A DNA stretch of 37,002 nucleotides, taken from assembly GCA_900319635.1 (NCBI GenBank), contig ONPF01000015.1, forward strand, positions 1-37,002, written 5' to 3'. Below the pieces are notes generated by a model. It was given only the letters and a program-made list of their open reading frames with translations, was not told the origin of the DNA and did no database searches. The position numbers and the translations under genes were made by a program. This document shows positions 1-37,002 of the stretch, in pieces (within the stretch, counting starts at the first letter, position 1; each line of letters opens with the position of its first letter). Source of the DNA: an uncultured Eubacteriales bacterium. GTDB lineage: Bacteria > Bacillota > Clostridia > Oscillospirales > Oscillospiraceae.

Positions 1-2
1 TT

Positions 3-16
3 CACTTCCCACTCCT
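3..16 (-). promoter_or_regulatory. Possible ribosome binding site and GTG start of a next gene beyond the left edge
   Basis: Downstream of the iolG stop, the minus strand reads AGGAGT (16-11), five bases, then GTG (5-3). This is the spacing of a translation start, so the inositol operon probably continues off the window. Only two bases follow the putative start codon, so the gene cannot be identified. Confidence 0.35.
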
Positions 17-46
17 GTCCCGAATCCGATCATCGTCTATGTAGTT

Positions 47-1084
47 TCAGCAGTAGAGCTCCGGTTTCTCGATGGTATCCACCTTCAGGAACCGGGAGGT
101 TCCGCGGGAGGCATTCAGGGCGTCGCCGGCAACACAGGCCACATAGCCGTCCCAGGCGGAGGGGCCGGTGAGTTTGCCCTTGTTCACAGAGTCTGCCCAG
201 GCGCTCAGTTCGATGTCATAGGCTTCGATGAAGCGCTCCTTCCAGTCGGTCATAATGGGCATGCACTCGGCGGGGTTCAGGCTGTCCCAGCCGGCAGGGC
301 GGGAGCGGCGGACCACGGCGTAGGGATCGGGGAGCTTCACGGTACCGTTCTCGCAGACGACCTCGCACTGGATGTCATAGCCATAGCCGTCGGCCACCTG
401 GACTTCCACGTCGATGAAGCAGCCCTTCTTGGTACGCAGCAGAACGACCTGGGGGTTGTCATAGCCCTTGGTGGAGTTGGCGCTCTGGCGCACGCGCACG
501 CACTGGGCATCCTCGTACTCATCGCTCAGCAGCCAGCGGCAGATGTCCAGCTCGTGGATGGCCACATTGGTGATGCCGTTTTCGGTCTTGAAGCCCGGCC
601 CCTGGGAGACATTGCGGTGGCAGGCCTTGATGAGCAGGGGCGCGCCCAGCTCGCCGGAGTCGATGATACGCTTCATCTCGGCATAGCCCCGGTCATAGCG
701 GCGCATGAAGCCCACCTGTACCAGGCGCTTGCCGATCTCCAGCTCGCGGGCGATGATCTCCTCGCAGTCCGCCGCGTTCTGGCTCAGGGGCTTTTCACAG
801 AAGCACCACTTCTCGTGTTTGAGCACCTCCATCACATAGTCATGATGGGTGGAGTCGATGGAGGTGATGACCACTGCTTCCACCTCGGGATCCGCGATCA
901 GGCCATTGCAGTCGCTGCCGAAGGAGCGGATGCCGTACTTGGCAGCCAGATCATCCGCGCTCCGTGCAGTGTTGGAGGCCACAGCCACCACAGTGGCGCC
1001 GGGGACCCTTTCGATGATGCGGCGGCAGTGATCCTTGCCGATGGCTCCGCAGCCGATCAAGCCAACTTTCAAAACCTTATCCAA
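47..1084 (-). CDS. iolG: Gfo/Idh/MocA-family inositol 2-dehydrogenase
   Basis: Likely NAD-dependent oxidation of myo-inositol to 2-keto-myo-inositol (scyllo-inosose), the first step of inositol breakdown in the cytoplasm. The N-terminal Rossmann motif is GLIGCGAIGKDH, followed by the family EKPLS lysine motif and a C-terminal domain containing AIHELDICRW, where the catalytic Asp/His pair is expected. I place the start at TTG (1084-1082) because AAGGAGGAG lies six bases upstream and the Rossmann fold begins at once, giving 345 residues. A longer frame from 1153 would overlap the end of iolD and has no such site. Last visible gene of the operon, 13 bases after iolD. The family also includes scyllo-inositol and other sugar dehydrogenases, so the context decides the name. 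Confidence 0.85.
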   Translation of the reverse strand: MDKVLKVGLIGCGAIGKDHCRRIIERVPGATVVAVASNTARSADDLAAKYGIRSFGSDCNGLIADPEVEAVVITSIDSTHHDYVMEVLKHEKWCFCEKPLSQNAADCEEIIARELEIGKRLVQVGFMRRYDRGYAEMKRIIDSGELGAPLLIKACHRNVSQGPGFKTENGITNVAIHELDICRWLLSDEYEDAQCVRVRQSANSTKGYDNPQVVLLRTKKGCFIDVEVQVADGYGYDIQCEVVCENGTVKLPDPYAVVRRSRPAGWDSLNPAECMPIMTDWKERFIEAYDIELSAWADSVNKGKLTGPSAWDGYVACVAGDALNASRGTSRFLKVDTIEKPELYC

Positions 1085-1097
1085 TGTTATCTCCTCC

Positions 1098-3023
1098 TTA
1101 AAACTTTCTGGCAGTCTCCACATGGGCTGCCGTATCCCGGTAAGCTTCCACATTCCGGGGATTCTCGCTGACCTCGGTGTCGCCCACGCGCCACCAGGAA
1201 CCGTAGCCCTCGGTCATGGACTTGGGCAGTACGCGGATATCGAAGAGCACCGGCACATCCTTGATGAATTTGGCCTCCGCGATGGCGGCGCGCAGCTGCT
1301 CCAGGCTGCGGACGGTGTAGCCCTTGCAGCCGTAGCCCTCGGCGATCTTGGCAAAATCCACCGGCATGAAGGGGCCGGAGTGCTTTCCATCCTCGCCCCG
1401 GAAGCGCAGCTCCGTGCAGAGGGTGTCGTTGCCGTGGCCCACCTGCAGGTTGTTGATGCAGCCGAAGCTTGCATTGTTGAACAGGCAGATGTTGATCTTC
1501 TTATGCTCCTGGAGAGCGGTGAGCATCTCGGAATGGAGCATGATGAAGCTGCCGTCGCCGGCCATGGCGTAGACGTCCCTGTCGCCGATGGCGTACTTCA
1601 CGCCCAGGGCGCCGGAGATCTCATAGCCCATGCAGGAGTAGCCGTACTCCATATGATAGGTATCAAGAGCCTTGGGGCGCCACATACGCTGCATATCGCC
1701 CGGCAGTGAGCCGGAGGCGCCGATGACCACGTCCTCGGGGTCGATGCATTCGTTGATTACGCCCAGGACCGCGGTCTGGGTCAGTTCAGCATCCAGATCC
1801 TCAGCAAAGCGGAAGGCGGATTTTGCATTGGCATCCTTGACCTCGGGCACGTAATCCGGGCCGAAGGTGATGCCATCAAGACGCTTCAGCTCCTGTTTCC
1901 AGCGGGCAATGGCCTCGTCCACCTCGGTGGTATAGGGGGCCTTGTAGCCCTCCAGTTCCCTGAGCAGGGCGGGCAGAGCCATCTTGGCATCCGCCACCAG
2001 GGGAACGGCAGCGTCCATCTTCAGGGCCTGGAACTCGGAGACGTTGATGTTCACGAACTTGGCGTCGTCCCGGAAGAGCCACTTGGAAGAGGTGGTAAAG
2101 TCGGTGTAGCGGGTGCCAACGCCGATGATCAGGTCTGCGTCCTTGGCGATCTCATTGGCGGCGGAGCAGCCGGTGACGCCGATGCCGCCCAGGTTCAGGG
2201 GGTGATCCCAAACCACGGCGCTCTTGCCCGCCTGGGTCTCGCCAAAGGGGATGCCGGTGACTTCCGCGAAGGTGCGGAACTGCTCGTGGGCTTCGCTGTA
2301 GCGAACGCCGCCGCCGCAGATCATCAGGGGGCGCTTGGCGGCGCGAATGAGGGCGGCAGCCTCCTTGAGAGCCTCTTCCTCGGGCAGGCGGCGAGCCAGA
2401 CGATGGACCCGTTTGCGGAAGAAGCTCTCGGGGTAATCATAGGCCTCGCCTTCCACATCCTGCGGCATGGCAAGGCAGACGGCGCCGGTATTGGCGGGGT
2501 CGGTCAGCACGCGCATGGCGGAGATCATGGCGCTCATCAGCTGCTCGGGCCGGACGATGCGATCCCAATAGCGGCAGACAGCGCGGAAGGCGTCGTTGGT
2601 GGAGAGGGACAGATCATGGATCTGCTCTACCTGCTGCAGCACCGGATCCGGCTGGCGGCAGGCATATACATCGCCGGGCAGGATCAGCACGGGGATGTTG
2701 TTGGCGGTGGCGGTGGCGGCGGCGGTGACCATGTTGGCAGCGCCGGGGCCAACGGAGCTGGTGACGGCAATGATCTTTTTGCGCTTGCACTGGCGGGCGA
2801 AAGCCACGGCGGTATGGGCCATGCCCTGCTCGTTCTTGCCCTGCCAGACGTGCATCCGGTGGGCCTCCTGGCCCAGAGCCTGACCCAGGCCCACCACATT
2901 GCCGTGGCCGGGCAGCATGATCACACCCTCCACAAAGGGATGCTCAATGCCGTCATAGGCGATATACTGGTTTTCCAGGAAGCGGACCAGGGCCTGCGCC
3001 ATAGTCAGACGTACGGTTTTCAT
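1098..3023 (-). CDS. iolD: 3D-(3,5/4)-trihydroxycyclohexane-1,2-dione hydrolase (ThDP-dependent)
   Basis: Opens the ring of the diketo-inositol made by IolE to give 5-deoxy-D-glucuronate. The 641 residues show the acetolactate-synthase-like three-domain architecture. The N-terminal PYR domain carries the expected catalytic Glu region ([20 protein letters not shown]), and the C-terminal PP domain carries the ThDP/Mg motif beginning AGDGSF and ending near [11 protein letters not shown]. Length and the long N-terminal region match IolD rather than acetolactate synthase. It starts at ATG 3023 with AAGGAGG nine bases upstream and lies 11 bases after iolB. Together with iolB, iolE and iolG it gives a complete route from myo-inositol to 5-keto-2-deoxy-D-gluconate. 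Confidence 0.93.
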
Positions 3024-3034
3024 CGTCTTCCTCC

Positions 3035-3835
3035 TTATCCCTTGAAGATGTGGTCGTTGGCATCCGGCTTCCAGAGCCAGGCGTGTTCGGGGTCGTCGAT
3101 GCGGGTCTTCAGCCAGGGATCTCCGTCCAGGTGGCGGATGCCCCAGGAGTAGCAGAGGGCGTAGCCGGGTGCGGTGACCTGGGAGTGGAAGCCCGATGTG
3201 ATGACGCTCATGCCGTTGTGCTGGGTTTTGTAGATCTCGCCGTTGGCAAAGCCCGCGCCGAAGCCCTGGGGATGGTCAAAGCGGTAAAAGTACACCTCCG
3301 GCTGAGGATGGTGGTGGGGCGGGTAGCTGGACCACTTGCCGGGGTAGCTGAGCACCTCCCCCAGCACCATGTTGGAGAAGGGAGCGTTTTCATAATCGAA
3401 GAAGGTCTTGATTTCCCTCTTCATTGTGCCCATCAGCTCGCCCTTGGCGCCGGCGTGCTGGGTCTGCATGGTCTCCGGGGTGTACAGGACAGCTTCATAG
3501 TCCCGCTCGTTCAGGGTCTTCTGAATGTAGATCTCGCTGTGGCAGCGGGCGGTAAGGCAGATTTCGGTGCGGCGGGGAGCCAGCAGACAGTATGCCTCAT
3601 GATAAAAGCAGTCCGGGCGCTGGGCTTCAACGCGCTTGTCGTTCCAGGCAATCTCTACTGCGCCCTGGAAGAGCAGCACGGCGCATTCCTTCTCTTCCTC
3701 GCAGATGGTGAAGCTGTCCCCTTCCTCCATGAGCAGCAGGCCCACGTCCATCATAGTGCCATAGTCGTCCTCAGCGGTGTCGATATAGGTATTGTAGCCC
3801 CGCTGCAGCTCGGTGTTCTTATTCAGGTAAGTCAT
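3035..3835 (-). CDS. iolB: 5-deoxy-glucuronate isomerase
   Basis: Aldose-ketose isomerase turning 5-deoxy-D-glucuronate into 5-keto-2-deoxy-D-gluconate (DKG). It is a cupin-type protein of 266 residues. The metal-site stretch [16 protein letters not shown], followed by HPQGFGAGF, is the IolB signature. The start is taken at ATG 3835, seven bases after the iolE stop, because the earlier in-frame ATG (3889) lies inside iolE. Its ribosome site (GAGG) is weak, which suggests coupling to iolE translation. The product is the branch point discussed for this operon: a D-threo ketose acid normally phosphorylated by IolC, a gene not seen here. Confidence 0.93.
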
Positions 3836-3842
3836 GCTTGCC

Positions 3843-4712
3843 TCACAGTCCGGTATGCTCGCGGATATAGCGCCGCCCCTTGATGGCATACTCCAGCGGA
3901 TCGGCCTTGGCCGGATAGCCTGCCTCGCTCAGCACCTGAAACACGGGATCGAAATTCACATCGCCGTCGCCGGGGACGGTGAAGGCGCCGTTGCGCACGG
4001 CGGTGAGGAAGCTCCAGTTGTTCTTTCTGGCCTCCTCCACCACACGGAGGCGCATGTCCTTCAAATGCACATGGCCCACCCGGTCCACATACTTTTTCAG
4101 CATGGCCAGGGGATCTTCGCCGGCAAAGGTGAAGTGGCCGGTGTCATAGCAGAGGAACACGGCCTCCGGGTCGGTGTTGGCCATCATGCGGTCGGTCTCC
4201 TCCGAGGTCTGCACCACAGTGCCCATATGGTGGTGGAAGCAGAGCTTGAAGCCCCGCTCCCGGGCTACCCTTCCCAGCTTGTTCAGCCCGTCGCAGAAGC
4301 GGTCCCACTCGGCATCGTTCATCACATATTTGTGACCGCCGGTGAGAATGGGGACCTCCGTCTTCCCCTGGATCGAGTAGCTCTGCTCGCTGACATTGAT
4401 GCGGTTGGCGCCTACAGCCGTGAGGAAGTCCAGCTCCCGGATGAAGTCCGCCTCCACCTCCTCATAGGGCTTGGTCAGCAGAAAGGAGGAGAACCAGCGG
4501 CTGGCGATGCGCATGCCGCGCAGGTCCAGCTGCCTTTTCAGCTCCACAGGATCGCTGGGGTATTTGTTGCCGATCTCACAGCCGGTGAAGCCCGCCAGGG
4601 CCATCTCGCTGACCGTCTGCTTGAAGGTGTTCTCCGCGCCCAGCTCGGGCATGTCATCATTGCACCAGCCGATGGGCGCAATGCCGAGAAAAACAGTTTT
4701 GGGGTCAAACAT
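3843..4712 (-). CDS. iolE: Myo-inosose-2 dehydratase
   Basis: Dehydrates 2-keto-myo-inositol to the trihydroxycyclohexane-1,2-dione used by IolD. The 289 residues form a xylose-isomerase-like TIM barrel. Family hallmarks are the N-terminal PIGWCNDDMPELG stretch, GCEIGNKYP, and the metal-site sequences HHHMGTVVQT, YDTGHFTFAG and HVHLKDMR. A good ribosome site (GGGAGG) precedes ATG 4712. It follows the Ldh_2-family gene by 18 bases in the same operon. Nothing looks truncated. Confidence 0.93.
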   Translation of the reverse strand: MFDPKTVFLGIAPIGWCNDDMPELGAENTFKQTVSEMALAGFTGCEIGNKYPSDPVELKRQLDLRGMRIASRWFSSFLLTKPYEEVEADFIRELDFLTAVGANRINVSEQSYSIQGKTEVPILTGGHKYVMNDAEWDRFCDGLNKLGRVARERGFKLCFHHHMGTVVQTSEETDRMMANTDPEAVFLCYDTGHFTFAGEDPLAMLKKYVDRVGHVHLKDMRLRVVEEARKNNWSFLTAVRNGAFTVPGDGDVNFDPVFQVLSEAGYPAKADPLEYAIKGRRYIREHTGL

Positions 4713-4730
4713 CCCTTTCTTCCTCCCTTT

Positions 4731-5795
4731 TCAAGCGTTAAAATGTGCAACCAATCCGGCGAAGTCGGTCCCCTCCTCCACCGCGCCCAGGCTGATGGAA
4801 AGCTCCGTCAGTTCCCGGGCCAGAGCCTCGCTCACCGCAAAGCCCGTCTTTTTCATCTCATCAAATTTCCGATATTCGATCTCGCCCGGCAGGAAGATCT
4901 CCTGCACGCCGGGAGCCTTGCGTCCGTCCTTCATCATGCGCACATAGCGGTCCACCTCGTCCTTGAATTGCTCGATGGGCATGAATTTGCCGGGATCGAT
5001 CACGATCACGCAAAAGCCGGTGTTTTCCTTTTCCAGCTTGGAGAACAGGCCCAGATCCGTGCCGAAGCAGGCGGCAGAGAACATGGTGCTGAGCACGTCC
5101 ACCATTACAGCCAGACCATAGCCCTTATGCCCCGCGATGGGAGACAGGGAGAAGGCCTTTCCGGGGTCCGTGGTGGGAGCGCCGTCATAGTCCTTGGCCC
5201 ACTCCGCGGGAATGGACTGGCCCTCCCGCTCGGCCGCCTGGATTTTGCCCATGGCCACGCAGGTGGTGGAGATGTCCATCACGATGGGATACTCCTTCCC
5301 CGCCGGAACCCCCAGGATGATGGGGTTCGTGCCGATGAGCCGATCCGCCCCTCCGAAAGGCGAGGTGAAGGCATAGGTGTTGCAGCAGACCAGCGCCACC
5401 ATATCGTCCGCAGCGGCGCGCCAGCCGTAATAGGAGCCGCAGCCGATGTTGGCATTGTGGCGTCCCACTGCCATGGCGATGCCGAATTCTCTGGCCTTCT
5501 CCTTCGCCAGGTCATAGGCCTTGTTTACGGAAACGATTCCGGAGCCGTTATCACAGTCGAACACCAAAACGGCGCCGGTGTCAAGTAATTTTTCAAATCT
5601 GGGTTTGTTGTTCAGGGAGCCTGCCTTGATCTGACGCAGATAGCGGGTCAGGCGGGACAGGCCATGGGAATACACGCCGGTAAAGTCTGAGTGGGCGATG
5701 ACCTTGGCAATGATCTCCGCGTCCCCTTCCGGAAAGTCCGAGGCGGTGAGAATGCCGCGAACCAGGCGCACCTCTTCTTCATAGCCGATATTCAT
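4731..5795 (-). CDS. Ldh_2-family (malate/L-lactate-type) NAD(P)-dependent dehydrogenase
   Basis: Member of the malate/L-lactate/ureidoglycolate dehydrogenase family (non-Rossmann fold). Visible marks are the SHGLSRL motif near the N-terminus, GRHNANIGCGSYYG, NPIILGVPAG, and the late GHKGYGLAVMVD stretch. The start is ATG 5795 with GAAGGAAA upstream, giving 354 residues; the longer frame from 5963 lies within the LarA-like gene. Members oxidise or reduce 2-hydroxy/2-keto acids, and sequence alone does not fix the substrate. Beside a LarA-type racemase and a predicted D-malate-forming chain, L-malate to oxaloacetate is the most economical reading (inference). Alternatives are another hydroxyacid or a DKG reductase. 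Confidence 0.8.
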   Translation of the reverse strand: MNIGYEEEVRLVRGILTASDFPEGDAEIIAKVIAHSDFTGVYSHGLSRLTRYLRQIKAGSLNNKPRFEKLLDTGAVLVFDCDNGSGIVSVNKAYDLAKEKAREFGIAMAVGRHNANIGCGSYYGWRAAADDMVALVCCNTYAFTSPFGGADRLIGTNPIILGVPAGKEYPIVMDISTTCVAMGKIQAAEREGQSIPAEWAKDYDGAPTTDPGKAFSLSPIAGHKGYGLAVMVDVLSTMFSAACFGTDLGLFSKLEKENTGFCVIVIDPGKFMPIEQFKDEVDRYVRMMKDGRKAPGVQEIFLPGEIEYRKFDEMKKTGFAVSEALARELTELSISLGAVEEGTDFAGLVAHFNA

Positions 5796-5814
5796 AGCAT
5801 TTCCTTCTTTCGAT

Positions 5815-7065
5815 TCAGTTACGGATCCTGGGCAGCGTGGAACCTCCAAAGGGCATGGCCAGAACGCTGGCGTCTGTGCCAAGCTCCCGGAAGGCAGCGT
5901 CCAGGGCCTGCTGGGCTGAGGGCATGGGCTTGAGGAAAATCGAACGGACGAAGTCCTCTTCAAGGTCTGAGACCAGGAAGACCTTGGCCTTCTGCAGGGT
6001 CATGGCGATGGCCGCGGCCTTGTGCCCGCCCAGCTGGAAATCCCTGCCGATGCGCTCGATCATGGCCTCCGGTGAGGGGGATGTGGTCATCCACTCCTCA
6101 AACACCCGCTCGCCCAGACCCTCCCGGCAGGAGCCGATCAGGATGATGATGCCGCCCTGGCGCACCGCGTGGCGGGCATTGTCCAGGGCCTTCTGGGTCT
6201 GGTACAGGTTCAGGTCCTTTGGCGCTCCCCCCTGGCTTACGATCACGATATCCGCAGGCTCCTCAAGACGCTTGAGATAGATGGTGTCCAGGAAAGCGCA
6301 GAGCTTCCGATGGGCTGCCGTCACATCTCCGGCAGCCGCGCACAGGATCTCCTTGTGCTCGCCCAGCACCACATTCAGGATAAAGTCGATCCCGCAGATG
6401 GCCCCGGCCTCCTCGATGTCCATACGCAGGGGATTTCCTTCCAGATTTCCGGCGCAGGCCTCCGGGCGCACCATCATGGAGTGATTCGACTGAATGGCCG
6501 CCCTTGTGGAGCAGCCCGGCATGATCGCCTTGGCCCCGCCGGAATAGCCGGCGAAATAATGGTACTCCACATTCCCCAGGCAGATCCTCCGATCCGCCTC
6601 GGCCACAACCCGTGTAATATCCACCGGGGTTCCCGCCTTGGTGACGCCCAGGTGCACGCAATCGGCCGGATCGCTGTCTACGCAGCGGATCTCCCGCCAG
6701 GCCCGCTCCCCCGCCAGGCGGCGCTTCTCCTCATCGCTCTGACGTCGGTGGCTGCCCAGGGCAAAGACCAGCGTGATATCCTCCGGTCGGATCCCCGCGG
6801 CATAGAGCTCATCCAGCAGCGGGGGCATCACCTTGGCCGTGGGCATGGGCCGGGTCAGATCGCTGGTGATGATGGCAACAGTCTGGCCGGGATGAAGGAT
6901 CTCCCTCAGGCGCGGCGATCCCACAGGCTCCCGCAAGGCCCGGCGCACTTCTTCCTCCTCCGAGGCGATGGCGGGGGCCGCGTTTGCCCGCAGCACCCCC
7001 ATCAGGTTCTTCTCGGGCAGCTCCACAGTCTGCACACCGCTGCCCATTCCGAATTCCAGCTTCAT
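5815..7065 (-). CDS. LarA-family nickel-pincer racemase/epimerase, possibly a malate racemase
   Basis: Homologue of lactate racemase LarA, whose Ni-pincer nucleotide cofactor is made by LarB, LarC and LarE (none in this window). In 416 residues, the positions matching LarA catalytic and cofactor residues are kept: SDLTRP (Asp69, Arg72), GSHR (His106), VEYHYFAGYSGGAKAIMPG (His169, Lys179) and NHSMM (His195). The start at ATG 7065 overlaps the transketolase C-subunit stop in an ATGA. The family is known to include malate and other 2-hydroxyacid racemases and sugar-acid epimerases. Its neighbours (PGK-like kinase upstream, Ldh_2 dehydrogenase 19 bases downstream) favour interconversion of D- and L-malate. 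The family call is firm; the substrate is inferred. Confidence 0.85.
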   Translation of the reverse strand: MKLEFGMGSGVQTVELPEKNLMGVLRANAAPAIASEEEEVRRALREPVGSPRLREILHPGQTVAIITSDLTRPMPTAKVMPPLLDELYAAGIRPEDITLVFALGSHRRQSDEEKRRLAGERAWREIRCVDSDPADCVHLGVTKAGTPVDITRVVAEADRRICLGNVEYHYFAGYSGGAKAIMPGCSTRAAIQSNHSMMVRPEACAGNLEGNPLRMDIEEAGAICGIDFILNVVLGEHKEILCAAAGDVTAAHRKLCAFLDTIYLKRLEEPADIVIVSQGGAPKDLNLYQTQKALDNARHAVRQGGIIILIGSCREGLGERVFEEWMTTSPSPEAMIERIGRDFQLGGHKAAAIAMTLQKAKVFLVSDLEEDFVRSIFLKPMPSAQQALDAAFRELGTDASVLAMPFGGSTLPRIRN

Positions 7066-8030
7066 TTCGTCTGTTTCCTCTTCACGGCCTCCCGCGCGGC
7101 ACGGGTCACATGCTCCGCCGTCAGGCCGAAGCGCTGCTGCAGATAGCCCTGGGGACCCACCTCGCCGAAGCAATCCTCCACAGCCACCGCCTCCAGCGGT
7201 GTGGGGCAGCGGCGGGCCAGCAGCTCGCTCACAGCAGAAGTAAGGCCGCCGATCCGGTTGTGATTTTCCGCTGTGACCACGGCACCGGTCTTTCCAGCCC
7301 AGGCCAGCACAGTCTCCTCATCCAGGGGTTTCACGGTAAAGCAGTCCACCACCGCGGCGCTGATGCCCTCTTCCTCCAGGGTTTTGGCGGCCTGCATGGC
7401 CTCATGGACCAGAATGCCGCAGGCGAAGATCACAACATCCGTGCCCTCCCGCAGCGTCACGGCCTTGCCAATGGGCAGCTCGCTTCCCTCCGCATAGACC
7501 TTGGCATAGCTCTTGCGTCCCACGCGGATGTACTTCACCCCCGGGCGATCCTTGCACTGGCGCAGGACGCTTATGAGCATGGTGGGGTCGGTAACGTCGA
7601 TCACGGTGGCGCCGGGAATGGCCCGGTAAAGCGCCATGTCCTCAAAGGGCATGTGTGTTCCGCCGTTCATGGCGGCGGTGACTCCTGGGTCGGTTCCGAT
7701 TACGGTGATGTCGTTTTTCGCGTAGCCAGCCGAAAGGAACAGCTGGTCGTAGCAGCGGCGGGAGGCAAAGGGTCCGAAGGTATGCACCATAGGCTTGAAG
7801 CCCGCAGCGGCCAGGCCGCAGGCCACGCCGATCATGTTGGCCTCAGCAATGCCGCAGTTGATCGCGCGGTCTGGATTGGCAGCGGCCCACTTGGCGGTGC
7901 CGATGCAGTTCATCAGATCAGCATCCAGATAGATAAAGTCAGGGTCCTCCGCAGCCAAGGCAGGGATGGTCTCCCCCAGCACGCTCTTGCAGAGGCGGGG
8001 ATCCATGCTGCCGTCATATACGATCTTCAT
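7062..8030 (-). CDS. Transketolase, C-terminal subunit (split enzyme)
   Basis: Carries the PYR and C-terminal domains of a two-subunit transketolase, 322 residues. The catalytic Glu that activates ThDP is in CGIAEANMIGVA, followed by the typical HTFGPFASRRCYDQ stretch and a C-terminal domain ending KQTK. It overlaps the N-subunit gene by four bases (ATGA), with GGGAGGTGG as ribosome site, so the subunits are made together. Split transketolases in catabolic operons often act on non-housekeeping ketoses, as in apulose-phosphate and sulfofructose pathways. Here the operon product DKG is a ketose with the 3S,4R (D-threo) arrangement that transketolases use as donor. The acceptor is not identifiable from sequence. 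Confidence 0.9.
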   Translation of the reverse strand: MKIVYDGSMDPRLCKSVLGETIPALAAEDPDFIYLDADLMNCIGTAKWAAANPDRAINCGIAEANMIGVACGLAAAGFKPMVHTFGPFASRRCYDQLFLSAGYAKNDITVIGTDPGVTAAMNGGTHMPFEDMALYRAIPGATVIDVTDPTMLISVLRQCKDRPGVKYIRVGRKSYAKVYAEGSELPIGKAVTLREGTDVVIFACGILVHEAMQAAKTLEEEGISAAVVDCFTVKPLDEETVLAWAGKTGAVVTAENHNRIGGLTSAVSELLARRCPTPLEAVAVEDCFGEVGPQGYLQQRFGLTAEHVTRAAREAVKRKQTK

Positions 8031-8869
8031 GCTTCCACCTCCCAGGCCTGTTTTTCAGCCTCCAACGCCTTGGTCCAGCGCTCGTACTGCTCATCGCTCA
8101 CCGGCAGGCTGTGGTTCATGACCTTTTCGGCCACCTCCTGCACACCTGCGCCCTTCACCGTGTCCAGCACAATGGCATAGGGCCGTTCACCGCCCGCTCT
8201 GGTGCGCTCCAGAGCAGGGATAAGCTCGTCGATATTGTTGCCGTTTACCTTCACGGTGTCAAAGCCGAAGGCTTCCAGCTTCTGAACATAGTCCCCCATG
8301 GGGTAAACGTCCTCGGTCCAGCCGTCCAGCTGCCGCTTGTTCCAGTCCAGCAGAACGACCAGATTTCCCAGCTTCTTTGCAGAGGCAAAGGCGAAGGCCT
8401 CCCAGACCTGGCCCTCGTTGCTCTCCCCGTCGCCCACGATGAGGAAAACGCGGCTGTCTCGGCCGCGGAGCTTGTCTCCCAGGGCCATACCGCAGGCAAG
8501 AGACGTACCCTGGCCCAGGGAGCCGGTGGTCATATCAACGCCGGGGGTCTTATTGCGGTCACAGTGGCTGGGCAGGCGGGTACCCGGTCGGTTCAGGGTC
8601 TTCAGCTCCTCATAGGGGAAAAAGCCCTTCAGCGCCAGGGTGCCGTACACGGCAGGTCCTGCATGGCCCTTGGAGCAAACCAGCTTGTCCCGCTCGGGCC
8701 ACTTGGGATCTTGGGGATCATAGCGCATTTCTCTGCCGTAAAGCACGGCCAGTACATCCGCAATGCTCAGCGCGCCGCCGATATGGCCCGAGCCGATGGC
8801 ATGGATGGCTTCAATGGCGGCTATGCGAATCTGGCAGGCAAAGGCTTTCAGTTTTCTGTTCTCGTCCAT
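8027..8869 (-). CDS. Transketolase, N-terminal subunit (ThDP-binding)
   Basis: PP domain of the split transketolase, 280 residues. It shows GSGHIGGALSIADVL, SKGHAGPAVYGTL, MTTGSLGQGTSLACGMAL, and the ThDP/Mg motif GDGESNEGQVWEA running to LDWN. The start is ATG 8869 with GAAGGGAG upstream, one base after the PGK-like stop; the earlier ATG at 8902 lies inside the PGK-like gene. It must pair with the C subunit (7062-8030). Its position between the PGK-like kinase and the racemase argues for a role in the inositol route, not for general pentose-phosphate metabolism. Confidence 0.9.
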   Translation of the reverse strand: MDENRKLKAFACQIRIAAIEAIHAIGSGHIGGALSIADVLAVLYGREMRYDPQDPKWPERDKLVCSKGHAGPAVYGTLALKGFFPYEELKTLNRPGTRLPSHCDRNKTPGVDMTTGSLGQGTSLACGMALGDKLRGRDSRVFLIVGDGESNEGQVWEAFAFASAKKLGNLVVLLDWNKRQLDGWTEDVYPMGDYVQKLEAFGFDTVKVNGNNIDELIPALERTRAGGERPYAIVLDTVKGAGVQEVAEKVMNHSLPVSDEQYERWTKALEAEKQAWEVEA

Positions 8870-8870
8870 T

Positions 8871-10130
8871 TCATGCTCCCTTCTCGGGAATGGCGGAGCC
8901 ATGGCGCAGCGCCCGCACCACGGGCAGCTCCTCTCCGCTCAAGAAGCGGATCAGCGCGCCGCCGCCGGTGCAGATATAGCCCATCTTTTCCGTCAGCTCG
9001 TACTTTTCCGTGGCGGTGATGCTGTCGCCCCCTCCCAGAACGGTGTACCCCTTGGTATCGGCAATAGCCTGCCACACGGCCTTGGTACCGTACTCGCTGG
9101 CCGCCTGTTCAAAGACGCCCATGGGGCCGTTGACGAATACCGTGCCCGCCGAGAGGATGGCCTCCCGGTAGGTTTTGGCCGTCCAATAGCCCACATCCAC
9201 CGCGGCGATTTCCGCCGGGATTTCGCCCACCAGAGCCTCCTGGCGTTTGCCGTCCTTCACCCAGGCCAGATCCTTGGGCAGCTGGATCTTGTCGCCGTAG
9301 CGCACATACAGGGTCTTCGCCTTCTCGATGAATTCTCCGTAATTGGATTTGTAGATAAAGTCCAGGCTGCCCTGGCCGATGCCGCTGCCGGCGGCGGCCA
9401 GGAAGATGTTTCCCACAAGGCCCCCTGTGAGGATCGTGTCCGCTACGCCCCGGGAGAGCACCGTCTCCATCATCTGGAACGCGTCGGCGATCTTGGCGCC
9501 GCCCAGCACGAACACGCAGGGCCGCTCCGGCTGCTCCATCACCTGGGACACCGCACAGTATTCCTGCTCAAAGAGCCGGCCCATGGCGGAGGGAAGCACC
9601 TGCTCAAAGCCGCAGAGGCTTGGCTGATTCCGATGGGCGGCAGCAAAGGCGTCACACACATAGAGGTCTGCCAGAGGAGCGAGTTTTTCCACCAGCTGGG
9701 TCTTAGCCTGCTCAACGTGGCTCAGGCGCAGCTTCTGTTCAAAGAGGGTCTGCTCCTCCGCCATAAAACGGACGTTGTCCAGCAGCAGGATTTCCCCTTC
9801 CCTCAGGCCGCGGATGGCTTCCCGGGCAGCGGGACCGCACACATCGTCGATCCACTTCACTTCCCGGCCCAGCAACTGAGTCAGCACAGAGGCATGGGGC
9901 TTGGTGCTATAGTAGTTTTTATATTCGATGTCGCTTCCCTGATGGGCCAGCAGCACCAGCTTTGCTCCCTTGTCCGCAAGCTCCCGCACCGTGGGCACGC
10001 AGGCTCGGATACGGTTGATGCTTTTCAGGGTGCCGGTGGCCCGGTCCACGGGCTGGTTGATGTCCACCCGGCAGAGAACGGTTTTCCCCCGCACGGAAAC
10101 CTCGTCCAGGGTACGGATCCCAAATCGCAT
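8871..10130 (-). CDS. Phosphoglycerate kinase-like acyl-phosphate kinase (archaeal-like)
   Basis: PGK-family protein of 419 residues. Family motifs are CRVDINQPV (Arg21, Asp23, Asn25), RIRACVPT (Arg40), LLDNVRFMAEE, CDAFAAAHRNQPS, VLGGAKIADA, VNGPMGVFE and VLGGGDS near the C-terminus, so the ATP-binding half looks intact. The usual HxGRP segment reads HQGSDIE (residues 63-69), putting Ser66 where the phosphate-binding Arg of canonical PGK is expected. That residue is recalled, not aligned. The start at ATG 10130 has AAGGAGG and follows the GAPDH-like gene by 10 bases. If the GAPDH-like enzyme makes D-malyl phosphate, this kinase would form ATP and D-malate. The alternative is an ordinary 1,3-bisphosphoglycerate kinase. 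Confidence 0.85.
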   Translation of the reverse strand: MRFGIRTLDEVSVRGKTVLCRVDINQPVDRATGTLKSINRIRACVPTVRELADKGAKLVLLAHQGSDIEYKNYYSTKPHASVLTQLLGREVKWIDDVCGPAAREAIRGLREGEILLLDNVRFMAEEQTLFEQKLRLSHVEQAKTQLVEKLAPLADLYVCDAFAAAHRNQPSLCGFEQVLPSAMGRLFEQEYCAVSQVMEQPERPCVFVLGGAKIADAFQMMETVLSRGVADTILTGGLVGNIFLAAAGSGIGQGSLDFIYKSNYGEFIEKAKTLYVRYGDKIQLPKDLAWVKDGKRQEALVGEIPAEIAAVDVGYWTAKTYREAILSAGTVFVNGPMGVFEQAASEYGTKAVWQAIADTKGYTVLGGGDSITATEKYELTEKMGYICTGGGALIRFLSGEELPVVRALRHGSAIPEKGA

Positions 10131-10140
10131 GGCGCCCTCC

Positions 10141-11196
10141 TTAGCTCTTGAAGCGGCCGATGTTCAGGTTCCGGTTGGTGGCCTCGGTAGCCTCGGCACT
10201 GGTTTGCTGCAGCTGCATCACTGCGCGCACGCCGTCGATGGTCTCCGGGATGGTGACGCTCTCCTGGGGGATGTGGATGGCGAACATGATGTCGTTGCCG
10301 CTCTCCACCACGCTGTCCTCCCAGAGGCCGATCTCATACAGGTCAGCCCTGCGGTTGCCAAGGTCGCGGGCATACTTGAAGAAGCTGGCGTTGCCCTTGA
10401 AGCCCTCGTCGATGGTGACAGTGCGGATCCTGGGGTGGCTGCGGAAGGCCTGGATGGCCTCCTCTCTGGTGATTTTTCTGCCGTCCTTGGCGGTAGCCAG
10501 CACGGTGATGATGTGGCCATGGGTCACGGGGGTGTGTACCAGGATACCGGTAGCCTCGATATGGGGCATGATGGTCATCAGGTCCACGGCCTGGTGGCTG
10601 GGGGCTTTCTCCATCTGCAGGGCGTTTGTGAGCCCCCTGTGATAATCCCCGGGGTCAGCCACGCGGCGGATGATGGTGATAGCCACCTTTTCGATGCCGA
10701 ACTTTCTGTCCAGGCAGTCCACCGCACGGATGAGGCCTGTGGTGTTGCAGCTGGTCAGCTTCAAAAACTGCTTGCCCAGGCCCAGCTCATAGTTGGCATA
10801 GCCGTGGAAGAACACATCGGCCACACTGTTTTTCTCGCCGCCCTGGAAAATGGCCTTCACACCCAGGCGCTCGTATACTGCCTTGTTGGCAGCACCGGTG
10901 CCGCCGGGAGAGGCGTCCAGCATCACATCCACCTTGGCGCAAAGCTCCTCAAAGCTGCCCTCCACCGGAATGCCGAGGGCATCGAACTTGGGCTTCAGCT
11001 CCATATCCACCAGATAGAGCTTGTACTCCACGCCGTTTACACCGATCATGTTGTTCTCCGCCAGAGCCCGGATGGCCAGGGACGGAGAATGCCCCACGAT
11101 ACCGACCAGCTCCATGTCCTCCTGCAGTGCCACGCCATCAGCCAGTCTTGTGCCAATGGTGCCGTAGCCCGCTACGCCGACTTTTACTTTTGCCAT
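10141..11196 (-). CDS. Archaeal-type (type II) glyceraldehyde-3-phosphate dehydrogenase-like enzyme
   Basis: First gene of the inositol operon, 351 residues from ATG 11196 (GAGGAAAGG upstream). The Rossmann motif is VAGYGTIGTR (residues 8-17) and the catalytic Cys is in TSCNTTGL (Cys150), both typical of archaeal GAPDH and unlike bacterial GapA (SCTTN). After Cys150 the sequence reads RRVADPGDYHRGLTNA and PSHQAVDL. From memory, archaeal enzymes have KKGP/KRGP and PSHHGPDV at these points, so the substrate-phosphate region appears altered. It would oxidise an aldehyde to an acyl phosphate with NAD(P). In context, (R)-3-hydroxy-4-oxobutanoate is a candidate substrate; plain glyceraldehyde 3-phosphate is the null alternative. 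Confidence 0.86.
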   Translation of the reverse strand: MAKVKVGVAGYGTIGTRLADGVALQEDMELVGIVGHSPSLAIRALAENNMIGVNGVEYKLYLVDMELKPKFDALGIPVEGSFEELCAKVDVMLDASPGGTGAANKAVYERLGVKAIFQGGEKNSVADVFFHGYANYELGLGKQFLKLTSCNTTGLIRAVDCLDRKFGIEKVAITIIRRVADPGDYHRGLTNALQMEKAPSHQAVDLMTIMPHIEATGILVHTPVTHGHIITVLATAKDGRKITREEAIQAFRSHPRIRTVTIDEGFKGNASFFKYARDLGNRRADLYEIGLWEDSVVESGNDIMFAIHIPQESVTIPETIDGVRAVMQLQQTSAEATEATNRNLNIGRFKS

Positions 11197-11263
11197 GATC
11201 CTTTCCTCGCTTTCTTGGTGTTTTCCGGGGCTGCGCAAAAACGTCCCGGTTGTTTTCACGCAG

Positions 11264-11292
11264 ATTTTAGCATTTCATTGTTAACTTGTCAA
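11264..11292 (-). promoter_or_regulatory. Promoter of the inositol catabolic operon
   Basis: On the minus strand, TTGACA (11292-11287), a 17-base spacer and TAAAAT (11269-11264) form a near-consensus vegetative promoter, about 70 bases before the GAPDH-like start. The spacer contains an operator-like half site (TTGTTAA on the plus strand at 11278-11284), so a repressor bound there would block the promoter. Confidence 0.8.
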
Positions 11293-11356
11293 TTTATATT
11301 GTTGTTTTCTTGTTATTTCTTTGTGCTGTTTTTTGTTAACTTAACAAATTTAACAA
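11278..11356. promoter_or_regulatory. Operator cluster, probably for the DeoR-family regulator
   Basis: A perfect 17-bp palindrome lies at 11332-11348 (TTTGTTAA, C, TTAACAAA). An imperfect copy at 11278-11292 (TTGTTAACTTGTCAA) has two mismatches to the palindrome core. A further half site, TTAACAA, is at 11350-11356. The sites flank or overlap the two divergent promoters. That is the expected layout for one regulator controlling its own gene and the catabolic operon. Binding by the adjacent DeoR protein is inferred. Confidence 0.65.
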
Positions 11357-11361
11357 TAGAG

Positions 11362-11390
11362 TTGACAGTTTTGGTGTTTTGGGTTATACT
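11362..11390 (+). promoter_or_regulatory. Promoter of the DeoR-PHP-NUDIX operon
   Basis: TTGACA (11362-11367), 17 bases, TATACT (11385-11390). It lies 14 bases downstream of the perfect palindrome and 42 bases before the regulator start, whose ribosome site AAAGGAG is at 11418-11424. Confidence 0.82.
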
Positions 11391-11431
11391 GACTGCATCA
11401 AGGGCCAGTTCCATTTGAAAGGAGTGCCGCC

Positions 11432-12190
11432 ATGCGAGACAGCCGCAGAAAAGAGATTGCCGCCTACATCACCCGTCGGGGTTCGGTCACCATGCCGGAG
11501 CTGTGCGAGACCTTTCATGTATCCATGAACACCATTCGGGCAGACGTGTCCTTCCTGGAACAGACCGGTACCGTGGAGAAGGTCTATGGCGGTGTCCGCG
11601 CCGTACAGCAGCAGGAGATCCCCCTCTTCGCCCAGCGGGCCCAGCTGCACACCGAGGCCAAGCGGGCCATCGTACGGCAGGCGGCCTCTCTGGTGAACGA
11701 CGGGGACACGCTGTTCGTGGACGCCGGTACCACCACCATGCACCTTCTGGATGTGCTGCCGCTGGAGATCCACGCCACCATCGTAACCGGCAACCTCCAC
11801 ATCATCGCCCAGGCCTACACCCGCCCCAATCTGGAGCTGATCGTGCTGCCCGGCGCGCTGAACCGTCGCACAAACTCCGTCTCCGATGTGAGTACGCTGG
11901 AATTCTTGGGCCGCTATCACTTCGGGAAGGCCCTGATGGCAGCCACCGGTCTCTCCGCCGACGGGAAGCTGAATGTATCCTCCTATCTGGATCATGAGAT
12001 CAAGCACCTGGCCGTGCAGCAGAGCGATCACCGCATTCTGCTGTGCGACTCGGCAAAGTACGGCGCAGCCGGTCTCATGAGCTACGCCAGTCTGAAAGAT
12101 ATGGACCGCCTGATCACCGACACTCTCTGTCCCCCGGAGCTCCGCGCCCTCTGCCGCAGCTTCGGCACCTTGTTGGAGATCGCCGAATAG
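11432..12190 (+). CDS. DeoR/GlpR-family transcriptional regulator, probable inositol repressor
   Basis: 252 residues. The N-terminal winged helix-turn-helix (residues about 5-58) includes the family sequence VSMNTIRADVSFLEQTGTVEKVYGGV. The C-terminal sugar-phosphate-sensing DeoRC domain includes FVDAGTTTMHLL, VTGNLHI, GALNRRTNSVSD and LLCDSAKYG. DeoR regulators of this type, such as IolR, usually repress and are released by a phosphorylated intermediate. Here no inositol-pathway kinase gene is visible, so the inducer may differ. It is divergent from the catabolic operon across a 235-bp region holding palindromic operators, and heads an operon with a PHP and a NUDIX protein. Confidence 0.88.
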   Translation: MRDSRRKEIAAYITRRGSVTMPELCETFHVSMNTIRADVSFLEQTGTVEKVYGGVRAVQQQEIPLFAQRAQLHTEAKRAIVRQAASLVNDGDTLFVDAGTTTMHLLDVLPLEIHATIVTGNLHIIAQAYTRPNLELIVLPGALNRRTNSVSDVSTLEFLGRYHFGKALMAATGLSADGKLNVSSYLDHEIKHLAVQQSDHRILLCDSAKYGAAGLMSYASLKDMDRLITDTLCPPELRALCRSFGTLLEIAE

Positions 12191-12210
12191 CAGAAGAAAG
12201 GATCCTGCCC

Positions 12211-12900
12211 ATGTACAAGATCGAACCGCACCTGCACACCAACCACGTCAGCCGCTGCGGACGGCTGGAGGCAAAAGAGATCGTGGCCGGATACAAGGCC
12301 GCGGGCTACAGCGCGCTAATCGTCACCGACCACTTCAACCGCACCACCTTTGAGCACCTGGGGATCGACCCCGCCGGGAAGAGCGACCGGATCGGCGCCT
12401 TCCTGGAGGGCTATCGCCGCGTCCGGGAGGAAGGCGAGCGCCAGGGCCTGCGGGTCTTCAAGGGCGCGGAGCTGCGCTTTGACGAGTGCGAGAACGACTA
12501 TCTGCTCTACGGCTGGGCGAACGAGCTGCTGGCGGAGCCGGAAGAGATTTTCCGCATGGGCATCGCCGCCTTCTCCCCCATCGCCCGGGGGCAGGGCGCG
12601 CTGCTGATCCAGGCCCACCCCTATCGTCACGGCTGCACCCCGGCCATCGCCCGGTATCTGGACGGGGTGGAGGTTTACAACGCCAATCCCCGGCACGACA
12701 GCCGGGATGCGCTGGCTTTCCATTATGCGCAGGAGTTCGGTCTGATCGGCACCGCCGGGTCCGATTGCCACCGGACCGAGGATATTGCCCGGGCAGGCAT
12801 CGGCATAGAGTGCCTTCCCAGCGACTCCATGGAGATGATGCATCTGCTCCGGTCCCGCAACTTCCGCCTGCTGAAAAACGGGGAGGTTTTTGAGCCATGA
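12211..12900 (+). CDS. PHP-domain metal-dependent hydrolase/phosphoesterase
   Basis: 229 residues forming a single PHP domain. The metal-ligand motifs are in order: PHLHTN (His7, His9), VTDHFN, KGAELRF (Glu), QAHPYRHG (His) and TAGSDCHR (Asp, His). PHP proteins include histidinol phosphatases, nucleoside 3',5'-bisphosphate phosphatases and polymerase-associated domains; the substrate here is unknown. ATG 12211 has AGAAAGGA upstream and follows the regulator by 20 bases. The earlier in-frame ATG at 12043 is inside the regulator. Co-transcription with an inositol regulator suggests a phosphoester connected to inositol use, but that is only inference. Confidence 0.85.
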   Translation: MYKIEPHLHTNHVSRCGRLEAKEIVAGYKAAGYSALIVTDHFNRTTFEHLGIDPAGKSDRIGAFLEGYRRVREEGERQGLRVFKGAELRFDECENDYLLYGWANELLAEPEEIFRMGIAAFSPIARGQGALLIQAHPYRHGCTPAIARYLDGVEVYNANPRHDSRDALAFHYAQEFGLIGTAGSDCHRTEDIARAGIGIECLPSDSMEMMHLLRSRNFRLLKNGEVFEP

Positions 12901-13322
12901 TCTATGAAAAGTCCTGCGGCGCCGTGGTCTATAAGCTTGAGAACGGACGCCGTCTGTATCTGTTGGAGCGGACCCCCTCCGGGAAGACGGTGCTGCCCAA
13001 GGGCCATGTAGAGGCCGGGGAGACCGAGGCGGAAACCGCCCGACGGGAAATCTGGGAGGAAACCCATCTGGTGGTCTCTCTGGACACCTCCTTCCGGGAA
13101 ATCGCAAAATATTCTCCAAAGCCCGAAAGTGAGAAAACCGTTGTCTTCTTTCTGGCCCAACCCGTGAGTTGCGACGCACGTCCCCAACCGGAAGAGGTCG
13201 ACCGACTGGAGTGGCTGCCCTATGAAGAGGCCGAAGCCCAGATCACCTATCCCTCCGTGCGCAAGGTACTGCGCAAGGCAGAAGCTGTCCTGGCCGGGAG
13301 AGAGAGACTGATTTCCCTTTGA
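12897..13322 (+). CDS. NUDIX hydrolase, Ap4A-hydrolase/diphosphoinositol-type
   Basis: 141 residues with a clear Nudix box starting GHVEAGE (near residue 38) and continuing through RREIWEETH; the final Gly of the consensus is His. The opening EKSCGAVVYK and TVLPKGHVEAGET resemble asymmetric diadenosine tetraphosphate hydrolases, a group related to diphosphoinositol polyphosphate phosphohydrolases. The start codon overlaps the PHP stop (ATGA), so translation is coupled. Dinucleoside polyphosphate cleanup is the simplest role. Action on an inositol pyrophosphate-like compound is suggested only by location. Confidence 0.85.
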   Translation: MIYEKSCGAVVYKLENGRRLYLLERTPSGKTVLPKGHVEAGETEAETARREIWEETHLVVSLDTSFREIAKYSPKPESEKTVVFFLAQPVSCDARPQPEEVDRLEWLPYEEAEAQITYPSVRKVLRKAEAVLAGRERLISL

Positions 13323-13367
13323 TAGAATCAAGCCGTCCGAGGGGAAGCAGAAAAGTGCTCGCCCGGA

Positions 13368-13627
13368 AGGGCGGCATGTACGGATCAAGGCGAAATAACC
13401 TCGAAAAACGGCGCTTTTTGGCTTAAGACCGTCCTTTGCTGCACCAGTTTACCGCCAAAAGCGTTCAGTATGAAATGAGATCCCCCAGGGAATGAGCTAT
13501 TTCGCTCGTCCCTGGGGGATCTTTTGCTCTATTTCAACTTTTGACACACTTGACATAGAGCCTGATTGATTTGAATTTCAAAACCGTCTTAAGAAATGTC
13601 GATGCATCAGGGCGGCATGTACTGATC
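13368..13627 (+). repeat. Pair of 19-bp direct repeats in the 476-bp gap after the NUDIX gene
   Basis: AGGGCGGCATGTAC followed by G or T and GATC occurs at 13368-13386 and 13609-13627 (18 of 19 bases the same). The gap 13323-13798 holds no convincing gene. It contains these repeats, two terminator-like hairpins and the promoter of the next gene. The stretch around 13525-13600 is AT-richer than its surroundings. It may be the remnant of a deleted or mobile segment. Confidence 0.5.
13478..13525 (+). terminator. Rho-independent terminator, NUDIX operon end
   Basis: A 13-bp perfect stem (13478-13490 with 13510-13522, AGATCCCCCAGGG) encloses a 19-base loop that can pair further, followed by TTT. 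It lies 155 bases after the NUDIX stop. Confidence 0.7.
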
Positions 13628-13644
13628 TCCACCGATATCTGATG

Positions 13645-13671
13645 ATCCCGCCGGGTAACCGGCGGGATTTT
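13645..13671 (+). terminator. Terminator-like hairpin without an obvious upstream gene
   Basis: ATCCCGCCGG, loop GTAA, CCGGCGGGAT, then TTT (13645-13671). No open reading frame ends just before it. It could terminate a small RNA from 13525-13640 or insulate the following promoter. Confidence 0.55.
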
Positions 13672-13694
13672 CACATTCGGCAGCAGGAAAAACG

Positions 13695-13723
13695 TTGACA
13701 GGCTTGCCCTCCGCCGATACAAT
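13695..13723 (+). promoter_or_regulatory. Promoter of the 13799 orphan gene
   Basis: TTGACA (13695-13700), 17 bases, TACAAT (13718-13723). It is 75 bases before the ATG, which has AAGAAAGGAG as its ribosome site. Confidence 0.75.
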
Positions 13724-13798
13724 GAGCCTGTTCCCCGGCACAGCAGCCGAGGCGCACGGCGCCGCCGGGAAAACGGCGGCTAAGAAAGGAGCTCGTCC

Positions 13799-15064
13799 AT
13801 GTTCTTCTTCAAAAAGCGGCAGAAGCATGGCAAGGAGAGTGCAAAAGCTGAGGGTACGGTCTTCCCCAAGCTTGAGCAGAGCGACATTTCTCTGTTTTAT
13901 CACAACATGCCGGGTCTCCCTGGCTGGGACGGCTTTTATCATGCTGCGGATCATACGGTCTATGTCAAGCATTGGGGAACAGGCAAGCCCGTGACGCAAA
14001 AGCAGCTGATCCCCGATTCTGTCCCCAAAACGAAGGAAGCCATCCGCCGCTATCTGCTCCAGGAGACTCAGATCTTCATGCCGGAGCGGCCGATTCCGAC
14101 GGAGCGTCCGAATGTCTCGCTGTATTTCGAGAAAGAACTGCAGCGCGAGATCTCTCATCCGGTCGGCAAGACCGATGTGCAAAAAGCGCCCCGATCTACG
14201 CAGAAGACGGACGGGCTGACGCCCACCGGAAAGAACGCAAAAACGGACCTTGGGGAACAGCTCATCCCGCGCCAATATTATCTGGACGTGGAGCTGAACG
14301 TGAACAATGTCGGGGAGATCATCGACGCCTTTCGCCGCGTGAACGAGGATTTGACCGACATCTCCTTTTTCAACAAAGAGACATATCCGGATTCCTTCCA
14401 TCAGAGCTTTTCGAATTATGTCGATTACAGGAGCTTCGGTCTTCCGGACGACGCCGATGTGGAAATCGTGAGTTTCCAATGTGAGCACAAAAACGGATGG
14501 TATTACGTCAGTATTTCTCTTCCCGACTGTCGGGTGGCGATCGACAATCTGGTTGATGTGAATACAGACGTGGGGGCGCTGCTGCAGGAAGTGGAAGCAC
14601 GGATCCGGCAGAAGGCTGCGCAGAAGCGTGGAAGCTCTTCCCACAGGCAGCAGGACGCCAGCAGTCTGAACGAGCACTATCAGCTGCTGAAGCTATTCAA
14701 TGACAGATTTGAATTTGCCTTTGACGCGGCGATCGAGACGGATGCGCTGCTGGCCTTTTACAAAAAGCTCGAGGAGACCGGGTTTTTCGATGATTTCGAA
14801 TACGTGGTGTGGGGCGCCGCAGGCGAATACGAGAACGGCCTGTGGGGCTTTCTGAACGCCGATTCCATGATCAAAACCCGGGCGTTTTTCGAGAAAAAGA
14901 GTCTGATCGGGATGAAGCTGCTCGGGAAGAAGGACGGAGAGTACATACATGTGTTTTCGTCTTTCCACGGAAAAACGATCACCGTAGAATGTGATTCCCT
15001 GATCATGACGCAGAACGTGCTGGATCTGGTGCGTGGCTGCTTACCCTGGCTGCTGAAGGATTGA
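13799..15064 (+). CDS. Uncharacterised protein, 421 residues
   Basis: I do not recognise this family. There is no signal peptide or membrane segment, so it is probably cytoplasmic. The first 20 residues are strongly basic (FFFKKRQKHGK). Residues about 125-160 are a Ser/Thr/Lys-rich linker dividing an N-terminal part (with NMPGLPGWDGFYHAADHTVYV) from the rest. Residues about 275-285 form a second polar linker (AAQKRGSSSHRQQ). The last 130 residues are compact and aromatic-rich (FDDFEYVVWGAAGEYENGLWGFLNAD). It has its own consensus promoter and is followed by two terminators, so it is monocistronic. Three globular parts joined by linkers is my reading. No function is proposed. Confidence 0.8.
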   Translation: MFFFKKRQKHGKESAKAEGTVFPKLEQSDISLFYHNMPGLPGWDGFYHAADHTVYVKHWGTGKPVTQKQLIPDSVPKTKEAIRRYLLQETQIFMPERPIPTERPNVSLYFEKELQREISHPVGKTDVQKAPRSTQKTDGLTPTGKNAKTDLGEQLIPRQYYLDVELNVNNVGEIIDAFRRVNEDLTDISFFNKETYPDSFHQSFSNYVDYRSFGLPDDADVEIVSFQCEHKNGWYYVSISLPDCRVAIDNLVDVNTDVGALLQEVEARIRQKAAQKRGSSSHRQQDASSLNEHYQLLKLFNDRFEFAFDAAIETDALLAFYKKLEETGFFDDFEYVVWGAAGEYENGLWGFLNADSMIKTRAFFEKKSLIGMKLLGKKDGEYIHVFSSFHGKTITVECDSLIMTQNVLDLVRGCLPWLLKD

Positions 15065-15160
15065 CCCCTGCAAAGCTCTCCGTCGTTCCACAAACAACAT
15101 CAGTAACAACGGCAGAGCTCAGCCCTGACGGTCAAGGTGTTGACAAGATCGGCTTGTGTC

Positions 15161-15195
15161 ATTGCGAACCTGCCTAAGGCTCGCAATAGCTTTTT
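15161..15195 (+). terminator. Terminator-like hairpin downstream of the orphan gene
   Basis: ATTGCGA (15161-15167) pairs with TCGCAAT (15181-15187), with a possible inner CCT/AGG pairing, then a TTTTT run at 15191-15195. It is weaker than the next hairpin. Confidence 0.5.
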
Positions 15196-15215
15196 AGATC
15201 TGATCTACCTGTTTT

Positions 15216-15245
15216 CCCGCCGATCTTCGGATCGGCGGGTTTTTT
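15216..15245 (+). terminator. Strong rho-independent terminator
   Basis: A 10-bp perfect stem (CCCGCCGATC with its complement) closed by a TTCG tetraloop, then six Ts. It separates the orphan gene from the sigma-factor operon. Confidence 0.88.
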
Positions 15246-15325
15246 CATGTTTCATGTCACATTTGTCTTGCATTTTGCATCATATATGGCAGAATGGGAT
15301 TGATTCTATCGGGGAGGTGAGACGG

Positions 15326-15883
15326 ATGGACGAGCGGGAGATCCTGGCGCTGCTGGAGGCGCGGTCGGAGACGGCGCTGGACAGGCTGACGGAGCAGTAC
15401 GCCCCCCTGTGCCGGCAGCTCGCCCGGGAGATCCTGGACTCCCCCGAGGACGCGGAGGAGTGCTGGAACGACGCCCTGCTGCGACTCTGGAACAGCGTGC
15501 CGCCGGTGAAGCCCGTCTCGCTCTCCGCCTACCTCTGCAAGATTGTGCGCAACGAGGCGCTGGGCCGCCTGCGGAGGGAGCAGGCGCAAAAGCGCGGCGG
15601 CAAAAACTACGTCCTCGCTCTGGACGAGCTGCAGGAGTGCCTCCCTTCCCGGAACAGCACTGAGGAGCTGGTGGACGCGCTGGCCCTGCGCAAGGCCATC
15701 GAGGATTTTCTCTGGCGCCTGCCGCCCCGGGACTGCGAGGCCTTCCTCCAGCGCTACTTCTATGTGCGCCCGGTGAAGGAGATCGCCAAGGCCCTGGGCT
15801 CCAGCCGCGTCGCCGTCTCCGCCAGTCTCAGCCGCAGCAGGAAGAAGCTGTCCGCGTATCTGACGAAGGAGGGATTTCTGTGA
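15326..15883 (+). CDS. ECF-type RNA polymerase sigma factor
   Basis: 185 residues with sigma-70 region 2 (about residues 15-80: YAPLCRQLAREILDSPEDAEECWNDALLRLWNSV) and region 4 (about 125-180: LPPRDCEAFLQRYFYVRPVKEIAKALGSSRVAVSASLSRSRKKL). There is no region 3, which fits an extracytoplasmic-function sigma. The start is ATG 15326 with GGGGAGGTGA upstream; the longer frame from 15137 crosses the terminator and was rejected. Its stop overlaps the next gene's GTG by four bases. It leads an operon of secreted proteins or lipoproteins ending in a membrane protein of anti-sigma topology. It probably answers an envelope signal and activates its own operon, though I could not define its promoter motif. 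Confidence 0.88.
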   Translation: MDEREILALLEARSETALDRLTEQYAPLCRQLAREILDSPEDAEECWNDALLRLWNSVPPVKPVSLSAYLCKIVRNEALGRLRREQAQKRGGKNYVLALDELQECLPSRNSTEELVDALALRKAIEDFLWRLPPRDCEAFLQRYFYVRPVKEIAKALGSSRVAVSASLSRSRKKLSAYLTKEGFL

Positions 15884-15911
15884 AACGCCTTTTACCGCTG
15901 CTCCTCGCCGC
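15804..15911 (+). repeat. Direct repeat, copy 1: sigma 3' end plus signal-peptide start
   Basis: Matches 18109-18216 at a constant offset of 2305 bases, with three mismatches. It contains the last 26 codons of the sigma gene and the first codons of the secreted protein. Confidence 0.9.
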
Positions 15912-17553
15912 GTTGCTTGTGTTTTCCGCCGGGGGAAATACTGAGACGGGAGAGACATGGACAAGTCTGCAGGATCTGCTGGATGCTCCTCTGGAGGAAA
16001 GCCCAGTCTACCGCAGCGGGGATGCAATTCAGACTGTGCATTACTCCTATTCTCCGTCCCCCGCTGTCTTTCGCGGAGAAATACCGTATTTATCCTTCGA
16101 GGACACGCCTCCTGACGGTCTGGATCAGCCCTTGACCCTGGCCGACGCCTACGCCCACCCTGCCATGCAGCAGGCAGCCTTTCTCGTCAGCGGCGGGGAG
16201 CCCCTGGAGACGGAAGAGCAGCTGGAGGATCTGGCCTACACCCTTGCACCCTACCTGCCGTCGCTGCTGGAATCCGAAAGCCCGCCGGAGGATCGCTCTT
16301 CGTTTACACCCGCTCTCATTGGGATATACGGCAGGGGTGTATGTGCGCTCCGTTTTGAACGCGGATATAACATCTATTACCCGCCGGAGCTGCCGGACGT
16401 CACGCGGAACCATATTCGAGACAGGCTGACGGTTTACGTTTCCCTCGAAGACGGCCATGTGATTGCCGTTCAATATAAGCAGGTACAGGGGCATTACCGG
16501 ACGGGCAGTGCTAACGTGACGCAAGCTATATACGAGCGTATGCTGCCGGGTATTCTGATCGACGCGGTGGATCTTCGCTCCGAAGCGATCGGTGAGGAGA
16601 GTCCGCTCCCCTACGACAGTCTTGCGGCGCTGCTGGCCGCGCCTGTCGATCCGCTGCCGGAGCCGGAGGGCGGGGATCTGCTTTATCGGGTCAACTACCG
16701 TCCGGAGGTTCTCCCCTCCCCCTGTCTTCATCTCTCCAGCGCATCCTATCCCTATGCGCGAGCTCCGATCACCCCGGCGGACGCTTTCTGCGACCCTGCC
16801 ATGCAGCAGGCCGCGTATTCCGTAAGTCAGGGGGAGCCGGTTTTTGATGTGGAAACCCTGTCCAGGATGGCCTGGGCTGTCGCGCCGGGCTTATCGCGGT
16901 ATCCGGACCTTGCTCTGTATTACGAAGGAGAAGAGTCGGTCTGGATGCCGGAAAAAGCGATCCTGTACCACAATGAAGTCTGGGTCGTGCTCTATAAGCT
17001 TCAGGAGGAATACGAGCATACCCACGATTTTTCTCACAACAAGAGAAACTATCGGTACAACGATCTGCCGGATGCCGCCCTGGTCGCATTCAGCGCGGCA
17101 GACGGGCACATCCTCTATCTGCAAAACAACTGGAACCAGTTGCTCCCGGGAATCGTGGAAAATGCAGCCGAAGCTCCTGTTGCTCCCCTGCCGGTGGGGC
17201 GGGCGGTAGACAGCGTATTCTACTATTTTCCCCGAAGAGTTTGGTCTCAGAATCCCTACAGCGCCGATTCCATCAATGAGACAGCCCGATACCCCGGCGA
17301 AGAGCTCCAGGCCGGTGCCGCAAGATACGCGGAAGGACTTGATCTTTCCCGGCACGAGGACGCCATGGAATATGCCTGGCGCCTGCTGGATCTGATGCAT
17401 GAGCAGGGGCTCTATCTGGATTCTCTCGCCCCCGACATACTCTATTCCTTCACGGAAAACCTGTGGACGCTTAAGTTGGAGGGGCACCGGGATGAGATCT
17501 GCTTTTCCGCGCTGGACGGGCACATTGTCCACATTTTCACCTATGAACGCTAA
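15880..17553 (+). CDS. Large secreted repeat protein, lipobox cysteine replaced
   Basis: 557 residues, GTG start overlapping the sigma stop (GTGA). The signal peptide MKRLLPLLLAALLVFSAGG matches those of the two later lipoproteins, but the lipobox Cys (LSAC) is Gly here, from a GGG codon where the paralogue has TGC. It may therefore be cleaved and released, or stay membrane-anchored, instead of lipidated. Three copies of an S..DGH motif (DGH at 191, 408, 546) each close a module. Modules 1 and 2 share ADA-(Y/F)-x2-PAMQQAA and LAP segments near residues 88-127 and 299-338. The family is unknown; a PepSY-like repeat is a weak guess. It may be the sensory or effector partner of the ECF system. 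Confidence 0.82.
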   Translation: MKRLLPLLLAALLVFSAGGNTETGETWTSLQDLLDAPLEESPVYRSGDAIQTVHYSYSPSPAVFRGEIPYLSFEDTPPDGLDQPLTLADAYAHPAMQQAAFLVSGGEPLETEEQLEDLAYTLAPYLPSLLESESPPEDRSSFTPALIGIYGRGVCALRFERGYNIYYPPELPDVTRNHIRDRLTVYVSLEDGHVIAVQYKQVQGHYRTGSANVTQAIYERMLPGILIDAVDLRSEAIGEESPLPYDSLAALLAAPVDPLPEPEGGDLLYRVNYRPEVLPSPCLHLSSASYPYARAPITPADAFCDPAMQQAAYSVSQGEPVFDVETLSRMAWAVAPGLSRYPDLALYYEGEESVWMPEKAILYHNEVWVVLYKLQEEYEHTHDFSHNKRNYRYNDLPDAALVAFSAADGHILYLQNNWNQLLPGIVENAAEAPVAPLPVGRAVDSVFYYFPRRVWSQNPYSADSINETARYPGEELQAGAARYAEGLDLSRHEDAMEYAWRLLDLMHEQGLYLDSLAPDILYSFTENLWTLKLEGHRDEICFSALDGHIVHIFTYER

Positions 17554-17580
17554 GGGCTATCCGGAAGGAAGGAGCTTTCC

Positions 17581-18105
17581 ATGAAACGCTGTTGCTTGTT
17601 TCTCCTCGCCGCGCTGCTTTTGCTCTCCGCCTGCGGACAGAGGGAGCCAAAGACTTACAAAATCCTCGGTCAGGCGCGTCTGGAGGACTGCACGCTGAGC
17701 ATCCACTACGATGATGGACACATCCTGCGGCGGCGGCTTTTGTTCCTGGACGAGCTGCTTGACGAAGAGACCGCCTTCACCCATCACACGGTGGTTTCCG
17801 GAACCGAGCTCATGGAAAACGAGCTGTTCCTCGCGCTTCTGGAAAAGCTGGATCCTGCGGAGCTGCCGCCGGAGCAGGATCTGGCAAACTATTCCGGGCG
17901 GATCAGTCCGACGGTGTATTATGTTCTGCGGGATCGGGACGGGAAAAAGCTGTTTGATGTGGGTCTGGGCGGAGACAATGTGAATCCGGAAACCAGTCAG
18001 GCAGAATCGATTGATTTCAACGGGGAGGAAATTCCCTATGACACGCTCTTTTTTTCCTGCGTGGAGTCATATTTGACGGATCCGTATAAATCTCCGGAAT
18101 TCTGA
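17581..18105 (+). CDS. Small lipoprotein, ECF operon
   Basis: 174 residues. The N-terminal signal ends in LLLLSACGQ, a good lipobox (Cys19), so it is probably anchored outside the membrane. The 39 bases encoding the end of the signal (17602-17640) are identical to those in the third paralogue (18206-18244), while the rest of the protein differs. The mature part has one degenerate DDGHIL motif near residue 45 and no recognised domain. ATG 17581 has AAGGAAGGA upstream, 27 bases after the previous stop. Confidence 0.8.
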   Translation: MKRCCLFLLAALLLLSACGQREPKTYKILGQARLEDCTLSIHYDDGHILRRRLLFLDELLDEETAFTHHTVVSGTELMENELFLALLEKLDPAELPPEQDLANYSGRISPTVYYVLRDRDGKKLFDVGLGGDNVNPETSQAESIDFNGEEIPYDTLFFSCVESYLTDPYKSPEF

Positions 18106-18108
18106 TTT

Positions 18109-18216
18109 GCCGCGTCGCCGTCTCCGCCAGTCTCAGCCGCAGCCGAAAGAAGCTGTCCGCGTATCTGACGAAGGAGGGATTTCTGTGAAACGCCTTTTGC
18201 CGCTGCTCCTCGCCGC
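18109..18216 (+). repeat. Direct repeat, copy 2: sigma-gene 3' fragment and signal-peptide start
   Basis: Second copy of 15804-15911. The part before 18185 is a relic of the sigma gene's last codons, now untranslated, carrying the ribosome site (AAGGAGGGA) for the third paralogue. It is direct evidence that this gene arose by tandem duplication of the sigma-end/lipoprotein junction. Confidence 0.9.
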
Positions 18217-19183
18217 GCTGCTTTTGCTCTCCGCCTGCGGACAGGGGGAGAGCCGGACGCTGCAGGCGCTACTGGACGCGCCGGTGGATCCCCTGCCGGA
18301 GCCGAGCGGGGACGGCCTGCTGTTTTCCCTCCGCTATTCCGCGGAGCCCGCGCCTCTGCCGACGCTTTCCCGGGACGGCGAAGCGCTGCCTCTCGCGCTC
18401 TCTGACGCCTATGCCGACCCGGTCTGTCAGCAGGCCATCTATGGGGTGAGCCGCGGCAAGGCGATCGTCACCGTTGAGGAGATCTCCCGCCTGGCCTGGG
18501 CGCTGGCGCCCTGTCTGTCCGCGCTGGACGAAGAGCTGCTCCCGGCTGCTCTGGAGGAGCGGGCCTGGATGCCCTTTTCCGCGACGCAATACTCCGACGG
18601 CGTCTGGGCGATCGACTACTATCTACCCGGGAAATATTGGGATTATCGCGGGCTGTATATGGGCAGCTGTCTTGTGTCCTACGATGAAACGCTGCCCGAT
18701 CTCACAGTCTATTGCAGCGCGGGCGATGGGCATGTGATCTGCGTTGAGAAATGCGTAGGGAATGTCCGCGACGCGCTGCCGGAGATCTGGCAAAACGCCG
18801 CACCTGCGTCAACCTGGGAGCCGGGCAACGGCCACCGCTGCGACGCGCTGTTTCCCGCCGCCCCCTGCCAGAGTCTGGTACGGGAAAACGGCGGCATCCA
18901 CGCGCCGCGGGAGAGTATGCGCGATGCGGACGAAGGGCTGCAGGAGAGCGCCCGCGCCCGCGCCGAGGGGCTTGATTTCTCCCGCCCGGAGGACGCCATG
19001 GAATACGCCTGGCGCCTGTCCACCTGTTTCACGGGCGAACCCACAAGGCTGATCGGCTACAGCAACCACATTTGTGAGCTGCGCTGGGACAACAGCCCTG
19101 TGGCCTGGAACAAAAGCCCCGTCACCGTATTCTTCTCCGGGCTGGACGGGCACATCATCTATGTGGAACGCCGCGGCGTATAG
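18185..19183 (+). CDS. Lipoprotein paralogue with two DGH modules
   Basis: 332 residues from GTG 18185, chosen because it is the exact counterpart of the 15880 start. The signal peptide ends in LLLLSACGQ with lipidation Cys18. It is a shortened paralogue of the 15880 protein: LQALLDAPVDPLPEP, LSDAYADPVCQQAIYGVSRG and LAWALAPCLS match its modules, and the C-terminal EDAMEYAWRL plus GLDGHIIYVERR match its third module. DGH motifs are at residues 181 and 321, against three in the long protein. Function unknown; likely extracytoplasmic. Confidence 0.83.
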   Translation: MKRLLPLLLAALLLLSACGQGESRTLQALLDAPVDPLPEPSGDGLLFSLRYSAEPAPLPTLSRDGEALPLALSDAYADPVCQQAIYGVSRGKAIVTVEEISRLAWALAPCLSALDEELLPAALEERAWMPFSATQYSDGVWAIDYYLPGKYWDYRGLYMGSCLVSYDETLPDLTVYCSAGDGHVICVEKCVGNVRDALPEIWQNAAPASTWEPGNGHRCDALFPAAPCQSLVRENGGIHAPRESMRDADEGLQESARARAEGLDFSRPEDAMEYAWRLSTCFTGEPTRLIGYSNHICELRWDNSPVAWNKSPVTVFFSGLDGHIIYVERRGV

Positions 19184-19197
19184 AAAGGTAGATGCAC

Positions 19198-20199
19198 ATG
19201 AAGGAATATGATCTCTTTTCGTCCATCGGCGAGCTGGACGAAAAGCTGCTGCGCCGCTATGGGCAGGAGCCGACTCCCACGCCCCAGCGGCGCAGGTGGA
19301 TCAGGCAGCTTCTGACCCATGCCATCCTCCTGCTGCTGATTCTGGGGCTGATCGCATGGCTGCTGTTTTGTCGCCGCCCGGCCGAGCCGGAGCTGAATCC
19401 CCCGGATCAAGCGCAGGATTCTTCAGAAGCCGGCTCTTCCCAAGCTGCTGCAGAGAGCAGCGCGCGTTTTGTCGAGCGCGAAGACGGGACTCTCATCGCC
19501 CCCGACGGGACGGAATATGTGTTCCTGGCCAGTGAAGGAATCCTCTATCATCTCGGTGAGTTAGAGTTTGTAGCTTATGTTGAGGGAGAGGCCACAGAGA
19601 ACCATCACTTGGGCGGTTCGATTCAGACCGGCATGTTCTCCATCAAGGACGACCCCACAGATCATCTGCTGATTCGCGAACTGCCCAACAGCGAATGGCG
19701 GGCCATTTATCGCAAAGCCTCCCTGCCGCCCTTTGATTTCTCCCTCGAAAACTGCTGCCGACTGGAGTTCGTCTCCTATGCGGAACTATGTGACGGCAGA
19801 GGCAAACACGTAAGCTGCGGATGCGGGATCACGGATCCGGCAGAGATTTCGGCCTTTCTCTCCACCGTGCGCTCTCAAAAAAGTGCGAAAGAAGCCGGCC
19901 TGCACAATTTGGTTGCCCAGCCCGACGGAACCTTTCATAACTGTTATATTAGCGGTGCAGTTTGCGCCTTTTTTGAGGAAGAGCCGTATCTGGCCGTTCT
20001 CATGTCTGTCACCTCATATAATGATCTGGCCTATTCGATCGAGGTGGATCGTGTTGATCGTGTTCTGCCGGAAGACTGGTTCCTGCGGCTGTTGGGCGAC
20101 AGCGGTACCGGTACCGGTGCCGTACGCATTGAAATAATTCTGCCAGAAGATTGGTTCTTACAGTCCCAGGGCGACAGGGATACCGGCGCTGACGGATAA
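19198..20199 (+). CDS. Single-pass membrane protein, probable anti-sigma factor
   Basis: 333 residues. A short cytoplasmic N-terminus (EYDLFSSIGELDEKLLRRYG) is followed by a basic stretch QRRRWIRQ, one transmembrane helix (about 39-58), a Ser/Ala/Glu-rich linker and a large outside domain with several Cys residues. The IGELDEKLL motif resembles N-termini of membrane proteins that accompany clostridial ECF sigma genes, as far as I recall. Of two close ATGs, 19198 suits the AAAGG site better than 19192. The last 45 residues contain a tandem repeat of LPEDWFL. Last gene of the operon, before a bidirectional terminator. Confidence 0.75.
   Translation: MKEYDLFSSIGELDEKLLRRYGQEPTPTPQRRRWIRQLLTHAILLLLILGLIAWLLFCRRPAEPELNPPDQAQDSSEAGSSQAAAESSARFVEREDGTLIAPDGTEYVFLASEGILYHLGELEFVAYVEGEATENHHLGGSIQTGMFSIKDDPTDHLLIRELPNSEWRAIYRKASLPPFDFSLENCCRLEFVSYAELCDGRGKHVSCGCGITDPAEISAFLSTVRSQKSAKEAGLHNLVAQPDGTFHNCYISGAVCAFFEEEPYLAVLMSVTSYNDLAYSIEVDRVDRVLPEDWFLRLLGDSGTGTGAVRIEIILPEDWFLQSQGDRDTGADG
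20063..20199 (+). repeat. In-frame 75-base tandem repeat at the gene's 3' end
   Basis: The segment from 20063 recurs from 20138 with a 75-base period (25 codons). The copies encode LPEDWFLRLLGDSGTG and LPEDWFLQSQGDRDTG. The second copy runs into the stop, so the C-terminus was extended by duplication. Confidence 0.75.
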
Positions 20200-20262
20200 G
20201 AACGCTTTGAGCAAGAGGATGCGGTTCTTTCGCCCGGGTATGAAAAGCCCAGATACATAAAA

Positions 20263-20289
20263 GCCCCGCGGCAATGCGCCGCGGGGTTT
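20263..20289. terminator. Bidirectional terminator between convergent genes
   Basis: CCCCGCGGC pairs with GCCGCGGGG around a five-base loop, with TTTCC on the plus side and CTTTTAT on the minus side. It can serve the anti-sigma-like gene and the VanX-like gene. Confidence 0.8.
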
Positions 20290-20291
20290 CC

Positions 20292-21200
20292 TTACGGTTC
20301 CGTGTTTTGCAGCTCATCCAGCGGGACGTAGCCCTGCTGGCCAAGGTACTCCACCCGGGCAAAGCCCTTTGCATAGCCCAGGATCGTGAGGCTCGTCCCG
20401 CCCGGGATCCGCGTCAGGGCGGGGGCGTGGGGATCCGGCGCGGTGCGCAGCGTGAGCTCCCGCTCCCCCGCCGGGCAGTAGAGCTGCCCCTCTGCGGGCA
20501 GGCGGATCGCCTCCAGATCCTCATAGGGATAGGCGTCGCTGTCGGTATAGTGCCACCACTCCCCGGCGTAGGGGACGAAGCCCGCAACCACCATGGCCTG
20601 CTCCAGGATCCGGGCGTGCTCCGCCGCCTCCGGGGACACGTCGCTGTAATCCCGGTCGGCCAGAGGGGAAAACTCGTCAAAGCCGGAGGGCATCTCCACC
20701 GGGGAGCCGTCCAGGGCAACAAGCGTTATGTCAACCGTTCCGCCGTTGCTGTGACCGGAGTGTCCGCCGTAGGGGTTCGCCACATAGACCGGGTCGGGGA
20801 CGACGCTCCACAGGACGTACTGGGCGGACTGGGGGCGGAAGGCGTCCCAGATCAGCAGCTCGTAGCCCTGAGCGTTCAGGCTCTCCTCCGCCGCGCGGAG
20901 CTTTTGCACCGTGCCGTATCGCAGCCAGGCCTCCGCAAAATCATAGATGACCTGCCCGGTGAAGTTGTTCTCTCCCGCGTAGCGCAGATCCACCCGGATC
21001 CCCGGCAGCTCTTCCTGCACCCGCAGCAGCTCATCATCTTCCGGCCGGATGGGCAGCACCGGCGTCGTGGGGAGGGCGATGGGCGCCGGCGTCTCTGCCG
21101 AAGGGGGCGGGCTTTCCTGCACGGTTCCCTGCGCGGCCCGGCCTCCGCCGCAGCCGCAGAGCAGCAGACAGAGCAGCAGCACGGCACAAGTTTTTTTCAC
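20292..21200 (-). CDS. VanX-like D-Ala-D-Ala dipeptidase lipoprotein with C-terminal SH3 domain
   Basis: Peptidase M15 family, VanX/DdpX type, on a lipoprotein scaffold. From the GTG at 21200 the signal is MKKTCAVLLLCLLLCGCGGG, with a lipobox (LCGC). ATG 21224, with its own AGAAGGG, is an alternative start. A Pro-rich linker follows. The catalytic zinc site is SGHSNGGTVDITL (SxHxxGxxxD) with the later GEWWHY (ExxH-type), and WDAFRPQSAQ supplies the conserved Arg. The last 60 residues (ELTLRTAPDPHAPALTRIPGG to GYVPLDEL) are a bacterial SH3 domain, likely binding the cell wall. Housekeeping cell-wall D,D-dipeptide turnover is more likely than vancomycin resistance, as no vanH or vanA is nearby. 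Confidence 0.87.
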   Translation of the reverse strand: MKKTCAVLLLCLLLCGCGGGRAAQGTVQESPPPSAETPAPIALPTTPVLPIRPEDDELLRVQEELPGIRVDLRYAGENNFTGQVIYDFAEAWLRYGTVQKLRAAEESLNAQGYELLIWDAFRPQSAQYVLWSVVPDPVYVANPYGGHSGHSNGGTVDITLVALDGSPVEMPSGFDEFSPLADRDYSDVSPEAAEHARILEQAMVVAGFVPYAGEWWHYTDSDAYPYEDLEAIRLPAEGQLYCPAGERELTLRTAPDPHAPALTRIPGGTSLTILGYAKGFARVEYLGQQGYVPLDELQNTEP

Positions 21201-21296
21201 GGCACTCCCCCCTTTCCGGCTCATTATATCCCTTCTCCCTCCCGCGGGCAAGTCGCCCCATCCGCTATTATGAAATCTTCAGATCCACGCATCTTC

Positions 21297-21411
21297 GCCG
21301 GGCACTGCCCGGCGCTGCGGGCGGATTCGCGCAGCCCTGTCCGTGTCTTGCACCCCTTCCGTCACGGCGCTTGCGGGGGACGCGCCGCGACACCTCCCCC
21401 GGAGGGGGAGG
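21297..21411. repeat. Hairpin-rich intergenic segment
   Basis: The gap 21201-21497 holds two compact palindromes: GCCGGGC-act-GCCCGGC (21297-21313) and CCTCCCCC-gga-GGGGGAGG (21393-21411). No gene was found between them. The second resembles a dispersed palindrome of related genomes. The rest of the gap holds the scfA promoter and the VanX-like ribosome sites. Confidence 0.45.
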
Positions 21412-21440
21412 CAATGTTCGGCAAAAAATCCCTGCGCATC

Positions 21441-21469
21441 TTGACTTGCGGGCCGGGGCGTGGTATAAA
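21441..21469 (+). promoter_or_regulatory. Promoter of scfA
   Basis: TTGACT (21441-21446), 17 bases, TATAAA (21464-21469), about 30 bases before the scfA ATG. The ribosome site GGAGGA is at 21485-21490. A strong promoter fits a small peptide made in quantity. Confidence 0.8.
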
Positions 21470-21497
21470 GAAGTATATTCTTTTGGAGGAAACAAAC

Positions 21498-21644
21498 ATG
21501 GAACACATTGTTACCCTGAAGACCCGCAATCTGTGCGACAGCGCTGTGAGCGGCGGCTGCGGCGAGTGCCAGACCTCCTGCCAGTCTGCCTGCAAGACCA
21601 GCTGCGGTATCGCCAACCAGAAGTGCGAGAACACCGAAGACTAA
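21498..21644 (+). CDS. scfA: SCIFF ribosomally made peptide precursor
   Basis: 48-residue precursor of the 'six cysteines in forty-five residues' family, modified by thioether cross-linking by a radical SAM enzyme. The core GGCGECQTSCQSACKTSCG and the NQKCE tail are the family signature; the leader MEHIVTLKTRN is the maturase recognition part. Cys residues are at 13, 21, 24, 28, 32, 36 and 43, making seven, with Cys13 outside the standard six. A hairpin terminator separates it from scfB. SCIFF peptides are nearly universal in Clostridia and their role is not settled. Confidence 0.96.
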   Translation: MEHIVTLKTRNLCDSAVSGGCGECQTSCQSACKTSCGIANQKCENTED

Positions 21645-21659
21645 TCGGGAAACGATCAA

Positions 21660-21689
21660 ATGCCGCCATGATCCATGGCGGCATTTTTT
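21660..21689 (+). terminator. Terminator/attenuator between scfA and scfB
   Basis: An 11-bp perfect stem (ATGCCGCCATG with its complement), a three-base loop and six Ts, 16 bases after scfA and 20 before scfB. It should let most transcripts stop after the peptide gene, giving precursor in excess over maturase. Confidence 0.88.
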
Positions 21690-21709
21690 CATAAGAAGGA
21701 GAAGCATCT

Positions 21710-23083
21710 ATGATCCATCAGTATAAGCTGGGCGGCTACAATATCGTGCTGGATATCTGCTCCGGTGCCGTCCACGCGGTAGACGAGCTGGCCTACGACA
21801 GCATCGCCCTGTACGAGAGCGAGAGCCGGGAGGCCGTCCTCTCCGCCATGGGGGAAAAGTACCCGGAGCTCCCCGCCGCGGAGATCGAGAGCTGCTATGA
21901 CCAGATCACCGCCCTCAGGGACGAGGGGCAGCTCTTCACGCCGGACACCTTCGCCCCCATGGCGGGCAGATTCAAGGAAAAGAGCGCCGGCGTCATCAAG
22001 GCCCTGTGCCTGCACGTGGCGCACACCTGCAACCTGAACTGCTCCTACTGCTTTGCAAGCCAGGGCAAGTACCACGGCGAGCGGGCCATCATGAGCTTCG
22101 AGGTGGGCAAGCGCGCTCTGGACTTTCTCATTGAGCACTCCGGCAAGCGCCGGAACCTGGAGGTGGACTTCTTCGGCGGCGAGCCGCTGATGAACTTCCA
22201 GGTGGTGAAGGATCTGGTGGCCTATGCCCGTGGGCGGGAAAAGGAGGCGGGCAAGAACTTCCGCTTCACCCTGACCACCAACGGCATGCTCATCGACGAT
22301 GAGGTGATCGACTTCTGCAACCGGGAGATGAGCAACGTGGTGCTCTCTCTGGACGGGCGCAAGGAGGTCCACGACCGCTTCCGGGTGGACTATGCCGGCA
22401 ACGGCAGCTGGGAGCGGATCGTGCCCAAGTTCCAGAAGCTGGTGGAGGCTCGCGGCGGCAAGAACTACTACATGCGCGGCACCTTCACCCATGCAAACCC
22501 TGACTTTGTGCAGGACATCCGGCAGATGCTGGAGCTGGGCTTCACCGAGCTCAGCATGGAGCCGGTGGTCTGCGCCCCCGACGACCCCTCCGCCCTCACC
22601 CCGGCGGACATCGAGATCGTGAAGCAGCAGTACGAGGAGCTGGCGGAGCTGATGCGGCAGCGGGACCGGGAAGGCCGCCCCTTCACCTTCTACCACTACA
22701 TGATCGACCTCTCCGGCGGCCCCTGCATCTACAAGCGCATCTCCGGCTGCGGCTCCGGCACGGAGTATATGGCCGTGACCCCCTGGGGCGACCTCTACCC
22801 CTGCCACCAGTTTGTGGGTGAGGAGCGCTTCAAGCTGGGCGACATCTGGAACGGCCTCAATAACCCCCAGGTACAGGGCGAGTTTGCCGCCTGCAACGTC
22901 TACGCCAAGCCCGAGTGCGCCGACTGCTGGGCCAAGCTCTACTGCTCCGGCGGCTGTGCGGCCAACGCCTACCACGCTACCGGCGCCATCACCGGGGTCT
23001 ACGAGGCGGGCTGCGAGCTCTTCCGCAAGCGGATGGAGTGCGCCATCATGCTGGCCGTCTCCCGGGCAGCGGAAGGCCGATGA
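21710..23083 (+). CDS. scfB: SCIFF radical SAM thioether maturase
   Basis: 457 residues. An N-terminal peptide-binding (RRE-like) domain, residues about 1-95, is followed by the radical SAM cluster HTCNLNCSYCF (CxxxCxxC, near residue 105). A SPASM domain then binds auxiliary Fe-S clusters, with Cys residues in SGGPCIYKRISGCGSG, LYPCHQF, CADCWAKLYCSGGC and AGCELF. It forms Cys-to-alpha-carbon thioether links in ScfA. AGAAGGAGA precedes ATG 21710. Its stop overlaps the next gene (ATGA), tying the maturase to a PLP enzyme. Confidence 0.96.
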   Translation: MIHQYKLGGYNIVLDICSGAVHAVDELAYDSIALYESESREAVLSAMGEKYPELPAAEIESCYDQITALRDEGQLFTPDTFAPMAGRFKEKSAGVIKALCLHVAHTCNLNCSYCFASQGKYHGERAIMSFEVGKRALDFLIEHSGKRRNLEVDFFGGEPLMNFQVVKDLVAYARGREKEAGKNFRFTLTTNGMLIDDEVIDFCNREMSNVVLSLDGRKEVHDRFRVDYAGNGSWERIVPKFQKLVEARGGKNYYMRGTFTHANPDFVQDIRQMLELGFTELSMEPVVCAPDDPSALTPADIEIVKQQYEELAELMRQRDREGRPFTFYHYMIDLSGGPCIYKRISGCGSGTEYMAVTPWGDLYPCHQFVGEERFKLGDIWNGLNNPQVQGEFAACNVYAKPECADCWAKLYCSGGCAANAYHATGAITGVYEAGCELFRKRMECAIMLAVSRAAEGR

Positions 23084-24417
23084 AGACCCCCATCTGCGAT
23101 TTCGTCCGCAGCTACGCGGCGTCTGAGGCTCTCCGGCTGCACATGCCGGGGCACAAGGGGCAGCCGCTCCTGGGGCCGGAGGCGCTGGACATCACCGAGA
23201 TCCCCGGGGCGGACGTGTTATACCGGGCGAGGGGCGTCATCCGGGAGAGTGAGGAAAACGCCTCTCGGCTCTTCGGCAGCGCCCGGACGCTCTATTCCAC
23301 AGAGGGCTCCTCCCTCTGCATCCGGGCCATGCTGCAGCTGGCGCAGCTCTATGCCAGGCTCCGGGGCGAGAAGCCCCGCATCGCCGCCGGGCGCAACGCC
23401 CACCGGGTCTTTCTGGAGGCGGCCGCCCTGCTGGATCTGGAGATCCGCTGGTTGGGCGAGGGGCAGGAGCTGCTGTCCTGCCCGCTGACGGCAGAGGCGG
23501 TGGCGGCGCTGTTTGCCGCCGGGGAAGACGCCCCCAACGCGGTCTATGTGACGAGCCCCGACTATCTGGGAGGCTGCGCGGAGCTTGCGGCCATCGGGGA
23601 GATCTGCCATCAAAACGGCGCGCTGCTGCTTGTGGACAATGCCCACGGCGCCTATCTGAAGTTTCTCTCCCCCTCCCGGCATCCGCTGGATCTGGGAGCG
23701 GATCTGTGCTGCGACTCGGCGCACAAGACCCTGCCGGCGCTGACCGGCGGGGCGTATCTGCACCTTTCCCAAAGCTGCCCCAGGGAACTGCTGTCCATGG
23801 GCGAGCAGGCGCTCTCGCTCTTTGCCAGCACCAGCCCCTCCTATCTGATCCTGCAGTCGCTGGATCTGGTAAACGCCCTCCTGACCGGGGACTATCCCGC
23901 CCGGATCGCAGATACCGCCGCAAGGCTGGACGCGCTGAAAACCCAGCTGCGGGCGGAGGGCTGGAGGCTCACGGGTACGGAGCCTTTGAAGCTGACGCTG
24001 TGTCCCAAGTCCCGGGGCTATACCGGGGAGGAGCTGGGGGAGCTGCTGCAGCAGGCCGGCATCGTCTGCGAGTTTGCAGACCCGGACTACCTGGTGCTGA
24101 TGTTCACGCCGGCGTGCGGGGCTGATGCTTTTCCCCGCCTGCTGGACGCGCTGCAGGCTGTCCCGTCTCGGGCGCCGCTGCTGCAGGCTGCGCCGCCCTT
24201 GCCGCCGCCCGCCCAGGTGCTCACGCCCCGTGAGGCGCTGCTCTCCCCCTTCGAGACGGTGCCGACGGAGGAAGCGCTCGGTCGGATTCTGGCCAGCCCC
24301 AGCGTGGGCTGTCCCCCGGCGGTGCCGATCCTGATCTGCGGCGAGCGGATCGGGCCGGAGGCACTGCGGCTCTTCCGCTACTACGGGATCGAGACCGTGG
24401 ACGTTGTAATCGAATAA
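23080..24417 (+). CDS. Orn/Lys/Arg decarboxylase-family PLP enzyme
   Basis: 445 residues of the fold-type I basic amino acid decarboxylase group, in the short form seen in Bacillus YaaO. Marks are LRLHMPGHKG at the N-terminus, TEGSSLCIRAML (cofactor phosphate loop), VDNAHGAYL (Asp for the pyridine ring) and DSAHKTLPALTGGAYLH (Schiff-base Lys). It lacks the N-terminal wing domain of the large inducible decarboxylases. The start is ATG 23080, overlapping the scfB stop; the longer frame from 22915 is within scfB. The substrate is not predictable. Coupling to scfB could mean a role linked to the modified peptide, or only shared expression. Confidence 0.85.
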   Translation: MKTPICDFVRSYAASEALRLHMPGHKGQPLLGPEALDITEIPGADVLYRARGVIRESEENASRLFGSARTLYSTEGSSLCIRAMLQLAQLYARLRGEKPRIAAGRNAHRVFLEAAALLDLEIRWLGEGQELLSCPLTAEAVAALFAAGEDAPNAVYVTSPDYLGGCAELAAIGEICHQNGALLLVDNAHGAYLKFLSPSRHPLDLGADLCCDSAHKTLPALTGGAYLHLSQSCPRELLSMGEQALSLFASTSPSYLILQSLDLVNALLTGDYPARIADTAARLDALKTQLRAEGWRLTGTEPLKLTLCPKSRGYTGEELGELLQQAGIVCEFADPDYLVLMFTPACGADAFPRLLDALQAVPSRAPLLQAAPPLPPPAQVLTPREALLSPFETVPTEEALGRILASPSVGCPPAVPILICGERIGPEALRLFRYYGIETVDVVIE

Positions 24418-24432
24418 GGCGCAAGAATGAAC

Positions 24433-24470
24433 AGCCCCTTTGCCGGATCGAAGGCTCCGGCAAAGGGGCT
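24433..24470. terminator. Bidirectional terminator between the decarboxylase and guaA
   Basis: A perfect 15-bp stem (AGCCCCTTTGCCGGA with its complement) and an eight-base loop. The T-run is short on both sides. It lies between convergent stops at 24417 and 24475. Confidence 0.75.
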
Positions 24471-24474
24471 CATA

Positions 24475-26010
24475 TTATTCATATTCCACCGTGGCCGGCG
24501 GCTTGGAGGTGATGTCGTAGAACACCCGGTTCACGCCCCGAACCTCGTTGACGATCCGCACCGAGACCCGATCCAGCAGCTCATAGGGCAGCCTTGTCCA
24601 GTCCGCCGTCATGAAGTCCCCGGTCTGCACGCTGCGCAGCGCCACCGCGTAATCGTAGCTGCGCCCGTCGCCCATAACGCCAACGGAACGCATATTGGTC
24701 AGGGCGGCGAAATACTGGCTGCAGTGCTGCGCCAGCCCCGCCGCGGCGATCTCCTCCCGGAAGATGGCGTCCGCCCGTCGCAGCAGCTCCAGCTTTTCCG
24801 CCGTCACCGCGCCGATGACGCGGATGGCCAGCCCCGGCCCCGGGAAGGGCTGGCGGGAGACCAGCTCCTCCGGCAGCCCAAGCTCCCGTCCCAGCTGCCG
24901 CACCTCGTCCTTGAAAAGCGTCCGCAGCGGCTCCAGGATCTCCCGGAACTCCACCTGCGCCGGCAGACCGCCCACATTGTGGTGGCTCTTGATGACGGCG
25001 GCCGCTCCCCGGCCGGATTCGATCACATCCGGATAGATGGTGCCCTGAACCAGATAATCCACCGCACCAATGGCTTTGCCCACCTCTTCAAAGACGCGCA
25101 CAAACTCCTCGCCGATGATCTTTCGCTTTCGCTCCGGCTCCTCTACCCCGGCGAGGCGCTTCAGGAAACGCTCCCGGGCGTCTACCCGGAGAAACTGCAG
25201 CTCTCTGTCGGCGAAGGCCGCCTCCACCTGGTCTCCCTCGCCCTCCCGCAGCAGACCGTGATCCACGAACACGCACTGCAGTCGGGAGCCGACCGCCTCC
25301 GCCACCAGCGCCGCCGCCACGGAGGAATCCACGCCGCCGGAGAGGCCGAGAAGCGCACGGCCCTCGCCCACCTTTTCCCGGATGGCCGACACCGCCTGAT
25401 CCCGGAAGCTCGCCATGGTCCAGTCCCCTGCCGCGCCGCAGATCTCATACAGGAAGTTGTGCAGCATTGCGCCGCCGAAGGCCGTATGATGCACCTCCGG
25501 GTGGAACTGCACGCCGTAGAAGCGCCGCGCCTCGTCACAGATGGCGGCCGTGGGGCAGGCGGCGGAGTGGGCGCTGAGCCGGAAACCCGCCGGCGCCTCC
25601 GCCAGGTAATCCCCGTGGCTCATCCAGGTCACGCTCTCCTCCGGCAGCCCCCGGAACAGGGCGCAGCCGGGATCGAAAACGGTGTCGGTCTTCCCATATT
25701 CCCGTGCGCTGTCCGCCTGGGCGGGGATCACCCGTCCCCCCAGCATCTGAGCCAGCAGCTGGCAGCCGTAGCAGATGCCCAGGATCGGCTTTCCCAGGGT
25801 GAAGATCCCCGGGTCAGGCTTCGGCGCACCGGGGAGATAGACGCTGCCCGGCCCCCCGGTAAAGATGATGCCGATGGGGTCAAAGCGCCGGATTTCCTCC
25901 AGGGGCATGTCGTGCTCCCGCAGCTCGCAATACACGTGCTCCTCCCGCACGCGGCGGGCGATCAGCTGATTATACTGTCCTCCAAAATCCAGGATCAAAA
26001 CTTTCTGCAT
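24475..26010 (-). CDS. guaA: GMP synthase (glutamine-hydrolysing)
   Basis: Converts XMP to GMP with glutamine and ATP. In 511 residues the class I amidotransferase domain comes first ([11 protein letters not shown] with nucleophile Cys80, and FHPEVHHT for the His/Glu pair). Next is the ATP pyrophosphatase domain with P-loop [19 protein letters not shown], then the dimerisation domain ending PATVEYE. Length is normal. It begins four bases after pyrG with a modest ribosome site (AAGGATGAAG). The pairing makes a two-gene glutamine-amidotransferase operon for CTP and GMP supply. Confidence 0.97.
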
Positions 26011-26014
26011 CTCT

Positions 26015-27751
<1,737 letters not shown>

Positions 27752-27771
27752 GAAAAAAATGCAGCATATGC

Positions 27772-27801
27772 AAAACGCCCCGAAGCTAAGCCTTCGGAGC
27801 G
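27772..27801 (-). terminator. Terminator of the pyrH-rseP operon
   Basis: On the minus strand CGCTCCGAAG pairs with CTTCGGGGCG (one G-U pair), loop of six, followed by TTTTG. It lies 19 bases after the rseP stop. Confidence 0.82.
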
Positions 27802-27820
27802 ATTTGCGCACGCTGACGTT

Positions 27821-28885
27821 TTACTTTGTCACGATGCGGGAGATATCGTTGAACAGCACAAAGGCCATCAGCCCCAGCAGCAGCACCATGCCCACCAGGT
27901 GGATATAGCCCTCGTACTTGGGGTTGAGCTTCTTGCGGGTGATCCCCTCGATGATCACCGTCACGATCAGCAGGAAGACCCGCCCGCCGTCCAGCGCCGG
28001 GATGGGCAGCATGTTCATGATGGCAAGGTTGATGGCGATCATGGCGGCCAGCAGCAGGATCCGGGTGATGGCGTCCCCGAAGGTCTCAGACTGCTCCCCC
28101 GTCTCCGCCATATACTCCACGATGCCCACGGGGCCGGCCAGCTGCTCCACCTCCACATCGCCCCGGACCAGGTCGCGAAGGCCCTGCCAGATCAGCCGGG
28201 TGAACTGCATGGTCGTGTCCCAGGTGTGCTGCAGCCGCACGCCGAAGTTTGCCCACTCCACGCCATAGCCGGTACGGAGGCCGAAATACTCCACCCCGGT
28301 GTCGTCGTAGACCCGCCGAACCATATAGAAGTCGTCCAGCACCACTTTTTTCCCGTCCCGGATCAGAACAATGTCATAGGTGTCGCCGCCCTGCGCGAGG
28401 TACTCTCCGATCTCATCCCTGTCATAGATCCGGTGGCCGTCGATGGACCAGACCCGGTCGCCCACCTGCAGGCCGTCCTCAGCCTCGTAGGGGCAGCCCT
28501 CCATGAAGCCGGCCAGCACGGGCACATTAAAGCCCGGATAGGTCTGATAGACGCAGAAGATCACCAGCACGCCGAAGACAAAGTTCATGAAGGCGCCGGC
28601 GCAGAGGATGAGGATGCGCTTCCAGGGCGCCTGGTTGGTGAAGGCTCTGGGGTCTTCCGACTCTGTGTCCTCCCCGGCCATGGCGCAGTAGCCCCCGATG
28701 GGGATCCAGCGCAGGGCGTACAGGGTCTCCCCCTTCTGCTTTTTCCAGATGGCCGGCCCCATGCCGATGGAAAACTCCTCCACCTTCACGCCGCAGGCCT
28801 TGGCCGTGATGAAGTGGCCGAACTCGTGGCTGGCGATCAGGATGCCGAAAACCAGGATGCCGATCAGAATATACACTACGATCAT
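27821..28885 (-). CDS. rseP: Site-2 membrane zinc protease
   Basis: M50 family intramembrane metalloprotease of 354 residues. HEFGH in the first membrane helix (residues 20-24) and NMLPIPALDGGR near the C-terminus provide the zinc ligands. Between them lies one PDZ domain (GCPYEAEDGLQVGDRVWSIDG). Members cut anti-sigma factors or signal peptides. It closes the pyrH-frr-uppS-dxr operon, 15 bases after dxr, as in many Firmicutes. A link to the ECF system in this window is possible but not shown. Confidence 0.93.
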   Translation of the reverse strand: MIVVYILIGILVFGILIASHEFGHFITAKACGVKVEEFSIGMGPAIWKKQKGETLYALRWIPIGGYCAMAGEDTESEDPRAFTNQAPWKRILILCAGAFMNFVFGVLVIFCVYQTYPGFNVPVLAGFMEGCPYEAEDGLQVGDRVWSIDGHRIYDRDEIGEYLAQGGDTYDIVLIRDGKKVVLDDFYMVRRVYDDTGVEYFGLRTGYGVEWANFGVRLQHTWDTTMQFTRLIWQGLRDLVRGDVEVEQLAGPVGIVEYMAETGEQSETFGDAITRILLLAAMIAINLAIMNMLPIPALDGGRVFLLIVTVIIEGITRKKLNPKYEGYIHLVGMVLLLGLMAFVLFNDISRIVTK

Positions 28886-28900
28886 ACAGGATTCTCCGTT

Positions 28901-30043
28901 TTAAAAATGCTCTTTTACATATACCCGCGCCGCCGCGTCCGCTTCCAGGATGGTGTCCAGGTCGTCAGCCGCGACCACGCCAACCCGCTCCACGGCCTCC
29001 GCCGCCGCGTCGTAAATGCGGTTATAGCCCAGCTCGTGGCGCAGGAACTTGTGCACCGCCACCTCGTTGGCCGCGCTCATGACGCAGGGGGCCGTGCCGC
29101 CCCGGCGGGCGCAGTCCATGGCCAGGCGCAGACAGGGGAAGTTCACAAGATCCGGCTCCTCAAAGCTCAGATCCCGCAGCTTCCAGAAGTCCAGATGCTG
29201 GAACATGGAGGGCTTCCGCTCCGGCCAGGTCAGCGCCAGCTGGATGGGCAGCCCCATGTCGGGCACGCCCAGCTGGGCGATCACCGTGCCGTCCACCAGC
29301 TCCACCATGGAGTGGATCACGCTCTGGGGATGGATGACCACCTGGATGTCGTCCGGCGTCACGCCGAAAAGATGCATGGCCTCCACGAACTCCAGGCCTT
29401 TGTTCATCAGCGTGGAGCTGTCCACGGAGATCTTGGCGCCCATGCTCCAGTTGGGATGGCGCACCGCCTCCTCGGGGGTGATGGCCTCCAGCTCCTCCCG
29501 GCGTCTGCCCCGGAAGGGGCCGCCGGAGCCGGTGAGCAGGATCTTTTTGAGTTCCCCCGCTCCCCTGCCCATCAGGCACTGGAAGATGGCGGAGTGCTCC
29601 GAGTCCACGGGCACGATCTCTGCGCCCCGCGCTGCCGCTCGAGCCATGACCAGATCGCCCGCGCAGACCAGGGTCTCCTTATTGGCAAGGGCGATGCGCT
29701 TTTTCGCGTCGATGGCGGCCAGGGTGGGCCGGAGCCCCACCGCGCCGGACACCGCGGTCACCACGCAGTCGCTCTCGGGAAGGGTCGCAGCCTCAAGCAG
29801 CCCCTCCATGCCGGATCCCACCCGGATGGGCGTATCCGCCACGGCGAGCTTGAAGGCCTTGGCCGCCTCCTCGTCGTAAACTGCTACAAAATTGGGCTTG
29901 AACTTCCGCGCCTGCTGCTCCAGCAGGTCGATCTTGCGATTGGCGGTCAGGGCCGCCACGCGGATGCCGGTGTGCTCCGCCACCGCCGCCGTCTGGCGGC
30001 CGATGGAGCCGGTGCAGCCCAAAATGGAAATGGAACGAACCAT
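28901..30043 (-). CDS. dxr: 1-deoxy-D-xylulose-5-phosphate reductoisomerase
   Basis: Second step of the non-mevalonate isoprenoid pathway. The 380 residues carry the NADPH loop LGCTGSIGRQTAAV at the N-terminus, the metal/substrate stretch VPVDSEHSAIFQCL, TGSGGPFRG, and KISVDSSTLMNKGLEFVEA. ATG 30043 has AAGGAG upstream. Its product line feeds undecaprenyl phosphate made by uppS in the same operon. It follows the AlkD-like gene, not cdsA. Confidence 0.97.
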   Translation of the reverse strand: MVRSISILGCTGSIGRQTAAVAEHTGIRVAALTANRKIDLLEQQARKFKPNFVAVYDEEAAKAFKLAVADTPIRVGSGMEGLLEAATLPESDCVVTAVSGAVGLRPTLAAIDAKKRIALANKETLVCAGDLVMARAAARGAEIVPVDSEHSAIFQCLMGRGAGELKKILLTGSGGPFRGRRREELEAITPEEAVRHPNWSMGAKISVDSSTLMNKGLEFVEAMHLFGVTPDDIQVVIHPQSVIHSMVELVDGTVIAQLGVPDMGLPIQLALTWPERKPSMFQHLDFWKLRDLSFEEPDLVNFPCLRLAMDCARRGGTAPCVMSAANEVAVHKFLRHELGYNRIYDAAAEAVERVGVVAADDLDTILEADAAARVYVKEHF

Positions 30044-30103
30044 ACTCTACTCCTTTTTTCGGAAAAATGGTGAAAAAACAGGAAACTTTGCCCGAGCCCG
30101 CAG

Positions 30104-30790
30104 CTATTTCGGCCGGCGCAGGCCGCGAAGCAGCTGCTTTTGCTCCGGGGAAATGCGGTAGCTCTCCACCGCTTTCTGAATGGTCTTGTTGTGGGTCCAA
30201 GCGTCCAGCCGCCCCTCCTGCAGGTATGGCAGGCTGCTCTCCCACTGCTTGGCGAGGGCTGTAGCAAAGTACCAGGCGCGCATTATGTTTACATAATATT
30301 CTTCTGATTCTATTACGGAAACCATCTGCAGATATTCCGGCCGGAAATCCCCGTCCAGAAAATGATCCATCAGCAGCTTGATGCCGTAGCGGACCGTATA
30401 GGTCTGCCCGGAGGCCAGCCAGCGCCGGATGTGCGGCAGAAGCGCCTCCCGGTGCTTCCGGAAGACCGGTGGGCTCATGCTGTCGCAGGTGGCCCAGTTG
30501 TCAAGCCAGGGCAGAAAGCGCTCCACCCCGGCAAGGCATTCGTCAAAATCCTTGATCTGTTCCAGGAAAAAGGCGTGCAGGCCGTTCTCTTCAAAATATG
30601 CGTGGGGAAGCGCCGCCATGAAAGGGGCGGGATCTCCGCTCTTCCAGAGCTCCCTGGCCAGCTTCCGCAGCGCCGGGGTGCGCGCGCCCAGGATGGTCTC
30701 CGGCGGGATGTTGGGGATCAGCTTTGCCACAAAGGCGGCGTTTTTTTCGTCCCGCAGGGCAAAGAGGCAGGGCTGGATTGAAGTGTTCAT
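30104..30790 (-). CDS. DNA alkylation repair protein (AlkD-like HEAT-repeat glycosylase)
   Basis: 228 residues of all-helical repeats. Matching stretches are TPALRKLARELWKSGDPAPFMAALPHAYFEENGLHAF, LDNWATCDSMSPPVF, YTVRYGIKLLMDHFLD and VNIMRAWYFATALAKQW, all typical of the AlkD family that removes alkylated bases. The active-site Asp is probably the one in WATCD (inferred from the family). It sits between uppS and dxr, where cdsA is usual in Firmicutes. A repeat-element fragment lies just upstream, so it looks inserted. The ribosome site is ordinary (GGAG/AGGAA). Confidence 0.86.
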   Translation of the reverse strand: MNTSIQPCLFALRDEKNAAFVAKLIPNIPPETILGARTPALRKLARELWKSGDPAPFMAALPHAYFEENGLHAFFLEQIKDFDECLAGVERFLPWLDNWATCDSMSPPVFRKHREALLPHIRRWLASGQTYTVRYGIKLLMDHFLDGDFRPEYLQMVSVIESEEYYVNIMRAWYFATALAKQWESSLPYLQEGRLDAWTHNKTIQKAVESYRISPEQKQLLRGLRRPK

Positions 30791-30804
30791 TTCCTGTGCT
30801 CCAC

Positions 30805-30830
30805 GGGCCGTCGAGGGCGCCGGCCCCTAC
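30805..30830. repeat. Fragment of a GC-rich dispersed repeat between uppS and the AlkD-like gene
   Basis: The segment begins GGGCCGTCGAGGGCG and ends GGCCCCTAC. Its TAGGGGC(C/G)-type end resembles the arms of the palindrome after sigE (34519-34591). It sits at the junction where operon order departs from the usual, five bases from the uppS stop. Confidence 0.45.
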
Positions 30831-30834
30831 AATG

Positions 30835-31566
30835 TCATTTCACTTTTCCGTAGCGCCGGTCGCGCCGCTGAAACTCCGCGATGGCCTTGTCCAGCTCCTG
30901 GGGGCTGAAATCCGGCCATAGCACGTCGGTAAAATAAAACTCCGCATAGGCGCACTGCCACAGCAGGAAGTTGGAGATGCGCTGCTCTCCGCCGGGGCGG
31001 ATCAGCAGATCCGGGTCGGGGATGCCGGCGGAGTAGAGATAGCTGCCGAACTGCTCCTCGGTGAGCTCCCCCTCCACCTTGCCCGCGGCCAGATCCGCGG
31101 CGTAGCGCCGGGCGGCGTGGACGATCTCGTCCCGCCCGCCGTAGTTGAGGCAGATGTTGGCCTGGAAGCCCTCGTAGCGCTGGGAGATCTCGTCGGTTTT
31201 GCGCACCAGCTCCCGCTGCTCCTCGGTGAGGGCGTTCAGATCCCCGAAGATCTTCATGCGGATCTTGTCCCGCTCCATGGTGTCGATGGCCTCCTGCAGG
31301 TACTTGTTCAGCAGGCGCATGATGGTCTTGACCTCGCCCTCGGGGCGCTTCCAGTTCTCGGTAGAGAAGGCGTAGACCGTGAGATAGTCCACGCCGATGT
31401 CCTTGCAGTAGGTGGCGATTTTGCGGAAGGTCTCCGCCCCCACCGCGTGTCCCGCCGTGCGGGGCAGGCCGCGGCGCTTGGCCCAGCGGCCGTTGCCATC
31501 CAGAATAATGGCAATATGCCGGGGGATATTCTCCCCCGGCTGTCGGTTGTTCTTCTCTGCCGCCAT
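30835..31566 (-). CDS. uppS: Isoprenyl transferase (undecaprenyl diphosphate synthase)
   Basis: Adds isopentenyl units in cis to build the C55 carrier lipid for peptidoglycan. The 243 residues show HIAIILDGNGRWAKRRGLPRTAGH (catalytic Asp and diphosphate-binding residues), LTVYAFSTENWKRP, LLIRPGGEQRISNFLLWQ and FTDVLWPDF. The ATG shares a base with the frr stop (TGATG), so translation is coupled. Length and motifs are typical; nothing is missing. Confidence 0.97.
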   Translation of the reverse strand: MAAEKNNRQPGENIPRHIAIILDGNGRWAKRRGLPRTAGHAVGAETFRKIATYCKDIGVDYLTVYAFSTENWKRPEGEVKTIMRLLNKYLQEAIDTMERDKIRMKIFGDLNALTEEQRELVRKTDEISQRYEGFQANICLNYGGRDEIVHAARRYAADLAAGKVEGELTEEQFGSYLYSAGIPDPDLLIRPGGEQRISNFLLWQCAYAEFYFTDVLWPDFSPQELDKAIAEFQRRDRRYGKVK

Positions 31567-32117
31567 CAGATCTGCGTGAGCTCCTTCTCCTTGGCCTCGG
31601 CGATCTTGTCGATCTCCTTGGTGAAGTCATCGGTCAGCTTCTGCAGATCCTTCTCGGTGATCTTGTAGTCGTCCTCGGTGATCTCGGAGGCCTTCTGCAT
31701 CTTCTTGAACTTGTCGATGGCGTCGCGGCGGATGTTGCGGATGGCCACCTTGCTCTCCTCGGCGTACTTCTTGGTCTGCTTGACCAGGTCGCGGCGGCGC
31801 TCCTCGGTCAGCGGCGGGAAGACCAGGCGGATGCAGCGGCCGTCGTTCTGGGGATTGATGCCCAGGTCGGAGGCCAGGATCGCCTTCTCAATGCCCTTGA
31901 GCAGCTTGTTGTCCCAGGGCTGGATCAGCAGGGAGCGGGGGTCGGGGGTCGCGATGGAGGCCACCTGCTGTATGGGGGTGGGAACGCCATAGTAGTCCAC
32001 CTGGATCTGATCCAGGACGGCGGCATTGGCGCGGCCGGCGCGAATGGTAGCCAGCTGCGTGGTCAGCGCCTCGCAGGTTCTCTTCATTTTGTGCTCAAAT
32101 TCCTTGTAGTCAGACAT
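31566..32117 (-). CDS. frr: Ribosome recycling factor
   Basis: Releases ribosomes after termination with EF-G. 183 residues: a long helical bundle with family stretches FEHKMKRTCEALTTQLATIRAGRAN, VPTPIQQVASI, NDGRCIRLVFPPLTEERRRDLVK, and a charged C-terminus ending KEKELTQI. It is preceded by a good GAGGAGG-like site (GAGGTTT is the near segment) and lies 39 bases after pyrH. Confidence 0.97.
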   Translation of the reverse strand: MSDYKEFEHKMKRTCEALTTQLATIRAGRANAAVLDQIQVDYYGVPTPIQQVASIATPDPRSLLIQPWDNKLLKGIEKAILASDLGINPQNDGRCIRLVFPPLTEERRRDLVKQTKKYAEESKVAIRNIRRDAIDKFKKMQKASEITEDDYKITEKDLQKLTDDFTKEIDKIAEAKEKELTQI

Positions 32118-32156
32118 AATGAAACCTCCTCAATAGTATTCACAAAAACAGTTTTC

Positions 32157-32867
32157 TTACTTCACGGTGGTACCGATTTTCTCGCCGCAGAGCACCCGGC
32201 GGATATTGTCCGGCTCCGCCAGGGCGAAGACGATCACGGGGATGTTGTTGTCCATGGCCATGCTGGTGGCTGTGGAGTCCATCACGGCCAGCCGCCGCGC
32301 CAGCACCTCGTCATAGCTGATCTCGTCAAACTTCTTAGCCTCCGGATTCTTGCGGGGGTCGTCGTCATACACGCCGTCGATGTTTTTGGCCAGCAGGATG
32401 GCGTCGGCATGGATCTCCGCCGCCCGCAGGGTGGCCGCCGTATCGGTGGAGAAGAAGGGCATGCCCGTGCCGCAGCCGAAGAGCACCACCTTGCCCTGCT
32501 CCAGATATTCGATAGCCCGGCGGGTATCGTAGCGCTCGCCCACGCCCTGGATGTCCACCGCGGTCATCACCCGGGCATCAGCCCCCAGCTGCTTGAACAC
32601 GTCCGCCACCGCGAGGCAGTTCATGGCCGTGGCCAGCATGCCCATCCGGTCTGCGCTGACGCGCTCCACCTTCCCGGCGCCGTCCTTCACGCCGCGCCAG
32701 AAGTTGCCGCCGCCGATGACGATGCCGACCTGCACGCCCTCCGCCGCGATCTGCTTCACCGTCTCACACACGCGGGAAACGAAGGCGAAGTCATAGCCGC
32801 TCTTCTTCTCCCCCGCCAGTGCCTCGCCACTGATCTTGATCAGGATCCGTCTGTAAATCGCATCCAC
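32157..32867 (-). CDS. pyrH: UMP kinase
   Basis: Phosphorylates UMP to UDP. 236 residues of the amino acid kinase fold: RILIKISGEALAG at the N-terminus, IVIGGGNFWRG, DRMGMLATAMNCLA, LFGCGTGMPFFSTDTAA, AKNIDGVYDDDPRKNP and MDNNIPVIVF. I chose GTG 32867, which has AGGAGG nine bases upstream; ATG 32891 lies before that site and adds eight residues that look non-native. First gene of the envelope/translation operon. Confidence 0.95.
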   Translation of the reverse strand: MDAIYRRILIKISGEALAGEKKSGYDFAFVSRVCETVKQIAAEGVQVGIVIGGGNFWRGVKDGAGKVERVSADRMGMLATAMNCLAVADVFKQLGADARVMTAVDIQGVGERYDTRRAIEYLEQGKVVLFGCGTGMPFFSTDTAATLRAAEIHADAILLAKNIDGVYDDDPRKNPEAKKFDEISYDEVLARRLAVMDSTATSMAMDNNIPVIVFALAEPDNIRRVLCGEKIGTTVK

Positions 32868-32903
32868 TGGTCCGATCCTCCTGTGTACCATGATTTCCCG
32901 TCC

Positions 32904-32932
32904 ATCTTACCACAGGCTTTCCTTTTTGACAA
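32904..32932 (-). promoter_or_regulatory. Promoter of the pyrH operon
   Basis: TTGTCA (32932-32927), 17 bases, TAAGAT (32909-32904) on the minus strand. Its -35 box overlaps the first candidate Spo0A-type box of the divergent spoIIGA promoter. Confidence 0.65.
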
Positions 32933-32972
32933 TTCCCAAATGACAAATTCTCCGCCCCCGGCGCGGTATAAT
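32926..32972 (+). promoter_or_regulatory. Promoter of spoIIGA with Spo0A-box-like repeats
   Basis: TATAAT at 32967-32972 is a perfect -10. Upstream are two TGACAA repeats (32927-32932 and 32941-32946) spaced 14 bases, each close to the reverse complement of the Spo0A box TTTGTCRAA. The spacing from the second repeat to the -10 is 20 bases, longer than normal. The Bacillus spoIIG promoter is also over-spaced and Spo0A-activated (family knowledge). Confidence 0.6.
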
Positions 32973-32978
32973 CCAGGC

Positions 32979-33785
32979 ATGGAGATTCTCTACCTGGACC
33001 TGTACTTTCTCGTGAACCTGCTGGCGGATTATCTGCTGTGTCTGGCCGCGGCGCGGCTCTGCGGGCTGCGGCTGCGGCGCAAACGCTATCTGCTGGCGGC
33101 GCTCTTCGGCGCGCTCTACGCCGTGCTCTGCACCCTGCCCGGTCTGGGGCTTCTGGCCTCCCCGGCGGGCATTCTCGGCTCCGGGCTCCTGCTGGGCGGG
33201 ATCGCCTTCCGGGGCGAGACGCGCCCGCTGCGCCCTATGCTGACGCTGCTGCTGCTCGCCGCCGCCCTGGGGGGCGGGCTCTACGCTCTGACGCTCCAAA
33301 GCGGCGGGCGCCCCATTCTCTCCCTCCGACTGCTGCTGAGCTCCTTTTTCGTCTTCTACGGGCTGCTGAAGCTGCTCTCCCGCTTCCGCTCCCGCTGGGA
33401 TGGAAGCAAAAAAGCCCGGGTGCGCCTGGTTCTGGGCAGCCGGGAGGCCAGCTTTCCCGCCCTGATCGACAGCGGCAACAGTCTCCGGGACCCCGCCACC
33501 GGGGCGGGGGTGCTCATCGTCTCCCCCCGGGCGCTGCGCCCGCTCTTTCCCGGCAGCGACGCCCTGCTGGAGGGGCTGAGCCCGGTAGAGCTGCTGGAGG
33601 CCCAGGGGCAGCTCCCCGGTCTCACGGGGCGGCTGCGCCTCATTCCCTTTCGGAGCCTGAACGGAGAGGGGCTCCTGCCCCTCTTTCGCCCGGACGCGCT
33701 GTATGTGGATCAGAAAAAGTGCGAGGATTTGCTGGTCGCCCTCTCCCCCGAGGCCAGAGGCGACGGCTTTGAAGCGATTCTTTGA
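32979..33785 (+). CDS. spoIIGA: Sigma-E processing peptidase, membrane aspartic protease
   Basis: Removes the pro-sequence of sigma E in the mother cell at the start of sporulation. 268 residues: an N-terminal membrane half with about five hydrophobic segments (residues 1-130), then a soluble protease domain with the aspartic motif [34 protein letters not shown] matches the family N-terminus, which fixes the start. The usual ribosome site is absent: the -10 box ends only six bases upstream, so the transcript would begin at the ATG itself. It lies directly before sigE. Confidence 0.93.
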
Positions 33786-33796
33786 AGGAGATACTT

Positions 33797-34519
33797 ATGT
33801 TATGTAAACCTGATCAACTGAGCTTCCGGGAGCGGCTCCTGCAGCTTTTGGGGCTGCAGCCGCCCCCGGTCTACTACATCGGCGGCAGCGACATCCTCCC
33901 CCCGCCCCTCAGCCGGGAGGCGGAGCAGGATGCCATCCTCGCCCTGGAGCGGGGGGAGGCGGCCGCCCGGAGCCTTCTCATCGAGCACAATCTGCGCCTG
34001 GTAGTCTTCATCGCCAAGCGCTTTGAAAACACCGGCGTAAACCTGGAGGATCTGATCTCCATCGGCACCATCGGGCTCATCAAGGCCATCAACACCTTCC
34101 AGTCCGGCAAGAACATCAAGCTGGCCACCTACGCCTCCCGCTGCATCGAAAACGAGATTCTGATGCATCTGCGCAAGATCAGCTCCCAGAAGACGGAGGT
34201 CAGCTTCGACGAGCCGCTGAACACCGACTGGGACGGCAACGAGCTGCTGCTCTCGGATATTCTGGGCACCGACGTGGACGAGGTCTCCCGCTCCCTGGAG
34301 GACGACGCGGATCGGCAGGCCCTGCTGGAGGCGGTGGCCTGTCTCTCGGAGCGGGAGCAGCGGATCATCGCCCTGCGCTTCGGGCTGCCCGGAGGCCGCG
34401 CCTATACGCAAAAAGAGGTGGCTGACATGCTCGGGATCTCCCAGAGCTATATCAGCCGCCTCGAAAAGCGCATCCTGGAGCGTCTGCGCCGGGAGATCAG
34501 CCGCCGGATGCAGGTATAG
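33797..34519 (+). CDS. sigE: Sporulation sigma factor E (pro-sigma E)
   Basis: Mother-cell sigma factor, 240 residues from ATG 33797 (AAGGAG upstream). The N-terminal pro-sequence leads to the conserved [21 protein letters not shown], where SpoIIGA cuts near residues 25-31. Region 2 follows ([32 protein letters not shown], then [19 protein letters not shown]), then region 4 with [24 protein letters not shown]. It is 11 bases after spoIIGA. In many clostridia sigG comes next; here a palindrome and a convergent MATE gene follow. Confidence 0.96.
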
Positions 34520-34591
34520 TAGGGGCGACCTGCGGTCGCCCGTTTGCTCGATCTCTGTCCGTGTTTCCGGGCGACCGCAGGTCGCCCCTAC
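34519..34591. repeat. Palindromic repeat element, possible bidirectional terminator
   Basis: Two perfect 24-bp inverted arms (34519-34542 and 34568-34591) surround a 25-base loop. Each arm is itself palindromic (GGGCGACC, three bases, GGTCGCCC) and starts with GTAGGGGCG. The first base is the last base of the sigE stop codon. It lies between convergent genes and has no T-run. It resembles the dispersed repeats of gut clostridial genomes. Confidence 0.8.
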
Positions 34592-34594
34592 GGC

Positions 34595-35983
34595 TCAGCC
34601 CTTCCCCACCAGGTTCACCACCCACTTGCGCTGGCGCACCATGACAAAGCCGATGCCGCACTTGATGAGGTTTGTGAGCTCCACGATGGCGTACATGGGC
34701 AGGATGGGCATCTGCGTATAGCGGGAGAGGACGAAGGCCACGGGGATGCACACCACCCAGACGAACAGACTGTCGAACACGAAGGTGATGAGGGTCTTGC
34801 CGCCGGAACGGAGGGTGAAATAACAGCTGTTGGTATAGGAGTACAGGGGCATCATGGCCGCGTAGATCAGCAGCAGCTTCTCCGCCAGCGCCTTCACCGT
34901 GTCGGTGGTGTTGTAGGCCTGGGGGATCAGCGGCGCCACCAACGCCATCAAAAGCCCCACCCCCACGCTGAGCGCCAGGGAGAAGGCGATGAGCTTGCGA
35001 TCCTCGTCCACCGCCCGCTCCAGCTCGCCGGCACCCAGAAGCTGGCCGATCATGATGGAGATGGAGTTGCCCATGGCGATGAAGGCGCAGAAAAAGAGGT
35101 TGCCCACCGTGCTGGAGATGTTGAAGGAGGAGACCACCTCCAGGCCCCGCAGGGAGTAGCACTGGTTCAGCACGGTCATGCCGCCGGACCACAGCAGCTC
35201 ATTTAAGAGCAGCGGCGTCCCCAGCACCAGGATCTGCTTCAAAAGCCCCGCCGGGACCCGCAGACTGCGGTACAGCCCGCGGATATAGGGCATACGCTGC
35301 AGATGCCGGTGGGTCCAGAGCATGACGATGCCGCACTCCACAAAGCGGGAGAGCACCGTGGCCATGGCCGCGCCCACCACGCCCAGGGCGGGGGCGCCCA
35401 GCTTGCCGAAGATGAGGATATAATTGAAAACCAGATTCACCAGCACCGCGGCGATGCCCGTGCGCATGGGCACGACGGTCTCCCCGGTCTCCCGCAGGGT
35501 GCTGGAATAGACCTGGGTCATGGCGAAGGGGGCGATCTGCACCAGCATCACCGCCAGGTAGTCCTTCCCGTAGCGGAGAGTCGCCGCCAGATCCAGCTCC
35601 TCCTCCCCCTCGTGGAGGAAGAAGGAGATCAGTTTCTCCCCAAAGCCCAGGAACACCCCGGCTCCCAGGCCGACGGCGATCAGCGCGAACCACAGCTTCG
35701 CCCGGACGGTGCTGCGAATGCCTTCCTCGTCCCCCTTGCCGTAGAACTGGGCGGTGAAGATGCCAACGCCTGCAAGGCCGCCGAAGAGGAACAGGTTCAG
35801 CACAAAGAGCAGCTGGTTCACAATGGCGACGCCGGACATGGGCTCCGTGCCCACCTGGCCCACCATCAGATTGTCCAGCAGGCTCACAAAATTGGTGATC
35901 AGATTCTGCACCAGCATGGGAATCATGATCGCCGACAGCCGCCGGTAGAAGGCGCGATCCCCGATATATCTTCGCAGGCTCAT
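34595..35983 (-). CDS. MATE-family multidrug/cation exporter
   Basis: Twelve-helix Na+/H+-driven exporter, 462 residues from ATG 35983. Typical stretches are IPMLVQNLITNFVSLLDNLMVGQVG, GIFTAQFYGKGDEEG, TQVYSSTLRETGETVVPMRTG and the matching second half ISIMIGQLLGAGELERAVDEDRKLI. The N- and C-halves are internally homologous as expected. ATGs at 36046 and 35995 are alternatives; 35983 has GAGGTGG upstream and gives the usual short N-terminus. The substrate is unknown. Confidence 0.9.
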   Translation of the reverse strand: MSLRRYIGDRAFYRRLSAIMIPMLVQNLITNFVSLLDNLMVGQVGTEPMSGVAIVNQLLFVLNLFLFGGLAGVGIFTAQFYGKGDEEGIRSTVRAKLWFALIAVGLGAGVFLGFGEKLISFFLHEGEEELDLAATLRYGKDYLAVMLVQIAPFAMTQVYSSTLRETGETVVPMRTGIAAVLVNLVFNYILIFGKLGAPALGVVGAAMATVLSRFVECGIVMLWTHRHLQRMPYIRGLYRSLRVPAGLLKQILVLGTPLLLNELLWSGGMTVLNQCYSLRGLEVVSSFNISSTVGNLFFCAFIAMGNSISIMIGQLLGAGELERAVDEDRKLIAFSLALSVGVGLLMALVAPLIPQAYNTTDTVKALAEKLLLIYAAMMPLYSYTNSCYFTLRSGGKTLITFVFDSLFVWVVCIPVAFVLSRYTQMPILPMYAIVELTNLIKCGIGFVMVRQRKWVVNLVGKG

Positions 35984-36017
35984 AGGCCACCTCATAAAGA
36001 ATAAAAAATGTGCAGCT

Positions 36018-36046
36018 ATTGTATCGAATGCGAAAGGAAAAAGCAA
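36018..36046 (-). promoter_or_regulatory. Promoter of the MATE exporter
   Basis: TTGCTT (36046-36041), 17 bases, TACAAT (36023-36018) on the minus strand. It follows the prsW terminator directly, so the exporter is independently expressed. Confidence 0.65.
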
Positions 36047-36081
36047 GCCCCGGGCGCCTTATCGGTGTAAGGCCCGGGGCT
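36046..36081 (-). terminator. Terminator of prsW
   Basis: AGCCCCGGGC pairs with GCCCGGGGCT, with an inner CCTTA/TAAGG stem. On the minus strand it is followed by TTGCTTTTTCC and lies five bases after the prsW stop. Confidence 0.82.
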
Positions 36082-36085
36082 ATTC

Positions 36086-36838
36086 TTATAAATAGGAATC
36101 GTTGCGGGCGCTGCGCCGCACCAGATAGAGGGTGGATGTAAACAGCAGCAGCACAAAAGGCAGAAACAGCCAGCCCGTGTTCGCCGTGGGATCTGCCGCG
36201 ATGGTATCATACAACCCGTGGAGCAGCACCGGCACCAGAACAGCCATCCAGCGGGAAAAGCGGCTGCGGCCCACGCGTCCCTTCTGCTGCCAGCGCTTGG
36301 CGGAGCCGTACCAGGCGCCCATGAAGACACCGAAGCAGGCGTGTCCCGGCACCGCCGTCACCGCTCTGGCCATGGCGGTGAGGAAGCCGAAGCGCAGCAC
36401 ATACTGGATATTTTCCCACAGGGCAAAGCCCAGGGACAAGGTCACCGCGTACACCACCCCGTCAAAGGAGCAGTTGAACTCCCGGGAGCGCCAGGTGCGC
36501 AGCCGCAGCAGAAGGTACTTGATCCCCTCCTCCGAGACGGCCACCACCACGAAGAAGAACAGCAGGTAATACAGGTTCAGACTTGGCTGCCAGGTGATCC
36601 CAAAGCCTCTCCAGCCCCCGCCCTGAAGTCCGGAGGAGAAGGCGCCCAGGAACAGCCGGTTCAGCAGCCAGACGCCGCCCTGCTCCGCCAGGGAGGCCAG
36701 CTCCGTTGCAATGACGCCGCAGAGCACCAGCCCCAGCAGCATGGTCACCGGCTCCTTTTCCAGCCGATCGGAACGATAGATTTGGTTCAACAGAAACAGC
36801 GCCGGCAAAACGGCGGCGGCGATCAGAACGAGGTGCAT
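36086..36838 (-). CDS. prsW: PrsW-family glutamic-type intramembrane protease
   Basis: 250 residues with about seven hydrophobic segments. The family motifs are present in order: VSEEGIKYLLLR (catalytic EExxK), FDGVVYAVTLSLGFALWENIQYV, VPGHACFGVFMGAWYG and VPVLLHGLYD. PrsW proteins of the Abi-related superfamily cut membrane proteins such as anti-sigma factors. ATG 36838 has AAAGGAGCG upstream and a consensus promoter. It is monocistronic. The substrate is unknown; the ECF-linked membrane protein in this window is one conceivable target. Confidence 0.9.
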   Translation of the reverse strand: MHLVLIAAAVLPALFLLNQIYRSDRLEKEPVTMLLGLVLCGVIATELASLAEQGGVWLLNRLFLGAFSSGLQGGGWRGFGITWQPSLNLYYLLFFFVVVAVSEEGIKYLLLRLRTWRSREFNCSFDGVVYAVTLSLGFALWENIQYVLRFGFLTAMARAVTAVPGHACFGVFMGAWYGSAKRWQQKGRVGRSRFSRWMAVLVPVLLHGLYDTIAADPTANTGWLFLPFVLLLFTSTLYLVRRSARNDSYL

Positions 36839-36873
36839 GGGCGCTCCTTTCCCGCAGGCAGCGGTGTGCTGAT

Positions 36874-36902
36874 ATTGTATTGCTTTTGCCCGCGCTTGTC
36901 AA
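36874..36902 (-). promoter_or_regulatory. Promoter of prsW
   Basis: TTGACA (36902-36897), 17 bases, TACAAT (36879-36874) on the minus strand, about 35 bases before the ATG. I see no gene in 36903-37002. Confidence 0.82.
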
Positions 36903-37002
36903 TTTATACTAACACCTAATAGAAATCTTTGAATCTTTCCGGTCAGAATTGCGCCATGCTTCGTTGCTTCCCTTGACCATATATCTCCATTATGCTCTGC
37001 GG

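What the first reader, a model, noticed from the sequence alone, without database searches (positions are those of the whole stretch)
3..11292. Candidate kinase- and aldolase-free myo-inositol pathway ending in malate
One operon joins iolG, iolE, iolD and iolB to an archaeal-type GAPDH, a PGK-like kinase, a split transketolase, a LarA-type racemase and an Ldh_2 dehydrogenase, with no iolC, iolJ or iolA visible. These extra genes form a chemically complete chain. IolB yields DKG (CH2OH-CO-CHOH-CHOH-CH2-COOH). Transketolase moves the two-carbon ketol unit to an acceptor and leaves 3-hydroxy-4-oxobutanoate. The GAPDH-like enzyme oxidises this with phosphate to malyl phosphate, and the PGK-like enzyme makes ATP and malate. 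The racemase and Ldh_2 enzyme then lead to oxaloacetate. Each extra gene has a step and each step a gene. I cannot tell whether this has been described elsewhere.
Basis: partly seen in the sequence, partly recalled or inferred. Interest (0 to 1): 0.95.

Follow-up and report, generated by a model that had tools for sequence, protein, structure and literature searches.

The report
Kinase-free inositol pathway making malate
A gut bacterium, and many relatives, appear to break down the sugar alcohol inositol by a route that skips the usual kinase and aldolase and instead uses a transketolase and retooled glycolysis enzymes to make malate and ATP; this is predicted from genes and untested at the bench.

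Summary
In detail: a ten-gene minus-strand operon (47-11259) encodes GAPDH-II, a PGK paralogue, a split transketolase, a LarAH6 malate racemase, Ldh_2, IolE, IolB, IolD and an IolG-like enzyme, without iolC, iolJ or iolA. The reading is well supported in silico. Of 391 class genomes 28 have IolD; the PGK paralogue is in 12 and IolC in 11, never together. The 28 sort into three designs: kinase/aldolase (12, nine by IolC search alone), GAPDH-II/PGK with transketolase (11; transketolase not seen in one) and transaldolase (5). In relatives a malic enzyme can replace Ldh_2. These transketolases have Asp where ordinary ones have the donor-phosphate His, as reported for sulfosugar transketolase; the PGKs lack the Arg/Lys that (recalled) holds the 3-phosphate. 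Stereochemistry predicts D-malate, explaining the racemase. Model: transketolase cuts DKG to (R)-malate semialdehyde; GAPDH-II and PGK give D-malate + ATP; LarA gives L-malate; Ldh_2 or malic enzyme gives oxaloacetate or pyruvate. No enzyme was assayed; 11 of 41 relatives' loci show no nearby transketolase. Searches of an open-access library found no description. It works like sulfo-TK sugar breakdown but is not that pathway.

The parts
47..1153 (-). IolG-like inositol/inosose dehydrogenase (GFO_IDH_MocA)
   Evidence: PF01408; NF052679 350 bits, below its cut-off of 540. Ends 46 bases from the contig edge.
1098..3023 (-). IolD, THcHDO hydrolase (ThDP enzyme)
   Evidence: TIGR04377 897 bits > 715
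3035..3835 (-). IolB, 5-deoxy-glucuronate isomerase (ORF to 3889)
   Evidence: PF04962 157 bits; TIGR04378 98 < 205; only KduI/IolB family hit in the genome
3843..4712 (-). IolE, inosose dehydratase
   Evidence: TIGR04379 352 > 290
4731..5795 (-). Ldh_2 dehydrogenase, predicted NAD-linked L-malate dehydrogenase (ORF to 5963)
   Evidence: PF02615 341 bits; nearest solved structures L-sulfolactate and type 2 malate dehydrogenases. Start set by relatives' length.
5815..7065 (-). LarA, nickel-dependent malate racemase, LarAH6 (ORF to 7173)
   Evidence: NF052593 560 > 500; best solved structure malate racemase Mar2 6d6z, 389 bits against 219 for the next
7062..8030 (-). Transketolase C-terminal half (Pyr + C domains), Asp at the donor-phosphate His position (residue 114)
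   Evidence: PF02779/PF02780; residue counts
8027..8869 (-). Transketolase N-terminal half, ThDP-binding (ORF to 8902)
   Evidence: PF00456 162 bits
8871..10130 (-). PGK paralogue, predicted malyl-phosphate (1-phospho-D-malate) kinase; HQGSD instead of H[LQ]G[RK]P
   Evidence: PF00162 382 bits; nearest solved structure Pyrococcus PGK 2cun (organism recalled); residue counts
10141..11196 (-). Archaeal-type (type II) phosphorylating GAPDH, predicted malate-semialdehyde dehydrogenase (ORF to 11259)
   Evidence: TIGR01546 288 > 233; catalytic Cys kept; nearest solved 2czc
11264..11292 (-). Promoter-like site of the operon (TTGACA-17-TAAAAT)
   Evidence: Consensus scan, 11 of 12 (2 sites found in the region, 0.4 expected); a match is not proof
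11333..11356 (.). Inverted repeat in the divergent intergenic region, candidate operator
   Evidence: not tested
11432..12190 (+). DeoR-family regulator, divergent, candidate IolR-like repressor
   Evidence: PF00455/PF08220; relatives sit opposite the GAPDH gene in a number of other loci
12043..12900 (+). PHP-domain protein, role unknown, recurs beside the regulator in relatives
   Evidence: PF02811; same sequence cluster in 28 of 80 loci

Best explanation
The operon encodes a transketolase branch of myo-inositol catabolism. IolG, IolE, IolD and IolB make 2-deoxy-5-keto-D-gluconate (DKG) as usual. DKG is then not phosphorylated. The split transketolase takes its two-carbon ketol unit to an aldehyde-phosphate acceptor (probably glyceraldehyde 3-phosphate, giving xylulose 5-phosphate) and leaves (R)-3-hydroxy-4-oxobutanoate (malate semialdehyde), a carboxylate look-alike of D-glyceraldehyde 3-phosphate. 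The archaeal-type GAPDH oxidises it with phosphate to malyl phosphate; the PGK paralogue makes ATP and D-malate; the nickel racemase LarA turns D- into L-malate; Ldh_2 (a malic enzyme in more of the relatives) makes oxaloacetate (pyruvate). Shown: the genes, their conservation, exclusion of iolC, changed active-site residues. Inferred: every substrate and the acceptor.
For: (1) Operon and families. (2) Of 391 class genomes 28 have IolD over cut-off; PGK paralogue in 12 of 28, IolC over cut-off in 11 of 28, overlap 0 (Fisher 2.5e-4); paralogue in 3 of the other 363 (Fisher 5.5e-13). (3) Neighbourhoods read for 11 PGK-type, 5 transaldolase-type and 3 kinase-type genomes; for the other 9 kinase-type genomes I have only search coordinates, which put IolC within 3 kb of IolD in each. 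(4) tblastn with one IolC, one IolJ and one transaldolase query found none in 80 relative loci or the window at E 1e-8; the IolA query found L065 (61%) and, weakly, L075 (25%). (5) Of 41 loci with IolB+D+E, 39 have GAPDH+PGK, 40 LarA, 30 both transketolase halves; malic enzyme in 15, Ldh_2 in 7, never both. (6) LarA is of malate type; the characterised LarAH6/Mar2 racemises malate (PMC7583248, passages). (7) Transketolase His to Asp in 60 of 60 sequences from loci with the paralogue; two other own-genome split transketolases keep His, as do 6yaj and 6rjb; the third other one, in a probable sulfo-TK cluster, has Asp. His to Asp is also reported for sulfofructose transketolase (PMC11659671, passages). 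(8) PGK: Ser (81 of 82, one gap) or Asp (10 of 10) where 1php and 3uwd have Arg and 2cun and the own canonical PGK have Lys (3 of the 46 solved hits were shown aligned). (9) The genome has a second, canonical PGK and a classic GAPDH locus and LarC with LarB/LarE-like ORFs. (10) Stereochemistry, own reasoning: DKG has the D-threo arrangement transketolase needs, and the product oxidises to D-malate.
Against: No enzyme of this clade was assayed here. Eleven of 41 IolB+D+E loci have no transketolase pair within reach and 19 of 41 neither malic enzyme nor Ldh_2; none was seen on the two G322 contigs read. Of the two changes reported for sulfofructose transketolase (RSFHR to RAFDR) only His to Asp is shared: the Ser position is Cys in 49 of 50 close relatives and still Ser in 8 of 8 of the 44-49% group, and the first Arg is kept in 48 of 50 but only 1 of 8 (alignment poor there). 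The own classic GAPDH falls in two frames, so GAPDH-II could be the only working GAPDH here. The other basic residues of the PGK site remain. LarC is in 9 of 12 PGK genomes but also 8 of 11 IolC genomes, so it does not discriminate. G179 has the PGK paralogue and a transaldolase iol operon. The cassette also occurs without IolB/D/E, beside IolM/N/O or UxaE genes, where malate semialdehyde is not the expected intermediate.
Confidence: 0.75

Rival explanations
1. The GAPDH, PGK and transketolase are ordinary sugar-phosphate enzymes that happen to be co-regulated with inositol genes; DKG is phosphorylated by a PfkB kinase elsewhere and cleaved by a generic class II aldolase.
For: PfkB-type kinases exist in the genome (7 matched stretches, none over the IolC cut-off); the classic GAPDH copy falls in two frames; a PfkB-like gene sits near the operon in 18 of 80 relatives.
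Against: Canonical PGK elsewhere; a phosphate-binding residue uniformly lost in PGK and in transketolase; malate racemase and malic enzyme in the same cluster; IolC and the paralogue never together in 28 genomes; the one representative of the relatives' PfkB gene that was scanned matches no IolC model.
Confidence: 0.11
2. The front half is right (transketolase on DKG, malate semialdehyde, malate) but GAPDH-II and PGK do not make ATP: the aldehyde is oxidised some other way and the pair serves the glyceraldehyde 3-phosphate / xylulose 5-phosphate side.
For: The PGK site keeps the other conserved residues; type II GAPDH is usually a glycolytic/gluconeogenic enzyme (recalled); the acceptor is probably glyceraldehyde 3-phosphate.
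Against: No aldehyde dehydrogenase of the Aldedh family is among the ten operon proteins; GAPDH-PGK is the most constant part of the cassette, present even where no transketolase is near; loss of the 3-phosphate ligand does not fit 3-phosphoglycerate.
Confidence: 0.08
3. The cassette belongs to another sugar acid (for example a uronate cleaved to 2,3-dihydroxy-4-oxobutanoate and tartrate) and only borders the iol genes.
For: Cassettes with IolM/N/O or UxaE neighbours; characterised malate racemases also epimerise tartrate as a side activity (PMC11770544, passages).
Against: In 39 of 41 IolB+D+E loci the GAPDH-PGK pair is right there, in the window as one operon; none of the 12 IolD genomes with the paralogue has IolC over cut-off; malic enzyme and Ldh_2 point to malate.
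Confidence: 0.06

Closest known systems
Sulfo-TK pathway of sulfoquinovose (SqvD, SqwGH, SqwI, SqwF/D)
   Same: Split transketolase cleaves an unphosphorylated, acidic ketose and passes the ketol unit to glyceraldehyde 3-phosphate; same His to Asp change in the donor-head-group site (PMC11659671, passages)
   Different: Substrate DKG, not sulfofructose; one cleavage, not two; the reported Ser to Ala change is not shared; the C4 aldehyde is oxidised and paid out as ATP and malate instead of being isomerised and cut again
Canonical myo-inositol pathway (IolG-E-D-B-C-J-A)
   Same: First four steps, to DKG
   Different: No IolC kinase, no IolJ aldolase, no malonate semialdehyde; C2 + C4 split instead of C3 + C3
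Thermotoga-type inositol pathway (IolG, IolM, IolN, IolO)
   Same: Also does not use IolC/IolJ on DKG; recalled, with family names seen
   Different: Ring opened by IolN to keto-gluconate; IolD/E/B not used (recalled)
GAPDH/PGK segment of glycolysis (archaeal types)
   Same: Same families and acyl-phosphate chemistry
   Different: Predicted substrate malate semialdehyde / malyl phosphate; phosphate-binding residue lost in PGK
LarAH6/Mar2 nickel malate racemase
   Same: Passes the curated model and best matches the Mar2 structure
   Different: Here placed in an inositol operon; the words transketolase and phosphoglycerate kinase occur 0 times in the main text of the two LarA papers I looked into

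Membership tests
Canonical IolBCDE inositol pathway | IolC 5-dehydro-2-deoxygluconokinase | tested here: not met
   Own genome (92% complete) best 214 bits < 300, in a GH32/sugar-ABC-like locus
Canonical IolBCDE inositol pathway | IolJ aldolase and IolA dehydrogenase in the cluster | tested here: not met
   tblastn finds neither in the window; in 80 relative loci no IolJ, IolA-like in L065 and weakly L075. Not searched in the rest of the own genome.
Canonical IolBCDE inositol pathway | IolD and IolE | tested here: met
   Both over curated cut-offs
Canonical IolBCDE inositol pathway | IolB | tested here: inconclusive
   Family match, but 98 < 205 bits
Sulfo-TK pathway | Split transketolase with Asp for the donor-phosphate His | tested here: met
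   motif from PMC11659671
Sulfo-TK pathway | Ala for Ser in the same motif (RAFDR) | tested here: not met
   Cys in the window and 49 of 50 close relatives, Ser in 8 of 8 more distant ones
Sulfo-TK pathway | Sulfoquinovose isomerase and RpiB-like isomerase in the cluster | tested here: not met
   Absent from this operon; a separate cluster on C32 has both kinds
LarAH6 malate racemase | Curated model score | tested here: met
   560 > 500; Mar2 is the best solved match
LarAH6 malate racemase | Nickel-pincer cofactor genes in the genome | tested here: met
   LarC 459 bits; LarB/LarE-like ORFs beside it recognised by eye only
LarAH6 malate racemase | Racemises malate | not testable with these tools
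   needs an assay
Type II phosphorylating GAPDH | Curated model and catalytic Cys | tested here: met
   TIGR01546 288 > 233; Cys in 81 of 81 aligned
3-Phosphoglycerate kinase | PGK family and nucleotide-site residues | tested here: met
   PF00162; Lys213, Asp369 conserved in all 93 aligned
3-Phosphoglycerate kinase | Arg/Lys of the H-x-G-R/K-P motif that binds the 3-phosphate (role recalled) | tested here: not met
   Ser 81 of 82 (one gap), Asp 10 of 10
Thermotoga-type inositol pathway | IolM, IolN, IolO | not tested
   Not recognised among the window proteins scanned; no search of the own genome was made

The most novel reading that the evidence does not exclude
Gut Clostridia, with relatives in spirochaetes and Chloroflexota, carry a modular pay-off cassette for unphosphorylated sugar acids. 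A phosphate-blind transketolase cuts a keto-acid sugar into C2 and a C4 aldehyde acid, and a GAPDH/PGK pair of archaeal type, re-specialised to a carboxylate analogue, conserves energy as ATP through malyl phosphate, a substrate-level phosphorylation I do not know from nature (recalled; not searched by that name). With the transaldolase design seen in five genomes, DKG is cleaved in three ways, mirroring the EMP/TAL/TK choice of sulfoglycolysis.
Probability: 0.66. Interest if true: 0.92.

Novelty: new variant of a known kind. Interest (0 to 1): 0.85.

Why it matters
Inositol and phytate are large dietary carbon sources in gut and rumen. A genome survey defined inositol utilisers by at least three of iolB/C/D/E and put a missing fourth gene down to incomplete genomes, assembly errors or frameshifts (PMC9430895, passages). 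A pig-gut culture study found known clusters in only 19 of 40 isolates that grew on inositol and suspected an unidentified route (PMC12838507, passages; those isolates are other taxa, so it only shows the question is open). If right, this adds an ATP-yielding reaction at malyl phosphate, a role for malate racemase, and a simple genomic mark (the PGK paralogue) for a class of inositol users that IolC-based searches miscount.

Tried and rejected
Considered and set aside: IolC just beyond the left edge. The edge is a contig end; the whole genome has no IolC over cut-off. In five related loci (L006, L007, L009, L011, L024) the next called gene after IolG is an ABC permease; the other related loci with this IolG end there or show no further called gene in the printed span.

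LarC as a discriminating genome mark failed: 9 of 12 PGK genomes, 8 of 11 IolC genomes. Phosphoketolase as the general sink for the C2 unit failed: a full-length match only in the own genome of 28, the others' hits being short and weak.

My first ORF clustering was useless because long antisense ORFs in GC-rich DNA merged the clusters; it was replaced by a codon-scored caller. That caller is home-made and missed the PGK of L073, which tblastn finds. Sequences under a length or score limit were left out of residue counts (PGK < 380 aa, GAPDH < 320 aa, transketolase C half < 290 aa), and so were loci L127-L135, fetched later. Clade members are not independent: L059 and L116 appear to be the same contig (same length, 81,572), and L002-L004 have PGKs 97-98% identical to the window's.

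In one search I labelled alignment position 42 as R38; it varies (also Val in the own canonical PGK), and the conserved Arg is position 40, which is the likelier R38.

Paper searches: one search returned nothing; some searches returned mainly unrelated work. Two listed papers that held the terms were looked into (PMC5808187, PMC8873060; passages) and do not describe this route. No structure was predicted: a model could not settle substrate choice.
Full report
WHAT IS THERE. The window is the whole of contig C35 of a 2.16 Mb, 52-contig genome estimated 92% complete. From its left end to 11259 the minus strand carries ten genes, in transcription order: type II GAPDH, PGK, transketolase N half, transketolase C half, LarA, Ldh_2, IolE, IolB, IolD, IolG-like. 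Neighbouring genes overlap or lie within 20 bases if starts are set as in relatives. A promoter-like site faces the operon (11292-11264, 11 of 12), and a DeoR-family regulator, a PHP protein and a Nudix protein run the other way. The nearest named relatives are metagenome-assembled Clostridia/Ruminococcaceae (97-98% identical PGK).

HOW STRONG ARE THE NAMES. Over their curated cut-offs are IolD, IolE, GAPDH-II and LarA as LarAH6 malate racemase; IolB and IolG are below theirs. LarA matches the solved malate racemase Mar2 with 389 bits against 219 for the next, a lactate racemase. Ldh_2 lies nearest to L-sulfolactate and type 2 malate dehydrogenases. PGK and GAPDH lie nearest to 2cun and 2czc (Pyrococcus by recall). 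The genome also has a canonical PGK on C25 (524 bits), a classic GAPDH locus on C24 that falls in two frames, and LarC with LarB/LarE-like neighbours on C32 (the neighbours by eye).

IS THE KINASE REALLY ABSENT. In the own genome the best IolC match is 214 bits against a cut-off of 300, and that gene sits in what looks like a sucrose/sugar-ABC locus. For a fair test I took 391 genomes of the class: 28 have IolD over cut-off. In these, the PGK paralogue (44-100% identity to the window's, against 35-40% for ordinary PGK) is in 12 and IolC over cut-off in 11. No genome has both (Fisher 2.5e-4, treating genomes as independent; by taxonomic family, 10 families with the paralogue, 5 with IolC, 2 families holding both kinds in different genomes). 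The paralogue is in 3 of the other 363 genomes. In nine of the twelve it lies on the same contig within about 8 kb of IolD; in all eleven IolC genomes IolC lies within 3 kb of an IolD (coordinates).

THREE DESIGNS. I fetched iol or paralogue neighbourhoods for all 17 genomes without IolC over cut-off and two of the 11 with it (the own genome is the window). (a) Kinase type, 12 genomes: the 11 with IolC, plus G057, whose IolC lies in two pieces beside an IolJ-like aldolase. Neighbourhoods were read in G243, G155 and G057, where IolC- and IolJ-like genes lie beside IolB/D; the other nine rest on the IolC search. (b) GAPDH-II/PGK type, 11 genomes: G000, G340, G383, G109, G030, G098, G233, G322, G024, G270, G347, with the transketolase pair in the fetched loci of all but G322 (in G109 and G340 on another contig than IolD). 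(c) Transaldolase type, 5 genomes: G082, G037, G065, G093, G179, where a transaldolase-like gene (PF00923 in G082; NCBIfam transaldolase models hit below cut-off) lies with IolG/E/D/B and either an IolA-type dehydrogenase (TIGR01722 585 > 449 in G037; 93% and 96% identical in G093 and G065) or a SauS-like acylating aldehyde dehydrogenase (603 > 600 in G082; 85% identical in G179). G179 also has the PGK paralogue elsewhere. Transaldolase on DKG would give malonate semialdehyde, so (c) is coherent too.

CONSERVED CASSETTE. In the 80 loci kept from the PGK search (109 confirmed): GAPDH in 74, LarA in 73, transketolase N/C halves in 55/53, IolB 47, IolE 45, IolD 42 (many loci are cut by contig ends). 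Of 41 with IolB, D and E, 39 have GAPDH+PGK, 40 LarA, 30 both transketolase halves, 15 malic enzyme and 7 Ldh_2. In all 80, malic enzyme (33) and Ldh_2 (8) never occur together, as expected of two ways to use L-malate. tblastn with IolC, IolJ and transaldolase queries (E 1e-8) found none in these 80 loci or the window; the IolA query found L065 and, weakly, L075. Against the model: 11 of the 41 lack a transketolase pair in reach and 19 of 41 lack both malate-using enzymes; those genes would have to be elsewhere, which I could not test.

ACTIVE SITES. In the transketolase C half, the His that ordinary enzymes use for the donor phosphate (His469 of yeast, numbering recalled) is Asp in 60 of 60 sequences from loci with the paralogue (not all of which have iol genes); two other split transketolases of the own genome have His, and so have the solved 6yaj and 6rjb. 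The third other transketolase of the own genome has Asp (sequence); it lies beside a sulfoquinovose-isomerase-like gene (386 bits, cut-off 700), an RpiB-like isomerase and an iron alcohol dehydrogenase, a probable sulfo-TK cluster. The Faecalicatena study reports RSFHR in ordinary and RAFDR in sulfofructose transketolases (PMC11659671, passages). His to Asp thus seems to go with unphosphorylated acidic donors; the other reported change, Ser to Ala, is not shared (Cys in 49 of 50, Ser in 8 of 8). In PGK, the Arg/Lys of the H-x-G-R/K-P motif (3-phosphate ligand, recalled) is Ser in 81 of 82 (one gap) and Asp in 10 of 10 sequences, while the residues equivalent to R21, D23, N25, H62, R122, R170 and the nucleotide-site Lys are kept. 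In GAPDH the catalytic Cys is kept in 81 of 81, and a His found in all four solved archaeal enzymes shown (PSHH) is Gln in 81 of 81.

CHEMISTRY (own reasoning). DKG drawn with CH2OH on top is CH2OH-CO-C(OH left)-C(OH right)-CH2-COOH: the D-threo pattern of fructose and xylulose, which transketolase cleaves. The C4 remnant, OHC-CH(OH)-CH2-COOH, has the configuration of D-glyceraldehyde 3-phosphate with CH2-COO- in place of CH2-O-PO3. Oxidising its aldehyde gives D-malate. That explains why a malate racemase is needed before Ldh_2 or malic enzyme. The own genome has a phosphoketolase that could turn the xylulose 5-phosphate into acetyl phosphate and regenerate the acceptor, but no other of the 28 has a full-length match, so this is not part of the general model.

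OTHER USES OF THE CASSETTE. Some loci pair it with IolM/IolN/IolO-like or UxaE genes (L060, L063, L066, L081; IolO-like only in L069, L078), and G109 has a second copy beside UxaE. There the C4 product would carry an extra hydroxyl (tartrate level). The cassette may therefore be a general pay-off module for keto-acid sugars; this is open. Titles show it also in spirochaetes (L050-L052, L080) and in Pelolinea submarina (L073; Chloroflexota).

LITERATURE. Searches of the open-access library for inositol or DKG with transketolase, malate semialdehyde, transaldolase, D-malate or sulfo-TK returned no listed paper that described this route: 20 of 216 listed; 1 of 1; none; 1 of 1; 20 of 29; 15 of 26; 15 of 25. 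I looked into passages of two of the listed papers; neither describes it. Subscription journals are mostly not held, so prior description cannot be excluded. In the main text of the inositol survey, the Anaerostipes pathway paper and the pig culture study the word transketolase occurs 0 times; I read passages only.

VERDICT. Observation confirmed; interpretation supported by four largely independent lines (gene exclusion, neighbourhood replacement, residue changes, stereochemistry), none of them biochemical. It works like sulfo-TK sugar breakdown and shares its first half with the canonical inositol pathway, but is a member of neither.

Noticed in passing
L118 7994-9070, L120 7862-8941, L121 6910-7986, L132 9425-10501, L133 6074-7150: Transaldolase-like gene inside IolG/E/D/B operons with an IolA-type or SauS-like aldehyde dehydrogenase and no IolC: a probable transaldolase design of inositol breakdown (five genomes).
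   Followed up: partly
L037 6281-7846; same sequence cluster in 21 of 80 loci: Phosphoglycerate-mutase-like (iPGM) protein whose two halves are in swapped order (circular permutation; checked in L037 only), beside three or four HAD-type phosphatases in rumen inositol operons; possibly inositol-phosphate phosphatases.
   Followed up: partly
G000 C32, locus L127 3964-9149: Probable sulfo-TK cluster (sulfoquinovose-isomerase-like gene, split transketolase, RpiB-like isomerase, iron alcohol dehydrogenase) in the same genome.
   Followed up: partly
L060, L063, L066, L081, L134: The same GAPDH-PGK pair, with transketolase and mostly LarA, beside IolM/IolN/IolO or UxaE genes, pointing to a uronate or Thermotoga-type inositol version.
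   Followed up: partly
G000 C24 56747-57126: The classic GAPDH of the own genome is found in two reading frames; assembly error or broken gene not decided.
   Followed up: no
window 20274-21641 +: ORF of 456 aa whose residues 411-453 match the six-cysteine peptide SCIFF, normally a tiny precursor (recalled); long fusion or wrong start.
   Followed up: no
G179 C1 2777367-2778601, G233 C108 26311-27578, G030 C5 79116-80365: LarC occurs as two adjacent pieces in three genomes, as one stretch in the other 17 that have it.
   Followed up: no
window 12043-12900 +: PHP-domain gene of a cluster that recurs in 28 of 80 loci, beside a regulator and in several next to a PfkB-like gene; role unknown.
   Followed up: no
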